Below are positions 1-64,000 of a DNA stretch of 64,000 nt, piece by piece (the stretch's first letter is position 1; each line of letters opens with the position of its first letter). A program made the translations under genes and the position numbers. The stretch covers positions 186,001 to 250,000 of the forward strand of contig NZ_SEWW01000001.1 of the NCBI RefSeq assembly GCF_011090385.1. Direction: 5' to 3'. Source of the stretch: Aquirufa beregesia (lineage in GTDB: Bacteria; Bacteroidota; Bacteroidia; Cytophagales; Spirosomataceae). The notes under the pieces were generated by a model that did not search any database, was not told the origin of the DNA, and worked only from the letters and a program-made list of their open reading frames with translations.

Positions 1-25
1 GATAAATTTTTGAAAAAGAAATAAA

Positions 26-1171
26 ATGAAACAAGAGGAAACTAAACGTCCTAAACAAAAGTCAGCTTTTAGAGAATGGCTTGATTCCGTAGCTTTTGCT
101 GTTGTAGCAGCTACGCTTATCCGATTTTTTTTATTTGAAGCTTATACCATTCCCACACCATCCATGGAAAGCTCCTTGATGGTCGGTGATTTCCTTTTTG
201 TTAGCAAAATGCATTATGGAGTTCGAACTCCTAAGACACCATTGCAACTACCCTTGACTCACCAGAAAATTTGGTTTACTAATTTGCCCTCGTATTTACG
301 TTGGTTGGATTTGCCGGTTTTCCGACTTCCAGGATTTACTGAAGTTAAAAAAGGTGATGCTGTCGTATTTAATGCACCCAATTGGGAAGAAGATGGAGAT
401 GCACCGCTCGATTTACGTACATTTTATGTGAAGCGTTGTGTAGCTACTCCAGGTGATGTGTTAGAGCTTAGAGATCAACAAGTGTATATCAATGGAAAGG
501 CACTGGAAAATCCAGAAAGAATGCAACACCCTGTTTTCTTAAAGACAAAAGAAGACTTGGATGAATCATTTTTTGACCAATATGGGATCCGAAATTCAGC
601 GGATGCTAGTTTTGAATCTTCTGATTGGTTGCCATTGGCTGATTCCACCAATCAACTAGTAGGTTATAAGCTCAATACAAGCAAGAAACATGTAGATGAA
701 ATCATGAAATTGCCTTTTAAAAAGGAAATTGATTACAATTCATTTAAGGATCCTAAAGGAGTAACTTATTTAGACATATTTCCTCATGATACTACTCAAT
801 TTAAATGGAACAGAGATTTCTTTGGGCCATTACAGGTGCCAAAGGAAGGATGGACAGTACAATTAGATGCTAAATCAATTCCGCTATATCAGGAGGCTAT
901 TAGGAGTTATGAGGAGAATAAAGATATTACATTGGAAGGTGGAAAATTAATGAAGGACGGGAAGGCTTTGATATCCTATACCTTTAAACAGGATTACTAT
1001 TTCATGATGGGGGACAATCGCCATAATTCAGCAGATTCTCGTTTTTGGGGATTTGTTCCAGCCGATCACATTGTTGGCAAGGCGGTATTTGTTTGGATGT
1101 CTTTAGATCCTAACAAAGGCTTGTTTTCGGGTAAGATTCGTTGGAATAGAATCTTTCGATTTGTTGATTAA
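26..1171 (+). CDS. lepB: Signal peptidase I
   Basis: Membrane serine protease that removes signal peptides from Sec- and Tat-exported proteins. A short cytoplasmic N-terminus is followed by one membrane segment at about residues 20-37. The catalytic serine is Ser46 in the motif PTPSMESSL and the catalytic lysine is Lys136 in FYVKRCVATPGD. The C-terminal box GDNRHNSADSR lies near residues 328-338. At 381 residues it is longer than the E. coli enzyme and carries a long insertion between the Lys motif and the GDN box, as is usual in Bacteroidota. The ATG at 26 is the only sensible start; no clear Shine-Dalgarno is visible. In this phylum lepB often follows dapB, which would lie outside the window. 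A bidirectional terminator separates it from the convergent gene. Confidence 0.95.
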   Translation: MKQEETKRPKQKSAFREWLDSVAFAVVAATLIRFFLFEAYTIPTPSMESSLMVGDFLFVSKMHYGVRTPKTPLQLPLTHQKIWFTNLPSYLRWLDLPVFRLPGFTEVKKGDAVVFNAPNWEEDGDAPLDLRTFYVKRCVATPGDVLELRDQQVYINGKALENPERMQHPVFLKTKEDLDESFFDQYGIRNSADASFESSDWLPLADSTNQLVGYKLNTSKKHVDEIMKLPFKKEIDYNSFKDPKGVTYLDIFPHDTTQFKWNRDFFGPLQVPKEGWTVQLDAKSIPLYQEAIRSYEENKDITLEGGKLMKDGKALISYTFKQDYYFMMGDNRHNSADSRFWGFVPADHIVGKAVFVWMSLDPNKGLFSGKIRWNRIFRFVD

Positions 1172-1186
1172 CTAGTGTATTTCTAA

Positions 1187-1227
1187 GAAAAAAGCCATCT
1201 GAAATGATTCTCAGATGGCTTTTTTTA
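1187..1227. terminator. Bidirectional intrinsic terminator
   Basis: Ten-base-pair stem AGCCATCTGA / TCAGATGGCT (1193-1202 and 1211-1220), flanked by an A-run on the left and a T-run on the right. It can therefore serve both lepB (plus) and the convergent methyltransferase gene (minus), whose stop codon overlaps the T-run. Confidence 0.9.
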
Positions 1228-2406
1228 TATCACTCGTAACACAAATCCTTTTAAGTAATTACTTTCTGGATGAAATAAGTTGATAGGGTGGTCAGGGGCT
1301 TGGGTCATTTGATGAATCACTTGAATTTCTCTGCCGACGGCTATTCCTGCTGCCACTAACATATTCAAGAATAATTCTCTCGTAATCACTTGCGAGCAAG
1401 AATAGGTAAAAATCAATCCATTTTTCTTGATTTGTTGAATGGCTAATTGATTGATCTTTTGATAGCCTTGAAGCGCTTTATGCTTCGTACTGATAGACTT
1501 GGCAAAGGCAGGAGGGTCCAAGATGATGATATCAAATTCATCTTGATTGTTTTTAAGATAGGGTAGAGTTTCTCCTACAATGGCCTCATGTTTCTTTTTC
1601 CCAAACTTATTCAAGCTAATATTGGCATTGACCAAATCAATGGCTTTGGCAGATGCATCCAATGAAATGACAGATGCCGCACCTGCTTTTAAAGCATACA
1701 AAGAAAAACCTCCTGAATAACAAAATGTGTTTAGTATTTGCTTATCCTTGGCGTAATGAGCTAATAAAGCACGATTATCTCTTTGATCTAAAAAGAAACC
1801 GGTTTTTTGACCCGTTACCCAATTTACAGAAAATTTGACCCCATTTTCTTGAATATCATAGGGTACAGTGGCTATGCCAAATACATAATCATTCTGACAA
1901 TTTGCCGCAAAGTTCGGAGGTAAAGTTTCCTTACTTTTATCATAAACGGCTTTCAATAGCTCACCAAAGACTATTTTAAGGGCGTTCACTATGGCCTCTC
2001 TATTTCGATACATACCAATGGTATGAGCTTGAAAAACAAATACATCTTGGTACACGTCAATGATTAATCCAGGGCAGCCGTCACCTTCACCATGAATTAA
2101 GCGAAAGGCATTGGTTTCTGAAAAATTTAATTGCTGCCTTAGTTCCCAAGCTCTAGCTATTTTATGAACCCATAAATCTTGGAGATCCACAACAGGGGCA
2201 AATGAGACTATTTTTACAGCGATACTTCCTACATGATAATGTCCTAGACCGAGAAATTCCCCTTTGTCGCTTAGTACATTGACCCAATCTCCATCTTGTA
2301 AGTTTGGGCTTTGCTGGTAAATCGCACCTGAAAATATCCAGGGGTGAAACCTTCTCACAGGGGCATCTTTGCCTCTTTTTAAATGTATACTTTGCTCTGT
2401 TATCAT
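1225..2406 (-). CDS. RlmI-like 23S rRNA (cytosine-C5) methyltransferase
   Basis: Class I SAM-dependent rRNA methyltransferase with an N-terminal PUA-like domain (residues about 5-80) and a C-terminal Rossmann domain. The SAM-binding motif NTFCYSGGFSLYAL is near residue 227, LDPPAF near 295, and the cysteine in the motif TYSCSQ near 337 is a plausible catalytic nucleophile. RlmI methylates C1962 of 23S rRNA in E. coli; the exact target here is inferred. The frame is open upstream to 2478, but the extra 24 residues would overlap the 3' end of the next gene and look non-homologous. The ATG at 2406 gives 393 residues and a 19-bp gap, so I prefer it. It probably shares a transcript with the gene upstream. 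Confidence 0.88.
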   Translation of the reverse strand: MITEQSIHLKRGKDAPVRRFHPWIFSGAIYQQSPNLQDGDWVNVLSDKGEFLGLGHYHVGSIAVKIVSFAPVVDLQDLWVHKIARAWELRQQLNFSETNAFRLIHGEGDGCPGLIIDVYQDVFVFQAHTIGMYRNREAIVNALKIVFGELLKAVYDKSKETLPPNFAANCQNDYVFGIATVPYDIQENGVKFSVNWVTGQKTGFFLDQRDNRALLAHYAKDKQILNTFCYSGGFSLYALKAGAASVISLDASAKAIDLVNANISLNKFGKKKHEAIVGETLPYLKNNQDEFDIIILDPPAFAKSISTKHKALQGYQKINQLAIQQIKKNGLIFTYSCSQVITRELFLNMLVAAGIAVGREIQVIHQMTQAPDHPINLFHPESNYLKGFVLRVI

Positions 2407-2425
2407 GCTGTAAAATTGCACATTT

Positions 2426-3322
2426 TTATTTAAAATCACTTTGTCCACCCAATATCCAAGCTGTAAATAGTAAATCACCTAAGTGCTGGATGGCAAATTT
2501 AAATTGATTCTCAATTTGCTGATGCAAAGACTTATGGTAGGCTAAACTATAGGCCTTACTGTAGGTTTTAACTAATGAATTGCCTTTTTTTTCAAAACTG
2601 TATTTTTTGTTTTCAGGAGTTTTTAGATGTAAATCTTTTTCATTTTTTAAGAGTTCAGGAATTAATTGGTGGGCATGCAATACCCATTCCCAAGTAGATT
2701 GTTGTGTATTCTCTAGATAGTTAGCTGGTCCTATCCAATCCTCCATGGAGTCACCTAATAATTCAGGTATGCGAGATTCCCAAAAACTGTGCAAGCCTTG
2801 TTGTCCCGTTTTTTGCCCATCGTAATTAGAGGTGGTATGCAGTGGAACATGGGCATCTGCTACATAATGGCCTAATTCTGCCGATAATTTTATGATTTGT
2901 AAGGTGTCATTATTTCTAAATGCTTGAATCAATCGGTGATGAACTTGAGGAATACGCCAAGGAACGATTCCATGTTTCTGTAGACTATCCTCTTGGATTT
3001 GTTTAATAGCCTGCTCCCAAGTAGTATGTTGTATGGATTTGGGATATTGATCTAGGTCAATGTAATGACGGGCTGCCTCAACATCCAAGATATACCTTCT
3101 TTGATCGGGTAGCACGGCCCATTCTTCTAATTTGGAGAGATGTCTTTTGTAAAATTTACTTAAAGTAGGAGGTAAGGTGAAGATTGCCAGCTTGTTGATT
3201 TTTTTATGAGCATAGAATCCCCATGGATTTAAGCTTAAACTAGGACTGCTGAATAAAAAGAGGCTAGAAATCAAGTAAATTATCTGGCTTTTTTTGAGTA
3301 AAACCTTGTGAGTATAAATCAT
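2426..3322 (-). CDS. Secreted zinc-dependent phospholipase C / S1-P1 nuclease-like protein
   Basis: Predicted exported protein of 298 residues. A hydrophobic N-terminal segment (about residues 12-30) precedes the mature start at WGFYAHKKIN; an N-terminal Trp is a typical zinc ligand in the phospholipase C / P1 nuclease fold. Further likely zinc ligands are in ELGHYVADAHVPLHTT and the following GLHSFWES motif. The family cleaves phosphodiester bonds of phospholipids or nucleic acids; substrate cannot be decided from sequence. It precedes the methyltransferase gene on the same strand with a 19-bp gap and is divergent from rpsT. The fold assignment is fairly secure, the activity is not. Confidence 0.75.
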   Translation of the reverse strand: MIYTHKVLLKKSQIIYLISSLFLFSSPSLSLNPWGFYAHKKINKLAIFTLPPTLSKFYKRHLSKLEEWAVLPDQRRYILDVEAARHYIDLDQYPKSIQHTTWEQAIKQIQEDSLQKHGIVPWRIPQVHHRLIQAFRNNDTLQIIKLSAELGHYVADAHVPLHTTSNYDGQKTGQQGLHSFWESRIPELLGDSMEDWIGPANYLENTQQSTWEWVLHAHQLIPELLKNEKDLHLKTPENKKYSFEKKGNSLVKTYSKAYSLAYHKSLHQQIENQFKFAIQHLGDLLFTAWILGGQSDFK

Positions 3323-3336
3323 ATTGTTTACTTTTG
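3306..3336 (+). promoter_or_regulatory. Promoter of rpsT (Bacteroidota -33/-7 type)
   Basis: TTG at 3306-3308, a 20-nt spacer, then TACTTTTG at 3329-3336, an exact match to the Bacteroidota -7 consensus TAnnTTTG. It lies 41 bp upstream of the rpsT start codon and overlaps the start of the divergent gene. Confidence 0.75.
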
Positions 3337-3376
3337 CATTTCAATTTTCAAAAGAATAGAAATTTTTTAGTTAAAA

Positions 3377-3634
3377 ATGGCAAATCATAAATCAGCACTA
3401 AAGCGTATTCGGGCAAATGAAGCAAAGCGTTTGCGCAATCGTTATCAGCATAAATCTACTCGTACATTGATCAAGAAATTGAGATTGACTACGGACTCAT
3501 CTGTAGTGGTAGATTTGTTCAAACAAGTTTCTTCAGCTTTGGATAAATTAGCGAAGAAGAACATCATTCACAAGAATAAAGCTGCCAACCAGAAGTCTAA
3601 ATTAGCTAAGTTGGTTAACAAAGTCGCTGCTTAA
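3377..3634 (+). CDS. rpsT: 30S ribosomal protein S20
   Basis: Primary 16S rRNA-binding protein of the small subunit, 85 residues, the normal length. The N-terminus MANHKSALKRIRANEAKR and the Lys/Arg- and Ala-rich helical composition identify it. It is monocistronic: a strong -33/-7 promoter lies upstream and an intrinsic terminator lies 24 bp after the stop codon. Confidence 0.97.
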   Translation: MANHKSALKRIRANEAKRLRNRYQHKSTRTLIKKLRLTTDSSVVVDLFKQVSSALDKLAKKNIIHKNKAANQKSKLAKLVNKVAA

Positions 3635-3658
3635 TAGCACGATTATCATATATTTGAT

Positions 3659-3684
3659 AAACCCTGCCTATGGCGGGGTTTTTT
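3659..3684 (+). terminator. rpsT intrinsic terminator
   Basis: Stem AAACCCTGCC / GGCGGGGTTT with one G-T wobble and a 3-nt loop, followed by a T-run. It lies 36 bp upstream of the radC start, so radC needs its own promoter. A possible one is TATATTTG at 3649-3656, which has no recognisable -33 element. Confidence 0.85.
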
Positions 3685-3719
3685 CGTTTATGGCCCTTAC
3701 ATTCGCTTAAAAAAAGCCA

Positions 3720-4421
3720 ATGAAGTACGAAGGTTCTAACTTAGGAATTAAAGAGCTCAATGTAGAGGATCGTCCCAGAGAGAAGCTAAACTTAGTGGGA
3801 AAGGATTTATTAGGGGTGGACGAATTGCTTGCCATTTTGATTCATTCCGGGATTCCCAATAAATCAGCTTTACTGATGGCCAATGAATTACTGAATTCTA
3901 TTGGAGGGAATTTAAGTACCCTAGGTCGTTTTTCTTTACACGATTTCATGAAGTTTAAGGGCCTTGGTAAGGCAAAGGCTACCATGTTGGTAGCTGCTCT
4001 GGAATTGGGGCGCAGGAGGATGTCATATGAAGCTTCTCAGGCTATCCAAGTGATTCAAAGCTCTAAAGATGCTTATCGCTTATTTCATCCCCACCTCTTT
4101 GATTTAAACCATGAAGAATTTTGGGTCATGCATTTAAATCGGGCATCAAATTTATTGAAAATGCAACGATTGAGTATGGGAGGAGTAGCTGGTACGTCGG
4201 TCGACTTAAAACTATTGTTTAAGTCTGCTTTAGACACCATATCCAGTTCATTGATTATAGCTCATAATCACCCATCTGGACAATTGAAACCAAGTAAAGC
4301 AGATCGGGAATTAACGCAACGGATTGTAGAAGCAGGTAAAATGTTAGATATCCAGATTTTGGACCATGTAATAATAACTGCTCAAGGGTATTTCAGTTTT
4401 GCCGATGAAGGCTGTTTATAA
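3720..4421 (+). CDS. radC: RadC-family JAB/MPN domain protein
   Basis: 233 residues. An N-terminal helix-hairpin-helix-like part (GVDELLAILIHSG, then FKGLGKAKATML near residue 85) is followed by an MPN/JAMM metalloprotease-like domain with the zinc motif HNHPSGQLKPSKAD near residues 181-194. The family was once linked to DNA repair in E. coli, but that role has not held up and the real function is unknown. It starts at the ATG at 3720 just after the rpsT terminator. Its stop codon lies inside the left arm of a perfect palindrome that acts as its terminator. Confidence 0.93.
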   Translation: MKYEGSNLGIKELNVEDRPREKLNLVGKDLLGVDELLAILIHSGIPNKSALLMANELLNSIGGNLSTLGRFSLHDFMKFKGLGKAKATMLVAALELGRRRMSYEASQAIQVIQSSKDAYRLFHPHLFDLNHEEFWVMHLNRASNLLKMQRLSMGGVAGTSVDLKLLFKSALDTISSSLIIAHNHPSGQLKPSKADRELTQRIVEAGKMLDIQILDHVIITAQGYFSFADEGCL

Positions 4422-4460
4422 AGAAAGAGGCTTATTTACCTCTTTCTTTATAAATTTTTT
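4416..4460 (+). terminator. radC terminator built from a perfect 15-bp palindrome
   Basis: Arms TTATAAAGAAAGAGG (4416-4430) and CCTCTTTCTTTATAA (4439-4453) pair perfectly around an 8-nt loop and are followed by T6 on the plus strand. The left arm contains the radC stop codon. The right arm encodes the C-terminal residues of the antisense small gene at 4432-4530. Confidence 0.85.
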
Positions 4461-4530
4461 GAAGTTTTGAACCAATAACAATTGAAATTGCGAACAAAAT
4501 AATAAAAAATGCTGCTCCTGAATAACCCAT
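4432..4530 (-). CDS. 32-residue single-pass membrane microprotein
   Basis: Short open frame found by reading the gap between radC and hisB. It starts with ATG at 4530 and ends with TAA at 4432-4434. The product has a short N-terminus (MGYSGAA), a continuous hydrophobic stretch FFIILFAISIVIG at residues 8-20, and a basic tail KLQKIYKERGK. This is the shape of a single-pass inner-membrane microprotein with a cytoplasmic tail. A perfect Bacteroidota -7 element TACTTTTG lies 21 bp upstream on the same strand, and the gene ends in the radC palindrome. I do not recognise a family. Without conservation data it remains a strong candidate rather than a proven gene. Confidence 0.6.
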   Translation of the reverse strand: MGYSGAAFFIILFAISIVIGSKLQKIYKERGK

Positions 4531-4551
4531 AGTTGTATGTTTAATTACGTG

Positions 4552-4559
4552 CAAAAGTA
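4552..4559 (-). promoter_or_regulatory. -7 element upstream of the microprotein gene
   Basis: Reads TACTTTTG on the minus strand, an exact TAnnTTTG match identical to the rpsT and helicase elements, 21 bp from the ATG at 4530. No clear -33 TTG is seen at the usual distance. It sits just downstream of the hisB stop codon. Confidence 0.55.
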
Positions 4560-4568
4560 CTAAAAAAA

Positions 4569-5681
4569 TTAAAGCAGGCCTTTAGTACTTGGTAAAGAAT
4601 TTAAATTATTTACGTCTCTTTGGACCGCTAAACGAATCGACTTAGCAAAAGCTTTAAAAATAGCTTCTATTTTATGATGTTCATTTTCACCTTCTGCTTT
4701 GATGTTCAAATTGGATTTGGACGAATCTGAAAAGGATTTAAAAAAATGAGAGAACATTTCTGTTGGCATTTCACCGATTTTTTCACGTTTGAAATTGGCT
4801 TCCCAAACCAACCAATTGCGTCCAGAGAAGTCGATAGCCACCTGTGCTAAACAATCATCCATGGGTAGTAAAAATCCATAGCGATTGATTCCTCGCTTAT
4901 TTCCTAAGGCAATGGCAAAAGCTTCTCCTAAAGCAATACCGGTATCTTCAATGGTATGGTGTTCATCAATGTGTAAATCTCCTTGTACATGTACCGATAA
5001 ATCCATGTTGGCATGTTTGGCAATTTGATCTAACATATGATCAAAGAAACCAAGGCCTGTTTGGTTATTGGCCTTACCACTTCCATCCAAATTTAATTCT
5101 ATATGGATTTTTGTTTCATGCGTATTTCTATTGTGAGAGACCTTTCTGGCGGGTAATTGGAAAAATTGAAATAGTTGATTCCAATCTTCACATTGTAAGG
5201 CTATTGACTTTTCTAATTCAATGGGAACCTCTAAATTACCCAATAAAATCCCCTGACAACCTAAGTTTTTAGCTAATTGAATGTCGGTTAATCGATCTCC
5301 AATCACCAAGGAATTGGCTAAGTCGTATGCTGGAGAAAAGTATTCGCCTAAAAGCCCAATACCTGGTTTTCTGGTAGGTAAATTTTCATGAGGGAAACTC
5401 TTATCAATATGTATTTGGGCAAATGTAATCCCCTCAGATGCTAGAATTTCCAACATTTTTTGTTGGGCAGGCCAAAATGTTTCTTCTGGAAAAGAGGAGG
5501 TTCCTAAGCCATCCTGATTAGTCACCATCACCAATTCATAATCGGTGATTTCGGTGATTTTTTTCAGATTGGAAATAACATGAGGCAAAAACGATAGTTT
5601 TTCATAACTATCCACCTGCTGGTCAGTGATGGGTTCAATGATAATAGTTCCATCACGGTCAATGAATAATACTTTCTTCAT
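4569..5681 (-). CDS. hisB: Bifunctional histidinol-phosphatase / imidazoleglycerol-phosphate dehydratase
   Basis: Two-domain histidine biosynthesis enzyme of 370 residues. The N-terminal HAD phosphatase has the nucleophile motif DRDGT at residues 8-12 and removes phosphate from histidinol phosphate. The C-terminal half, from about residue 180, is IGP dehydratase, with metal-binding motifs [13 protein letters not shown] and [10 protein letters not shown]. No other his genes are in the window, so this copy stands alone. The fused form resembles E. coli HisB and is found in part of the Bacteroidota. The ATG at 5681 is only 4 nt from a -7 promoter element, so the mRNA may be leaderless. Confidence 0.95.
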
Positions 5682-5685
5682 CTAG

Positions 5686-5693
5686 CAAAGTTA
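5686..5693 (-). promoter_or_regulatory. -7 element of hisB, next to the start codon
   Basis: Reads TAACTTTG on the minus strand (TAnnTTTG). Only four bases separate it from the hisB ATG, so transcription would start at or within a few bases of the start codon. No exact TTG is seen at the -33 position. Confidence 0.5.
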
Positions 5694-5801
5694 ATGATAC
5701 ATTTTCATGGAAGTAAGAAATATGAAAAAAATACGAATCAATATGTGCTAAAAGTGATGGGACTAATGTAATTTAGGGGATAATTATACCCAAAGAGGCA
5801 G

Positions 5802-7052
5802 ATGTTTACAATTTTGGAAGCTGGCGAGAGAGAGATTTTTATTCAACGTGTAGCACAATTAACCAACGAGAGTGTCGATAAAATACAGGAATTATTGCCT
5901 GTTTGGGAATCCATCATTTTAGGGTCATCCTTAAAGCTTATTCGAAATCGAATTCGATTCAATGCTTTATATAATTTCATACATCAAAAGGCTGTTCCTA
6001 GTAAAGAGATAGAAATCATATTTTCTAGTCCAGCAGCTAGTGTCAACTGGGAAAAGATTATATCTTATGGAGAAGGTTTATTTGGCATTTTAATGCCCGA
6101 TAAAAAAAGTGCTATTGCTTTATTGGTTTCTCGAGAATTGAAATGTAAAAGTTCTTTAGTTGTTAAAGGGTTGAGCATATGTTTTGCTATGTATGGGAAT
6201 CGATTGAAGGTTGTGGACCTAGCTAGTATGAAGGATTGGAATTCATTTGGGGAACATTTTTTTGCTCAAAAGCATGATTTTTCGACCTTATGTCCTCCTA
6301 AATTACAAGGTCAAATATCGGAAATCTTACTTTTATCTGACGTATTTAAGCATGAATCAAGTTCGTTTCCAATTAATACAGATGAAATCGAATTGAATGC
6401 GGATGAAGAAGGAAGTTCTTCTACCAATTGGAAAATGATTGGTCTTATTTTAGGATCAATTATGCTAGCTTCGGTGATTGCTTGGTTTGTGTATGCCAAA
6501 ATGACTAAGGAAGATGAAGTGGTGAGTGCTGATACGGAAGAAATCATTCCTATAGATAGTTTGGCCAAGCTGCGTGATAGTTTGACTAAATTAAGTGCTG
6601 ATTCTGCCAGAATTGCATCTGATTCTTTAACTCATTTAAGTTGGCCAGATGGAAAGGCATTTGACGTGCCGAAGACTTCGACTTTAGTTCCTATGTTTGA
6701 GTATTTGACGGATACCACGAATACCGAATCAAGTGAATTGCGAGTTAGCGAAATTTCTTTTGATGCTGAAACCAATCAATTAGTATCCCCTTTTGATGCC
6801 TTTTTTAAGAAGATGGCAGAAGGCTTAAATAAATACAGAGATGTGCAAATTCGCATTTTTGCATTTGCTGAAAATGACTCTAAATCTGCCTTGAAACGAG
6901 GTTTTGTAGTCAAGAATCGCTTGGTAGGAGAAGGGGTTTCTCCCAACCGAATTGAGGTAAAAGCATCAGGAAATAACGTAAATCCAGAGGCTTCTGTTCC
7001 GATTAATTCACAGATACTTTTGGTCTTGTCTAAGAAGGCTGTATTAAAATAA
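5802..7052 (+). CDS. Single-pass membrane protein with OmpA-like periplasmic domain
   Basis: 416 residues in three parts. A soluble N-terminal region (1-205) begins with a helical segment resembling DUF937-type domains. A single membrane helix spans about residues 213-233 (MIGLILGSIMLASVIAWFVY). The C-terminal region has a Ser/Asp/Leu-rich linker and then a domain resembling OmpA/MotB peptidoglycan-binding domains, ending in VRVSEISFD..KSALKRGFVVKNRLVGEGV..NRIEVKASGNN-like strands and helices. The peptidoglycan-binding signature is degenerate: the usual Asp-Arg pair (TDxxGxxxxNxxLSxxRA) is not clear. The topology places the N-terminus in the cytoplasm. No signal peptide is present. Function is unknown; a link between cytoplasm and cell wall is an inference. 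Confidence 0.7.
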   Translation: MFTILEAGEREIFIQRVAQLTNESVDKIQELLPVWESIILGSSLKLIRNRIRFNALYNFIHQKAVPSKEIEIIFSSPAASVNWEKIISYGEGLFGILMPDKKSAIALLVSRELKCKSSLVVKGLSICFAMYGNRLKVVDLASMKDWNSFGEHFFAQKHDFSTLCPPKLQGQISEILLLSDVFKHESSSFPINTDEIELNADEEGSSSTNWKMIGLILGSIMLASVIAWFVYAKMTKEDEVVSADTEEIIPIDSLAKLRDSLTKLSADSARIASDSLTHLSWPDGKAFDVPKTSTLVPMFEYLTDTTNTESSELRVSEISFDAETNQLVSPFDAFFKKMAEGLNKYRDVQIRIFAFAENDSKSALKRGFVVKNRLVGEGVSPNRIEVKASGNNVNPEASVPINSQILLVLSKKAVLK

Positions 7053-7061
7053 TACAATTTA

Positions 7062-7093
7062 TTTGCTTCTCATTTTTTTATAAAGTACTTTTG
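7062..7093 (+). promoter_or_regulatory. Promoter of the DEAD-box helicase gene
   Basis: TTTG at 7062-7065, a 20-nt spacer and TACTTTTG at 7086-7093 give a complete Bacteroidota -33/-7 promoter. The start codon is at 7225, so the 5' leader is about 125 nt, long for this genome. Confidence 0.8.
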
Positions 7094-7181
7094 TGCTTTA
7101 GAAATACAAATACATCCTCACAACTCTTTTTTTACATTAATTGTAAAATTCTTTTCTCTGGTAAAGGGCTATCGGCAAGAG

Positions 7182-7214
7182 TTAATTACGGATGTGTTCG
7201 GGCAACGTAATTAA
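7182..7214 (+). promoter_or_regulatory. Leader hairpin upstream of the helicase start codon
   Basis: Perfect 9-bp inverted repeat TTAATTACG (7182-7190) and CGTAATTAA (7206-7214) with a 15-nt loop. It ends 10 nt before the ATG at 7225, inside the long 5' leader. There is no T-run in the loop-proximal position, so it is not a typical terminator. It may control translation or stability of the mRNA. Confidence 0.5.
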
Positions 7215-7224
7215 AAAACAACAA

Positions 7225-9024
7225 ATGAGTAATCAAATTCGCTTTGATTCGCTTCCGTTTTCGGAAGGAATCCTGGCTGCTGTTAATGAAATGGGCTTTG
7301 AATTCGCTTCTCCCATTCAATCAGAAGCTATTCCATTTATTTTAGAAGGTCGTGATGTGATCGGCCAAGCACAAACTGGTACAGGTAAAACTGCCGCGTT
7401 TGGTATTCCAATGATTGAGCATGTCGCTCCATTCGAAAAATATGTGCAGGCCATCGTGTTATGTCCTACACGTGAATTAGCACTTCAGGTGACTGAAGAA
7501 TTAAAGAAATTATCCAAATTCACTAAAGGTGTTTGGGTTACTACTGTTTATGGTGGAGACTCCATTGAACGTCAAATAAAGTCTTTAAAGGCTGGAGCAA
7601 ACATTGTAGTTGGTACTCCTGGTCGTGTGATTGACTTAATCGAACGTCGTGCATTGAAATTAGGTCAGGCTTCCATGATTGTATTGGATGAAGCTGACGA
7701 AATGTTAGATATGGGTTTTAGAGAAGATATTGAAAGTATCTTACAAGAAATACCTGAAGAACGCCAAGTAGTATTATTTTCTGCAACGATGTCTAAGCCT
7801 ATTCTGGCTTTAACTAACCGTTATTTAACCAATCCTAAATTAGTGAAGGTGGTTAAAAATGAAATTACGAATGTGAACATTGAGCAATTGTACTTTGATG
7901 TCAAAGGACGTGCAAAAATGGAAGTTACGACACGTTTAATCGATTTTTATAACCTAAAATTGGTGCTTATTTTCTGTAATCAGAAGAAAAGGGTAGATGA
8001 GGTAGTGGAAGAATTAGTGTTGCGTGGATATGCTGCTGAAGGTTTACACGGTGATTTACGTCAATCTCAGCGTACACAAGTAATGAATCGTTTCCGTAAC
8101 GGAAATGTAGGTTTCTTGGTAGCTACTGACGTGGCAGCCCGTGGTTTGGACGTAGAAAATGTAGATGCGGTTATTAATTATGATATCCCATTGGATGAAG
8201 AATATTATGTACACCGTATCGGTCGTACAGGTAGAGCAGGAAAATTCGGTAAAGCTTTTACTTTGGTAGTAGGTTCGGAAAGAAATCGCTTGCGCGAAAT
8301 CATGAATTACACGAAAGTGAAAATCGAAAAAGGAGTTATTCCTACTTTTACGGATGTAGTGGGTATTAAAAAAGGTATGTTCATTGAACGTGTTGCTGCT
8401 ACTATTCAAGAAGGAGATTTGGATGTATTTAACGATGCATTAACCAATCTTCATCATGCTGGATTTACTACGGAGCAAATTGTTGCTGCCTTAGTGAAAA
8501 TTAGTATGGGTGTTCAAAAGAATGAGTTTGGTGATGAAAATCTGGAAGGAGAATTAGAACGTCAATCTCGTAAATATGGCCGTGATGACCGTGGAGGAGA
8601 TCGTGGAGGAGATCGTGGAGGATACCGTGGTGATCGTGGCGGAGACCGTGATGGTCGTCGTGGCGCTGGTCGCTTTGAGAGAGAATCTCGTTACGGTGGA
8701 CGTGATGACCGTGGTGGCGACAGAGATCGTGGACCTCGTGGACCAAGAAATGACAAAGAAGGCAAACCTTATCGTTCAGATGAAAATATGGTTCGTATGT
8801 TTGTTAACATAGGTTTCAATGAGAAAATTTCTCCTTCAAACATCGTAGGTGCTTTTGCTGGCGAATCTGGAATTCCAGGTAGTGTTTTGGGGCAAATTCA
8901 AATTGAGAATAAGCATACTTATGTAGATGTGCCTAAAGAATATGCGAATGTCGTTTTAGAAAAAATGGCTGGAGCTCAAATTAAAGGAAAACGCGTATTA
9001 GTAGAAATTGCTAAGCCCGTTTAA
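7225..9024 (+). CDS. DEAD-box ATP-dependent RNA helicase with DbpA-type RNA-binding domain
   Basis: RNA helicase of the DeaD/CsdA type, involved in ribosome assembly and mRNA turnover, often cold-induced. Motifs: AQTGTGKT (Walker A) near residues 49-56, VLDEADEMLD near 155, SATM, and HRIGRTGRAGKFG (motif VI). A linker of about 60 residues (about 451-509) is rich in Arg, Gly and Asp (RGGDRGG-type repeats) and probably binds RNA. The C-terminal 80 residues resemble the DbpA RNA-binding domain. The frame is open from 7192, but ATG 7225 (MSNQIRFDSLPF) matches the family N-terminus and follows the leader hairpin. It is monocistronic, with its own promoter and terminator. Confidence 0.95.
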   Translation: MSNQIRFDSLPFSEGILAAVNEMGFEFASPIQSEAIPFILEGRDVIGQAQTGTGKTAAFGIPMIEHVAPFEKYVQAIVLCPTRELALQVTEELKKLSKFTKGVWVTTVYGGDSIERQIKSLKAGANIVVGTPGRVIDLIERRALKLGQASMIVLDEADEMLDMGFREDIESILQEIPEERQVVLFSATMSKPILALTNRYLTNPKLVKVVKNEITNVNIEQLYFDVKGRAKMEVTTRLIDFYNLKLVLIFCNQKKRVDEVVEELVLRGYAAEGLHGDLRQSQRTQVMNRFRNGNVGFLVATDVAARGLDVENVDAVINYDIPLDEEYYVHRIGRTGRAGKFGKAFTLVVGSERNRLREIMNYTKVKIEKGVIPTFTDVVGIKKGMFIERVAATIQEGDLDVFNDALTNLHHAGFTTEQIVAALVKISMGVQKNEFGDENLEGELERQSRKYGRDDRGGDRGGDRGGYRGDRGGDRDGRRGAGRFERESRYGGRDDRGGDRDRGPRGPRNDKEGKPYRSDENMVRMFVNIGFNEKISPSNIVGAFAGESGIPGSVLGQIQIENKHTYVDVPKEYANVVLEKMAGAQIKGKRVLVEIAKPV

Positions 9025-9042
9025 TTTTTTGAGAATTTGATG

Positions 9043-9069
9043 AAAAGGCGACCTCGGTCGCCTTTTTTT
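9043..9069. terminator. Bidirectional intrinsic terminator
   Basis: Stem GGCGAC / GTCGCC with a CTCG loop, flanked by A4 on the left and T7 on the right. It serves the helicase gene (plus) and the convergent small gene (minus), whose stop codon lies at its edge. Confidence 0.9.
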
Positions 9070-9520
9070 ATGTATATGATTTTTTTAGCATAAAATGCTG
9101 TTTACTCGCCAATGGATTAAATCGTAAAATTCCCATATCAAACAAATCTATGCTGTGAATCACTCGTGGGTCATCTACCAGGGTATCCCAAATATCTTGA
9201 CTTAGAGTAGTCTCATAAGGATTTAGTATAAATAGAATGGAATTAAATTGGGCCTTAGGTAGTAAATCTTGATCAATTTGTTGATAAATTTCAGGACTTA
9301 GACGTGGAATAACCAAAGGGAAAACTTCACCTGAATCAATTTCTTGGGCATAATATTGACTTATGCCTTGGATAAGTTCATCCGTTTTTATTTTCTTAGA
9401 AATTCTCTTTTGTAATATCGGGTTGATCACCTCTGAATATAAGTTAAATACAGAAGGGGAATGTAATCCATGACTTGTTTGTGCTTGTAATAGAAAGAAG
9501 ATTTTTTGAAATAAACGCAT
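9068..9520 (-). CDS. Shortened relative of a Bacteroidota SAM methyltransferase-like family
   Basis: 150 residues. The N-terminal motif TSHGLHSPSVFNLY and the C-terminal pattern IDLFDMGILRFNP...KQHFMLKK resemble the two ends of a larger (about 250 residues) class I methyltransferase-like family that is common in Bacteroidota. The glycine-rich SAM-binding strand and most of the Rossmann core expected between them are missing. The open reading frame is intact, so this is either a real short paralogue or a decayed gene with an in-frame deletion. Its ATG overlaps the apaG stop codon by one base (TAATG), which indicates translational coupling. The family assignment is from memory of the motif and is moderate. 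Confidence 0.55.
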   Translation of the reverse strand: MRLFQKIFFLLQAQTSHGLHSPSVFNLYSEVINPILQKRISKKIKTDELIQGISQYYAQEIDSGEVFPLVIPRLSPEIYQQIDQDLLPKAQFNSILFILNPYETTLSQDIWDTLVDDPRVIHSIDLFDMGILRFNPLASKQHFMLKKSYT

Positions 9521-9906
9521 TAATTTAAAATATAAGCTGGTGCTAATTCAAATGGGGGAATTTTGACAGAAAAGGTGGATTGATTTTCTAAATTTAGGAA
9601 GGTGTAATGCCCACTCATTTTGCCTAAATTACCAATAATAGGACAGCCAGAAGTATAGGTAAAGGATTGATTAGGTTCAATGATGGGTTGTTGACCTACA
9701 ACTCCCAAACCATTGACATGTTCCGTTTTCCCTGATCCATCTTGGATTTTCCAGAATCTACTTACTAATTGTGCAGGTTGCTTACTGAGGTTTTTGATTG
9801 TAATTTGGTAAGAGAAAAAATGTTGGTATGGTTTTTGAATTTCATATTCCGACATATGATGTGTCTCTACAGCAATATAAAAACCATTCGTGATAGATTC
9901 GGTCAT
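9520..9906 (-). CDS. apaG: ApaG domain protein
   Basis: 128 residues, the normal length for ApaG, a fibronectin-III-like beta sandwich. Recognisable strands include YQHFFSYQITIKNLS, QLVSRFWKIQDGSGK, the motif VNGLGVVGQQPIIEP and YTSGCPIIGNLGKMSGHY. ApaG has been linked to cobalt resistance and magnesium efflux in Salmonella; its biochemical role is not settled. The gene is divergent from ung with only 4 bp between the two start codons, and it is coupled to the downstream gene through a TAATG overlap. Confidence 0.93.
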   Translation of the reverse strand: MTESITNGFYIAVETHHMSEYEIQKPYQHFFSYQITIKNLSKQPAQLVSRFWKIQDGSGKTEHVNGLGVVGQQPIIEPNQSFTYTSGCPIIGNLGKMSGHYTFLNLENQSTFSVKIPPFELAPAYILN

Positions 9907-9910
9907 AAGT

Positions 9911-10615
9911 ATGGATCAATTCAAGAGTAAAATAGTTCGAAAATTACCTGATTTACTAATGAATGATTGGAAAAATATTTTCCTTTCTGAATTAGGCGAA
10001 TCTTATTTTGAAAGCATGCAGGAGAAGTTGTCTACCATTATGCAGACGGAAGACGTATATCCGCCTCAGGATGCTATTTTCCAAGCATTTAATCTTTGTT
10101 CTTTTGCCGATACCCAAGTAGTCATCATAGGTCAAGATCCTTATCACGGAAAAGGGCAAGCACATGGCCTTTGTTTTTCTGTTCCACTAGGCATACCGCT
10201 TCCTCCATCATTGAGAAATATTAAAAAGGAATTACATCTGGATTTAGATGTGTTTTTGACGAGTCAAGATGGTGACTTAAGTCAATGGGCTAAACAAGGA
10301 GTTTTGATGTTGAATTCTATCTTAACCGTTTCTGATTCGAAACCCGGTTCGCATGCAGACTTGGGATGGCAACAATTAACTTCTTTGTCCATTGAAAAAA
10401 TCAGTGAAGAAAAGGAAAATGTGGTATTTCTTTTATGGGGCAATTATGCTCAAAATTTGGCAAAAAATATTGATGCGGATAAGCATCTGCTTTTGTGTTC
10501 TTCACATCCTTCACCACTGTCAGCGAATAGGGGAGGTTGGTTTGGGAATAAGCCTTTTTCAAAAACGAACGACTACTTGTTAGCACATCAAAAAGCAGCT
10601 ATACATTGGTTATAA
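9911..10615 (+). CDS. ung: Uracil-DNA glycosylase (family 1)
   Basis: Base-excision repair enzyme that removes uracil from DNA. The catalytic motif GQDPYHG is near residue 75, and the second motif SSHPSPLSANRG is near residue 197, with the catalytic His. The uracil-binding region includes GVLMLNSILTV. 234 residues from ATG 9911. An upstream in-frame ATG at 9890 lies inside apaG and adds seven unlikely residues. Its 3' end overlaps the convergent DUF4286 gene by 6 bp, so there is no room for a terminator. Confidence 0.96.
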   Translation: MDQFKSKIVRKLPDLLMNDWKNIFLSELGESYFESMQEKLSTIMQTEDVYPPQDAIFQAFNLCSFADTQVVIIGQDPYHGKGQAHGLCFSVPLGIPLPPSLRNIKKELHLDLDVFLTSQDGDLSQWAKQGVLMLNSILTVSDSKPGSHADLGWQQLTSLSIEKISEEKENVVFLLWGNYAQNLAKNIDADKHLLLCSSHPSPLSANRGGWFGNKPFSKTNDYLLAHQKAAIHWL

Positions 10616-10906
10616 CTTCTTTAACTGACTAGGGAAATAGACATGTTGATTCGGAAATTCTTCTACTAGAAATCCAGATACAAGAGCTTCAATAATGGAC
10701 AATTGCTTCTCGAATTCGGGTTCAACCCAACATTGCAAGCTAAAACCCTTAGAGTCAGGTTCCTGATGTGAGGTGATTTCAAATAAATAGACGCGAGAAA
10801 TAAAGGATTGTTTTTCTATTTCAGGGACAATGATTTTTTGTAAGGCAATGATGGCTTTTTCTTCCGCTGAATTTTCAAAAAAGAGCGATAAGTTGTATTG
10901 AATCAT
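10610..10906 (-). CDS. DUF4286 family protein
   Basis: 98-residue soluble protein. It starts with MIQYNLSLFFENSAEEKAI, ends with a motif containing HVYFPSQLKKL, and has the size and ferredoxin-like pattern of DUF4286, a small Bacteroidota family of unknown function. Its ATG overlaps the stop codon of the upstream oxidase gene (ATGA), so the two are translationally coupled. The 3' end overlaps ung. Confidence 0.7.
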   Translation of the reverse strand: MIQYNLSLFFENSAEEKAIIALQKIIVPEIEKQSFISRVYLFEITSHQEPDSKGFSLQCWVEPEFEKQLSIIEALVSGFLVEEFPNQHVYFPSQLKKL

Positions 10907-13863
10907 AATTTTATCTGGGGATTGGCTAAGGATTGATATAAAATCTCAACGGTATGATAAGCTTTTTTATCGATGCCGTCTTTGATCTGATGCCTGCAAG
11001 AAGTACCATTACTTGCCACAATGGTTGAGCTCGGTTTTGACAAAATAGTTGGGAATAGAACTAGATTGGCTATTTGTTTGGAGATCTTAAAGTGTTTTTT
11101 TTCATATCCAAAGGAACCGGCCATTCCACAACACCCTGATGGGATTAGTTCCACTTCATGTCCTTCTGGAAAGGATAAAACCTGTCTAGTAGAACTTAAG
11201 CCAGCAATGGATTTTTGATGACAATGTCCGTGTAGGACTATTTTTCTGCTTTTTGATCCAAAAGATGATTTTTGTATTCTTGCGGCTTTTATTTCTTGGG
11301 CTAAGAATTCATCAATCAACAGACAGTTAGCTTTTAATTGGAGTGCATCATGTCTAAGTACTGGGTCTACTAAATCTGGAATCTCATCACGGAAACTAAG
11401 TATGGCGCTTGGTTCCAATCCAATAAAAGGTGTTTCAGAACTGATGATATCCCTTAATGCCCGAACATTATGGTTGGCGAGTTTCTTGGCTTCTATGAGC
11501 ATTCCTTTTGACAAATAACTTCTACCACTGATAATCCCATGGGGTATTTCTATGCCATAGCCAAGTTCATTTAACAGGACAATCGCCTTTTTACCTATAG
11601 CTACATCATTGTAATTAGTGAATTCATCCGCAAAAAAGTAAATCATTCCCAAGGGCATTTCCTTTTGGTTTACATATTTTTTGTAAGTTGAAAACCATTC
11701 TTCTAGACTTGTAAACGAAACCTTTGGAATGCTTCTTTCCCATGAAAATCCCATGAAGCTTTTGATGACAATACTGCTCAATGGGAACTCGATTGCAAAA
11801 TTATAAAGTGGTGAAATTTTTCGGACCCAGTTTTGAATTCGAGGAAAATGACCAATCAGCTGGGTTCGCCAGGGTGTACCTTGGTCGATATAACTTTGTT
11901 GAAGTGTTTCCGCCTTTAGTTTGCTGATATCAACTCCTGAAGGACATTCTGTTTGACAACCTTTACAGGAAAGACATAAATCCAAAATGTCTTTTAGTTG
12001 TGGTTCAGAAAATGGCTTTTCTACATCGGAACTAAGAATTTGTCGCAGCATATTGGCTCTCGCCCTAGTACTGTCTTTTTCTTGTTGTGTGGCCATAAAA
12101 CTAGGACACATAGTTCCGCCAGTTAAGGCAGTTTTTTTACAGTCACCAGAACCAGAACATTTTTCTGCTAAGGTCAGAGGGTCGTTTAGTGCGCCATAAT
12201 CAAAGAAATAATGCTTCTTTTGTGGACTTTTTGCTTGAATTCTAAATGCCTCATCCATAGGTGGGGTATGAACTATTTTTCCGGGATTCAGCGTATTGTA
12301 TGGGTCAAAAATATGCTTGATTTCTTGAAATAGGTCATATATTTCAGCCCCCATGATTTCAGGAATAAATTCACCGCGAAGTCTGCCATCTCCGTGTTCT
12401 CCACTTAATGAACCTTGGTATTTTTTTAGTATTTGAACAGTTTCTTGTAATAATTGTCGGAATAGTTTTTTTCCTTCTTCCGATTTTAAATCTAGAAAGG
12501 GCTCAATGTGTAATTCGCCAGCACCAGCATGAGCATAAAATGCGGCATTCACCTGATGTTTTTTGAGTAGGTCTTGAATATCCGCCACATAATTTGGTAA
12601 ATCCTCTGGGTCCACGGCACAATCTTCGATTAGATTAACTGCTTGTTTGTCTCCAAGAATATTTCGGATTAAACCTAAACCAGCTTTACGGATATCCCAG
12701 CCTTTAGCGATTTCCTCTCCAATTAAAATAGGAGAGGCATATCCTATACTTTGAGCATTCAATTTTTCAATAAATCGATTGGCTTTATTTTCACCATTGG
12801 ATGCCTCATCTCCTCTAAATTCAACCATCAAAATTGCTTCTGGTTTACCTTGGATAAAATCTCGATCCTTTTGGAATTGAGGATGACCCTCTGTGAAGGA
12901 AAGAATGAAGTCATCCACTAATTCGGAGGCAGTAGGTTGGCATGATAATGCCACTAAGTTAGCTTGCAAGGATTCTTGGATGGAATGACAATGCACACAA
13001 ACCAAGCATACATCGGTTGAAGGAAGGTCCAGTAAATGAAGTCGTAGGGAGTGAACCACTGCCAAAGTGCCTTCTGATCCCGCTATCAATGCGGAAAGAT
13101 TAAATGGTTTTCCAGTAGGGTTGAAAGGTTGCATTTCCACCAAAGCATCTAAAGCGTAGCCCGTATTTCTTCGTTTAATGCTCGGTTTGGGAAATTTGTT
13201 TCTGATTAATTCTTGCAAAGTGGGATTATTCAAAATCCGATGCAACTCACGATATATGTTACCTTCTAAATTTTGAAGGCTCGTTTTCTTGTAAAATTCT
13301 TCATTGCTCAAGGGATGAGTATAAATGTCTGTACCATCAGCTAGAATAGCTTTTGTTTCTAGCAAGTGGTCACGTACATTTCCCCAGACAATGGAATGTA
13401 ATCCGCAAGAATTATTACCAACCATTCCACCCAATAAGGCCCTATTGGCGGTGGAGGTTTCTGGTCCAAAGAACAATCCCGTTTTTTTGATGGATGTATT
13501 TAAATCATCTCTTACAATACCAGGTTCTACCCAAACAGTTTTTTCTTTTTTGTTTAATGAAATGATTTTACTCATGGCGGAAGAAATCTCCATCACGATG
13601 CCTTCTCCTACCACTTGACCTGCCAGTGATGTTCCTGCACCACGTGGAATAATGCCTAATTTATTGTTTTTAGCAAATTGAATTAGACGTTTAATGTCTT
13701 TTTGCGAAGCTGGAATGGCAACAGCTTTTGGCTGAACTTGGTATACCGAGGCGTCAGTGGCATAAATTTTTCTGGCTATTTGAGATGATTGAGAGGTATC
13801 AAAATATAATTTACCCTCAAAATGAGCAGATAATACGTGATATTCTCGTTGACTCCAGGCCAT
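10903..13863 (-). CDS. FAD-linked oxidase / Fe-S fusion (D-lactate or D-2-hydroxyacid dehydrogenase type)
   Basis: 986 residues, a GlcD-GlcF type fusion similar to E. coli YdiJ. The N-terminal FAD-binding domain (about 45-270) includes PRGAGTSLAGQ. The FAD-oxidase C-terminal domain (about 280-540) has HAGAGELHIEP and SGEHGDGRLRGEF. Two cysteine clusters for 4Fe-4S centres follow: CSGSGDCKK..GGTMCPSF near 573 and CLSCKGCQTECP near 631. The CCG-type domain has HGHCHQKS near 879 and PSGCCGMAGSFG near 908. Enzymes of this class oxidise D-lactate, glycolate or D-2-hydroxyglutarate and pass electrons to quinones; the substrate here is not known. It is the first gene of a two-gene unit with DUF4286. 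Confidence 0.88.
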   Translation of the reverse strand: MAWSQREYHVLSAHFEGKLYFDTSQSSQIARKIYATDASVYQVQPKAVAIPASQKDIKRLIQFAKNNKLGIIPRGAGTSLAGQVVGEGIVMEISSAMSKIISLNKKEKTVWVEPGIVRDDLNTSIKKTGLFFGPETSTANRALLGGMVGNNSCGLHSIVWGNVRDHLLETKAILADGTDIYTHPLSNEEFYKKTSLQNLEGNIYRELHRILNNPTLQELIRNKFPKPSIKRRNTGYALDALVEMQPFNPTGKPFNLSALIAGSEGTLAVVHSLRLHLLDLPSTDVCLVCVHCHSIQESLQANLVALSCQPTASELVDDFILSFTEGHPQFQKDRDFIQGKPEAILMVEFRGDEASNGENKANRFIEKLNAQSIGYASPILIGEEIAKGWDIRKAGLGLIRNILGDKQAVNLIEDCAVDPEDLPNYVADIQDLLKKHQVNAAFYAHAGAGELHIEPFLDLKSEEGKKLFRQLLQETVQILKKYQGSLSGEHGDGRLRGEFIPEIMGAEIYDLFQEIKHIFDPYNTLNPGKIVHTPPMDEAFRIQAKSPQKKHYFFDYGALNDPLTLAEKCSGSGDCKKTALTGGTMCPSFMATQQEKDSTRARANMLRQILSSDVEKPFSEPQLKDILDLCLSCKGCQTECPSGVDISKLKAETLQQSYIDQGTPWRTQLIGHFPRIQNWVRKISPLYNFAIEFPLSSIVIKSFMGFSWERSIPKVSFTSLEEWFSTYKKYVNQKEMPLGMIYFFADEFTNYNDVAIGKKAIVLLNELGYGIEIPHGIISGRSYLSKGMLIEAKKLANHNVRALRDIISSETPFIGLEPSAILSFRDEIPDLVDPVLRHDALQLKANCLLIDEFLAQEIKAARIQKSSFGSKSRKIVLHGHCHQKSIAGLSSTRQVLSFPEGHEVELIPSGCCGMAGSFGYEKKHFKISKQIANLVLFPTILSKPSSTIVASNGTSCRHQIKDGIDKKAYHTVEILYQSLANPQIKL

Positions 13864-14008
13864 AGGTATGAATTAAGATTCAAAATTACAAAAATCCAGT
13901 CTTACCTTCATATTGCCATTCAAAGTTTATACCATCTATTCATACAATTAGAAGAATATAAATTGAAATAGCTTAGTAACTTTAAGCTTATTGCGCAAAT
14001 TCATAGCT

Positions 14009-15253
14009 ATGAAATTTCTAAGACAAGTATTTGAAAGTTTAGTTTTCGCCTACCAGGCACTTCGTTCTAATATCATGCGTACCACCTTGTCCTTGTTGGG
14101 TGTTAGTGTGGGTATTTTTGCCATAGTAGCTGTTTTTACAGCTGTGGATTCATTAAATGGCAAGATTCGTTCGGAGATTGATTCATTTGCGGGTTCTGGA
14201 GTTTTGTATGTGGGCAAATGGCCTTGGTTGATGCAAAATAATTATCCTTGGTGGAAATATTTGAACCGTCCTGAGATGAAATATTCGGAATTTAAATATT
14301 TGAAAGAAAATCTAACTTCCGCTCAGGCAGTAGCTATTATTGATGGAGGAAGAACCGCTTCTGTCAATCGGGGAAGTAGTAGTATGGATATTAATATTAC
14401 AGGTGCCAGTTATGATTATAATCAAGTAACTAGCTGCCCCATTAGTGAAGGAAGGTATTTTTTACCCATCGAATCAGATAATGGACTTAACGTGGCGATT
14501 ATTGGCTCCAAAGTAGCCGAAAACCTGTCCAATGGAGAGTCAATGATTGGTCAAGTAATCAAATTGAACGGAATAAAGTTTTCGGTGATAGGCATCATTG
14601 AGAAAAAGGGAAATGATATGTTGGGTTTTGGAGGTACACCCGATGAGAAAGTAATTATTCCTTATATCACTTTTGCTACGATTTTTCAGAAGGATAGACC
14701 TCAACCTGATATTTCGATTAAAGCTTTTGAAGACGATGTCAATCAACAAAATTTAGAAGGAGATATTACTGGAATGATACGAAGTTTACGCTCCATTAAA
14801 CCCAAGCAAGAGGATTCTTTTTCTATCAATCGGATGGATGGTTTGAATCAGTTTTTTGATGGGATATTTTCTGTGCTTAATGTAGCTGGAGCTTTAATTG
14901 CAGGTTTTTCGCTATTAGTTGGCGGATTTGGTATTGCCAATATCATGTTTGTATCGGTGAAAGAAAGAACTAATATCATTGGGATTCAAAAGTCTTTAGG
15001 AGCCAAGAATTACTTCATTATGTTTCAATTTTTATTTGAAGCAGTATTTTTAAGCTTAATAGGAGGGATTGTGGGGATTGGATTGGTGGTTTTAATTACT
15101 TTCATTCCTCAAGAGGCGTTGCCCTTGAGTTTAAGCTTTAAAAATATTCTTAGCGGTTTAATGATCTCTAGTTTTATCGGAATTTTATCTGGGATTATAC
15201 CAGCTTGGGTGGCAGCCAAGATGGACCCTGTTATTGCTATCCGCTCTAAATAG
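14009..15253 (+). CDS. MacB/FtsX-type ABC transporter permease
   Basis: About 414 residues. The N-terminal membrane helix (about residues 25-45, SLLGVSVGIFAIVAVFTAVD) is followed by a MacB periplasmic core domain and a C-terminal FtsX domain with three helices (near 285-310, 335-360 and 375-400). This is the MacB architecture without the ATPase domain; no ATPase gene is adjacent. Such permeases act in lipoprotein release, peptide efflux or mechanotransmission; the role here is unknown. The frame can start at TTG 13991, but ATG 14009 (MKFLRQVFESLVFAYQALRSN) is more natural. It is monocistronic and followed by a terminator shared with mdh. Confidence 0.88.
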   Translation: MKFLRQVFESLVFAYQALRSNIMRTTLSLLGVSVGIFAIVAVFTAVDSLNGKIRSEIDSFAGSGVLYVGKWPWLMQNNYPWWKYLNRPEMKYSEFKYLKENLTSAQAVAIIDGGRTASVNRGSSSMDINITGASYDYNQVTSCPISEGRYFLPIESDNGLNVAIIGSKVAENLSNGESMIGQVIKLNGIKFSVIGIIEKKGNDMLGFGGTPDEKVIIPYITFATIFQKDRPQPDISIKAFEDDVNQQNLEGDITGMIRSLRSIKPKQEDSFSINRMDGLNQFFDGIFSVLNVAGALIAGFSLLVGGFGIANIMFVSVKERTNIIGIQKSLGAKNYFIMFQFLFEAVFLSLIGGIVGIGLVVLITFIPQEALPLSLSFKNILSGLMISSFIGILSGIIPAWVAAKMDPVIAIRSK

Positions 15254-15254
15254 G

Positions 15255-15281
15255 AAAAGGCCATCGAATGATGGCCTTTTA
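15255..15281. terminator. Bidirectional intrinsic terminator
   Basis: Perfect stem AAAAGGCCATC / GATGGCCTTTT with a GAAT loop between the convergent permease gene and mdh. It has A- and T-runs on both sides. Confidence 0.92.
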
Positions 15282-15299
15282 TTGTTTATTTCGTAGGAA

Positions 15300-16235
15300 T
15301 TATAAACTCAAAGTACTTAAAACTGAGTTCATATTGCGAACAGCATCAGCTGATTTGTTGAATGCAGCTTGCTCGTCTTCCGTTAATTGATAATCAACGA
15401 TTTTCTCCCATCCGTTTTTACCTAAAACAACAGGTACACCCAAACAGATGTCTGATTGGCCATATTCTCCGTCAAGAGATACGCAACATGACATGATTTT
15501 TTTCTCATCACGTACAATAGCTTCTACCAAAGCGGCACCAGCTGCACCTGGTGCATACCAAGCTGATGTGCCTAATAGACCTGTTAATGTAGCACCACCT
15601 ACCATGGTATCCGCAGCCACTCTATCTAATGTTTCAGTAGACAAGAATTGACTTACTGGAACTCCGTTATACGTAGCTAAACGTTTTAAAGGAATCATGG
15701 TTGTATCACCATGACCACCAATGACAGTTCCGTGGATATCATTGATGGATACGTCCATGGCTTTCGCTAAATAACATTTGAAACGAGCAGAGTCCAAAGT
15801 ACCACCCATACCAATGATGCGATGCTTGTCTAATCCTGCTACGGACTTAGCTAAGTAAGTCATGGTATCCATTGGGTTAGAAATGATCACAATGATTGGG
15901 TTTTTAGAAAATTTCAAAATATTCTCTACAACACTCTTAACAATACCAGCGTTAACCCCAATTAATTCTTCACGCGTCATACCAGGTTTTCTTGGTAAAC
16001 CAGAAGTAATGACAACCACATCTGAATTAGCTGTTTTAGAATAATCGTTGGTAGAACCTACTAATTTGGTATCAAAACCTAATAGAGAGGCGGTTTGGAA
16101 CATATCTAAGGTTTTGCCTTCGGCAATTCCTTCTTTGATGTCCAATAAAACTAATTCATCTGCTAATTCTTTTCTAGCGATGTTGTCAGCACATGTAGCA
16201 CCTACAGCACCAGCTCCAACTACGGTAATTTTCAT
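15300..16235 (-). CDS. mdh: Malate dehydrogenase
   Basis: NAD-dependent TCA-cycle enzyme that interconverts malate and oxaloacetate. 311 residues. The NAD-binding motif is GAGAVG (residues 7-12). Substrate arginines are in LPRKPGMTR and DSARFK, and the catalytic His is in GGHGDT. It belongs to the lactate-dehydrogenase-like malate dehydrogenase group used by most Bacteroidota. It is monocistronic and shares a terminator with the permease gene. No TAnnTTTG element was found directly upstream. Confidence 0.97.
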   Translation of the reverse strand: MKITVVGAGAVGATCADNIARKELADELVLLDIKEGIAEGKTLDMFQTASLLGFDTKLVGSTNDYSKTANSDVVVITSGLPRKPGMTREELIGVNAGIVKSVVENILKFSKNPIIVIISNPMDTMTYLAKSVAGLDKHRIIGMGGTLDSARFKCYLAKAMDVSINDIHGTVIGGHGDTTMIPLKRLATYNGVPVSQFLSTETLDRVAADTMVGGATLTGLLGTSAWYAPGAAGAALVEAIVRDEKKIMSCCVSLDGEYGQSDICLGVPVVLGKNGWEKIVDYQLTEDEQAAFNKSADAVRNMNSVLSTLSL

Positions 16236-16373
16236 TGTTGTATGATTTTAATGATTCTTATGAGCAAAAAACTCCCCTAAATTACGACAAAACCGTTATA
16301 TATTTGTAAAAGTATATGGATTATATAATTAAGGACAAAGCCTGCTAGATTTTGGTATTCAATTTGTACATTT

Positions 16374-16811
16374 ATGGATAATTCAATGTTTATGACGAGA
16401 AAAATCACTTTTATTGATCGGATTTTGAGCTCCCAATTTTTCAAAGAAGCTTTGGATAAAGGTGAGGACTTAATGGCTAACAATAAATATGGTTTATTAA
16501 ACTTGGTGAAAAGAGCTTTACAAAAAGTGAATGCAACAGCCGCACAGAGTAATCTTTCTGTGGTTCGTTTATTAAATCATTATATTGTATTGTTTAGTCA
16601 ATTGATTAAGGCGTATGTACAAGGAACTTATCGTAAATTACCTGCGATAACTCTAGCAAAAATTGCCGCAGTTTTGATTTACTTTATATCACCTTTTGAT
16701 TTCATACCGGATTTATTGCCTATTATTGGTTTTACAGATGATTTGGCATTGGTCTTATGGGTTGGTGGATCAATCAAACAAGAACTGGATGAATTTGAAA
16801 AACAAATGTAA
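16374..16811 (+). CDS. YkvA/DUF1232 family membrane protein
   Basis: 145 residues. The DUF1232 signature is the C-terminal YFISPFDFIPDLLPIIGFTDDLALV, located around residues 100-125, with a hydrophobic segment before and within it. Function of the family is unknown. Several Met codons near the N-terminus (1, 5, 7) make the start uncertain by a few residues. TATATTTG at 16299-16306, 67 bp upstream, is an exact -7 match without a clear -33 element. Confidence 0.8.
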   Translation: MDNSMFMTRKITFIDRILSSQFFKEALDKGEDLMANNKYGLLNLVKRALQKVNATAAQSNLSVVRLLNHYIVLFSQLIKAYVQGTYRKLPAITLAKIAAVLIYFISPFDFIPDLLPIIGFTDDLALVLWVGGSIKQELDEFEKQM

Positions 16812-16879
16812 TCTTTGGCCTTTAGAGAAGGATTTTTAATTAGTATTGAATATATTTACAAAATTTTTAAATACAGAAA

Positions 16880-17089
16880 ATGATGAGCATAGCAAGTATA
16901 TTGTTGTTTTTGAACGGATTAGGTGGTGGAGAACTTTTATTAATCGGTTTAGCCATACTATTGTTCTTTGGTGGAAAGAAGTTGCCTGAGTTAATGCGTG
17001 GACTAGGCAAAGGTATCCGTGAATTTCAGGATGCTAAGAATGAAGTGAAAGATCAAATCAATAAAGAACTAGACGAGACTAAGAAGTAA
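16880..17089 (+). CDS. tatA: Twin-arginine translocase subunit TatA/TatE
   Basis: 69 residues. A short N-terminal membrane helix (GGGELLLIGLAILLFFGG, about 13-30) is followed by the amphipathic-helix motif KKLPELMRGLGKGIREFQDA and a charged tail ending in KELDETKK. TatA forms the pore-like part of the Tat system that exports folded proteins. tatC is not in the window. The start could be either of two adjacent ATG codons. A strong terminator follows. Confidence 0.93.
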   Translation: MMSIASILLFLNGLGGGELLLIGLAILLFFGGKKLPELMRGLGKGIREFQDAKNEVKDQINKELDETKK

Positions 17090-17113
17090 TTCTTGGTTAA
17101 ACTTAATTAATCT

Positions 17114-17143
17114 GCATAGTTGGACTTGTCCAACTATGCTTTT
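17114..17143 (+). terminator. tatA intrinsic terminator
   Basis: Perfect 11-bp stem GCATAGTTGGA / TCCAACTATGC with a CTTG loop and a T-run. It ends 25 bp before the gatA start codon. Confidence 0.9.
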
Positions 17144-17168
17144 GTGTTTTATTGAATACCCCATTTGG

Positions 17169-18584
17169 ATGAATATATCCCTGTTAAAATACCGTGATTT
17201 AAGAAATTTGCTGGACCAAGGTCAATTGACCTGTGTGGACGTCGTAACTTATTATTTGTCTCAAATTGAGGCACATAATGCGAAGTTAAATGCATTTTTA
17301 GAAGTTTATGCTGCTGAAGCTTTGGGAAAAGCAGCCCTTATTGATGTAAAGATACAATCAGGTACCGCTGGTGAATTGGCCGGATTGGTGATAGGGATCA
17401 AAGACCTACTTTGTTATGAAGATCACCATTCCTATGCAGGGAGTAATATTTTAGATTCGTTCAAATCGACCTTTTCTGCGACGGCAGTGCAACGACTATT
17501 GGATCAAGATGCCATAGTCATTGGTAGACAAAATTGCGATGAGTTTGGTATGGGTTCAACCAATGAAAATTCTGCCTTTGGTCCTGCATTGAATTTTAAA
17601 AATACAGCCCATGTGGCTGGAGGAAGCTCTGGCGGCTCTGCTGTGTCCATACAAGCTAATATGTGTCATATTTCCCTTGGAACAGATACAGGTGGTTCTA
17701 TCCGAATGCCAGCCGCTTTTTGCGGAGTAGCTGGATTAAAACCTACCTATGGTCGCGTTTCTCGTTGGGGATTAATTGCATATGCTTCTTCTTTTGATAC
17801 CATTGGTCCCATGGCTCGCCATGTGGAAGACCTAGCACTAATCTTGAAATTTATTTCTGGTGCTGACGGGCAAGATAGCACAGTCGTGTCTGTGTCAGAG
17901 TTTGCTGTCAAGAAGCCAAGCAATGGTAAAAGAATAGCCTACATTAAAGAAATGGCAGAACATCCTAGTTTGCAAGCCGATATTAAAAAGGCTTTTTTTG
18001 AGCGATTAGATCAATTGAAAAAGAAAGGATATGAAGTAATTGCTGTTGATTTTCCCTATGTAGAAGCTTTGTTACCGACTTATTATATTCTAACCACAGC
18101 AGAAGCAAGCTCTAACTTATCCCGATTTGATGGTGTGAAATTTGGTCATAGAACCTCATTTGCTACTAAGGATTTGTTGGAAATGTATAAAAAGACACGC
18201 GATGAAGCATTTGGAGAAGAAGTCAAGCGAAGAATCATGCTTGGCACCTTTGTTTTAAGCGCTGATTATTATGATGCTTATTATACCAAAGCTCAAAAGG
18301 TTCGACGTTTGATTAAGGAGTTTACGCAAAGTTTATTGCAGGAAAATGATTTTTTAGTTTCCCCAACAACATCTTCTACAGCCTACCGTTTGGGAGAGAA
18401 AACACTAGATCCATTGCAAATGTATTTAGGGGATTTGTTTACAGTACAGGCCAATGTGGCAGGTTTGCCTGCCATCTCTATTCCTATGGGAGAGGATGCC
18501 CAATCTTTACCTATGGGATTTCAAATTATGGCAGATGTTTTTCAAGAAGAAGCCATGCTGGATTTAGCCACGGAATTAGTTTAA
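17169..18584 (+). CDS. gatA: Amidase-signature protein, Glu-tRNA(Gln)/Asp-tRNA(Asn) amidotransferase subunit A
   Basis: GatA releases ammonia from glutamine for tRNA-dependent amidation. 471 residues from ATG 17169. The Ser-cisSer-Lys triad is visible: Lys78 in IGIKDLL, the Ser pair in AGGSSGGSAVS near 150, and GTDTGGSIRMPA near 174. Length and motifs such as DPLQMYLGDLFTV near the C-terminus are typical of GatA. The frame is open upstream to 17136, but that start lies inside the tatA terminator and gives a poor N-terminus. Four bases separate its stop codon from the start of the next gene. Confidence 0.95.
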   Translation: MNISLLKYRDLRNLLDQGQLTCVDVVTYYLSQIEAHNAKLNAFLEVYAAEALGKAALIDVKIQSGTAGELAGLVIGIKDLLCYEDHHSYAGSNILDSFKSTFSATAVQRLLDQDAIVIGRQNCDEFGMGSTNENSAFGPALNFKNTAHVAGGSSGGSAVSIQANMCHISLGTDTGGSIRMPAAFCGVAGLKPTYGRVSRWGLIAYASSFDTIGPMARHVEDLALILKFISGADGQDSTVVSVSEFAVKKPSNGKRIAYIKEMAEHPSLQADIKKAFFERLDQLKKKGYEVIAVDFPYVEALLPTYYILTTAEASSNLSRFDGVKFGHRTSFATKDLLEMYKKTRDEAFGEEVKRRIMLGTFVLSADYYDAYYTKAQKVRRLIKEFTQSLLQENDFLVSPTTSSTAYRLGEKTLDPLQMYLGDLFTVQANVAGLPAISIPMGEDAQSLPMGFQIMADVFQEEAMLDLATELV

Positions 18585-18588
18585 TGCC

Positions 18589-20019
18589 TTGAATAAGAAG
18601 AGCTTACATATAGTTTTTTTTCTGCTACTTATTGCTAGTTCAATAGGGAAGGCTCAAGTATGGAATTCATTCAAACCTATTTTAGATGAACGTGTCATAG
18701 ATTCCTTAGCGCAATATGAGCAAGGTTCTCCGACAGCTTGGATGATAGATCCGGCATTGATTGAAGGAAGATTGAAGCAAATGAAGAATCAAATTCCTTT
18801 GCCATATAATTTTTACGTACATCAGTTTGTGGAATACTTTGCATTTAGGAAGTCGGACTTTACTCAGCGTATGTTGGAAAAGCGAGATTTGTATTTTCCT
18901 ATTTATGAGAAATACTTGAAGCAATACAATCTTCCAGACGAGTTAAAGTATTTATCCTTGATTGAATCAGGTCTGGATCCCAAAGCATTATCCAATAAAG
19001 GAGCAGGAGGTTTGTGGCAATTTATGCCTTATACAGCCCGAGGTGATTTTGGTCTGCGTGTAGATTCTTATATAGATGAGCGCTTTGATCCTGAACGGGC
19101 TTCGGAAGCCGCAAGTAAGTATCTCAGGCAATTGTACCGCATATTCGGTGATTGGCATTTGGCATTAGCTGCCTATAATACAGGTCCTGGAAACGTGAAA
19201 AGAGCTATTCGAAACTGTAAAGGCTCCGATGATTTTTGGGGGATTTATCCTTGTTTACCGAAGCAAACTAGAGCTTATGTTCCTCAGTTTATTGCAATGG
19301 CCTATATGATGAATTATCATTGGGATCATGCCATACATCCTGAAACCTGGGCTAGTCATGTTCCATCTGATACCCTACAAATTAATGGTTATTTGAATCT
19401 AAGTGTTTTTGCTTCTTTAACCAAGATATCCATGGATACCTTGAAAAAGCTTAATCCTCACGTTTTGACCCATTATTTGCCTAAAGATTCTAAGTCTTTT
19501 GTATTAAAAATACCTAAAAACAGAACGGATTTTTTCCAATCGAATCGTAAGCAAATCATGGATTCGGCTGGACTTGCGGCAATCTCTCTTCAACCCGTAT
19601 TGGCTACTGATACTATGGCTAGCATGAAAATGCGCATGGTTAAAGTGCGCTATAAGGTTAAAAAAGGGGAAACCATTTACGAAGTAGCACGCAAATTTGA
19701 AATATCCGTTTTTGAATTAAAAAGGATTAACCGTTTACGAAGAAATCGCTTGAAAAAAGGCCAAAATTTATTTGTTTTGGAAAAGCAATGGTTCCCAGTG
19801 AAATCCATCGCCAAAGCGGCTGATACCTCCATCGTTCCATTAACGAGTAAGCAATTAGTTTCCCAAAAGAAAAAAGTAAGGTATTATTTAGTTCGTTCTG
19901 GGGATACTTTATCCGACATTGCGGAAAAGCATGACGGATTGACTGTGGCTAAAATTAAAAAATTAAATCGATTGCGTTCTGCCGTTTTACGACCAGGGAT
20001 GCGACTTAGAATATCCTAA
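18589..20019 (+). CDS. MltD-like lytic transglycosylase with two LysM domains
   Basis: Peptidoglycan-cleaving enzyme of 476 residues. A signal peptide (residues 1-22, ending KAQ) is followed by an SLT domain with the catalytic Glu in LSLIESGLDPKA and the motifs GLWQFMPYTARG and LALAAYNTGPGNV. Two C-terminal LysM domains (YKVKKGETIYEVARKF and YLVRSGDTLSDIAEKH) bind peptidoglycan. The only in-frame start that keeps the signal peptide is TTG at 18589. An ATG overlapping the gatA stop (TAATG at 18582) is out of frame by one base. It lies in a run with gatA, ruvA and sprA. Confidence 0.92.
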   Translation: MNKKSLHIVFFLLLIASSIGKAQVWNSFKPILDERVIDSLAQYEQGSPTAWMIDPALIEGRLKQMKNQIPLPYNFYVHQFVEYFAFRKSDFTQRMLEKRDLYFPIYEKYLKQYNLPDELKYLSLIESGLDPKALSNKGAGGLWQFMPYTARGDFGLRVDSYIDERFDPERASEAASKYLRQLYRIFGDWHLALAAYNTGPGNVKRAIRNCKGSDDFWGIYPCLPKQTRAYVPQFIAMAYMMNYHWDHAIHPETWASHVPSDTLQINGYLNLSVFASLTKISMDTLKKLNPHVLTHYLPKDSKSFVLKIPKNRTDFFQSNRKQIMDSAGLAAISLQPVLATDTMASMKMRMVKVRYKVKKGETIYEVARKFEISVFELKRINRLRRNRLKKGQNLFVLEKQWFPVKSIAKAADTSIVPLTSKQLVSQKKKVRYYLVRSGDTLSDIAEKHDGLTVAKIKKLNRLRSAVLRPGMRLRIS

Positions 20020-20021
20020 AG

Positions 20022-20609
20022 ATGATTGCATATCTGCAAGGTAAATTAGCTCATAAAGACCGTACTCATATCATCATCGATGTGAATGGAGTAGGTTATG
20101 AGGTTAAAATTTCACTACAAACCTATGATAGTTTGGCAAATGGGCATGAATCCATTAAGCTTTTCACTCATTTACAAATTAAGGAAGACTCACATACCTT
20201 GGTAGGCTTTCATAGCATGGATGAAAAACTATTATTTTTAGACTTAATCAGTGTTTCAGGTATTGGCTTAAGCACTGCCTTAGTGATGTTATCTTCCTTT
20301 TCTTCAGGAGAAATTAGGGCTGCCATCATGAATGAAAATATTAGTTTGATTCAATCGATTAAAGGTATTGGTTCTAAAACGGCTCAGCGTGTCATTTTAG
20401 AATTGAAAGATAAATGCAAAAAGGATGCCTTGTTTGTTGAGGCGGGTTTAGCATCCCATGATCAATCTTATGGTGTTAAACAAGAAGCTTTAGCAGCACT
20501 TGTTACTTTAGGAATTGCTAGGGGAGTAGCTGAGAAAAGTCTGGATAGTTTACTGAAAAGTAATCCAGATGCTTCTATTGAGCAATTAATTAAGTTGGCT
20601 CTTCGTTAA
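20022..20609 (+). CDS. ruvA: Holliday junction branch migration protein RuvA
   Basis: 195 residues. RuvA binds four-way DNA junctions and loads the RuvB motor. It has the N-terminal OB fold (MIAYLQGKLAHKDRTHIIID), the paired helix-hairpin-helix motifs (SVSGIGLSTALVML and IKGIGSKTAQRVILELKDK) and the C-terminal domain III (QEALAALVTLGIARGVAEKSL). Two bases separate it from the transglycosylase gene. The order ruvA-sprA-gcvH is a familiar arrangement in Bacteroidota. Confidence 0.97.
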   Translation: MIAYLQGKLAHKDRTHIIIDVNGVGYEVKISLQTYDSLANGHESIKLFTHLQIKEDSHTLVGFHSMDEKLLFLDLISVSGIGLSTALVMLSSFSSGEIRAAIMNENISLIQSIKGIGSKTAQRVILELKDKCKKDALFVEAGLASHDQSYGVKQEALAALVTLGIARGVAEKSLDSLLKSNPDASIEQLIKLALR

Positions 20610-20638
20610 ATTGGTTTAAAATTGTTTCCCGGATAATT

Positions 20639-23600
20639 GTGCATAGACATTTTGCATCTCGTGTTCTGATTGCGTTATTGGCTTTTTTGCTACTTACCTG
20701 GGTAGTGGAAGGGGTTCCTACCTATACGAATACGTTTTTTGCAGAAGATACTACCTTAGAAAAAAGTGGAAAAAGGCCAAGGTTTAACCTTAAGTCAATC
20801 AATCCTTTTAGTGTATTCCAAAACCAGTCGAAATCTCCTTTTTCTATTTATTCAATCAAAGGAGCTAAGACTTCCTTAACTTTTCAGGAACAAAATCAAT
20901 TAGTTCAATCTCAACAATTGGGTAATATAGCGGTACAGCCTGTTAGGCCCTTTTCCTTCCAAGAATATGCAAGAGAGCAAGACCGACAAGTCAATAGGAG
21001 TTTTTGGAATGCCTATTCAAAAAGTTTAGATGGAAGTAGTTCTTTACAATCTCGAGGTCTATTTCCTAAAATAGAATTACCACCTGCCATAGACCGTATT
21101 TTTGGGGGCAATGAGGTCTATTTTAAGCCTAATGGTAGTTTATTGTTGGACATCGGTTATATGGGGCAGTTTGTGGATAATCCTGCTATTCCTGTTCAAT
21201 TGCGCTATGTAGGAAATTTGTTTTTTAATGAACAGGCGCAAATTAACTTTCAAGGGAAAATTGGCGAAAAACTGAATTTGAATACCAATTTTGATACAAA
21301 GGCTAGTTTTAACTTTCAAAACCAACTAAAATTAAACTGGAAGACCCAGGAAGAAGATATTTTACAAAATATTGAATTAGGGAATACATCCTGGACGCTG
21401 AATTCCCAACTGATTCCAGGAGTTCAAAATTTGTTTGGTTTAAAGACTTTAATGAGGTTTGGGAACTTGGATGTGACTGTAGTGGCAGCTCAGCAACGTT
21501 CCAAACAAGATTGTATTACCTTAAAAGGAGGAGCACAAGGTAAATCCTTTGAGATACGAGCGGATCAGTACGATGAAAATAGACATTTTTTCTTATCAAG
21601 CTATTTTAGAAGTCAGTATGAACAGGCATTAAAAAATGTGCCTATGCTATCCTCAGGTATTAGCATTACCCGGGTAGAAGTTTATGTAACCAATAGAACA
21701 CAGAGTACTGAGACCCTTCGAAACCTAATTTCCCTTTCAGATTTAGGAGAATCTGCCCCATATAGTGCCAATAATCCGACCTTAAGTCCCATCATTCCCA
21801 ACCAACCAGTTGATAATAAAAACAATGGCTTGTATGATAAATTGGTGAATGACGCTGAAATTAGAAAATCTGATCAGGCCTCTTATCGATTGGAATCTGC
21901 ATATAATTTACAGAGAGGGACAGATTTCGATATGTTGAAAGGCGCCAAACGATTGAATGAAAGAGAATTTAAATTTCATCCAACCTTAGGTTATTTATCC
22001 TTGGTATCACCTCTAAGAAATGACGAAGTATTGGCGGTAGCTTATGAGTACACTTTAAATGGTAGAAAATACAAGGTGGGTGAGTTGACAGAAGATTATC
22101 AAGCAAGAAGAGATGACGAGGTGTTGGTGTTGAAAATGCTTAAATCCTCCACCATCCGTAATAATTTGTATCATCCCATGTGGGATTTGATGATGAAGAA
22201 TATTTATTCATTGAATACTAATGGTTTAGCTAAGCAAAATTTTCAGTTACGCATTGTATACAAGGATGATGCTACGGGTATTGATAATTCCAATTTGATT
22301 GAAGGTGAAAAATTAAAGGATATTCCTTTAGTGAAGGTATTGGGCTTGGACAAATTGAATTTTGCAGGTGATCCTCAACCGGACGGAAACTTTGACTTTG
22401 TGGAAGACTTAACCATCGATGCCAAAAATGGACGTATTATCTTTCCTGTTTTAGAGCCATTTGGTCGGGATTTGAAATCTCATTTTGGTCCGACGGAGTC
22501 CAATTTGGTCAGCAAATACGTTTTTGATGAGCTATACCGTAAGACTCAATCAGATGCATTGCAATTAGCAGGTAAAAATAAGTTCTTTCTGAAAGGTTCT
22601 TTCCAATCAGGCATGGGTAGTGATATTATGTTGCCTTTTGGAGTCGAAGCTAAATCTGTTACCGTTTCTGCTGGTGGGCAATTACTTACTTCTGGTACTG
22701 ATTTTATTGTAGAAGGGATGTCTGGAAGGGTAAAAATTATCAATGAAAGTATCTTTTCTTCAGGCAGAGAGTTGAAGATTTGTTATGAGAAGCCAGATTT
22801 GTTTTCCAACCAGGTACGTACTTTATTGGGGACTCGTTTAGATTATAATTTAGGTTCGGATTTTCATTTAGGAGCTACGTTTCAAAATATGAGTGAAAGT
22901 CCTCCGGCATTCTTTCGTCGTGTAGCTATTGGAAATGAACCCGTAAATAATACCTTGATTGGCTTTGATGCCAGTTTATTCCGTAAATCTAATGCCATTA
23001 CACGTGCTTTAGATGCATTGCCTATAGTATCGACTAAAGAGGCATCGGTTATTGATTTTCAAGGTGAGGTAGCTAAATTAATTCCTAATGTCAATGATCG
23101 CGTTCAAGGAAATGCCTTTATCGATGATTTTGAAGCGGCTCGCGTTGTTTACAATTTTTCTTCTCAGCCGACACTTTGGAAACCTGCTTCAACGCCTAAG
23201 GAGTTTATCATAGGCAATCCCAGAGATTTAACTTCTAATTTCAAACGTGCCAAGATTTCTGCCTACAATGTGGATGCCAGTATTTATGGGCAAGGTGGTT
23301 TTGGTTTAGATATTCCAGGTATAGATCCCAATAAAGTTAATGCGTATGCTTACGAAAGGGTTGTTACTCCCAAGGGATTATTTCCCAATAAAGACTTTGC
23401 CAATAATATCACCAATTTGCCTTTAGGGGTTTTAGATGTAGCCTATTTCCCTCAAGAAAGAGGTATTTATAACTTTAATACAAACTTGACATCCAAAGGA
23501 CTTTTGGCAGGAGATCCCAAAAATAATTTTGGAGCCATTACAAGGGCAATCAATTCAGATACGGATTTTGATAATGCCAATGTGGAGCAGATTGAGTTTT

Positions 23601-26600
23601 GGTTAATGAACCCTTTTGTAGCTGGGGAGCAAGGCAAGGTACGTGATGGCATTTTGAATAAGAATAATGAAACAGGGGGAAAGCTGGTATTCCATCTAGG
23701 AGATATTTCAGAAGACTTTATTCCTGATGGCTTTTCCAACTTTGAAAATGGGATTCCAGCAGGAGAGAAAATAACTTCTGGACCTTCTCAAAATGTGGAG
23801 GTAACCCAATGGGGTATAGCACCGAAAAGACAGTTTGTAATCAATGCATTTGATAATCAAGCCGGTCGGTCTACACAAGATGTAGGATTAGACGGATTAT
23901 CCAATCAGGTTTCTGAAGGTACTAGTGTTTCAGAAGAGACCTATTTCAAAGAATATTTGAACCAAATTCGTACCAAGGTTAGCGATCAAACTGCCCTCAC
24001 TAAATTAGTGAAAGACCCTGCAGGTGACGACTTTGATTATTATTTGAATGAGAAGTTCAATGGTACAGAAAGTTTGATTGAGCGCTATAAGAATTTCATG
24101 GGGCTGGAAAATAATTCACCTACTACCGCCAATCCAAGTAATACGAACTTTACGGAAGCCAATAGTATGGTTCCTGATCGGGAAGATTTAAACACGGATA
24201 ATACCGTGAATGAAGTAGAATCGTACTTTAAATATGAAGTGGATTTGAAATCTGGTCAATTGGAAGTAGGTAAAGGGTATATCGTGGATCGAGTGACAGA
24301 GAATGGTGTAGATTGGTATTTATTCCGTATTCCGATCAAGGATAAACCTACAGCAGTAGGAGGAATGAATAGTTTTAAATCCATTCGTTTTTTCCGCATG
24401 TTACTGACTCAATTCCAAGAACCAGTTGTATTGCGTTTTGCACAATTACAGCTGTCGGGTTATTCCTATCGTAAGTTTTTAGGAGATTTAGATAAGAAAA
24501 ATGGAGTAGATATTCCAGAGGCTTATGATGCCAAGTTTAAAGTGTCCTCCGTTAACATTGAAGAAAATGGTCCAGCTTCTAAAGGCACCAATACAATTCC
24601 TTATGTAGTTCCTCCTGGTTTTGTGCGTGATCAAGATATTACCACCATTAATAATGCGCGTTTAAACGAACAATCCATGAGTTTGTGTGTGGATAATTTA
24701 CGACCAGGAGATGCTCGTGCCGTATTTAAAAACACCAATTTTGACTTTATCAATTATAAACGACTTCGCATGTTTATTTCCATGCAAAGTCAAGATCAAA
24801 TCAATGGTAAAGTAGCGGCATTTATCCGTATAGGGACAGACTTAACGGATAATTACTATGAAGTTCAATCCGTTGGGTTAACTCAAACTCAAAAAGGCCA
24901 AAGTTTGGATTTGGAGATTTGGCCAATGGAAAATGAGTTTGATATTGAGTTCGATTTGTTAAAGCGGGCCAAAATGGAGCGCGATAAGCAAGGGAAATCG
25001 TTGAATGAACGCTTCTCGGTTCTCATGACAAGTTCATCAGGAAAGCAGTATAAAGTGACTGTCATGGGTAGGCCTGATCAAAGTGCCAGCATGACCATGA
25101 TGATTGGTATGCGAAATATTAGTACGGATGGTCCTAAGAGTTTTTGTATTTGGGTGAATGAATTGAGAGCTTCTGATTTTGATCAAACATCTGGAGAAGC
25201 AGCAGTAGGTAAATTGGGCTTAAAACTTGCTGATTTAGGAACCGTGATGATGAACGGTAGTTTCAAGAATTATGGTTTTGGAGGAGTACAATCGAAAATT
25301 TCGGATCGTTCACGTGAGAATTACGTAGAATATGGCATTACTGCTAATTTAAATTTGGAGAAATTTTTACCTGCGAGCTGGGGTTTCCGTATTCCATTTT
25401 TTATTACCTACGATAAGCGCAATATCTCACCTCAATTTGACCCACTAGATCCAGATATATTCTTATCTAATGCTTTAGAAACCAAGGGAGCAGGCTATGC
25501 TAAATTAGTGGAAGATAATACGGAGCGACGCGGGTTTAACTTTACCAATGTGCGTAAAGTCAAGAGTAATTTGTCTAAACGAGCCTATTTGTGGGATTTT
25601 TCAAATTTCACATTCTCCTATGCTTATTCTGAGATGCTCCGGTCGAGTACCATGATACATGCATATCAACAGTACAGTCAGCGGGCAAGTATCTTGTATT
25701 CCTTCACCACCAATAGTGCTTTTTGGGAGCCCTTTAACAAATGGAATACCAGCTCAGCTTGGTTAGATATCATCAAAGATTTTAATATTAATTGGAAGCC
25801 TAGTTCTTTTACTGTTAGGGCAGAAATGGACCGTAGTTTTATAAAAACTCAATTAAGAAATCAAGATTTGAATATCATTGGGGTGGCCCCTCAATTTGAA
25901 AAATATTGGTTCTTTAATCGCCAATATGCGTTGAATTGGAATTTGACAAAAAGTGTCATTTTCAATTATAATACCATGGTGAATGCCATCATTGATGAGC
26001 CTATTGGTGATATTGATACTCAAGCCAAGAGAGATTCCGTGATGAATAACATAAAGTCTTTTGGAAGGGCTAAGAATTTTGATCAACAGGCAGGTATCGT
26101 TTGGCGATTACCACTTCAAAAGCTTCCTCTGACAGATTGGATGAATGCGGATTATACCCACCGAATCGGTTATAATTATTATGCCAATTCGTTCAATATT
26201 CGAGATTCCTTAAATTTGCCTTTTGGAAATATTATTAAAAATACGCGAGAAAGAGCGATTAGTGGAAAAGTGGATTTCGTGTCTTTATACAATCGAATTA
26301 GAGCATTAAGATGGGCTAATACGCCGGCAGCAACGGGTAAAAATGTAGCTAGAAATCCTGGTGATGAAGAGGAAATTGCCATTCCAAGTAAATCGGTCTT
26401 GAAAACCTTTGCTCGTTTATTTTTAACCCTTCGCGGTATACAGGTTAATTATTCCGTCAATGAGTCAACCACCTTACCTGGTTTCTTACAACAACCAGGA
26501 TTGTTTGGATTAAATGGAAATACCTCAGCGCCTGGTTTGGATTTTGTTAGTGGCGGACAAGATGATGGCATTCGTTTTAAAGCCGCTCAAGAGGGTTGGT

Positions 26601-27760
26601 TGACCAAGAGTACGGTTCAAAATGTGCCTTTTACTCAATTGAGAAATACCAAATTCAGTTATATTACTCAATTAGAGCCCAATAAGGATTTACGTATTCA
26701 GTTAGAAGGAAATTACAATCGAGGAGATAATTACCAAGAATTTTTTAGGCCAACCAGTGTAGGCGGGAAATTTGTTAGTCAGAACCCTTTACGGTCGGGT
26801 AATTATTCCATGTCCTTTTTGTCCTTTTTAACAGCATTTAAAGACCCACAATTGGTTTTTGATGAATTTAGAAGTAATCGGGATGTTTTATTAGCCCGAC
26901 TCAATAGAGCTAAAGCAGCAGATGGTAGTTATAATATCAATTCCCAAGATGTATTAATTCCTTCCTTCTTTGCCGCCTATTCAGGTGTTTCGGCTCAAAC
27001 AGTTAAGTATTCTCCTTTTTATGATATTCCTTTACCTAACTGGAAGGTGGATTATAATGGTATTAATTTAATGCCTTGGCTCAAAAAGAAATTCAGTTCA
27101 TTTACCATTACACACATGTATTCCAGTACCTATAACGTGGGTAACTTCATTTCATCATTGGAATATGGGCAGTTTGAAAATGATTATGTCAACTTAACCT
27201 TGAATAGTTTATTGTACCCATTGTCTTCTCGTTTTGACTCTAAAACCAATACGTTAATTCCTGTCTATGTGATGAGTACGATCTCTTTCTCTGAAAGATT
27301 TTCACCTTTAATCGGTTTTAATGCGATCACCAAAAGTCGGGTTTCTTTGCGTTTGGAATATAATCAAGATCGAAATGTCGGTTTGAATTTATCGAATTCC
27401 CAAGTAGCGGAATTGTCTAATAAAGATTTCACAGTTTCCATTGGCTTTACACGAGCTAATATGTTAATTCCATTTAAGATTAATGGAGCCTTTGTTCGAT
27501 TGCCGAATGATTTAAGATTTAACATGAATTTAACTATCCGTGATACGCGGACTTTACAAAGAAAATTGGATGCTGAGACAATTGTGACTCAAGGGTTTAT
27601 CAATTTCCAGTTTAGACCGCAAATAACGTATTCCATCAATAATAAATTATCTGTGACAGCTTATTTCGATAAAATGATGAATAATCCACTAGTTTCAAAT
27701 TCATTCTACCGCTCTACTGTGGCAGGAGGATTCCAGATACGATATAGTTTATCAGAATAG
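20639..27760 (+). CDS. sprA: SprA, outer-membrane translocon of the type IX secretion system
   Basis: 2373 residues, matching the very large size of SprA (about 2400). SprA is a 36-strand outer-membrane beta barrel through which type IX substrates cross the outer membrane; it is also needed for gliding in motile species. An N-terminal signal sequence (about 8-26) is followed by SprA repeats with motifs such as IFGGNEVYFKPNGSLLLDIG and YNLQRGTDFDMLKGAKRLNE, and a C-terminal region rich in alternating aromatic beta strands. The start is GTG at 20639; no in-frame ATG gives a signal peptide. The 3681-residue protein at 37699 is a predicted client. Confidence 0.95.
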   Translation: MHRHFASRVLIALLAFLLLTWVVEGVPTYTNTFFAEDTTLEKSGKRPRFNLKSINPFSVFQNQSKSPFSIYSIKGAKTSLTFQEQNQLVQSQQLGNIAVQPVRPFSFQEYAREQDRQVNRSFWNAYSKSLDGSSSLQSRGLFPKIELPPAIDRIFGGNEVYFKPNGSLLLDIGYMGQFVDNPAIPVQLRYVGNLFFNEQAQINFQGKIGEKLNLNTNFDTKASFNFQNQLKLNWKTQEEDILQNIELGNTSWTLNSQLIPGVQNLFGLKTLMRFGNLDVTVVAAQQRSKQDCITLKGGAQGKSFEIRADQYDENRHFFLSSYFRSQYEQALKNVPMLSSGISITRVEVYVTNRTQSTETLRNLISLSDLGESAPYSANNPTLSPIIPNQPVDNKNNGLYDKLVNDAEIRKSDQASYRLESAYNLQRGTDFDMLKGAKRLNEREFKFHPTLGYLSLVSPLRNDEVLAVAYEYTLNGRKYKVGELTEDYQARRDDEVLVLKMLKSSTIRNNLYHPMWDLMMKNIYSLNTNGLAKQNFQLRIVYKDDATGIDNSNLIEGEKLKDIPLVKVLGLDKLNFAGDPQPDGNFDFVEDLTIDAKNGRIIFPVLEPFGRDLKSHFGPTESNLVSKYVFDELYRKTQSDALQLAGKNKFFLKGSFQSGMGSDIMLPFGVEAKSVTVSAGGQLLTSGTDFIVEGMSGRVKIINESIFSSGRELKICYEKPDLFSNQVRTLLGTRLDYNLGSDFHLGATFQNMSESPPAFFRRVAIGNEPVNNTLIGFDASLFRKSNAITRALDALPIVSTKEASVIDFQGEVAKLIPNVNDRVQGNAFIDDFEAARVVYNFSSQPTLWKPASTPKEFIIGNPRDLTSNFKRAKISAYNVDASIYGQGGFGLDIPGIDPNKVNAYAYERVVTPKGLFPNKDFANNITNLPLGVLDVAYFPQERGIYNFNTNLTSKGLLAGDPKNNFGAITRAINSDTDFDNANVEQIEFWLMNPFVAGEQGKVRDGILNKNNETGGKLVFHLGDISEDFIPDGFSNFENGIPAGEKITSGPSQNVEVTQWGIAPKRQFVINAFDNQAGRSTQDVGLDGLSNQVSEGTSVSEETYFKEYLNQIRTKVSDQTALTKLVKDPAGDDFDYYLNEKFNGTESLIERYKNFMGLENNSPTTANPSNTNFTEANSMVPDREDLNTDNTVNEVESYFKYEVDLKSGQLEVGKGYIVDRVTENGVDWYLFRIPIKDKPTAVGGMNSFKSIRFFRMLLTQFQEPVVLRFAQLQLSGYSYRKFLGDLDKKNGVDIPEAYDAKFKVSSVNIEENGPASKGTNTIPYVVPPGFVRDQDITTINNARLNEQSMSLCVDNLRPGDARAVFKNTNFDFINYKRLRMFISMQSQDQINGKVAAFIRIGTDLTDNYYEVQSVGLTQTQKGQSLDLEIWPMENEFDIEFDLLKRAKMERDKQGKSLNERFSVLMTSSSGKQYKVTVMGRPDQSASMTMMIGMRNISTDGPKSFCIWVNELRASDFDQTSGEAAVGKLGLKLADLGTVMMNGSFKNYGFGGVQSKISDRSRENYVEYGITANLNLEKFLPASWGFRIPFFITYDKRNISPQFDPLDPDIFLSNALETKGAGYAKLVEDNTERRGFNFTNVRKVKSNLSKRAYLWDFSNFTFSYAYSEMLRSSTMIHAYQQYSQRASILYSFTTNSAFWEPFNKWNTSSAWLDIIKDFNINWKPSSFTVRAEMDRSFIKTQLRNQDLNIIGVAPQFEKYWFFNRQYALNWNLTKSVIFNYNTMVNAIIDEPIGDIDTQAKRDSVMNNIKSFGRAKNFDQQAGIVWRLPLQKLPLTDWMNADYTHRIGYNYYANSFNIRDSLNLPFGNIIKNTRERAISGKVDFVSLYNRIRALRWANTPAATGKNVARNPGDEEEIAIPSKSVLKTFARLFLTLRGIQVNYSVNESTTLPGFLQQPGLFGLNGNTSAPGLDFVSGGQDDGIRFKAAQEGWLTKSTVQNVPFTQLRNTKFSYITQLEPNKDLRIQLEGNYNRGDNYQEFFRPTSVGGKFVSQNPLRSGNYSMSFLSFLTAFKDPQLVFDEFRSNRDVLLARLNRAKAADGSYNINSQDVLIPSFFAAYSGVSAQTVKYSPFYDIPLPNWKVDYNGINLMPWLKKKFSSFTITHMYSSTYNVGNFISSLEYGQFENDYVNLTLNSLLYPLSSRFDSKTNTLIPVYVMSTISFSERFSPLIGFNAITKSRVSLRLEYNQDRNVGLNLSNSQVAELSNKDFTVSIGFTRANMLIPFKINGAFVRLPNDLRFNMNLTIRDTRTLQRKLDAETIVTQGFINFQFRPQITYSINNKLSVTAYFDKMMNNPLVSNSFYRSTVAGGFQIRYSLSE

Positions 27761-27780
27761 TAAAAAGGATGTAAATTCGA

Positions 27781-27812
27781 TTTGCAAAAAATGAGAACTT
27801 TAATGACCTTTG
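27781..27812 (+). promoter_or_regulatory. Promoter of gcvH
   Basis: TTTG at 27781-27784, exactly 20 nt, then GACCTTTG at 27805-27812. It differs from TAnnTTTG at one base. It lies 24 bp before the gcvH ATG, in the gap after sprA. Confidence 0.6.
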
Positions 27813-27835
27813 CGTAACAAATTAAACATAAGAAT

Positions 27836-28216
27836 ATGAATTTTCCAGAACAATTAAAATATACCCAAGAGCACGAGTGGATACGTTTAGAAGGAGATGT
27901 AGCCATCGTAGGAATTACAGATTTTGCACAAAGTGAGTTGGGAGATATCGTTTTTGTTGAAGTGGAAACAGTAGGAAAAAGCATCGCTAAAGATGCCGTA
28001 TTCGGAACTGTTGAAGCTGTAAAAACAGTTTCTGATCTGTTTTTACCAGTTGCAGGAGAAGTAATCGAGTTTAATACTGCCTTAAATACTAGTCCAGAAT
28101 TAATCAATTCAGACCCTTATGGTGAAGGTTGGATCGTGAAATTAAAACCCAATAATTTAGGTGATTTATCTGAATTAATGGATGTAGCCACCTATAAATC
28201 ATTTGTTGCACATTGA
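27836..28216 (+). CDS. gcvH: Glycine cleavage system H protein
   Basis: 126-residue lipoyl carrier that shuttles the aminomethyl group between the P, T and L proteins of the glycine cleavage complex. The lipoylated lysine is Lys63 in [13 protein letters not shown]. The N-terminus [13 protein letters not shown] and the segment [12 protein letters not shown] are typical. gcvP and gcvT are not in the window; gcvH following sprA is the common arrangement in this phylum. It has its own promoter and terminator. Confidence 0.97.
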
Positions 28217-28220
28217 TTTT

Positions 28221-28249
28221 AAAACCCTGATTTTCAGGGTTTTTTTTTA
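28221..28249 (+). terminator. gcvH intrinsic terminator
   Basis: Stem AAAACCCTGA / TCAGGGTTTT with a 3-nt loop and a T9-10 run. It ends about 12 bp before the ATG of the next gene. Confidence 0.9.
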
Positions 28250-28260
28250 TACCAAAGGCC

Positions 28261-29544
28261 ATGCGCATTTTATTTAAATCTGTTTTAATTTTAGATAGTA
28301 CTTCGTCCTATTTTCAGCAAAAAGTTGATTTATTGTCAGAAAATGGAATTTGGAAGGAAATAGCTCCTTCCATCACTAGCCCTGCTGATACGAAGATCGA
28401 CTGTGAAAATCTTCGTTGGTATCCTTCTGTCATAGATTTGCGTGTACATCATACATTGCCAGGAGGAGAATTCAAAGAAGATTGGAGTTCCTTGAAGTCG
28501 GCTGCTATACGAGGCGGAGTTTTAGATTTGGTCCTTTTGCCTACAGGAAATCCTGTTCCTCAACAAGCTGAAGCTATTCAATTCATTCGGAATCAGTCTT
28601 CTGAGCTTAGTTATTTTCCAATAGCTCCACTGACACTAGATAATAAGGGCGATAATTTTACGGATTTATACGATTTACATCAGGCAGGAGCTCATTGGTT
28701 TAGTCATGGTTCGGGTTCTTTACAGAATACTGATTTGATGGTCAAATGTTTACAATATCTTCAGACTTTACCAGTTACCTTGGTTTCTAGGCCTATTTCG
28801 GAGGGCTTATCTCTGTATGGACAAATCCATGAAGGACTTCAAAGTACCCTAATGGGTTTAAAAGGTATTCCCGTTTTAGCGGAAACACTTTCCATCAAGC
28901 GGGACCTAGATTTATTACGGTATGTGCAAAGCAATAGCTTTGGGAATGGGAGTGAGGGTTTTAAACTTCATTTTTCTTGTCTATCCAGTAAAGAATCTGT
29001 GGATCTAATTAGACAAGCGAAACAAGAAGGATTACCTATTTCCGCGGATGTCGCTATTCATCAATTGATTTTTACAGAAGAAGATTTAGCTGATTTTGAT
29101 ACAAATAAAAAGGTCAATCCTCCCTTTAGAACCCAAGAAGATCAGGATGCACTTTGGAATGGACTACAAGATGGAACAATAGATGCCATTGTATCTGACC
29201 ACCATCCTATTGAAGTTGAAATGAAGGAGATCGAATTTGATCAAGCAAGTTTTGGTGTGGTGGGTTTGGAAACGTTACTTCCGGCTCTTTTACAAGCTGC
29301 CAATCAAAGAAATATTAATGCCATTGATACCTGGTTACATCATGGACCAGCTAAATTAATGGGAATTGATGCTGCGAAATTGTCAGTGAATTTTCCTTCT
29401 AAAGGTGTTTTGGTGGCTGAAAAGCAAGTTGAATACCAAGAATCCATGATTTTAAGTAAATCGAAAAACTCGGCATTTTTAAATCATACATTTGACCATC
29501 AGATAGTAGGAGTGGTAAACGGTCTATTTTATACCTCATTTTAA
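28261..29544 (+). CDS. Dihydroorotase-like protein lacking metal ligands (PyrC'-type)
   Basis: 427 residues with the amidohydrolase (class I dihydroorotase) fold. Active enzymes carry an HxH zinc motif in D-x-HVHLREPG; here it is DLRVHHTLPGGE, with Arg in the first His position. The later His of the family HxxHxST segment is Cys (FKLHFSCLSSKE), and the TDHAPH motif reads SDHHPI. The motif VNPPFRTQEDQDAL is preserved. These changes suggest a catalytically inactive homologue, like the PyrC' subunits that associate with aspartate transcarbamoylase. It begins just after the gcvH terminator and leads a run with the small membrane proteins and a GldF-like gene. Confidence 0.8.
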   Translation: MRILFKSVLILDSTSSYFQQKVDLLSENGIWKEIAPSITSPADTKIDCENLRWYPSVIDLRVHHTLPGGEFKEDWSSLKSAAIRGGVLDLVLLPTGNPVPQQAEAIQFIRNQSSELSYFPIAPLTLDNKGDNFTDLYDLHQAGAHWFSHGSGSLQNTDLMVKCLQYLQTLPVTLVSRPISEGLSLYGQIHEGLQSTLMGLKGIPVLAETLSIKRDLDLLRYVQSNSFGNGSEGFKLHFSCLSSKESVDLIRQAKQEGLPISADVAIHQLIFTEEDLADFDTNKKVNPPFRTQEDQDALWNGLQDGTIDAIVSDHHPIEVEMKEIEFDQASFGVVGLETLLPALLQAANQRNINAIDTWLHHGPAKLMGIDAAKLSVNFPSKGVLVAEKQVEYQESMILSKSKNSAFLNHTFDHQIVGVVNGLFYTSF

Positions 29545-29545
29545 T

Positions 29546-30067
29546 ATGTTCATACACCTCAAACGCTTACCAGAATTGGTCGTAGCAGCTCTGTTGGTAT
29601 TTGGCTTAATTTTGGTTTATTGCTATGTATTAAATCAAAATGGTATTATTCCTATAGGTGGTAAAAAGGCCCCTAGTTATGTGATTGTCTTATTTTTTCA
29701 GTGGTTTTTGGTTCAAAAAGGAGTAAAACAAAGAGGTAATAATTCGGTTCATTTTCTACATTTATTCGTGTACCAATATGTCTTTGTTATTCTAGTAGGC
29801 ATATTTACTTTTAGTTTTTTTCATTGGTTTTTTCAATCAAATGCAGGTTTAGCTATTTTAAATGAATATATTCGATTAAACTTAGTTGAACTAGCTCAAT
29901 ATCAGAAAGTTATCGTTCAGCAAGAAGGTCAATCATATTTTTTAGAATTGAAAAATAGTATATCCCAAATTAATGCATACAGCATTGCTAAGGATGATTT
30001 TTTTCAAAAAATATCTTTGTCATTTTTACCCAATCTACTTATTTCATTGTACTACAAACGTTCTTAA
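29546..30067 (+). CDS. Small integral membrane protein, possible DUF4199 relative
   Basis: 173 residues with two or three N-terminal membrane helices (about 12-32, 43-57 and 70-92) and an amphipathic C-terminal half. No clear domain is recognised. Its place between the dihydroorotase-like gene and a DUF4199 gene, and a similar helix pattern, suggest a distant paralogue of DUF4199. It starts one base after the previous stop codon, so the genes are co-transcribed. Confidence 0.55.
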   Translation: MFIHLKRLPELVVAALLVFGLILVYCYVLNQNGIIPIGGKKAPSYVIVLFFQWFLVQKGVKQRGNNSVHFLHLFVYQYVFVILVGIFTFSFFHWFFQSNAGLAILNEYIRLNLVELAQYQKVIVQQEGQSYFLELKNSISQINAYSIAKDDFFQKISLSFLPNLLISLYYKRS

Positions 30068-30071
30068 ATCT

Positions 30072-30617
30072 ATGGAAAATCAAATAGACTCAACTCCTTC
30101 ATCATCCCTAATTGCTTTAAAATGGGGCTTGATAGGAGGGACATTAAGTTTTTTGTTTACTTTATTAACTAAGTACACGGGATTAGAAGATCAATTTTCA
30201 GAGTCTCTTGGTTGGATAACATTTTTGGCTACTTTGTTGATTGATACGTCAATTTTATTTCTAACATTGAAAGAATTTCGAGAGCAAAACGGTGGATATT
30301 TAGGATATAGCCAAGGTTTGGGCGTTTCTAGCTTGTTAGGAGCTATTTGGGGCTTAGCTGCAGGGGCTTATAATTACATTTATTTGAATTTTATTGATCC
30401 TACTGTACTTCAAAAGCAATTGGATATTGCTCGTGAGAAGATGGAGGAGCAAGGTTTGACTGAAAGTCAAATATCAGAAGCCATGAAAGTATCATCCATG
30501 ATGATGGGGCCAGGTGTACAATTTGTACTGATTGTTTTGATGTCTACCTTATTTTTGTTTTTACTGGGCTTAATTGTTTCAGCTATTTTAAAGAAAGAAA
30601 AACCATTTTTTGAGTAA
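30072..30617 (+). CDS. DUF4199 family membrane protein
   Basis: 181 residues from ATG 30072. It has a first helix at about 16-34, then DTSILFLTLKEFREQNGGYLGYSQGLGVSSLLG, a loop helix, and a last pair of helices near 150-175. The motif with KEFR..GGYLGYSQG is characteristic of DUF4199 proteins, Bacteroidota membrane proteins of unknown function. The open frame reaches back to 29973 inside the previous gene, but the extra residues are in a different frame from that gene and are not likely to be translated. Confidence 0.75.
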   Translation: MENQIDSTPSSSLIALKWGLIGGTLSFLFTLLTKYTGLEDQFSESLGWITFLATLLIDTSILFLTLKEFREQNGGYLGYSQGLGVSSLLGAIWGLAAGAYNYIYLNFIDPTVLQKQLDIAREKMEEQGLTESQISEAMKVSSMMMGPGVQFVLIVLMSTLFLFLLGLIVSAILKKEKPFFE

Positions 30618-30622
30618 GAGAT

Positions 30623-31348
30623 ATGTGGGCCATTGTTCAAAAAGAGTACCAATCGTTTTTCAGTTCATTTATTGGTCTAGGGCTCATGTTGGCTTTTTAT
30701 TTGCTGACAGGCTTATACACATGGGTATTTGAAGGAAATGTATTGGACTTTGGATTTGCTGAATTAAGCGTTTTTTTTGAATTAGCCCCTTGGTTTTTCT
30801 TGTTCTTTATACCAGCTTTGAGCATGCGTTTGTTTTCGGAGGAATATGCCTTGAAAACCTATGATTTGCTCCGTTCTTTGCCCGTTTCTGATTGGGATAT
30901 ACTCATAGGAAAGGTGATTGGGACTTTTGCAGTAGTACTTACTTCACTAATACCAACACTTTTTTTTGTGTATTCCTTAGGCAGTTTAGGAAGTCCTGAA
31001 GGTAATTATGATTCAACCTTAATTCTAGGAGGCTACATTTCTATCAGTTTATTGGGATTAGCCTTCGTGTGTTTAAGTGCCTTGGCTTCCTCATTGGCCA
31101 ATAAACAAGCGTTGGCCTTTGTGCTCGGTGTAGCTTTCAATTTTGTATTTTGGCAAGGTCCTCAAGAGCTGGCTTTGATTCCCTTTTTTGCTAGTCTGGA
31201 TGTCGATTTATATAGTCTGAATTTTCATTATAGAAATATATCAAAAGGGGTATTAGGAGTAGCTGATGTTGCCTATTTTGCTGGATTCAACTTAGTGGTT
31301 TTGGGCCTACTTTTGTTTCGTTTGAAACGACTTTTATTTAAAGTCTAG
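30623..31348 (+). CDS. GldF-like ABC transporter permease
   Basis: 241-residue membrane protein with about six helices. The motif FELAPWFFLFFIPALSMRLFSEEYALKTYDLLRSLPVSDWDILIGKVIG (given here as a description of residues about 47-95) closely resembles GldF and other ABC-2 type permeases of the gliding-associated ABC transporter: APWxFLFxIPAxxMRxFxEE followed by T-x-x-L-L-x-x-P-x-S-D. In gliding Bacteroidota gldF is usually followed by gldG; no gldG is here. It follows the DUF4199 gene by five bases. Its 3' end overlaps the convergent ABC ATPase gene by 15 bp. Assignment to the family is good, a role in motility is uncertain. Confidence 0.75.
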   Translation: MWAIVQKEYQSFFSSFIGLGLMLAFYLLTGLYTWVFEGNVLDFGFAELSVFFELAPWFFLFFIPALSMRLFSEEYALKTYDLLRSLPVSDWDILIGKVIGTFAVVLTSLIPTLFFVYSLGSLGSPEGNYDSTLILGGYISISLLGLAFVCLSALASSLANKQALAFVLGVAFNFVFWQGPQELALIPFFASLDVDLYSLNFHYRNISKGVLGVADVAYFAGFNLVVLGLLLFRLKRLLFKV

Positions 31349-31951
31349 TATAGAAATACGATGTTGGCATAAATTAATTTCAGCCGCTTCATTCGAAGCA
31401 ATGATGATCAATTGATTACTTTGTTCCTTAATTTTTTGATAAAACCAGTTTTTTGCTTTTTCGTCCAAATTGGTGGTAGGTTCATCGAAAAACATACATG
31501 GTTTATCAGCCATGAGCGCAATTCCCAATTTGATTTTTTGACGCATTCCAGAGGAATAGTTCTTAATGTATTTGGATTTATCGGGTTGTAATTCAATATA
31601 TTCCTGAAATTGAGCCAGGCTTAGCTGAGCGGGTAATGCTTTTAATTGAATCAGGAAGTTCAATAGTTCTGATAAAGTAAATTCTTCAATCAATTCTACA
31701 TAGGGGGCAGCATAAGAAATCAGGGAATGACATTGATCCGATTCTATACTGGAAAAGTCTTCATGTAGAAAGGTAACTTGTCCTTTAGTAGGGAGAGAAT
31801 ATTGGGCTAATATTCGTAGAAGCGTGGATTTTCCTGAACCATTGGGGCCAGTTAAGGCATAGGATTGACCGGATTCAAATTGATAGGAAAAGGAGCGAAC
31901 GACCCATTCTTGACGGAATTTTTTTTCAACATGTTCGGCAAGAATTTTCAT
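31334..31951 (-). CDS. ABC transporter ATP-binding protein
   Basis: 205-residue single ATPase domain. Walker A is GPNGSGKST (about 35-43), the signature motif is YSSGMRQKIKLG, and Walker B is CMFFDEPT. It is shorter than GldA (about 300). It is the last gene of the minus-strand lpxD-lpxC/fabZ-lpxA run (12-bp gap from lpxA). The nearest permease gene is the convergent GldF-like gene, which overlaps its 3' end; whether they work together is not known. Confidence 0.85.
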   Translation of the reverse strand: MKILAEHVEKKFRQEWVVRSFSYQFESGQSYALTGPNGSGKSTLLRILAQYSLPTKGQVTFLHEDFSSIESDQCHSLISYAAPYVELIEEFTLSELLNFLIQLKALPAQLSLAQFQEYIELQPDKSKYIKNYSSGMRQKIKLGIALMADKPCMFFDEPTTNLDEKAKNWFYQKIKEQSNQLIIIASNEAAEINLCQHRISILDFK

Positions 31952-31962
31952 GAATTGATTCG

Positions 31963-32733
31963 TTATCCTTTCATGATTCCGCGTTCGGAGCTACGAATAA
32001 AGGAAAGTATTTCATCTCTTTCTAAAGAGGGGCTTATTTGTTCTTCTATTTCACTTAAGGCCGTTTGAATATTCAAGCCTTTTTGATACACATATCGGTA
32101 GATCTCCTGAATGTCAGCAATTTGAGCATCTGTGAAATTTCGTCTTCGTAAACCCACGGAATTTATACCTGCATAAGTAAGCGGTTCTCTACCTGATTTG
32201 GTATAAGGAGGAACATCTTTACGTACAAGTGACCCACCTGAAATCATGACGTGTTTACCGATACTGGCGAACTGATGTATAGCAGTAGATCCACCAATGA
32301 TAGCAAATTCACCTACCGTGACATGTCCAGCCATTTGAACTGAATTAGCCAAAATACAATTGTCGGCTATTTGACAATCATGTGCAATATGAACGTAGGC
32401 CATGATTAAACAATTTTTACCTACTACCGTGCGGTCTTTATCAACCGTACCCCGATTGATGGTAACACATTCTCGGATAGTGCAATTATCTCCAATTTCA
32501 GCTGTTGTTTTTTCACCACCAAATTTTAAATCTTGAGGAATGGCAGAAATAACGGCCCCAGGAAAAATACGTACATTTTTACCAATTCGAGCGCCAGGAA
32601 AAATAGTTACATTGGATCCAATCCACGTTCCATCACCGATTTCCACATCTCCGTGTATCATGGTAAATGGATCGATTGTCACATTTTGGCCAATTTTTGC
32701 GGATGGATCTATATGTGTAAGCGGATATGTCAT
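31963..32733 (-). CDS. lpxA: UDP-N-acetylglucosamine acyltransferase
   Basis: First enzyme of lipid A synthesis, transfers a 3-hydroxyacyl chain from ACP to the 3-OH of UDP-GlcNAc. 256 residues. The N-terminal hexapeptide repeats (left-handed beta helix, residues about 5-180) are clear, with the catalytic His in MAYVHIAHDCQI. The C-terminal helical domain begins near GLRRRNFTDAQIADIQEIYR. It follows lpxC/fabZ with an 8-bp gap. Confidence 0.97.
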   Translation of the reverse strand: MTYPLTHIDPSAKIGQNVTIDPFTMIHGDVEIGDGTWIGSNVTIFPGARIGKNVRIFPGAVISAIPQDLKFGGEKTTAEIGDNCTIRECVTINRGTVDKDRTVVGKNCLIMAYVHIAHDCQIADNCILANSVQMAGHVTVGEFAIIGGSTAIHQFASIGKHVMISGGSLVRKDVPPYTKSGREPLTYAGINSVGLRRRNFTDAQIADIQEIYRYVYQKGLNIQTALSEIEEQISPSLERDEILSFIRSSERGIMKG

Positions 32734-32741
32734 GGGTACGA

Positions 32742-34136
32742 TTATGATTTTCTAACTAAACTAGCGGTCATTTCTGCTTCACAAACAACTTGTCCGGCTA
32801 CATAAGCCTTCCCCGTCATTTTAGCGATTCCTCTTCTAATAGGAGAGATTAATTCACATCGAAAGATAACAGTATCTCCAGGAATTACGCTTTTTCTAAA
32901 TCGACAATTTTCTATGCCAACTAAATAAGGCCAATAGTTTTCAGGATCAGGAACGGAGCTTAGTACCAAAATACCACCCGTTTGAGCCATAGCTTCTACT
33001 TGCATCACACCTGGCATTACCGGATTATTTGGAAAATGGCCCATGAAATAACTTTCATTCATGGTAACATTTTTGATTCCTATCACACTGTTTTCATCCA
33101 AATAGGTGATTTTATCAATCATTTGGAAAGGATAGCGGTGCGGTAATAACTCATAAATTCGTTCGTGTGAACAAATGGGAGGTTGCTTAGGATCGTAAAC
33201 AGGTACTTTATTTTTCTCTGTTTCTAGCATTAATTTCTTAATCTTTTTAGCCAGCTCTACGTTTGAGGCATGCCCCGGCCTAGATGCAAGAATTTGAGCT
33301 TTAATAGGTCTACCTACTAAGGCTAGGTCACCCATCACATCCAATAATTTATGGCGGGCCATTTCATTATTATAGTGCAAGTTGGTATTGTTTAAGATAC
33401 CGACTTCTTTGGAGATGCTTACTTTGGGTTTACCTAATACTTCAGATAAATGAGATAATTCTTTTTCTGAATAGTCGCGATCTGCAATGACAATGGCATT
33501 ACTTAAATCACCACCTTGGATTAAACCCGCTTTATAAAGCACTTCTAATTCATGCACAAAACAGAATGTTCTGCACATTGCAAATTGCTCTTTAAATTGA
33601 GAAACGTGGGTTAAATTCGCATGTTGACTGGATAGGAATTTAGAATTATAATCCACCATAACAGCTATTCGGTAATCATTTAAGGGGAGTGCAGCTAATT
33701 CAATGCCCTTATCTAAGTCTTTAAAACGAACTTCTTCTGGTAGTTCAAAGAATTTACGATGTGCTTCTTGCTCTAAAGGAATGGCTTCTTCTAAGGCTTC
33801 TACAAATTTGATGGAACTTCCATCCATGATAGGTGGTTCTGGACCATCTAGTTGTATGAGGATATTATCAATTTCCATGCCCACCATTGCCGCTAACACA
33901 TGTTCTACCGTGTTAATACGCGCGCCATTATGCTCGATGGTGGTACCTCTAGATGTATCTACAACATAATCAACATCAGCGTCTGCAATAGGTTGATCGG
34001 GTAAATCGGTACGTTGAAACTTAATACCGTGATTAGCTGGTGCTGGTAAAAAAGTCATATTGGCAGTGACGCCAGTATGGAGACCCACTCCGCTTAGAGT
34101 GACAGATTTACTAATGGTGTGTTGCTTATTGTTCAT
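32742..34136 (-). CDS. lpxC/fabZ: LpxC/FabZ fusion: UDP-3-O-acyl-GlcNAc deacetylase and 3-hydroxyacyl-ACP dehydratase
   Basis: 464-residue bifunctional protein. The N-terminal LpxC domain (about 1-305) is the zinc deacetylase that commits the lipid A pathway; zinc ligands are in NTVEHVLAAM and HKLLDVMGDLAL. The C-terminal FabZ hot-dog domain (about 315-464) has the catalytic His in PHRYPFQMID and the motif GHFPNNPVMPGVMQVEAMAQ. The fusion is the normal form in Bacteroidota and couples lipid A and fatty acid synthesis. It lies in the lpxD-lpxC/fabZ-lpxA run. Confidence 0.97.
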   Translation of the reverse strand: MNNKQHTISKSVTLSGVGLHTGVTANMTFLPAPANHGIKFQRTDLPDQPIADADVDYVVDTSRGTTIEHNGARINTVEHVLAAMVGMEIDNILIQLDGPEPPIMDGSSIKFVEALEEAIPLEQEAHRKFFELPEEVRFKDLDKGIELAALPLNDYRIAVMVDYNSKFLSSQHANLTHVSQFKEQFAMCRTFCFVHELEVLYKAGLIQGGDLSNAIVIADRDYSEKELSHLSEVLGKPKVSISKEVGILNNTNLHYNNEMARHKLLDVMGDLALVGRPIKAQILASRPGHASNVELAKKIKKLMLETEKNKVPVYDPKQPPICSHERIYELLPHRYPFQMIDKITYLDENSVIGIKNVTMNESYFMGHFPNNPVMPGVMQVEAMAQTGGILVLSSVPDPENYWPYLVGIENCRFRKSVIPGDTVIFRCELISPIRRGIAKMTGKAYVAGQVVCEAEMTASLVRKS

Positions 34137-34153
34137 ACGAATCTAATGTCCAT

Positions 34154-35179
34154 TTACTCAACAACTTTTATCGTTTGATTTATTTTTTCAAACAAGTCTG
34201 GTAATTGACGAATAAGTGCATTTCTTTTTAAATAATCTACATTAGGAGAGGCTGGAGTACCTCCTAGTGTTTGACCAGGGGTTTTAACGGTTTTGGTAAC
34301 TCCTGATTGAGCTGTAACAATCGTGTTGGGAGCAATGCTAATGTGGCCCGCTACCCCAACTTGCCCACCTATTAAACAATGGTCTCCAATTTTGGAAGAA
34401 CCCGATATCCCCACTTGTGCGGCTATGGCAGTATTTTGGCCAACTTCCACATTGTGAGCAATTTGTACTAAATTGTCTATTTTAGAGCCTTTGCCAATCT
34501 TAGTCGAGCCCATCGTAGCTCGATCGATGGTGGTATTGGCACCTATACTTACATGATCTTCAATCACGACATTTCCCAATTGAGGAATACTGGTAAACGA
34601 TCCGTCTGGCTGTGGGGCAAACCCAAAGCCATCTGAACCTATTACGGCATTGGCATGAATGGTACAGTGGTTTCCAATTTTTGAGTCAGAATATATGATT
34701 ACACCTGGGTATAAGACGCAATTTTCGCCAATTTCAACGTTTGCGCCTATACTGACATTGTTCATGATTCGTGTTCCCGAACCAATTTTGGCATTCCGAT
34801 TTATGCTGGTGAATGTTCCTACATAAATATTATCCCCTAATGTGGCGCTTGAATCAATGAAAGAAGGGTTTTGAATGCCCGTTTCATTAGAAGCCATCAT
34901 TTCCTGATATTTTTGCAATAAAACAGTAAATGATAAATAGGGATCAGCTACGCGAATTAAAGTAGCTAATGGTTTCTTTCTTAGTGCTTGATCTTCTGAA
35001 ATGATGATGGCCGTAGCCTTAGAATCATATAAAAAAGATTCGTATTTGGGATTGGCTAAAAATGAAATGGTACCTGATTTCCCTTCTTCTATTTTGCTGA
35101 AATCGGATATAATATCAGCTCCATTCCCATCTACTGTTCCATGAATTAGTCCGGCAATTTGATCAACAGTAAATTTCAT
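34154..35179 (-). CDS. lpxD: UDP-3-O-(3-hydroxyacyl)glucosamine N-acyltransferase
   Basis: Third enzyme of lipid A synthesis. 341 residues, with an N-terminal uridine-binding domain (about 1-100), a central hexapeptide-repeat beta helix (about 105-300) and a C-terminal helix. The catalytic His is in [13 protein letters not shown], and [15 protein letters not shown] is typical of LpxD. First lipid A gene of the minus-strand run, 17 bp upstream of lpxC/fabZ. Confidence 0.96.
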
Positions 35180-35225
35180 GCAGGGATGAATTGATTTTCA
35201 GGTAATAATGGAATTAGGTACGCAA

Positions 35226-36470
35226 TCAACGTAATTCGCCTTGCAAATATACGCTCTTTGGGCAACAAAAATAGTATTTTTTTACAATCTTACTTAATGC
35301 TTGGATGGTCGGTAAGTCAGATGCTTCGAGTAACTCGACAACCTGACCTTGTTTATCGACCATTTTGATGGTATTGTCTCCTTGTATGTAAGCAGCATTA
35401 CTCGTAGAACCATCCACAACAAAATAACCTACTTCATCGGCGGTAATACCTAGACTTTTTTGAATCATTTGTTCAATTTCTAGTTTTTTCGTTCTTGGAA
35501 TGGGCTGGCTTCCTAATTTACATGTAAATAATTTTCGTGTTAAAAATTGCTGGCATAGGTTTTTTAAGATGATATCCTCGGCCGATTTCCAGCTTTTTAT
35601 GGCTGCCCAGACATCGTGGTCATCCAAATCGGTAAAAGCTACCAAAAGAGATTCTCTAGTAGAAAATTCTTCCCAAGTATATATTTTACTTAAAAAGGTA
35701 AATAAAGGGGTTGAACATTCTAATTGAATTCCAGAATTAATTAAATATTTGGCTCTTCGTAATATTTGAATCAACATGCTTTCAGCTGCAATGGCCGTTT
35801 TGTGTAAATACACTTGCCAATACATGAGTCTTCTTGCCATCAAGAAATTTTCAATGGAATAAATCCCTTTTTCCTCTAATACAAGCTTTTCATTGACTAA
35901 ATCAAGCATAGATAATAGCCTTTCAGAGCCAATGAATCCCTCCCTTACACCAGTATAAAAGGAATCTCTACTTAGGTAATCTAAACGGTCCACATCCAAT
36001 TGACTTGAAATTAATTGATGAAAAAATGGCCGGTGATATTTGTCTGAAAACATTTGAATAGCCAAATCTAATTTGCCTTCAAAATGTTTGTTTAGGGTAG
36101 CCATTAATAATTGAGATATAGCCTCATGATGGACATTCTCTAATAAGGTATATTCTAGCACATGTGAAAATGGACCATGACCAATATCATGCAATAAAAT
36201 GGCTATTTCAGCAGCTTCTCTTTCCTCTTCTGAAATGGGGTAACCTTTAGCATGTAAATTATTCAATGCTTGGTCCATAAGGTGCATGGCTCCCAGAGCA
36301 TGATGAAATCGAGTGTGATGTGCACCAGGATAGACAAACTCGGCTAAACCTAATTGTTTGATGCGTTTTAATCGCTGAAAATAAGGATGATCAATGAGCT
36401 TTAAAATGAATGGATTATTGATTTTGATGAATCCATAAATAGGGTCATTGATAATTTTAGTTGGGTACAT
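35226..36470 (-). CDS. HD-domain phosphohydrolase (dGTPase-like)
   Basis: 414 residues. The N-terminal motif KIINDPIYGFIKI, then HHTRFHHALGAMHLM and the HD motif LLHDIGHGPFSHVLE (metal-binding His-Asp near residue 92) define the SAMHD1/dGTPase-like family. Such enzymes hydrolyse dNTPs or related nucleotides; the substrate here is unknown. It is upstream of lpxD by 46 bp on the same strand and may be transcribed with the lpx genes. Gene order HD-lpxD-lpxC/fabZ-lpxA is seen in other Cytophagales, from general knowledge. Confidence 0.85.
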   Translation of the reverse strand: MYPTKIINDPIYGFIKINNPFILKLIDHPYFQRLKRIKQLGLAEFVYPGAHHTRFHHALGAMHLMDQALNNLHAKGYPISEEEREAAEIAILLHDIGHGPFSHVLEYTLLENVHHEAISQLLMATLNKHFEGKLDLAIQMFSDKYHRPFFHQLISSQLDVDRLDYLSRDSFYTGVREGFIGSERLLSMLDLVNEKLVLEEKGIYSIENFLMARRLMYWQVYLHKTAIAAESMLIQILRRAKYLINSGIQLECSTPLFTFLSKIYTWEEFSTRESLLVAFTDLDDHDVWAAIKSWKSAEDIILKNLCQQFLTRKLFTCKLGSQPIPRTKKLEIEQMIQKSLGITADEVGYFVVDGSTSNAAYIQGDNTIKMVDKQGQVVELLEASDLPTIQALSKIVKKYYFCCPKSVYLQGELR

Positions 36471-36473
36471 AGT

Positions 36474-37187
36474 TTAGCGGACTTTCTTATCTTTTACCAA
36501 ATTGGTTATTTCATTTAGCATTTCAACTTGGATATTTTGTATTTCTAGTAATTCCTGTTGTTGATGTGTCATTAAGTGATCTATTTTCTCATTCAACAAT
36601 CTGATTTCTAATTCTGACTTTAAATTGATTAAATAATCTTTTTTGGATCTCTCCCGATCTCTTTCTTCTTGTCTATTTTGGCTCATCATAATCACAGGTG
36701 CTTGTAAGGAAGCAATACAGGATAAAATCAGATTCAATAGAATAAAAGGGTAGGGGTCAAATCCTTTGTTTATAAACACATACACATTGACCAAAATCCA
36801 AAGGGCTAAAAATACGAAGAAGGAAATGATAAAACGCCAACTTCCTCCAAAGGAAGCTACTTTATCGGCAATTTTTTGACCAGTAGTTAATTCACCAAAA
36901 TCCTCCATGTCTACCGCCTGAGTGATCAGTCGATGGTCTGCTTCATTTTTTAATACGACTTGTTCCAAGGCTGTCAAATCCCCCGTTTCTTTTTTTAGAA
37001 AATCAGACAAATAGATTTGCCTAAATATGTTTAGTTCAGTTAAAGCTAAATTACTTCCTGTTTTGAATTTGGGGTAGTCTCTTTGAATTAATTGTAAAAT
37101 CCCCTCTTGGATATTACTCCCATTGACCATTTCGGAGATCGGGTAAATTTTCTTGGATAAATCACTGATGAATGTTTTTGTTTTCAT
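36474..37187 (-). CDS. DUF1003 membrane protein
   Basis: 237 residues. An N-terminal soluble part precedes the DUF1003 core: TTGQKIADKVASFGGSWRF, two membrane helices near 115-150 (FIISFFVFLALWILVNVYVF and FILLNLILSCIASLQAPVIMM), then SQNRQEERDRERSKKDYLINLKSE. The C-terminal region (about 185-237) is a charged helix likely to form a coiled coil. Function is unknown. It is upstream of the HD gene by three bases, so the two are co-transcribed. Confidence 0.85.
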   Translation of the reverse strand: MKTKTFISDLSKKIYPISEMVNGSNIQEGILQLIQRDYPKFKTGSNLALTELNIFRQIYLSDFLKKETGDLTALEQVVLKNEADHRLITQAVDMEDFGELTTGQKIADKVASFGGSWRFIISFFVFLALWILVNVYVFINKGFDPYPFILLNLILSCIASLQAPVIMMSQNRQEERDRERSKKDYLINLKSELEIRLLNEKIDHLMTHQQQELLEIQNIQVEMLNEITNLVKDKKVR

Positions 37188-37272
37188 TGTTTATACATGG
37201 AATGTTCCAAGCCAGTTTGAACCTTAAATTATAAATTTATAAAGGAAATTAGTTAAAAAGCTCTTGATTATT

Positions 37273-37280
37273 TAATTTTG
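37273..37280 (+). promoter_or_regulatory. -7 element of the tRNA gene
   Basis: TAATTTTG, an exact TAnnTTTG match, 24 bp before the first base of the tRNA. No clear -33 TTG is present. Confidence 0.5.
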
Positions 37281-37304
37281 CAGCTCGTTGAAGTAATTCA
37301 ATGC

Positions 37305-37378
37305 GGACTTGTAGCTCAGTTGGTTAGAGCATCTGACTCATAATCAGGGGGTCCATGGTTCGAGCCCATGCTGGTCCA
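37305..37378 (+). tRNA. tRNA with CAU anticodon (elongator Met or Ile2)
   Basis: A complete cloverleaf can be folded over 74 nt. The D arm is GCTC/GAGC, the anticodon arm is TCTGA-CTCATAA-TCAGG with anticodon CAT at 37339-37341, and the T arm is CATGG-TTCGAGC-CCATG. The acceptor stem pairs GGACTTG with CTGGTCC, with a T-T mismatch at the sixth pair and a T-G wobble at the fifth. The discriminator is A and the CCA end is not encoded (CCC follows). A CAU tRNA can read AUG (Met) or, if modified with lysidine by TilS, AUA (Ile). The C4-G69 pair is compatible with the Ile2 type, but this does not decide it. Confidence 0.9.
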
Positions 37379-37390
37379 CCCCAACTTTAA

Positions 37391-37425
37391 AACAATACCT
37401 TGGAAACGGGGTATTGTTTTTTTTT
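37391..37425 (+). terminator. tRNA intrinsic terminator
   Basis: Stem AACAATACC / GGTATTGTT (37391-37399 and 37410-37418) with a 10-nt loop and a T9-10 run, just downstream of the tRNA. Confidence 0.9.
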
Positions 37426-37698
37426 GCTTTTAATAATATGAAATGCTGAATTTTTGTCATTACCTAGATACGCTCCATGCGAATTATGGAATATTTTATT
37501 ATTCGATTCTAGAACCGATTTTTAAACAAAATAATTTAAAAATAGCAGTGATCTGTTTCCATTTAAATGCATTACTAGTAAACTATTTTAAGTTTTATTA
37601 ACAAATATGTTCTTTATTTAAAACAGTCTAATCACCTTATTAAATTAATTTAATATTTTTGCTAATCATTACCTGTGGTTCTGTTTTAAAATATAAGT
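37426..37698 (+). other. AT-rich non-coding stretch before the giant surface protein
   Basis: About 270 bp of AT-rich DNA between the tRNA terminator and the giant gene. It holds a -7 element at 37654-37661. An open frame of 52 codons at 37443-37601 has no promoter, no recognised family and biased AT-rich codons; I do not call it a gene. No strong inverted repeat was seen. Confidence 0.6.
37654..37661 (+). promoter_or_regulatory. -7 element of the giant surface protein gene
   Basis: TATTTTTG, an exact TAnnTTTG match, 37 bp before the ATG at 37699. No TTG is found at the usual -33 spacing. Confidence 0.5.
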
Positions 37699-40600
37699 AT
37701 GCTACAAAAGTCAGTTCGGACTCTGTCCTTATTGTATTTTGTGCTAATGTCATCCCTTGTTCCGGCTTTTGCACAATTTCCCCTTGATTTGCTGAATTTA
37801 ACAGCCTCATCACCCGCAAGTGTGGCTTTTTCTGTTAGAAAATTGAGTACTTCTTATACAGGAAAGATTATGCAAGTTCGAAGAGCTAGTGATCATGCAA
37901 CTGTCGATATTGGTTTTGATTCAAACAGTGAACTGAGTGGGTCAAGTATTTGTACCGTGATATCTGCTGGTAGTTCTGGTTTAAGTCTTGGAGCAACGCT
38001 ATCATTTGCTAGCTTTTATGCAGGTACAGATGTATTTGTTAGTATTTGGTATGATCAATCGGGTAATAGTAATCATTTAACCCAGATTACGGCAAGTAAT
38101 CAACCTCAATTAGTGAGTTCTGGTAGCCTCATTTTAGAGGGAAATAAGCCCTTTTTGCGTTTTTCAGGTACTATTTCCGGCACAGATTATAAATCATTAG
38201 CTCTTGCTAGTGCTTTGTCTACCAACGCACTAGTAATGGCGGTGAATAAGTTCCAATCTAGTGGTTCTGGATTTTTATTGGGAGATGCAGCAAATAATAA
38301 CTGGAATTCTGGATCATCTAGTAATTTATTATTTAGCCCAACTTTGGCATCAAGTTCTATTAGAAATGGGGCAATTAATCAAAATGGAATCAATATTCCC
38401 ACAACTTCTGCTGTTTGGAATACCACATTAGGAATAAATTCAGTACAAGCTCAAACGGCTAATTCTGGTACAACTTGGGATAATATTGGTAGGGATCGCT
38501 TAAATGAGCACACTACTGGAGGTGGAGGTTGGTCTGAGCTGATTTCGTTCCCGTCTAGTTTAAGTATGGCCGATCGGATTAAAGTTGAATTAACAGAAAA
38601 TAGCTATTTTGGCATTCCAATTATTGAAATTAATTCAACAGGTTTTTCAACTTGTTCAGAGAAATTTACGATTACAGGTAAAGGATTAACGGCTAATATT
38701 GTTGTTACAGCACCAACAGGATATACGGTTTCTACCAGCCTTTCTGGAACTTACACCTCTTCGGTAACTTTAACTCAGTCAGGGGGTGTCGTAAATGAAA
38801 GTACTATTTATGTCAAACAAACAACAGGAGGGGCAGGCAATATTGTTATTTCCTCTACAGGTTTTACCAGTCAAAATTTAGCCATAGTTAATGCTTTACC
38901 CAACGCACCAACACAATCTGTTGGAAGCGTATCCACCAATCTGCAATTTACATATGCCTCTTCAAACAGTTCAAGAGGATTGGTTTTTAATCCTCTAAAT
39001 TCCTATTTATATAGCCCCAAAGTAAGTGATGCCCCAGTTATTCAAGTTTATTCTATCTCAGGAACTCTTATTACTGCCTCAAGTAGTATGCCGATTGGGG
39101 GACTTTCTAATAGTGCAATATCTTCATTAACTGTTGATAATTTAGGGAATGTGTACGTAGTTATGCCCCAAGCCAATGGTGTTGTTAAAATGGAATATGG
39201 GACTAACACTTTGAGTGTATTTGCCTCTATTACTAGCCCACAAGGCTCTGCCGTAGATAGTAACAATAATGTCTATGTAACCACTACAGGTAATGTTATT
39301 TACAAAATTACCCCAAGTGGGGTAGTTTCTACTTTTTGTAACGATTCACAAATAAATAATGCATTTGGGATATGTTTTGATCCTGATGGAAATATGTATG
39401 TGGCGAATCGAGGTGCAGCCAATATTTTAAAAATTGGTCCTACTGGTACTAGCGTTTCTGTTTATGCCTCCTCTGTTAATACCAACATTGCGGACTTAAT
39501 TCGTGATTCGAATGGAAATTTGTATTATCCCATTTTTGCAAGTTCTATTATACGAAAAGTAGCAACAGATAGAACAATTTCATCATATGCTTCGGGTATT
39601 ACAACTCCACAGGGCATGACATTTGATGCACAAGGATCAATCTATGTGGCAGGCAATGGGTCTTCTACTAAAAGTATCTATAAAATAACTCCACCAAGTC
39701 CAAATTCCATATGTAGTTCTGGTACCATGAATTTAGCAATTTCAGCTACTAGTGGACTAGTTGTTGGCGATTGGTATTCAAATTCATCTGGCGGCTCAGC
39801 GCTTTTTACAGGAACCAATGCAATAACCACTCCATCTACCAGTACTCCACTTATTTATTATGTTGAAAGCCGTAATAGTACGACTGGATGTGTTTCTAAT
39901 ACTAGAACAAAAATTGTTGCCCCTGTCAATGGTCTTGAAAGTATAACAGCAGGAAGTGCTTGTGAAACAACTTCGGCTAATTTAGCTGCCATAGGTACCA
40001 CAGGTACAGTAAAGTGGTATGATGCTTTAAGTGGTACAAATTTGTTGGGAAGTGGGGCAACCTTTTCAACTCCTTCACTTTCATCAACTACAACTTTTTA
40101 TGCACAAGCAGCTGCTACTAGTTGTCCAGAAAGTAGCAGAACTACGGTTATAGCAACTAGCATTCCACTTCCAAGCATTACATTGTCCTCCATTGCTTCA
40201 GTTTATCGATCATCAACTAGTTTTTCAATTCCTTATACTGCTATAACAAATTCTCCAGATCAGTATTCATTAACTACTGGAACTACCGCATTAAGTGGCT
40301 TTACGGCATTGACAAACTCGAGTTTGGTTTCTAGCCCAATTTCTGTGGGGATTCCAGTTAATTCAGCTCTCAATACATATAATTTCAATTTTTCAGTTAG
40401 GAATTCGGGAACAGGGTGTATCGCACCTACCTCTACATTTAATTTGGTGGTAAATGACATTCCGCCTTCAGGATTGACTTATTCTACTCCAGCTACTTTT
40501 TATCGGGGAGAGAATGCAACAAGTATTAGTCCTACTGTCACAGGATCAAATATTGTTTATTCAATAAACCCAGCTTTACCAACAGGATTAGCCTTAGATA

Positions 40601-43600
40601 TTAATACTGGTATTATTAGTGGTACACCCACTAGTATTGTTGCTTCATCTACTTATGTGGTAACGGCCACCAATTCTGGAGGTTCTACCACATATAATTT
40701 ACATGTAGAAGTTGTTCAAGGTGCTGCAGTTAAATTTATTATTACAGGTACTGGAACTCAAACAGCTGGAGCATCGCAGAACATTACGATTACAGCAGTA
40801 GATGTACTAGGTGAGACCGTTACAGCATATACAGGTGTTAAAAGTTTAGTTTTTTCTGGAGCGAATAGTTCCTCATCACCATCGACTGCACCAAAAGTAG
40901 GAAGCACTGACTTTGGTACAGCAACAAGCCTTACTTTCAGTAATGGTGTAGCTACAACTACATTAATACTATACAAAGCAGAAACGGCAAACATTGTAGC
41001 TTCCCAAGGTACAATTAGTACAACAGGATCTGATCGTTTGACAGTTATCGTTGGCCCATCAGGTATGAGTAAATTGGCTGTTAGTTTAACAGACCCTCAA
41101 ACATCTGGCACCGCCTTTACAGGCACGAATACTTTAACGGCACAAGATGCTTATGGTAATACGGTAACAGGCTTTAGTGCAGCAACGAATAACGTAACCG
41201 TGACATCAAGCTTAACAGGTACTATTACGGGCTTATCAGGCACGGATAAATTAAGTAGTGCCGGCGACTTTAGTAGTGGAGTAGCGAGCTTAAGCAGCTT
41301 AGGCTTGAAGTTCACAGGCACATCAGGTTCAGGGACGTTTACTTTTACTCCAACTACAGGTACAGCAGTTACAAGTTCAAGTATTCTAATTAATCCTGGC
41401 TCAGCAACTAAATTTGTGTTAACAGGTACTGCATCACAAACTGCCGGAAGCTCTCAAAATGTAACAGTTACAGCTAAAGATGCCAATGATAATATTGCAA
41501 CAACTTATACTGGTTCTCATTCAATAGTATTTTCAGGAGCCAATGGTTCCCTTAATCCAAGCACATCACCAACGTTTGCAGGGACTGTTTTTGGAACAGG
41601 AACTAGTTTAACGTTTACTAATGGTGTGGCAACAGGTCCAATGGTCTTGTACAAAACTGAATTAGCAACAGTGATTGGAAGTGATGGAACTATACATTCA
41701 AATTCTGGAGGTAGCTTACTTGTGACAGTCAGTTCAGCGGCCTTTGCAAAATTATCTTTAAGCTTAACGAGCCCCCAAGTGAGTGGCACCGCCTTTAGTG
41801 GCAGCAATAGCTTAACGGCCTTGGATGCCTATGGAAATACAGTAACTAGCTTTGATGCCAGTAGCAATAACATTACAGTAAGCACGAGCTTAAGTGGAGC
41901 AATTTCAGGCTTATCAGGCACGACTAAATTAAGTAGTGCCGGCGACTTTAGTAATGGAGTAGCTAACTTGACAAGCTTAGGCTTGAAATATACGGGAGCG
42001 GTAGGTTCAGGCACCTTCACGTTTAGTCCAGCTACAGGAACAGCAGCAACGAGCGGCAATGTGACAATCGGAGCAGGAGTGGCTAGTAAGTTTATCATTA
42101 CCGGAACTGGCACCCAAACGGCAGGAGGGACACAAAACATCACGATTACGGCGAAAGATGCGAGTGGAAATACAGCGACAACCTACAGTGGAGCTAAGTC
42201 CATCACATTCAGTGGCGCGAATGCCTCGAGCAGTCCAGTGACGAATCCAACGGTAGCAAGTACGGACTTTGGCACAGCGACAAGCCTTACTTTCAGCAAT
42301 GGAGTAGCCACGGTGAGCATGGGCTTATTCAAAGTAGAGTCGGCACAGATTGTAGCTACCGATGGATTGGTGAGCACAAGTGGATCAGATCGCTTGAGTG
42401 TAACCGTGAGTCCAGCCACCTTCAGCAAATTAGCTTTGAGCTTGACCGGACCACAGATCAACGGAGTAGCGTTTACAGGAACTAATAGCTTAACAGCACA
42501 AGATGCCTATGGCAATACAGTAACGAGCTTTGATGCCAGCAGCAATAACATTACAGTAAGCACGAGCTTAAGTGGAGCAATCACAGGCTTATCAGGAACG
42601 AATAAATTAAGTAGTGCCGGCGACTTTAGTAGTGGAGTAGCGAGCTTGACGGGCTTAGGCTTGAAATATACGGGAGCGGTAGGTTCAGGCACCTTCACGT
42701 TCACCCCAGTGAGCGGAACGGCAGTGACGAGTGGAAGTATAGACATCAATAGTGGTTCTGCGAATAAGTTTATCATTACAGGAACAGGTACTCAAACGGC
42801 AGGAACAAGTCAAACGCTTACGATTACAGCGAAAGATGCGCAAGGCAATACAGTAACAACATATACAGGAGCTAAGAGCTTAACCTTCTCAGGCGCAAAT
42901 AGTTCCTCATCACCAGTGACAACAGCAAAAGTAGGAAGCACTGACTTTGGTACAGCAACAAGCCTTACTTTCAGCAATGGAGTAGCGACAGCTAGTATGA
43001 GTTTATACAAAGTAGAGTCTGCTTCGATTAGTGTGACAGACGGAAGCTTAACTGCGAGTGGAGGAGGAGAATTAGCAGTGAGCGTATCGGTAGGATCATT
43101 TGCTAAGTTTAGCCTAGCTATGTCAGACCCTCAAACATCTGGCACCGCCTTTACAGGCACGAATACTTTAACGGCACAAGATGCTTATGGTAATACGGTA
43201 ACAGGCTTTAGTGCAGCAACGAATAACGTAACCGTGACATCGAGCTTGACTGGAAGCATTACGGGCTTATCAGGCACGGATAAATTAAGTAGTGCCAGCG
43301 ACTTTAGTAGTGGCGTAGCGAACTTAAGCAGCTTAGGCTTGAAGTTCACAGGCACGTCAGGTTCAGGGACGTTTACCTTTAGTCCAGCTACCGGAGCACC
43401 AGTAACTTCTGGTTCTATCACGTTAAATTCTGGAGCTGCAACAAAATTGATTATCACGGGCAGTGGAAGTCAAGTAGCAGGAGCAAGTCAAACGATTACG
43501 ATTACGGCGAAAGATGCGAGTGGCAATACAGCGACAACCTACAGTGGAGCTAAGTCCATCACATTCAGTGGCGCGAATGCCTCGAGCAGTCCTGCGACAA

Positions 43601-46600
43601 GCCCAACGGTAGCAAGTACGGACTTGGGTACAGCGACAAGCCTTACTTTCAGCAATGGAGTAGCTACAGCTACTTTAGCACTTTACCGTGCAGAATCAGC
43701 CACAGTGGCAGTTAGTGATGGTTCATTGGTCGCTACAGGTTTAGATCGACTAAGTATCACGGTAGGAGAATCCAGCTTAAGTAAATTTGCCTTAAACTTT
43801 AGTTCTCCGCAAAATAGTGGAGTGGCCTTTACATCAACCAATACAATTACAGCGCAAGATGCCTATGGAAATACAGTAACAGGCTTTAGTGCAGCAACGA
43901 ATAATGTAACAGTGACATCAAGCTTGACTGGAAGCATTACAGGCTTATCTGGAACAAACAAACTAAGTGGTGCAGGAGATTTTGTCAATGGAGTAGCCAA
44001 TGTTGCTAATACCCTTATTTTTACTGGTAATACAGGAAATGGCACATTTACTGCTACTGCAACAACCGGTGGAGCGACTGGATCAAGCCTTGTGACCATT
44101 GGTGCAGGAAGCGCTACAAAATTGATCATCACAGGCAGTGGAAGTCAAGTAGCAGGAGCAAGTCAAACGATTACGATTACGGCGAAAGATGCGAGTGGCA
44201 ATACAGCGACAACCTACAGTGGAGCTAAGTCCATCACATTCAGTGGTGCGAATGCCTCGAGCAGTCCAGTGACGAATCCAACGGTAGCAAGTACGGACTT
44301 GGGCACAGCAACAAGCCTTACTTTCAGCAATGGAGTAGCGAGTGCGAGCTTGAGCTTGTTCCAAGTAGAATCAGCGATGATAGCAGCCACAGATGGAAGC
44401 ATCGTAGCTGCAGGCTCAGACCGCTTATCGGTATCTGTAAGCGCAGGGTCATTCAGTAAAATGACAGTGAGCTTAACGAGCCCCCAAGTGAGTGGCACCG
44501 CCTTTAGTGGCAGCAATAGCTTAACGGCCTTGGATGCCTATGGAAATACAGTAACTAGCTTTGATGCCAGCAGCAATAACATTACAGTAAGCACGAGCTT
44601 AAGTGGAGCAATCACAGGCTTATCAGGAACGAATAAATTAAGTAGTGCCGGCGACTTTAGTAATGGAGTAGCTAACTTGACAAGCTTAGGCTTGAAATAT
44701 ACGGGAGCGGTAGGTTCAGGCACCTTTGTCTTTACTCCAACATTTGGTGGTTCAACAACAAGTTCTAATGTTAGTTTTAATCCTGGTGTATCTTCACGTT
44801 TATTACTATCTCCGATTTCTTCTTTTTCTGCAGGAACTTTACAGTCGTTAACAGTTTCATTAGTGGATGCATCAGGTAACCCTGTCAATGCGGATGAAAA
44901 TGGCCGAATATCTTTGACTGTAAAAACGGGATCAGGTTCCATTTTAGGTACTATTTCAGCAAATATGCTGTCAGGTCAAAATTTGGTTATATTTACTAAT
45001 TGGTCATATATTAAAAGTGAATCTGGAATAGTAATTGCTGCATTAGCCAGTTCATTAAATACCAGTAATTTAACTGGTAAAATTGGAGAGTCCAATGCAT
45101 TTTTAGTCTCGCCTGGAGTACCATACAAATATTCTGTTAGGTCAACACAATCTACTACTAGAGCAGGAAGCTCATTTATAGTAAAGGTATTAGCTAAAGA
45201 TATGTATGGGAATTTATGTTCCAATTTGTCTGGAGCCCAATTAATTAAATTTTTAGGGGCTAAAATAGCTCCAAATGGAAAAGATAATCCTATGGCTGGT
45301 TTAGTCACTTTTACGCCATTTTCTTCTTCTATTTTACCTAATTTAAAAGTTGAATGGAGTAAAAAATTGCCTAATATTTTTACTGTATTGAATATCTCTA
45401 CTAGTAAAGCCAATGTGGCAAATTCAATTTTGAATATAGTGCAGAGTGGTTTGAATGCATTTGGTTCCAGCTTTTCAGTTGATTTTGTCAATGGAGAAGC
45501 TAATGTTCAATTAATTTTAGTTAATGCTGAACTAGCCAATTTGGAAGCTATAAACCCGACAAGTACTTTAACCATTAGTGATGATGATAAATTATTAATG
45601 AATGTAACCGAAAGTGATTTTTTAACTTTCCAATATTATTTTGATGAAAAGCAAGATGCTGGGAAAGTAATTTCTGGCTATATGAAGGCAGTAGATATTT
45701 ACGGAAATACAATAACTAATTTTAATGCTGCTGTTAATCCAGTAACTATAATAGCGAAGTTGATTGTTGGCGGAGTAGTTAATGATCAAAGAGTTATTAT
45801 TCTAAATAAATCAACTGATTATATTAACGGAGTTGCCTATTTTTCTATTTTAGGTAATTTATTTCCTAGTGCATTGTCTGGTTCAATTCAATTAGAAATT
45901 ATTCCAAACTCTGGCAATACTGTTCAAACTCCCCAAATTGTTTTAATCCCACTTGATACAGATGGAGATAGTGTATCGGATGAACAAGAGTTAATAGATA
46001 AGACCGACTTGAACGATGGCTGTTCTTATTTGATGAGTTCGTTTGTCATGTCGAAAGCTTCATCTGCATGGAAAGCGCTGGATTGTGATGGTGACGGTTC
46101 TGCTAACGGAACAGACGTCGAGCCTTCTAATGCCTGTTCAGGCGGAGTGGCAGGTTATATTCCACCAAAAGGAAGTATTGGATATGCCAAATATTTTGCT
46201 GGCGACTGCGATAGCGATGGTATTTCGAATGAAATGGAATGTAACGGAGGATATTTAGGAACCGGTACTTGCCAAGACTTTGATTCAGACGGTATACCAA
46301 ACTTCTTGGATCCAGATTCGGATAATGATGGTATCCTAGATATGATCGAGAAGAATATGGATAGCGATGGAGATGGCGATGCCAACTACCTGGATTTAGA
46401 TTCGGACAATGACGGTATTTTAGATACTCAAGAAAGATCACCCGATACCGATGGAGATGGCATCATGAACTTCCTTGATGTAGATTCAGATAATGACGGT
46501 ATTTTGGATGCTTGGGAAGGAACAGATAATAAGCGAGGAACCATTGATGATAACTACGATGGCCGTGTAGATAAAAATGGCTCAGCTCCCGATGTGAACG

Positions 46601-48744
46601 GAAACGGATTAGCAGATTTCTTAGAAGGTAACCCAGCTCCAGTACCAGATACAGATACAGATGGCACACCAGATTATATCGACCTAGATTCTGATGGAGA
46701 TGGTGTTGCGGATAAAATCGAATTAACCAATGACCCAGATAAGGACGGAAGACCAAACTACCGCGATAAAGATTCGGATGGAGACTGGTTAGGAGATAGC
46801 GATGAACGAGATACGGACAACGACGGAGACCGTATCGCCAATTACCTAGATGATGATTCGGATGGCGACGGTATTCCAGATGCTTGGGAAGGAAAAGATA
46901 AGTGTAGAGAATGCACTAATACCAATGATGACAATGACAATGGTTGGGATGATCGAGGAGAATACAAAGCGGTGATAGATTCGGACAAAGATGGATCACC
47001 AGACTTCTTAGACCTAGATTCAGATAATGACTGCATCCGTGACGGTGTTGAAGGTGGCGCAGATTGGGATCAAGATAAATTGGCCAACTTCCGAGATACG
47101 GATTCTGACGGAGATGGTATTTTAGATCTAGTTGAAGTAGGCGATTGTAATAAACCATGGGATACCGATGGCGATGGTTTGAAAAACTTCGAGGATACTG
47201 ATTCAGATGGAGATGGAATTCCAGATAGCATTGAAGCCGGAAAAGATTTATCGAAACCTGTTGATACGGATGGAGATGGTATTGCAGATATGTTAGAATT
47301 GGATGCGGATAATGATACCATTCCAGATAAAGTGGAAGTAGGTAGCGATGTGTGGAAACCATTGGATTCGGATACTGATGGGAAGTATGACTTCCGGGAT
47401 ACCGATTCAGATAATGATACGGTATCTGACAAGTTAGAAGTGGGCCCAAATCCAAACATGCCAAGAGATACAGATAAAGATGGTAGTATGGATTATTTGG
47501 ATTTAGAAAGTGATGGAGACGGTATTTTGGATTCCTTAGAAGCTGGTAAAAAGGGTGATAGTCCTTTGGATAGTGATCAAGATGGTCTGTTTGATTTCCA
47601 AGATACTGATTCGGATAACGATGGTATGTTAGATAGTATTGAGGTAGGTGCTGATGTCAACAATCCCTTGAATACAGATGGTGATACCCATACAGATGGA
47701 ACACCGAAATACGATTACCGTGATACCGATTCAGATAATGATGGTATCCCTGATTTCATAGAAGCAGGAGCTAATCCATTGAAACCTCAGGATTCTGATG
47801 GTGATAACCTTCCAGATTACCGTGAATTGGATGCGGATAATGACGGAATCCCAGATAGTGTAGAAGCAGGCAAAGATCCAATGATTCCTGTAGATACGGA
47901 TAAAGATGGTCAAGCAAACTACACCGATACTGATTCGGACAATGATACGATCTCCGATAAAATTGAGGCAGGAGATAGCCCTAGAGTACCAGTGGATACC
48001 GATAAAGATAGCTTGCCAGATTATTTGGATTTAGACACTGATGGAGATACTATTCCAGATAAAGTGGAGGTAGGATCAGATCCAAGTAGACCAGTAGACA
48101 CGGATAAAGATGGTATATATGATTTCCGTGATTTGGATTCTGATAGCGATGGTATTCCAGATAAGATGGAAGCTGGTCTAAATCCCAATATCCCAGATGA
48201 TACCGATGGAGATGGTTTAGCAGATTACCGCGATATAGATTCGGATAATAACGGAATCTCGGATAAGGAAGAAGTGGGTCCAGACCCATTGCATCCAATT
48301 GATACTGACGGAGATGGAGTACCAGACTACAAAGATCCAGATGATGATGGAGATAGTATCCCAGATAAATTGGAGGATGATTTGAACTACGGAGCTTTAC
48401 CAGATTGCGATAAAGATGGAATACCTAATAGTAAGGATAAGGATATTTGCGAACCATTTGTGACGCAAGGATTCTCACCTAATGGGGATGGAATCAACGA
48501 TAAGTTTGTGATTCCAGGAATCATGAGCATGCCAAGCCACCATCTAAGCATCTTTAACCGTTGGGGTAATATTGTTTACGAAACCGACAATTATAAAAAT
48601 GATTGGGGTGGAGAGATATCTAAACAAGCATCATTTGTTTCAGGCGATGGAAGAATAGCTGATGGAGTTTACTTTTATTTTATTGATTTTAAAGGGGTTA
48701 AGTCTAATGTTCAATCATTTATTTACGTTAATCACATGAAATAG
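37699..48744 (+). CDS. Giant type IX-secreted multidomain surface protein
   Basis: 3681 residues. In order: a signal peptide (1-26, ending AFAQ); an arabinofuranosidase-catalytic-like fold without a clear active site (about 30-310, with SVRKLSTSYTGKIMQVRRAS and VSIWYDQSGNSNHLTQ); an Ig-like domain; an NHL/SMP-30-like propeller (about 420-670, repeated GNxYVV and IYKITPSG motifs); further Ig-like domains (about 670-1008); six tandem A+B units (1009-2363); divergent modules (2364-2750); an Asp-rich thrombospondin-3-like stalk (about 2753-3580) expected to bind calcium; and a type IX type B sorting domain (FSPNGDGINDKFVIPG..IFNRWGNIVYE, about 3587-3681). Probably a cell-surface adhesin exported through SprA and anchored or released by the type IX machinery. 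Ligand unknown. Confidence 0.9.
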   Translation: MLQKSVRTLSLLYFVLMSSLVPAFAQFPLDLLNLTASSPASVAFSVRKLSTSYTGKIMQVRRASDHATVDIGFDSNSELSGSSICTVISAGSSGLSLGATLSFASFYAGTDVFVSIWYDQSGNSNHLTQITASNQPQLVSSGSLILEGNKPFLRFSGTISGTDYKSLALASALSTNALVMAVNKFQSSGSGFLLGDAANNNWNSGSSSNLLFSPTLASSSIRNGAINQNGINIPTTSAVWNTTLGINSVQAQTANSGTTWDNIGRDRLNEHTTGGGGWSELISFPSSLSMADRIKVELTENSYFGIPIIEINSTGFSTCSEKFTITGKGLTANIVVTAPTGYTVSTSLSGTYTSSVTLTQSGGVVNESTIYVKQTTGGAGNIVISSTGFTSQNLAIVNALPNAPTQSVGSVSTNLQFTYASSNSSRGLVFNPLNSYLYSPKVSDAPVIQVYSISGTLITASSSMPIGGLSNSAISSLTVDNLGNVYVVMPQANGVVKMEYGTNTLSVFASITSPQGSAVDSNNNVYVTTTGNVIYKITPSGVVSTFCNDSQINNAFGICFDPDGNMYVANRGAANILKIGPTGTSVSVYASSVNTNIADLIRDSNGNLYYPIFASSIIRKVATDRTISSYASGITTPQGMTFDAQGSIYVAGNGSSTKSIYKITPPSPNSICSSGTMNLAISATSGLVVGDWYSNSSGGSALFTGTNAITTPSTSTPLIYYVESRNSTTGCVSNTRTKIVAPVNGLESITAGSACETTSANLAAIGTTGTVKWYDALSGTNLLGSGATFSTPSLSSTTTFYAQAAATSCPESSRTTVIATSIPLPSITLSSIASVYRSSTSFSIPYTAITNSPDQYSLTTGTTALSGFTALTNSSLVSSPISVGIPVNSALNTYNFNFSVRNSGTGCIAPTSTFNLVVNDIPPSGLTYSTPATFYRGENATSISPTVTGSNIVYSINPALPTGLALDINTGIISGTPTSIVASSTYVVTATNSGGSTTYNLHVEVVQGAAVKFIITGTGTQTAGASQNITITAVDVLGETVTAYTGVKSLVFSGANSSSSPSTAPKVGSTDFGTATSLTFSNGVATTTLILYKAETANIVASQGTISTTGSDRLTVIVGPSGMSKLAVSLTDPQTSGTAFTGTNTLTAQDAYGNTVTGFSAATNNVTVTSSLTGTITGLSGTDKLSSAGDFSSGVASLSSLGLKFTGTSGSGTFTFTPTTGTAVTSSSILINPGSATKFVLTGTASQTAGSSQNVTVTAKDANDNIATTYTGSHSIVFSGANGSLNPSTSPTFAGTVFGTGTSLTFTNGVATGPMVLYKTELATVIGSDGTIHSNSGGSLLVTVSSAAFAKLSLSLTSPQVSGTAFSGSNSLTALDAYGNTVTSFDASSNNITVSTSLSGAISGLSGTTKLSSAGDFSNGVANLTSLGLKYTGAVGSGTFTFSPATGTAATSGNVTIGAGVASKFIITGTGTQTAGGTQNITITAKDASGNTATTYSGAKSITFSGANASSSPVTNPTVASTDFGTATSLTFSNGVATVSMGLFKVESAQIVATDGLVSTSGSDRLSVTVSPATFSKLALSLTGPQINGVAFTGTNSLTAQDAYGNTVTSFDASSNNITVSTSLSGAITGLSGTNKLSSAGDFSSGVASLTGLGLKYTGAVGSGTFTFTPVSGTAVTSGSIDINSGSANKFIITGTGTQTAGTSQTLTITAKDAQGNTVTTYTGAKSLTFSGANSSSSPVTTAKVGSTDFGTATSLTFSNGVATASMSLYKVESASISVTDGSLTASGGGELAVSVSVGSFAKFSLAMSDPQTSGTAFTGTNTLTAQDAYGNTVTGFSAATNNVTVTSSLTGSITGLSGTDKLSSASDFSSGVANLSSLGLKFTGTSGSGTFTFSPATGAPVTSGSITLNSGAATKLIITGSGSQVAGASQTITITAKDASGNTATTYSGAKSITFSGANASSSPATSPTVASTDLGTATSLTFSNGVATATLALYRAESATVAVSDGSLVATGLDRLSITVGESSLSKFALNFSSPQNSGVAFTSTNTITAQDAYGNTVTGFSAATNNVTVTSSLTGSITGLSGTNKLSGAGDFVNGVANVANTLIFTGNTGNGTFTATATTGGATGSSLVTIGAGSATKLIITGSGSQVAGASQTITITAKDASGNTATTYSGAKSITFSGANASSSPVTNPTVASTDLGTATSLTFSNGVASASLSLFQVESAMIAATDGSIVAAGSDRLSVSVSAGSFSKMTVSLTSPQVSGTAFSGSNSLTALDAYGNTVTSFDASSNNITVSTSLSGAITGLSGTNKLSSAGDFSNGVANLTSLGLKYTGAVGSGTFVFTPTFGGSTTSSNVSFNPGVSSRLLLSPISSFSAGTLQSLTVSLVDASGNPVNADENGRISLTVKTGSGSILGTISANMLSGQNLVIFTNWSYIKSESGIVIAALASSLNTSNLTGKIGESNAFLVSPGVPYKYSVRSTQSTTRAGSSFIVKVLAKDMYGNLCSNLSGAQLIKFLGAKIAPNGKDNPMAGLVTFTPFSSSILPNLKVEWSKKLPNIFTVLNISTSKANVANSILNIVQSGLNAFGSSFSVDFVNGEANVQLILVNAELANLEAINPTSTLTISDDDKLLMNVTESDFLTFQYYFDEKQDAGKVISGYMKAVDIYGNTITNFNAAVNPVTIIAKLIVGGVVNDQRVIILNKSTDYINGVAYFSILGNLFPSALSGSIQLEIIPNSGNTVQTPQIVLIPLDTDGDSVSDEQELIDKTDLNDGCSYLMSSFVMSKASSAWKALDCDGDGSANGTDVEPSNACSGGVAGYIPPKGSIGYAKYFAGDCDSDGISNEMECNGGYLGTGTCQDFDSDGIPNFLDPDSDNDGILDMIEKNMDSDGDGDANYLDLDSDNDGILDTQERSPDTDGDGIMNFLDVDSDNDGILDAWEGTDNKRGTIDDNYDGRVDKNGSAPDVNGNGLADFLEGNPAPVPDTDTDGTPDYIDLDSDGDGVADKIELTNDPDKDGRPNYRDKDSDGDWLGDSDERDTDNDGDRIANYLDDDSDGDGIPDAWEGKDKCRECTNTNDDNDNGWDDRGEYKAVIDSDKDGSPDFLDLDSDNDCIRDGVEGGADWDQDKLANFRDTDSDGDGILDLVEVGDCNKPWDTDGDGLKNFEDTDSDGDGIPDSIEAGKDLSKPVDTDGDGIADMLELDADNDTIPDKVEVGSDVWKPLDSDTDGKYDFRDTDSDNDTVSDKLEVGPNPNMPRDTDKDGSMDYLDLESDGDGILDSLEAGKKGDSPLDSDQDGLFDFQDTDSDNDGMLDSIEVGADVNNPLNTDGDTHTDGTPKYDYRDTDSDNDGIPDFIEAGANPLKPQDSDGDNLPDYRELDADNDGIPDSVEAGKDPMIPVDTDKDGQANYTDTDSDNDTISDKIEAGDSPRVPVDTDKDSLPDYLDLDTDGDTIPDKVEVGSDPSRPVDTDKDGIYDFRDLDSDSDGIPDKMEAGLNPNIPDDTDGDGLADYRDIDSDNNGISDKEEVGPDPLHPIDTDGDGVPDYKDPDDDGDSIPDKLEDDLNYGALPDCDKDGIPNSKDKDICEPFVTQGFSPNGDGINDKFVIPGIMSMPSHHLSIFNRWGNIVYETDNYKNDWGGEISKQASFVSGDGRIADGVYFYFIDFKGVKSNVQSFIYVNHMK
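40723..44787 (+). repeat. Six tandem in-frame units of 678 bp (one of 675 bp)
   Basis: Unit starts by reading frame: 40723, 41401, 42079, 42757, 43435 and 44110; the sixth ends at 44787. Lengths are 678, 678, 678, 678, 675 and 678 bp, that is 226 residues (225 in unit 5). Each unit is an A module (KFIITGTGTQTAG..., about 113 residues) and a B module (TSGTAFTGTNTLTAQDAYG..., about 113 residues), both beta-rich Ig-like. Stretches of B1 and B4, of B2, B3 and B6, and of A3, A5 and A6 are nearly identical even at third codon positions. Unit 7 and later modules are strongly diverged. Confidence 0.9.
45955..48440 (+). repeat. Thrombospondin type 3-like calcium-binding repeat stalk
   Basis: About 830 residues made of repeats with the pattern DTDxDGxxDYxDxDSDxDGIPDxxEAGxxP and a period of about 38-40 residues in the regular part. 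The DxDxDG cores are EF-hand-like calcium sites as in thrombospondin type 3 repeats. Around a dozen regular units follow several irregular ones that include Cys residues. The region is extremely acidic. The codon periodicity causes long spurious open frames on the minus strand. Confidence 0.88.
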
Positions 48745-48769
48745 GTAGATGTGTCCTACTATTTTTTTT
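48740..48769 (+). terminator. Probable terminator of the giant surface protein gene
   Basis: AATAG-G-TAG (48740-48748) pairs with CTA-CTATT (48756-48763), an 8-bp stem with one bulged G, followed by T8. It overlaps the stop codon. The stem is weaker than others in the window. Confidence 0.55.
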
Positions 48770-48828
48770 GATTAAAAATATAATAAATGGAATATTTAGT
48801 AGATTGATTCTTATTAAAATATTCAAAA

Positions 48829-50142
48829 ATGGACCGTCAAGAATTTATTAAGAAATCCAGTATCCTTTTTATGTCCAGTCAAATTCATTTTCCAGCTACT
48901 TCTGAAACTAATTGGGCAGGGAATTTGACCTATTCAGCCAAAAAAATAGTGTATCCCACCAATATTAATGAGTTAAGAAAAGAGGTATTGGCGGCTCAAC
49001 AACCCAAAGCTCTAGGATCTAAACACTCATTCAATACTATAGCTAATACCAATGATACTTTAATCTCGACTTCCAAGCTTGATAAATTGATTTCCATTGA
49101 TCGTCAGAAGATGTGGGTTTGGGTTGAAGCTGGAATAAAGTATGGAAATCTAGGTTTGTTGCTGGATAAAGAAGGTTTTGCTCTACATAATTTAGCTTCA
49201 TTACCTCATATTTCTGTGTCTGGAGCTTGTGCCACAGCAACTCATGGTTCTGGAGATAAAAATGGTAATTTGTCATCTGCCGTTCGTGGCATTGAAATGA
49301 TGAAATCAGACGGAAGCTTGGAACGATGGGAGCAAGGCTATCCTGAATTTAATGGAGTAGTAGTGAATATCGGAGCCTTAGGTATTGTGACCAAAATGGC
49401 CTTAGCCATACAACCCACGTTTGAAGTAAGTCAATTTGTCTTTGAAAATTTGTTGATGAATCAATTGAAAGATCATTTCAATGAAATTTATCAAGAAGGC
49501 TATTCGGTTAGCATGTTTACTCACTGGGAAAATAAGAATATCAATCAGTTGTGGATCAAGAAAAGATCGGATGCCAAAAATATTCATCCAGTAAAAGAAT
49601 ATTTTGGAGGAAAAGCCGCTACTACACACTTACACCCCATTAAAATTAATTCTCCTGTTAATTGCACGGAGCAAATGGGCATTTCTGGACCATGGTATGA
49701 ACGTTTGCCTCATTTTAAAATGGGTTTTATACCCAGTAATGGTGCGGAATTGCAAGCAGAATATTTTGTGCCAAGGAAATTTGCTTATCAAGCCATTATG
49801 GCCGTGGAAGCCATACATTCCATATTTGCACCTTATTTATTTGTTACCGAAATTAGAAGCATAGCAGCAGATGACCTTTGGTTAAGTCCTGCATATCAAC
49901 AAGATATGATTGCCATTCACTTTACGTGGAAGCCTGATACGCAACATGTGCTAGCTGTATTGCCTAAAATTGAAGCAGCTTTGGAGCCATTTGAAGTGAA
50001 ACCTCATTGGGGTAAATTATTTACCATGAGTCCTCAGAAATTGCATTCTCGTTATCCTAAATTCAAGGATTTTCAAGCCCTAGCCAAGCGCTTAGATCCA
50101 CAAGGACATTGGAGAAATGATTTTTTGAAAAGAAATTTATAA
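48829..50142 (+). CDS. FAD-dependent alditol/lactone oxidase-like protein
   Basis: 437 residues. An N-terminal FAD-binding type 4 domain (about 15-190) has GSKHSFNTIA near residues 62-71, where the His is the usual covalent FAD attachment site, and SVSGACATATHGSGDKNG near 124-141. The C-terminal ALO-type domain ends in the motif KPHWGKLFTM. This pattern fits alditol (xylitol/sorbitol) oxidases and aldonolactone oxidases such as L-gulonolactone oxidase; the substrate is not determined. There is no Sec signal peptide of standard form; the N-terminus (KKSSILFMSSQIHF) is short and mildly hydrophobic. Its 3' end is 16 bp from the convergent PQQ dehydrogenase gene. Confidence 0.82.
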   Translation: MDRQEFIKKSSILFMSSQIHFPATSETNWAGNLTYSAKKIVYPTNINELRKEVLAAQQPKALGSKHSFNTIANTNDTLISTSKLDKLISIDRQKMWVWVEAGIKYGNLGLLLDKEGFALHNLASLPHISVSGACATATHGSGDKNGNLSSAVRGIEMMKSDGSLERWEQGYPEFNGVVVNIGALGIVTKMALAIQPTFEVSQFVFENLLMNQLKDHFNEIYQEGYSVSMFTHWENKNINQLWIKKRSDAKNIHPVKEYFGGKAATTHLHPIKINSPVNCTEQMGISGPWYERLPHFKMGFIPSNGAELQAEYFVPRKFAYQAIMAVEAIHSIFAPYLFVTEIRSIAADDLWLSPAYQQDMIAIHFTWKPDTQHVLAVLPKIEAALEPFEVKPHWGKLFTMSPQKLHSRYPKFKDFQALAKRLDPQGHWRNDFLKRNL

Positions 50143-50158
50143 GGGCAATTTGTTTGAA

Positions 50159-52267
50159 TTAAGGAAGAGCAAAGGCTACATATTGGTTATTTTTAGGTGT
50201 ACCTAATTTAGTTCCTCCACAAGCTATCACGATAAATTGTTTTCCTCCTACCATATAAGTAGATGGGGTGGCAAACCCTGCAGCAGGTAAATTTATTTCC
50301 CAGACAAGTTTACCTGTTTTTGATTCAAAAGCCCTGAATTTACCGTCTTTGGTAGCTGCTATGAATAATAACCCATTGGCAGTAACTAGTGGCCCACCAT
50401 AATTTTCTATGCCTGTATTTTTGATTCCTTTTTTAGCTAATTCTACATCTTCACCCAATGGGATTTTCCATAAATACTCTCCAGTGTTCATATCTATCGC
50501 ATTCAATGTACCCCAAGGTGGTTTAATTCCAGGTCTACCTTTTGAATCCAAGAATTTATTGTAGCCTGTCATTCGGTAAGGAATATTAGCTTGTTGAGCT
50601 GAATTTTGACTGCTAATTTCTTGTTTGTCTTCATTCCCTAAAAAAGATAATATGGATTCAATCTCACTATTTTTTAATTGAGTAAACCCGGGCATCATTC
50701 CTTTGCCTTGTTGGATAATTTGTTTGACAAATACTTTATCTCTTCTTTTAAAAATATCCACTAATGAAGGGTATCCACTCAGGCTATTTCCGAGTAATTC
50801 AGCACCATGACAATTTTGGCAATAGTTCTGATAAAGTCTTTTGGCTGCACTAATTTTTTGCTTTGCCTTTTCAGCTTGGTTCTCCATTTTTTGAACCCAG
50901 GCCATTTCATTGCTATTGACATATAGAATACCTTTATCTGGATCAGCAGCTGCTCCTCCCCATTCTCCTCCTCCATCAAATCCTGGAAGAATTAATGTGC
51001 CCACTTCACTAGGTGGGGCATACCATTGCTTTTTAAATTGTTTTAAGTTTTCACGTAGTTCCTGCTGGTTTTCGGCATATGGACTTAGGTCTAGATGACT
51101 GATTTCGTACGACTGGCGTGCATAGGGCGCAGGTTTGCTAGGAAAAGGTTGGCTTGACCAAGGTTTTTCACCAGACAAGCCTAGTGTAGATACTTTCTTT
51201 TCTATGATTGGGAAAAGTGGTTTTCCTGTCGTTCTTTCAAATAGAAATACAAAACCTTGTTTAGAAATCTGAGCTACAGCATCCAGGTACTTTCCTTGAT
51301 GTTTTACTCGGATTAAATTTGGTGGTGCTGGTAAATCCCGATCCCATAAATCGTGATGTGTAGTTTGAAAATGCCACATACGTTTTCCTGTTTTGGCATC
51401 CAAAGCAATCAAACAATTGGAAAATAAATTGCTCCCCGGTCTATTTCCTCCCCAGAAATCATATCCAGCAGAACCTGTAGGAACAAAAATAATCCCTCTT
51501 TTTTCATCTACAGCCATTCCTGCCCAATTATTGGCAGCTCCCACATAGTTGTTTTTATAGGCATCTTTTGGAAAACTGGTATATCCATATTCTCCAGGAT
51601 AAGGAATGGTATGGAAAGTCCAGACTAATTTTCCAGACCTAACATCAAAGGCCCTAATATCTCCAGGAGCGGCATCTTCGCCTTCTGAAAGTCGGAGTGG
51701 CATGATGATTAAATTTTGATAAATACTACCTGGAGTATTGGAGACTAGAAATTTGTTTTGGGCTATTTCAGGCAATCCCGTGTGTAGATCTATTTTTCCA
51801 CCCTGACCAAATGAAAGGATGGGTTTACCTGTTTTAGCATTTAATGCCCATAAATTGGGACCTGCGGTATACAATATTCTAGCTTCTTGCCCATTGGTCC
51901 AATAACTGACTCCGCGACTGGTACTAGCCCAATTTTTTAAGGGATCTCCAAATCGCCAAAGTTCTTTTCCCGTGGCGGCATCTAAAGCAAAGGCTTGAAC
52001 GGAGGCATTGACACTATATAAAATTCCGTTTATGATGATTGGGTTGGCTTGTATTTGTCCTGAATCACCACTGGCGTATGTCCATGCTACTTGTAGTTGA
52101 TTCACATTTTCTAAGGTAATCTGACTTAATTGGGAATAATGGTTTCGGTCAGATCCACCCAAATAGGAAGGCCAATCTTCGTTGGATTGTATTGCTAAAA
52201 ATGAGCTGCCCAAGAGGAAAACCAATAATGCTACTAAGGCTGAAAGATGAGGTATTTTATTTTTCAT
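50159..52267 (-). CDS. PQQ-dependent dehydrogenase with internal cytochrome c domain
   Basis: 702 residues, a quinoprotein of the membrane-glucose-dehydrogenase type without the N-terminal membrane domain. A signal peptide or anchor (residues about 8-28, LSALVALLVFLLGSSFLA) is followed by PQQ propeller repeats (DAATGKELWRFGDP, DAKTGKRMWHFQTT). The catalytic Asp is in HHDLWDRDLPAPP. A cytochrome c domain with the heme motif CQNCH near residues 484-488 and Met ligand in GMMPGF is inserted before the last propeller blades. It oxidises sugars or alcohols in the periplasm and passes electrons to the heme. The substrate is unknown; PQQ synthesis genes are not in the window. It is convergent with the FAD oxidase gene. 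Confidence 0.88.
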   Translation of the reverse strand: MKNKIPHLSALVALLVFLLGSSFLAIQSNEDWPSYLGGSDRNHYSQLSQITLENVNQLQVAWTYASGDSGQIQANPIIINGILYSVNASVQAFALDAATGKELWRFGDPLKNWASTSRGVSYWTNGQEARILYTAGPNLWALNAKTGKPILSFGQGGKIDLHTGLPEIAQNKFLVSNTPGSIYQNLIIMPLRLSEGEDAAPGDIRAFDVRSGKLVWTFHTIPYPGEYGYTSFPKDAYKNNYVGAANNWAGMAVDEKRGIIFVPTGSAGYDFWGGNRPGSNLFSNCLIALDAKTGKRMWHFQTTHHDLWDRDLPAPPNLIRVKHQGKYLDAVAQISKQGFVFLFERTTGKPLFPIIEKKVSTLGLSGEKPWSSQPFPSKPAPYARQSYEISHLDLSPYAENQQELRENLKQFKKQWYAPPSEVGTLILPGFDGGGEWGGAAADPDKGILYVNSNEMAWVQKMENQAEKAKQKISAAKRLYQNYCQNCHGAELLGNSLSGYPSLVDIFKRRDKVFVKQIIQQGKGMMPGFTQLKNSEIESILSFLGNEDKQEISSQNSAQQANIPYRMTGYNKFLDSKGRPGIKPPWGTLNAIDMNTGEYLWKIPLGEDVELAKKGIKNTGIENYGGPLVTANGLLFIAATKDGKFRAFESKTGKLVWEINLPAAGFATPSTYMVGGKQFIVIACGGTKLGTPKNNQYVAFALP

Positions 52268-52481
52268 AGGCTTAATTTAATAATAAATAGTACTTTCATT
52301 AGCCTGACTTGAATTGTTTTTATCAATTCTTCTGTTACATTAGCGAGCTAAATTTTGGGTAATAACTCTTGATTAGTTGATTTAAAGGCTAAATATATCA
52401 GGGTGTTTATTTTTAAGGATTAGAAAAGTATCAATTTTCGCTTTTGTAGGAATTTTTCAAAATAAATAATTTAAAGATCAA
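52268..52481. other. Divergent promoter region between PQQ dehydrogenase and RhaT-like genes
   Basis: 214-bp AT-rich gap between divergent genes. No exact TAnnTTTG element was found on either strand; CGCTTTTG (52439-52446) is the nearest plus-strand approximation. It is the likely place for an operator of the GntR regulator encoded at 53532, but no convincing palindrome was identified. Confidence 0.4.
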
Positions 52482-53531
52482 ATGGGTTCATTATTAGGTT
52501 TATTGTTTCACAGTTTGGGAGGTTTTGCTTCAGGCAGTTTTTATATCCCATATCGTAAGATAGAAGTATGGTCTTGGGAAAGTGCCTGGATAGTGGGAGG
52601 GGTGTTTTCTTGGATATTGGTTCCCTTTGTGGCGGCATATTTAACCATTCCTGATTTTATGCAGATTATTCAGCAGGCGAACTCAAGTACATTATTCTGG
52701 ACCTATGCTTTTGGTGTATTATGGGGAATAGGTGGATTAACCTTTGGTTTGGCCATGCGCTATTTGGGAATGTCCTTAGGGATGTCCATTGCTTTAAGTT
52801 TATGCAGTATTTTTGGGGCTTTGGTACCACCAATTTATCGTGAATTTTCAGGAATGGAGGGCATTACTTTTTCTCAAATTGCTGCTAGTACTGGTGGAAG
52901 ACTCGTTTTATTAGGCATTGTAGTTTGCATCTTCGGGATTTACCTGTGCGGAAAAGCCGGAATGATGAAAGAAAATGAACTTTCTGATGAGCAGAAAAAG
53001 GAAAGTATCAAAGAGTTTAATTTAGTAAAAGGATTAATCGTTGCAACGATTTCAGGCTTATTGAGTGCTTGTTTTAATTTTGGTATTGAAGCTGGTAAAT
53101 TGATGGCCAATGAAGCTATAATTAAAGGTTGCGACCCTTTATTTCAAAATAATGTTATTTTCATTGTGGTACTTTGGGGTGGATTTACTACGAATTTCAT
53201 TTGGTGCATGTATTTAAATTTTTCCAATAAATCTTTTGGTGATTACCTAAATACTGAGTCTCCATTACGTAGAAATTATACTTTTGCGGCGGTAGCAGGT
53301 ACTACTTGGTTTCTTCAATTCTTCTTCTATGGTATGGGAGAAAGTAAATTAGGTAATGGAGCAAGTTCATGGATATTACACATGGCGACCATTATTTTAA
53401 CTTCCAATTTCTGGGGGCTCTATTTCAAAGAATGGAAAGGGGTTTCCCAACAAACCTTAAGGACAGTAATGGCGGGAATTGTTGTAATTTTGGTCTCTGT
53501 TATCATTGTCGGTATCGGTAATTCTTTATAA
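52482..53531 (+). CDS. RhaT-like L-rhamnose/sugar-proton symporter
   Basis: 349-residue membrane protein with about ten helices. The N-terminus GLLFHSLGGFASGSFYIPYRKIEVWSWESAW and the segment WGIGGLTFGLAMRYLGMSLGMSIALSLCSIFGALVPP fit the L-rhamnose-proton symporter (RhaT) family. The actual sugar is not certain, because no rhamnose catabolic genes (rhaA, rhaB, rhaD) are adjacent. It abuts the GntR regulator gene directly (stop codon followed at once by its ATG), so the two form one unit. Confidence 0.85.
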   Translation: MGSLLGLLFHSLGGFASGSFYIPYRKIEVWSWESAWIVGGVFSWILVPFVAAYLTIPDFMQIIQQANSSTLFWTYAFGVLWGIGGLTFGLAMRYLGMSLGMSIALSLCSIFGALVPPIYREFSGMEGITFSQIAASTGGRLVLLGIVVCIFGIYLCGKAGMMKENELSDEQKKESIKEFNLVKGLIVATISGLLSACFNFGIEAGKLMANEAIIKGCDPLFQNNVIFIVVLWGGFTTNFIWCMYLNFSNKSFGDYLNTESPLRRNYTFAAVAGTTWFLQFFFYGMGESKLGNGASSWILHMATIILTSNFWGLYFKEWKGVSQQTLRTVMAGIVVILVSVIIVGIGNSL

Positions 53532-54563
53532 ATGAGCCATTCTAATATTCTTGATGTCATCCATATCGATGAGTTTTCATCGACACCTAAATACCAGCAA
53601 CTGGCCAATTCCATCATTGAAGGAATAAGAAACAAGCGGATTAAAAAGGGGGAAAGTTTACCATCAATTAATGAAGTTAGTTTTGAGTATTATATCTCCC
53701 GAATCACGGTAGAGAAGGGATATAACTATTTGAAATCCAAAGGGGTTATTGACTCGGTAAGAGGAAAGGGTTTTTTTATTAAAATAGATAAGCTTCCTGT
53801 AGATTTTCGCATCTTCCTCTTATTCAATAAGTTAAGTGGCCACAAGAAATTGGTGTATGATTCCTTTGTAGAAGCTATGGGGGAAAATGCCACCATTGAT
53901 TTTTATATCTACAATAACGACTTCAACTTATTTAAAAAGATTATCCAATCCAGGGACCGAGATTATTCGCATATCGTGATTATTCCTCATTTTATGGAAG
54001 GGGAGCAAAGTGCTAGGGAGTTGATTAATCAATTGCCCAAAGAGAAATTGATTTTATTGGATAAATTATTACCTGGTATTCAAGGAAATTTTGGGGCAGT
54101 GTATGAAAACTTTGAAAAAGATATTTATTCAGCCTTGATTCAAGCCAAAGATGCTTTGAGTAAATACCATGTATTGAAAATGATTTTCCCCAATACTTCG
54201 TATTACCCCCAAGAGATTGTTACGGGTTTTACTAATTTTTGTAGGGATTTCGCCTTTGATATGGATATTGTATCATCTGCCAATGCGATAACTCCAGCAG
54301 TGGGTGAAGCTTATATCAATGTCATGGAGGATGATTTGATCATGCTGTTGGAGAAGATTCTGGAAAAAGAATTAATTCTTGGAGAAGATGTTGGACTGAT
54401 TTCTTATAATGAAACACCGTTAAAAAGGTTGTTGTTTAAAGGGATAAGTACTATTTCTACCGATTTTGCTCAATTGGGCAGGACTGCTGCGGAATTAATT
54501 AAAACAAATTCCAAAGTACACATTGAAAATCCATTCTGTCTGATTTCAAGAGCCTCTTTGTAG
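53532..54563 (+). CDS. GntR-family transcriptional regulator with sugar-binding-type effector domain
   Basis: 343 residues. The N-terminal winged helix-turn-helix (about 12-80; PKYQQLANSIIEGIRNKRIKKG, LPSINEVSFEY, ISRITVEKGYNYLKSKGVI) is of the GntR type. The C-terminal part (about 95-343) resembles the periplasmic-binding-protein-like effector domain of LacI-type regulators (DRDYSHIVIIPHFM, EDVGLISYNETPLKRLLFKGISTISTDF). This combination is common for sugar-utilisation regulators in Bacteroidota. It probably controls the RhaT-like gene with which it is coupled, and perhaps the divergent PQQ dehydrogenase. The ligand is unknown. Confidence 0.85.
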   Translation: MSHSNILDVIHIDEFSSTPKYQQLANSIIEGIRNKRIKKGESLPSINEVSFEYYISRITVEKGYNYLKSKGVIDSVRGKGFFIKIDKLPVDFRIFLLFNKLSGHKKLVYDSFVEAMGENATIDFYIYNNDFNLFKKIIQSRDRDYSHIVIIPHFMEGEQSARELINQLPKEKLILLDKLLPGIQGNFGAVYENFEKDIYSALIQAKDALSKYHVLKMIFPNTSYYPQEIVTGFTNFCRDFAFDMDIVSSANAITPAVGEAYINVMEDDLIMLLEKILEKELILGEDVGLISYNETPLKRLLFKGISTISTDFAQLGRTAAELIKTNSKVHIENPFCLISRASL

Positions 54564-54617
54564 GACTCGTTATGCCAAATTTTATATGGCAAATCTCTGT
54601 TTTTGAGCAATTAAACC

Positions 54618-54648
54618 TTTGAATTTCCTGAAAAAAGTAGCATTTTTG
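54618..54648 (+). promoter_or_regulatory. Probable promoter of the leu operon
   Basis: TTTG at 54618-54621, a 19-nt spacer, then CATTTTTG at 54641-54648, one base from TAnnTTTG. It lies 35 bp upstream of the leuC ATG. No leader peptide or attenuator hairpin is visible between it and leuC. Confidence 0.5.
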
Positions 54649-54683
54649 TAGCTTGATTCAAGTAATTATTTAATTCTATTATA

Positions 54684-56087
54684 ATGAGCAATACTCCCAA
54701 TACCCTTTTTGATAAAGTTTGGGACTCTCATGTCGTTCGTAAGATCGCAGATGGTCCAGACGTTTTTTTTATTGATCGTCACTTCATTCATGAAGTAACT
54801 AGTCCTGTTGCATTTTTAGGTTTAGAGACACGTGGTATCGGTGTATTATTTCCAGAGAAAACTTTTGCTACAGCTGATCATAATACTCCTACCATTAATC
54901 AGCATTTACCTGTAGAGGATCCTTTATCAGCTAATCAGTTATTGCAGTTGGAAAAAAATACAGGGAAATATGGTATTTCACACTGGGGTTTAGGAAATCC
55001 CAAAAATGGTATTGTTCACGTCGTAGGACCAGAAAACGGAATTACTTTACCTGGAATGACCATTGTTTGTGGAGATTCTCATACTTCTACGCATGGCGCT
55101 TTTGGTGCTATTGCCTTTGGTATTGGTACTTCAGAAGTTGAAATGGTACTTTCTTCTCAATGCATCATGCAGCCTAAGCCTAAGAAAATGATTATTAACG
55201 TCAATGGAACTTTAGGGAAAGGAGTAACTCCGAAAGATGTGGCATTGTATATCATTTCTAAATTAACTACTTCAGGTGCTACAGGTTATTTTGTCGAGTA
55301 TGCAGGAGATGTATTCAGAAATATGTCCATGGAAGGTAGAATGACGGTGTGTAACCTTTCTATTGAAATGGGTGCACGTGGAGGTATGATAGCCCCTGAC
55401 CAAACCACATTTGACTATATTGAAGGTCGCGAATTAGCTCCCAAAGGGGCTGATTGGGATAAGCAATTAGCTTATTGGAAGACTTTAAAAACAGACGAAG
55501 GTGCATTTTTTGATCAAGTGATTAATTTCAACGCATCAGATATTGAGCCCATGATTACTTATGGAACTAATCCGGGTATGGGTATGGGTATTTCTAAGCA
55601 TATTCCTAAAGCTACTGAGGTAGAGGGTGGAGTAGCTACATATGAAAAATCCTTGGATTACATGGGTTTTGCCGAAGATGATGCTATGATCGGAAAGAAG
55701 GTAGACTATGTTTTCATTGGTTCTTGCACAAACGGTCGAATCGAGGATTTTAGAGCCTTTGCTTCTATTGTGAAAGGTCGTAAAAAGGCTGATAACGTGA
55801 CTGCTTGGGTTGTTCCTGGTTCACACGTTGTAGAAAAGCAAATCAAGGATGAAGGTATTTTAGATATCCTTACAGAGGCGGGTTTTGAATTACGTCAACC
55901 TGGATGTTCGGCTTGTTTAGCGATGAATGATGACAAAATTCCAGCTGGAAAATACGCAGTGAGTACATCCAACCGTAATTTTGAAGGACGCCAAGGACCT
56001 GGCTCACGTACCTTATTGGCTAGTCCATTAGTTGCAGCAGCAGCAGCAGTAACCGGTGTAGTTACCGACCCAAGAGAGTTTTTATAA
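54684..56087 (+). CDS. leuC: 3-isopropylmalate dehydratase large subunit
   Basis: 467 residues, normal length. Aconitase-family enzyme that isomerises 2- to 3-isopropylmalate with LeuD. The 4Fe-4S cysteines are in [11 protein letters not shown] and the pair [25 protein letters not shown] is a substrate motif. First gene of leuC-leuD-leuA-like-leuB. Confidence 0.98.
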
Positions 56088-56107
56088 GTTGTTTAAATTA
56101 GACCATT

Positions 56108-56698
56108 ATGGCTTACGATAGTTTTAGTGTATTAAAAAGTTCTGCAGTTCCATTACCTATTGAGAACGTAGATACAGATCAAATCATCCCAGCGCGTTTC
56201 TTAAAAGCAACAGAGCGTAAAGGATTTGATGATAATTTATTTAGAGATTGGAGATACGATAAAAATGATCAACCCAAAGCTGATTTCGTATTGAATAATC
56301 CTACTTACCATGGAAAGATTTTGGTAGGTGGTAAAAACTTTGGTTCAGGAAGTAGTCGCGAACACGCCGCTTGGGCGATATATGATTATGGTTTTAGATG
56401 TGTGGTATCTTCTTTCTTTGCCGATATTTTTCGCGGAAATGCTATTAACGTAGGTATCTTACCTGTACAAGTTAGTCCAGAGTTTTTGCATCAAATTTTT
56501 GAAGCCATTGAAAAAGACCCCAATGCTGAATTAGAAGTTAATTTACCGGAACAACGTATCAGCATTGTTTCTACAGGAGCTTCTGAAAGTTTTGATATCA
56601 ATGGGTATAAAAAACATAATTTATTGAATGGTTTCGACGACATAGATTATTTACAAGCTATGAAAGACGAAATCGTTTCCTTTGCTTCCAATCGATAA
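56108..56698 (+). CDS. leuD: 3-isopropylmalate dehydratase small subunit
   Basis: 196 residues. Swivel domain that completes the LeuC active site; motifs [16 protein letters not shown] near residue 20 and [16 protein letters not shown] near 77. It follows leuC by 20 bp. Confidence 0.98.
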
Positions 56699-56702
56699 TT
56701 CC

Positions 56703-58217
56703 TTGAAACGTCATATTGAAATCATGGATACCACCCTTCGCGATGGTGAACAAACCAGTGGGGTATCCTTTTCTGCTAGTGAAAAATTAACCATAGCTCA
56801 ATTGCTATTGACTGAATTAAAAGTCGATCGTATTGAGATTGCCTCGGCACGTGTGTCGGAAGGTGAATTTCAGGCTGTGAAAAAAATCACCGAATGGGCC
56901 ACTAAAAATGGTCTTTTGGATAAAGTGGAAGTACTGACTTTTGTCGATGGGGGAACCTCTGTCAAGTGGATGTTGGATGCAGGGGCTAAGGTGATGAACT
57001 TATTGACCAAAGGTTCTTTAAATCATTTGACATTTCAATTAAAAAAGACTCCTGAGCAGCATTTTAATGAAGTGGAAGCCACGATTCGACTAGCCATTTC
57101 CAAAGGTTTGAAGGTGAATGTATATTTGGAAGATTGGTCAAATGGAATGCGTAATTCGAAAGAGTATGTCATTGCTTATCTTGACTTTTTGAGCACTTTA
57201 CCTGTGGATCGTATTTTGTTGCCTGATACTTTGGGCATTTTAATACCCTCTGAAGTAGCTTCATTTATTTCGGAGTTGGTGGCGCGTTACCCTAAGGTTC
57301 ATTTTGACTTTCATGCCCACAATGATTATGATTTAGGAACGGCTAATGCTTTAGAAGCCGTTAGAAATGGTGTACATGGTTTACACTTGACTGTGAATGG
57401 CATGGGAGAAAGAGCTGGAAATGCACCTTTGGCGAGTGTCATTGCCGTTATTAACGATTATCAAAAAGATGTAGAAGTATCTGTAGAAGAGAAATCATTA
57501 TATTCAGTTAGTAAATTAGTAGAAACTTTTTCTGGATTCAGAATACCAGCCAATAAGCCTGTTGTAGGTGAAAATGTTTTCACTCAGACAGCTGGAATTC
57601 ATGCGGATGGTGATAAAAAGAATAATTTATATCACAATGATTTGATGCCCGAGCGTTTTGGTCGTGAACGTAAATATGCTTTGGGTAAAACAAGTGGTAA
57701 AGCCAATATTGAAAACAATTTATTGCAATTGGGTATCCAACTTTCTGATGAAGATTTGAAAAAGGTTACTCAGCGTATCATTGAATTAGGTGATCGTAAG
57801 GAAGTGGTAACACCGAATGATTTACCTTATATCATTTCTGATGTATTGGATAGTTCGGCAATTGAGGAGCGAGTTCAAGTGCTGAATTATGTATTAACGC
57901 ATAGTAAGGAATTACGTCCTTCAGTAACCTTAAAAATCTCCATTGACGGAAAAGTATACGAAGAGCATGCTCAAGGAGATGGTCAATACGATGCTTTTGT
58001 GAACGCATTAGAAATTATTTTCCAAAAGAACGGTAAGAAATTGGCACAATTGAAAGATTATGCTGTTCGAATTCCGCCAGGAGGTGATTCGGATGCACTT
58101 TGTGAAACCATCATTACTTGGTCACATCAAGGGAAAGAATTAATAACCCGTGGGTTAGATTGCGATCAAACAGTATCTGCCATTAAGGCAACTCAAAAAA
58201 TGTTGAATTTGATTTAG
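56703..58217 (+). CDS. 2-isopropylmalate synthase / citramalate synthase family protein
   Basis: About 504 residues. The DRE-TIM catalytic barrel starts with DTTLRDGEQTSGVSFS and has the metal-binding HAHNDYDLGTAN, the motif NGMGERAGNAPL and HADGDKKNNLYHN. The C-terminal regulatory (LeuA dimer) domain spans about 400-504. The segment IEIASARVSEGE differs from classical LeuA and leaves (R)-citramalate synthase possible; the leucine operon context supports isopropylmalate synthase. The start is uncertain: TTG 56682 overlaps leuD by 17 bp, TTG 56703 follows the leuD stop, and ATG 56724 would cut the first beta strand. I chose 56703. Likely feedback-regulated by an amino acid through the C-terminal domain. 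Confidence 0.88.
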   Translation: MKRHIEIMDTTLRDGEQTSGVSFSASEKLTIAQLLLTELKVDRIEIASARVSEGEFQAVKKITEWATKNGLLDKVEVLTFVDGGTSVKWMLDAGAKVMNLLTKGSLNHLTFQLKKTPEQHFNEVEATIRLAISKGLKVNVYLEDWSNGMRNSKEYVIAYLDFLSTLPVDRILLPDTLGILIPSEVASFISELVARYPKVHFDFHAHNDYDLGTANALEAVRNGVHGLHLTVNGMGERAGNAPLASVIAVINDYQKDVEVSVEEKSLYSVSKLVETFSGFRIPANKPVVGENVFTQTAGIHADGDKKNNLYHNDLMPERFGRERKYALGKTSGKANIENNLLQLGIQLSDEDLKKVTQRIIELGDRKEVVTPNDLPYIISDVLDSSAIEERVQVLNYVLTHSKELRPSVTLKISIDGKVYEEHAQGDGQYDAFVNALEIIFQKNGKKLAQLKDYAVRIPPGGDSDALCETIITWSHQGKELITRGLDCDQTVSAIKATQKMLNLI

Positions 58218-58235
58218 TAACATACAATAATACAA

Positions 58236-59309
58236 ATGGCTAAGAAGCATATTTTAATTGTTCCAGGTGATGGAATTGGACAAGAAGTAACCGCTGTAGG
58301 TAAAAAAGTTTTAGACAAGATCGCAGCACGATTTAATCATGAGTTTACTTATGACGAAGCATTAATTGGTCACGTAGCGATTGAGGCTACAGGAGATCCA
58401 CTTCCTGCTGAATCATTGGAAAAAATGAGAAATTCGGATGCCATTTTATTTGGAGCAGTAGGTCATCCAAAATATGACAATGATCCATCAGCTAAGGTTC
58501 GTCCTGAGCAAGGATTATTAAAAATGCGTAAAGAACTAGGTTTATATGCCAATTTACGCCCAATTAAGTTATTTGATGAGCTTTTGGGAGCGTCTAGTAT
58601 TAAACCCGAAATTTTAAAAGGTGCAGATATTTTGTTCTTCCGTGAATTAACTGGCGACATTTATTTTGGAGAGAAAGGTCGTAAAAACAATGGGGATACA
58701 GCCTATGATGTAGCCGAGTATAGCCGCTACGAAGTTCAACGTATTGGCCGTAAAGCGTTTGACGCTGCTAGAACCCGTCGTAAAAAATTAGTTTCCGTAG
58801 ATAAAGCGAATGTATTGGAATCTTCTCGTTTGTGGAGAGAAGAAATTCAGAAATTGGCTTTGGAATATCCCGATGTAGAGGTAGAATACCAATTTGTGGA
58901 TGCTACCGCTATGATTTTAATTAAAGAACCAACTCGTTTTGATGTGGTGGTTACTGCCAATTTATTTGGTGATATTTTGACTGATGAAGCATCTCAAATT
59001 GCAGGTTCTATGGGAATGTTAGCTTCAGCTTCTATCGGAGATGGTACAGGTGTATATGAGCCTATTCATGGTTCTGCTCATGATATTACCGGTAAAGGTT
59101 TAGCCAACCCTATGGCATCGGTTTTATCAGCAGCTTTATTATTGGATATATCTTTTGGTTTAAAAGAAGAATCTGAAGCTATTATTTCCGCTATTGATCA
59201 GGTATTGAAAAAAGGTTTTCGTACCAGAGATATTGCCGACAAAACGACTGATCCATCCATGATTTTAGGTACTGATGCTATCGGTGAAGAGATTTTGAAA
59301 TTGCTTTAA
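58236..59309 (+). CDS. leuB: 3-isopropylmalate dehydrogenase
   Basis: 357 residues. NAD-dependent oxidative decarboxylase of the leucine pathway. Motifs: PGDGIGQEVT at the N-terminus, substrate arginines in GLLKMRKELGLYANLRP and the segment FFRELTGDIYFG, the metal-binding Asp residues in FDVVVTANLFGDILTDEAS, and the NAD-binding EPIHGSAHDITGKGLANP. Last gene of the leu operon; a terminator follows 23 bp later. Confidence 0.98.
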   Translation: MAKKHILIVPGDGIGQEVTAVGKKVLDKIAARFNHEFTYDEALIGHVAIEATGDPLPAESLEKMRNSDAILFGAVGHPKYDNDPSAKVRPEQGLLKMRKELGLYANLRPIKLFDELLGASSIKPEILKGADILFFRELTGDIYFGEKGRKNNGDTAYDVAEYSRYEVQRIGRKAFDAARTRRKKLVSVDKANVLESSRLWREEIQKLALEYPDVEVEYQFVDATAMILIKEPTRFDVVVTANLFGDILTDEASQIAGSMGMLASASIGDGTGVYEPIHGSAHDITGKGLANPMASVLSAALLLDISFGLKEESEAIISAIDQVLKKGFRTRDIADKTTDPSMILGTDAIGEEILKLL

Positions 59310-59332
59310 TTATAACATTATTTGATAAATTT

Positions 59333-59360
59333 AGGTCCCAATAATTTGGGACCTTTTTTT
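59333..59360 (+). terminator. leuB intrinsic terminator, touching the next start codon
   Basis: Perfect 9-bp stem AGGTCCCAA / TTGGGACCT (59333-59341 and 59346-59354) with a TAAT loop and T6-7. The ATG of the ydcF-like gene follows at 59361 with no gap. Confidence 0.92.
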
Positions 59361-59858
59361 ATGGACTTTCAAGAAGTAATGGTGGTATTAGGTTCTCCCA
59401 ATTCATCCGATGGTCAATTAGGGCCTATCGCTTTGGATCGTGTCAATCATTGTTGGGAACAGTTTCAAAAACAAGCCAGACCCATTCTTTGTACAGGTGG
59501 ATTTGGGGATCATTTTAATACCAGCCCTTGGTCTCATGCTGCTTTATTGAAACAAGACTTAATTCACAAAGGAATTCCTGAACATGTGTTTTTGCCGCTT
59601 GCTTTATCCTCCAATACTGTGGATGATGCAGTAAAAAGTAAAGTAGTACTAGAGAATTTTCCTGTTAAATCGCTAGTCATCATCACATCTTCGTATCATT
59701 TAGCGCGAGTGCAATTAATTTTTGATGTTATTCTATTGAAATTTTCTAAACTTTATATGGGCATAGAACATTTCACTGAAATACCCGAATTAGTTCAATT
59801 GAAGGCACATGAAGCGAAAGCTATTCATGAAATAAAATCGAAGGGATTATATTATTAA
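59361..59858 (+). CDS. YdcF/DUF218 family protein
   Basis: 165 residues from ATG 59361. The family pattern is clear: MVVLGSPNSSDG at the N-terminus, PILCTGGFGDHF, then SSNTVDDAVKSK and LVIITSSYHLARVQLIF. DUF218 proteins are linked to envelope and SAM or nucleotide-sugar metabolism without a settled function. The frame is open from 59322, but that start lies upstream of and through the leuB terminator. This copy lacks the N-terminal membrane helix of many family members. Confidence 0.82.
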   Translation: MDFQEVMVVLGSPNSSDGQLGPIALDRVNHCWEQFQKQARPILCTGGFGDHFNTSPWSHAALLKQDLIHKGIPEHVFLPLALSSNTVDDAVKSKVVLENFPVKSLVIITSSYHLARVQLIFDVILLKFSKLYMGIEHFTEIPELVQLKAHEAKAIHEIKSKGLYY

Positions 59859-59869
59859 ATCAACACACT

Positions 59870-62014
59870 ATGAAAAAACTATTGACGCTCATTATTGTCT
59901 TTTTGACCTGTTTTACAGCTAATGCCCAAAGTAAGAAAATTGAATTAACAGATTTACTAAAGATTAAAACGGTTTCTCAGCCACAATTGTCACCGGATGG
60001 CAAAAAGTACATTTATTTGCTTAAATCCATTGTGGAAGACCCTGATAAAAAAGGAGAATTTGCCTACCAAAATCATTTGTATTTGGGAGATTGGATCAGC
60101 AAGGAATCCAGAGCCTTGACGTCTGGCAAAATGTCGGTGTCATCCGCCTCATGGAGTCCAGATGGGCAGTTTATTAGTTTTGTCAGACTTTCTGGCGACA
60201 AACCTCAGCTTTTTATTTTACCCTTAACAGGAGGGGAAGCATATCCAATTACATCTTTACCTTACGGAGTGGGTGCACCGGAATGGTCTAAGGACGGTTC
60301 CAATATTTATTTTAGTTCGGAATTAGTTGTTAAGGAATTCCTGATAGATACCCTGTATAATAAACAAGCTTGGGTTCCATCATGGACTCATGAAAAAGTT
60401 GCTTATGACTGGTCAAGCTTTCAAAAGAAATCCATCAAAGCAAATCCGGATGGGAATATAGAAGAAATTCGCGCTTATTTATTCCAAAATGAAAAGGATA
60501 AAAAAGCGAAAGTTATCAATCAACTTGACTTCCAAGAGGAGAGCGCCACTACAGGTGAACTATCTGTCAAAGCATTTTTCAAAACCTCTGTTTCAGGAAA
60601 TGCTAAGCCAGAATTAGTAGCTAATCCTTTTCGAAGGATTGATGAAATGAAAGAGCTGAACATGGGTAAAACCTTTGTAGTATGTATGCCTGCAGACACA
60701 TTAAAACATCCTGATAAGGTATTAGATAATATCATAGCTATTTATGATGTTGCTACGAAATCTTTTCAAACCTTAGTAGAAAAGCCAGGTTATCGCTATT
60801 CCAATATTTCGGTTTCCCCGAATGGTAAGTATGTAGCTTATTTTGAGCTAAAAGTAGGTGGAATTCCTAGTCCAGTAGCCAAAATTATAGCATTAAGCCC
60901 TGGAGTGTATTTTCAAAAAATTATTCCTTTGGATAGAATCATCACCCAATGGTCCTGGTCTAAAGATGAATCTACCTTATATTTTAGTGCACAAGACCAT
61001 GGTGGTGTATCACTTTTTGGGTATGATATAGCCAAGGGTAAATTGAATAACTTAAGCTCAACGGAAGAAGGAGTGCTGGGTTTTGACCAGTTAGATGGAC
61101 AATTCATCTATGCAAAAACAAAAAATTCAAATCCTTCGGAATTATATTTTTCTTCTAAATCGAATCCAAATGATGTAGCATTAACTCAATTTAACTCGAT
61201 TTGGTTGAAGGATAAGGTTATCAGCTTAGCCAGCAAAAAGACATTTAAAAATAAGAAAGGTTTGATTGTGGATTATTGGGTTATGAAACCAATTGATTTT
61301 CAATCGAATAAGAAATATCCTTTGTTGTTGGAAATTCATGGTGGCCCTACTGCCATGTGGGGAACTGGAGAAGCCAGCATGTGGCATGAGTTTCAATATT
61401 TTGCTGCGAAAGGATATGGAATTGTGTATTCCAATCCTAGAGGTAGTGGTGGGTATGGTACAGAGTTTATGGCGGCTAATGTGAAAGATTGGGGTCAAGG
61501 TCCTATGTCTGATGTGATGCAAGCTTTGGATTTAGGGATTTCAGAAGGTTGGGCGGATACGACGAAATTAGCCGTTTCAGGAGGATCCTATGCGGGTTAT
61601 TTAGTTGCTTATATGTTAGGACATACCAATCGTTTTAAAGTGGCTTGTTCTCAGCGTGGAGTATATGAGTTATCAACCTTTTTTGGGGAAGGAAATGCTT
61701 GGAGATTAGTTCCAAACTATTTTGGAGGATATCCTTGGGAAAAAGAAACAAGGCTTATTTTGGATAAAGAGTCACCTTTAACCTATGTTCAGAACATCAG
61801 AACGCCATTAATTATATTTCACGGCGAGCAGGACCTGAGAACAGGAGTGATTCAATCTGAAATGTTGTATAAAAGCTTAAAAGTGATGGGTAGGGATGTC
61901 GAATATGTGCGACACCCAGGAGCAACGCATGAAATTACTCGAGCAGGTAATAATCGTCAGCGTTTGGATCAAATGTTGAGGACCTATGAGTTTTTTGAGC
62001 GATACCTTAGATAG
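59870..62014 (+). CDS. Secreted S9-family prolyl oligopeptidase-like peptidase
   Basis: 714 residues. A signal peptide (1-19, FLTCFTANAQ) is followed by a beta-propeller domain (about 25-440, with repeated W-S-x-D-G motifs such as SASWSPDGQFIS and WSKDGSNIYF) and an alpha/beta-hydrolase domain. The catalytic Ser is near residue 573 in SGGSYAGY, the Asp is in HGEQDLRTGV and the His in PGATHEITR. The family includes acyl-aminoacyl peptidases and dipeptidyl peptidase IV-like enzymes that release peptides from proteins outside the cell. It follows the YdcF gene by 11 bp. A large inverted repeat lies after the stop codon. Confidence 0.92.
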   Translation: MKKLLTLIIVFLTCFTANAQSKKIELTDLLKIKTVSQPQLSPDGKKYIYLLKSIVEDPDKKGEFAYQNHLYLGDWISKESRALTSGKMSVSSASWSPDGQFISFVRLSGDKPQLFILPLTGGEAYPITSLPYGVGAPEWSKDGSNIYFSSELVVKEFLIDTLYNKQAWVPSWTHEKVAYDWSSFQKKSIKANPDGNIEEIRAYLFQNEKDKKAKVINQLDFQEESATTGELSVKAFFKTSVSGNAKPELVANPFRRIDEMKELNMGKTFVVCMPADTLKHPDKVLDNIIAIYDVATKSFQTLVEKPGYRYSNISVSPNGKYVAYFELKVGGIPSPVAKIIALSPGVYFQKIIPLDRIITQWSWSKDESTLYFSAQDHGGVSLFGYDIAKGKLNNLSSTEEGVLGFDQLDGQFIYAKTKNSNPSELYFSSKSNPNDVALTQFNSIWLKDKVISLASKKTFKNKKGLIVDYWVMKPIDFQSNKKYPLLLEIHGGPTAMWGTGEASMWHEFQYFAAKGYGIVYSNPRGSGGYGTEFMAANVKDWGQGPMSDVMQALDLGISEGWADTTKLAVSGGSYAGYLVAYMLGHTNRFKVACSQRGVYELSTFFGEGNAWRLVPNYFGGYPWEKETRLILDKESPLTYVQNIRTPLIIFHGEQDLRTGVIQSEMLYKSLKVMGRDVEYVRHPGATHEITRAGNNRQRLDQMLRTYEFFERYLR

Positions 62015-62084
62015 TTATAAGTTATTAGGTATTAGTTGTTAAATTATAAAAAGCCCAAAATCTAATCCCTAATAACTTATAACT
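62013..62084. repeat. 23-bp inverted repeat between convergent genes
   Basis: Arms 62013-62035 (AGTTATAAGTTATTAGG-T-ATTAG) and 62062-62084 are reverse complements with one mismatch, around a 26-nt loop. Each arm is built from the short motif TTAGTTA/TAAGTTA. It lies exactly between the S9 and M42 genes and could fold into a long hairpin in both transcripts. No T-run follows in the classical position. It may be a bidirectional terminator or a member of an intergenic repeat family. Confidence 0.7.
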
Positions 62085-62089
62085 AATAA

Positions 62090-63169
62090 CTAACTAAAGT
62101 ATCTAAAATCTTCATTTCCTTTTACCTTCAATAAACAAGCATAAATTAGGTCAATAACTGCTTCCATGTCGGATTTGGCAATCATCTCTACCGTAGTATG
62201 CATATACTTCAATGGTAAGGAAATCAAGGCAGAAGCTACCCCCTCTGTTGCATAGGCAAAGGAATCTGTATCTGTACCAGTGGATCTGGAGACCGCTTGT
62301 CTTTGGAAATCGATCTTGTTTTCATTGGCAATATCAATAATGAAGTCTCTCACATTATTTTGAACGGCAGGGCCATAACAAATAACAGGCCCTTTTCCAC
62401 AAGCCATATCACCTTGAGTTTTCTTATTGTACATGGGAGATTGAGTATCATGAGTGACGTCTGTTATGATGGCTAAATCGGGTTTTAGGCGCTTCACAAT
62501 CATTTCTGCTCCTCGTAATCCAATTTCCTCTTGAACAGCATTCACCACATACAAAGTAAAAGGCAATTCAATTTTATTGTCTTTTAATCGCTTAGCCACT
62601 TGAGCAATCATATATCCTCCAATACGATTATCGAGTGCACGGCCAACCAAATATTTTTCATTCAATTCCATGAGTCCATCCTCAAAAGTAACGACAGTAC
62701 CTACATGGATTCCCATTTCTTCCACCTCTTTCTTATTGGATGCTCCACAATCAATGAATATATCACTCACCGTAGGGGCTTTATCTTTTGTTGTATCGCG
62801 TACGTGTATAGCAGGCCAACCAAAAATACCTTTGATAACCTTGTCTTTGGTGTGAATATTAGCGCGCATGGATGGTGCAATCAAGGCATCAGAGCCTCCA
62901 TTTCTACGTAGAAACAAATAACCATTTTCATCGATGTAGTTGACAAACCATGAAATTTCATCGGCATGAGCCTCGATAACGACTGAATACGGTTTCCCTG
63001 GATTAATGACAGCTACGGCAGTTCCGTATATATCAATAATTTTTTCGTCTAAGTAAGGTTTTAAATAATCCAACCAAATTTTTTGGCCCGACATTTCGAA
63101 ACCAGTAGGGGATGCATTATTTAAATATTCGTACAGAAAGTCATTCGATTTTTGAGACATAATTGACAT
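62090..63169 (-). CDS. M42-family metallopeptidase
   Basis: 359-residue cytoplasmic aminopeptidase of the M42 family, often forming tetrahedral dodecamers. Two-metal ligands are visible: His in IEAHADEISW, Asp in GRALDNRIGG, the Glu pair in VQEEIGLRGAE, Asp in IITDVTHD and His in MHTTVEM. Active against peptide N-termini in known members; specificity here is unknown. Two ATG codons, 63169 and 63160, can start it. Confidence 0.93.
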   Translation of the reverse strand: MSIMSQKSNDFLYEYLNNASPTGFEMSGQKIWLDYLKPYLDEKIIDIYGTAVAVINPGKPYSVVIEAHADEISWFVNYIDENGYLFLRRNGGSDALIAPSMRANIHTKDKVIKGIFGWPAIHVRDTTKDKAPTVSDIFIDCGASNKKEVEEMGIHVGTVVTFEDGLMELNEKYLVGRALDNRIGGYMIAQVAKRLKDNKIELPFTLYVVNAVQEEIGLRGAEMIVKRLKPDLAIITDVTHDTQSPMYNKKTQGDMACGKGPVICYGPAVQNNVRDFIIDIANENKIDFQRQAVSRSTGTDTDSFAYATEGVASALISLPLKYMHTTVEMIAKSDMEAVIDLIYACLLKVKGNEDFRYFS

Positions 63170-63239
63170 ATTTTTTGAATGTGCAATTTACTAAGGCTAA
63201 TTTATATTTGAATTTTATCGAAAAAATAAATTTAAGAGT

Positions 63240-63269
63240 TTTGGAGAGCCATTTTAAAGCTTAAATTTG
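63240..63269 (+). promoter_or_regulatory. Promoter of pfkA
   Basis: TTTG at 63240-63243, an 18-nt spacer and TAAATTTG at 63262-63269, an exact -7 match. The leader to the ATG at 63337 is about 60 nt. Confidence 0.65.
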
Positions 63270-63336
63270 TAGTTAATAGTGAAAATTTATCCAGGTTAGG
63301 ATTGTTTTTATCATTTTATTAGTAAAACAACATTTG

Positions 63337-64000
63337 ATGAAGAAAATAGCAGTTTATACATCAGGAGGAGATGCCCCAGGAATGAATTCTTGTATTCGTG
63401 CCATTGTACGAGGTGCCGCTTATCATGGAGTAGAGGTTTATGGAATTGTGAGGGGGTATAATGGTATGATTAATGGAGACATTATTCCGTTGAATTCACA
63501 GTCGGTTAGTAATATTATTCAAAGAGGAGGAACCATCTTAAAATCAGCTCGTTCCAAAGAGTTTTTAACTACAGAAGGACGTAAGAAAGCATACAATCAA
63601 TTGCAGGCTAAAGGAATAGAAGGTTTAGTAGCTATTGGAGGAAATGGTACATTTACAGGAGCCGAAATTTTTTATAATGAATTTAAAATTCCTTGTGTAG
63701 GTGCTCCAGGTACCATCGACAACGATTTATATGGAACAGATTATACCATTGGTTATGACACCGCTGTCAACACAGCTTTAGATGCCATCGATAAAATTAG
63801 AGATACTGCAGATTCGCACGATCGCGTGTTTTTTATCGAAGTAATGGGTCGTGATTCTGGTTATATTGCCATTCAATGTGCGATTGCGGGTGGTGCAGAA
63901 GCCGTTATGATTCCAGAAAACTTAACTCCGGTTAGCGAAGTGATGGAAACATTACAAAAAGGCTTTTCTAAAGCTAAATCTTCTTCTATCGTGATCGTAG
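63337..64000 (+). CDS. pfkA: 6-phosphofructokinase, cut by the window end
   Basis: N-terminal 221 residues of ATP-dependent phosphofructokinase; the frame stays open to the last base. The start MKKIAVYTSGGDAPGMN, the catalytic PGTIDNDLYGTDYTIG (Asp near 128), the substrate region FFIEVMGRDSGYIA and AEAVMIPEN identify it. The nucleotide motif normally reading GGDGS is GGNGT here: the Asp that binds Mg-ATP in known PfkA is Asn (near residue 103). The neighbours are an M42 peptidase (divergent) and nothing further in view. Confidence 0.93.
   Translation, partial: MKKIAVYTSGGDAPGMNSCIRAIVRGAAYHGVEVYGIVRGYNGMINGDIIPLNSQSVSNIIQRGGTILKSARSKEFLTTEGRKKAYNQLQAKGIEGLVAIGGNGTFTGAEIFYNEFKIPCVGAPGTIDNDLYGTDYTIGYDTAVNTALDAIDKIRDTADSHDRVFFIEVMGRDSGYIAIQCAIAGGAEAVMIPENLTPVSEVMETLQKGFSKAKSSSIVIV

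Follow-up and report, generated by a model that had tools for sequence, protein, structure and literature searches.

How six almost equal repeat units within a single gene came to resemble one another in an uneven, seemingly periodic manner is the question raised by this locus of Aquirufa beregesia. The array lies on contig C10 of a 72-contig, 3.23-Mb assembly, in the 64,000-nt part of that contig which was analysed here (the window), and it is held entirely within one open frame (Table 1). The earlier note had described six in-frame units at 40723-44787, and these were recovered with the very lengths given there, namely 678, 678, 678, 678, 675 and 678 bp. Each unit consists of a pair of Ig-like modules, A (113 aa) and B (113 aa; 112 in B5, where the single-codon deletion of the 675-bp fifth unit sits), and the two kinds of module are distantly related to each other. 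Protein identities amount to 52-81% among the A modules and to 58-83% among the B modules, neighbours being mostly less than 80% identical. High self-similarity is found at unit multiples only (offsets of 675, 678, 1353, 1356, 2031, 2034, 2709, 2712 and 3387), above a background of less than 45% in the array region, and thus the array lies far beyond chance.

An AF2 model of unit 3, standing for one AB unit and built on an alignment with 46 other units, was all-beta with a mean pLDDT of 97.5, which supports folded domains. Foldseek matched this model to the S-layer protein SbsC (2.4e-7) and InvD (3.4e-6), as well as to invasin and many antibody Fab structures, with TM-scores that are low (~0.3-0.4) over the two-domain chain, so that the fold is best called Ig-like without a closer family. 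The AB-unit profile retrieved no sequence relatives from the PDB, and the six-unit array gave zero Pfam or NCBIfam matches above cut-off; this includes Pfam Big and Invasin domains, while Ig_GEX2_N, Filamin and He_PIG all scored below cut-off. Giant stalk genes of several Aquirufa species form a family built from the A-B pair, and in the same genome this pair recurs on contigs C4, C6, C7, C8, C9 and C63.

Around the array, the frame opens with an export signal-like start (read from the sequence), followed by an AbfB/LamG-like domain, a propeller and Ig domains, and the AbfB-like domain, propeller repeats and Ig domains all fall within the first 1008 aa in Pfam and NCBIfam searches. The six AB units are succeeded by a degenerate Ig region, by Asp-rich TSP3-like repeats that score below the cut-off of both collections, and by a T9SS type B sorting domain matching PF13585 with 80.6 bits (cut-off 27) and TIGR04131 (Bac_Flav_CTERM) with 39.6 bits (cut-off 35). 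The window also contains the gene of the SprA translocon (SprA_N in ORF 20639-27760, 523.5 bits), and the T9SS machinery of the genome further includes six PorP/SprF-family genes. SprB repeats (PF13573) were absent from the Pfam matches of the whole protein and of its pieces. Judged from this anatomy, the protein would be a putative T9SS export substrate, subsequently attached at the surface or set free there, in which the array would form the stalk and the N-terminal domains possibly a binding head.

Table 1. Features of the array, its gene and the insertion site (window positions; C4 positions are those of the paralogue contig).
Feature	Position	Strand	Basis or match
tRNA-Met (CAT), left edge of insertion site	37305..37380	+	ARAGORN; kept with terminator in five relatives
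Lineage-specific insert, approximate limits, whole adhesin gene (probable adhesin)	37430..48815	+	homology stops ~37430, resumes ~48815
ORF, 3681 aa, Aquirufa beregesia contig C10	37699..48744	+	one open frame holding whole six-unit array
Unit 1 (A1 40723-41061, B1 41062-41400)	40723..41400	+	678 bp
Unit 2 (A2 41401-41739, B2 41740-42078)	41401..42078	+	678 bp
Unit 3 (A3 42079-42417, B3 42418-42756)	42079..42756	+	678 bp
Unit 4 (A4 42757-43095, B4 43096-43434)	42757..43434	+	678 bp
Unit 5 (A5 43435-43773, B5 43774-44109, one codon shorter)	43435..44109	+	675 bp
Unit 6 (A6 44110-44448, B6 44449-44787)	44110..44787	+	678 bp
B1 tract	41090..41342	+	98.8% to C4 35-287 (54% outside); 96.0% to B4 43124-43376 (65.2% outside)
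B2 tract	41761..42017	+	98.1% to B6 44470-44726, lag 4; 54.2% outside
Tract spanning B2 end, A3 and part of B3	42010..42704	+	96.1% to C4 955-1649
Stretch bounded by C7/C4 end copies	42082..43247	+	probably a two-copy, partly collapsed repeat
B3/B6 tract	42502..42695	+	96.4% to 44533-44726
B4 to mid-A5 tract	43090..43664	+	97.2% to C4 1-575; 49% past its end
A5/A6 tract	43441..43664	+	95.5% to 44116-44339, lag 1
A6 tract	44116..44438	+	98.5% to C4 352-674
C-terminal TSP3-like region	46249..47444	+	98-100% to C4 gene, longest exact run 531 bp
Second C-terminal stretch	47607..48618	+	99-100% to C4 gene, one identical run of 610 bp
CHU_C / T9SS type B sorting domain	48460..48729	+	PF13585 and TIGR04131 matches

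Likeness within the array is confined to tracts of ~170-260 bp with 94-98% identity, the units being otherwise 54-72% alike; over all the tracts, which have sharp ends, identity spans 94-99% against 33-72% elsewhere in the units. These tracts were delimited by maximal-segment tests with P ≤ 0.0005 each, obtained by shuffling sites one by one without regard to codon structure or functional constraint. Internal tracts occur at lags of 1, 2, 3 and 4 units; in addition to those of Table 1, units 2 and 3 share a tract at 41824-42023 (94.0%) and units 3 and 5 one at 42142-42308 (95.2%), and units 2 and 5 have just one match of 23 bp. The B tracts stop at a common position of the unit (offset ~616-622), and those of A5 at one common base, 43664. 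Some shared motifs (DAYGN) are conserved across the whole family, an observation that counts against conversion.

Several tracts match the paralogue on C4 (96-99%) better than any unit of the array itself. At the level of whole modules, the nearest relatives of A3 (96.8%), A6 (95.3%), B4 (97.6%) and B3 (90.6%) reside in C4, and for modules on C6, C7, C8, C9 and C63 the highest identities are 67% (A) and 74% (B). These nearest neighbours were taken from pairwise alignments; a MAFFT alignment of 510 modules misplaced some of them, the B1/B4 pair being lost. A single C4 segment, 35-287, corresponds to B1 as well as to B4, and these two are only 96.0% identical to each other there. Resemblance to C4 continues over much of the C-terminal part, up to the CHU_C end, which diverges from the C4 gene after ~48620. 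The C-terminal part of the C4 gene is itself mostly 77-94% identical to its orthologues. Where ORF 37699-48744 departs from C4 (~47449-47606 and past ~48620), its identity to the orthologues is 61-79%, and C4 stays near them. Since these departures from C4 also depart from all orthologues, whereas C4 does not, the C4 gene is, on sequence evidence, the donor of the C-terminal part, and by analogy the tracts of the array would have travelled in the same direction, from C4 into ORF 37699-48744. The patchwork conversion suggested by the earlier note can be widened to a source that it could not see: an external paralogue acts as probable donor besides the conversion between units. From module B228 on, C4 has one-to-one partners in the same order, at ~75-86%, in three species (A. 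ecclesiirivi C33, A. aurantiipilula C3 and A. nivalisilvae C35), which implies that the modules of such arrays hold their places from one species to another. The number of units is not fixed in paralogous arrays, as seen from A. nivalisilvae, where one unit of a paralogous array is doubled (A modules 94.2%, B modules 85.0%).

How does the apparent three-unit period relate to these tracts? The pairwise likenesses on which it had been based were reproduced, both between units 1 and 4 (nucleotide identity 84.4% for B1/B4 and 69.0% for A1/A4) and between units 3 and 6 (79.1% for A3/A6 and 78.2% for B3/B6); A5 is likewise nearest to A6 (80.8%) and then A3 (74.6%), as is B2 to B6 (85.5%) and then B3 (79.6%). 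Self-matches at the proposed offsets of 2034 and 2031 exist, but the best one lies instead at 2709, a distance of four units, between B2 and B6. The super-period itself did not survive testing: the lag-3 mean of 71.4% tops the other lags (65.5-67.3%), yet of the 720 orders in which the units can be arranged, 20% reach a lag-3 mean as high (P = 0.2). Duplication of units 1-3 as a block into units 4-6, with the middle units later blurred by gene conversion, would explain why 1/4 and 3/6 are alike and why lag 3 has the highest mean, but we consider it very improbable. Besides the lag test and the lag-4 best match, the synonymous distances between supposed duplicates are scattered, both for A modules (dS 0.84 for A1/A4, 2.31 for A2/A5 and 0.55 for A3/A6) and for B modules (0.29 for B1/B4, 1.46 for B2/B5 and 0.69 for B3/B6), and this spread of 0.29-2.31 excludes a single event unless there was wholesale later replacement. 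Furthermore, once a single tract of 253 bp is set aside, units 1 and 4 are 65.2% identical, near the family background of ~60-64%. Other arrays of the genus show similar pairs at many lags: the lag spectra of ~20 of them share no preference, by which a genus-wide three-unit habit was rejected, and A-module pairs of at least 85% identity are commonest at lag 2. Of the origin suggested earlier, patchwork conversion is thus retained, with its tracts now localised, and the block duplication is given up. Independent tandem duplications of single units, followed by ordinary divergence and no conversion, would suit the nearly constant unit lengths, and one such event is visible in the doubled unit of A. 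nivalisilvae; however, sharp tract edges within units contradict this as the sole process, the array matches another locus better than neighbouring units, and we regard it as the least credible of the readings weighed here. The apparent super-period would instead have been left by repeated use of the same donor modules.

These comparisons are based on one assembly of the lineage, apparently a short-read one, and assembly collapse, which the earlier note had named as a possible objection, did turn up in part: contigs C7 and C4 each terminate in a sequence that recurs exactly in the array, the right end of C7 with 127 bp identical to 42082-42208 and the left end of C4 with 158 bp identical to 43090-43247. 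Among the contigs found by protein search, which the analysis of contig ends covered, further family contigs share exactly 127 bases at their ends, and 127 is a value often taken for the largest k-mer in SPAdes. Because two paralogue contigs end inside the array, the ~1.2 kb shared stretch was probably collapsed in assembly, and in the simplest reading the giant gene runs from C7 through a copy of 42082-43247 into C4, with the shared part placed once, here. SPAdes was the assembler chosen for a related strain, with 2x150 reads as input (PMC9163014). The same exact end copies, the k-mer-sized overlap and the like breaks of other family contigs would also fit a C10 misjoined through the repeat that it shares with the giant gene, in which case the order of the six units would be unreal. 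This is improbable, as the two flanks of C10 adjoin in five relatives, so that the outer join is right at large scale, and a gross misjoin of the window was rejected on this synteny; moreover, the right part of C4 is collinear with its orthologues, and the doubt is limited to the content of 42082-43247. There, the fine content is insecure, and conversion is partly inseparable from graph collapse.

The gene as a whole occupies a site that is empty elsewhere. In five relatives (G005, G016, G018, G021 and G033), ~310 bp with the tRNA-Met gene between them separate a DUF1003 gene from an ALO-type oxidase gene, and here the distance is 11.6 kb. The N-terminal part has no match elsewhere, either in the genus (38 genomes, E up to 1e-30) or in the order (291 genomes, E up to 1e-25); together with the empty site, this points to a lineage-specific acquisition or a new construction. 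The sole flanking repeat found at the insert is a weak, AT-rich one of 11 bp. Integration mediated by the tRNA was considered and rejected, as inspection by eye revealed no copy of the tRNA end at the right edge.

Building on the unit structure, the tracts, the paralogue identity, the orthologue comparison and the empty site, all of which are read directly from the DNA, we favour, with a probability of roughly 0.77, that the array is a mosaic generated by ectopic conversion from a giant paralogue and by conversion within the array, in the surface stalk of a T9SS-secreted protein, probably an adhesin, whose gene is a lineage-private insertion. In this mosaic, the gene would have been inserted downstream of the tRNA-Met gene, and its six units would make up an Ig-like stalk in a large protein secreted by the type IX route in a gliding freshwater bacterium, the described Aquirufa species being motile by gliding (PMC9163014). 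Short tracts would have been copied into the array from the giant paralogue on C4 by homologous recombination (gene conversion), the same donor module sometimes into two places, and others between units inside the array, which is probably still being overwritten; surface exposure and adhesion are likewise predicted functions. Alternatively, the protein may be an enzyme or matrix component and the array a mere spacer without adhesive role, which would leave the mosaic origin unchanged. The N-terminal matches to ArabFuran-catal and propeller models speak for it, but the AbfB match spans only 8-89 of 315 positions of the catalytic model, which makes an intact catalytic domain unlikely, and we consider this alternative unlikely, albeit worth keeping in mind. 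It is rather doubtful, on the other hand, that the gene beside tRNA-Met serves as a dedicated recipient, a second copy in which sequence from the giant gene replaces the stalk and the C-terminal part again and again. If true, the surface of a free-living freshwater bacterium would be diversified rapidly, by a logic like that of the donor-and-expression-site systems of pathogens.

Systems of this kind are already known, and the function would be that of an ordinary surface stalk. Our favoured mosaic is reminiscent of Periscope proteins (PMC8201768, PMC9704523), single-chain surface proteins with tandem folded domains as stalk, whose arrays are altered by recombination between repeats. However, those are defined by repeats at least 80% identical and by length variation between strains; the array falls short of this identity, as its modules are 52-83% alike as proteins and mostly individual, and exchange here takes place between loci. 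The Ig-like stalks of InvD, invasin and SbsC belong to the solved structures whose fold is nearest to that of the AB unit, but the array has no sequence relation to them above cut-off in PDB or Pfam, and the invasin/intimin type is exported through an inverse autotransporter barrel instead of the T9SS predicted here. With the giant SprB-like T9SS type B proteins of gliding Bacteroidota the protein shares the CHU_C/TIGR04131 domain and a very long repetitive chain, although PF13573 is lacking and the Ig-like pair is known almost only from Aquirufa. In P. gingivalis, of the same phylum, surface diversity also arises by domain recombination, yet as variation between strains (PMC5266723), whereas here paralogues inside one genome are involved. 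The giant surface proteins of Apilactobacillus kunkeei are comparable as repetitive extracellular proteins with a history of recombination, but recent gene conversion between paralogues was not reported there (PMC12863079), while it is recent and clear here.

Thus, localised tracts and orthologue controls show that in a free-living bacterium the repeats forming the stalks of giant T9SS proteins change through exchange both within an array and between loci, and an apparent super-period can arise as a by-product of this. Repeat counts for the A-B family are unreliable in short-read assemblies. The sizes which such genes may attain are illustrated by contig C34 of A. ecclesiirivi, where an open frame of 14232 aa made of such units extends near the contig end, and its start is homologous to the start of A. 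beregesia's own gene on C63.

Immediately 3' of the six-unit A-B array of the adhesin gene, window 44788-46248 shares only ~50-54% protein identity with the paralogous donor gene on contig C4 of A. beregesia and with the orthologues of that gene, while the regions flanking it on both sides are near-identical to C4 in places. This stretch appears to be an old part of the adhesin gene that escaped conversion. Near both edges of the lineage-specific insert that carries the gene lies an 11-bp direct repeat, ATGGAATATTT (window 37486 and 48787), which could be a target-site duplication or else a chance occurrence in AT-rich DNA.

In A. ecclesiirivi (G033), whose genome measures 3 Mb, contig C34 holds an open frame of A-B units of 14232 aa that reaches near the contig end (L034-L036), and 3364 aa on contig C33 (L037) are its likely continuation; together, the two frames possibly form one protein of >17,000 aa. 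Exact 127-bp pieces at contig ends recur between one and another of the A. beregesia A-B contigs C4, C6, C7, C8, C9 and C63 (L026-L031), as if a single giant gene had been split by the assembler. The runs of N in the repeats of two further species are scaffold gaps inside giant genes.

Runs of N within A-B repeat regions
Species	Contig (locus)	Position
A. aurantiipilula	C3 (L039)	4251-4347
A. nivalisilvae	C36 (L040)	10250-10345

With respect to unit number, A. nivalisilvae C35 (L042) displays a recent doubling of one A-B unit (modules A1379/A1606) relative to three collinear orthologous arrays. Outside Aquirufa, related modules are encoded in a 4972-aa frame of a Daejeonella genome (L063), where the A/B order is irregular.
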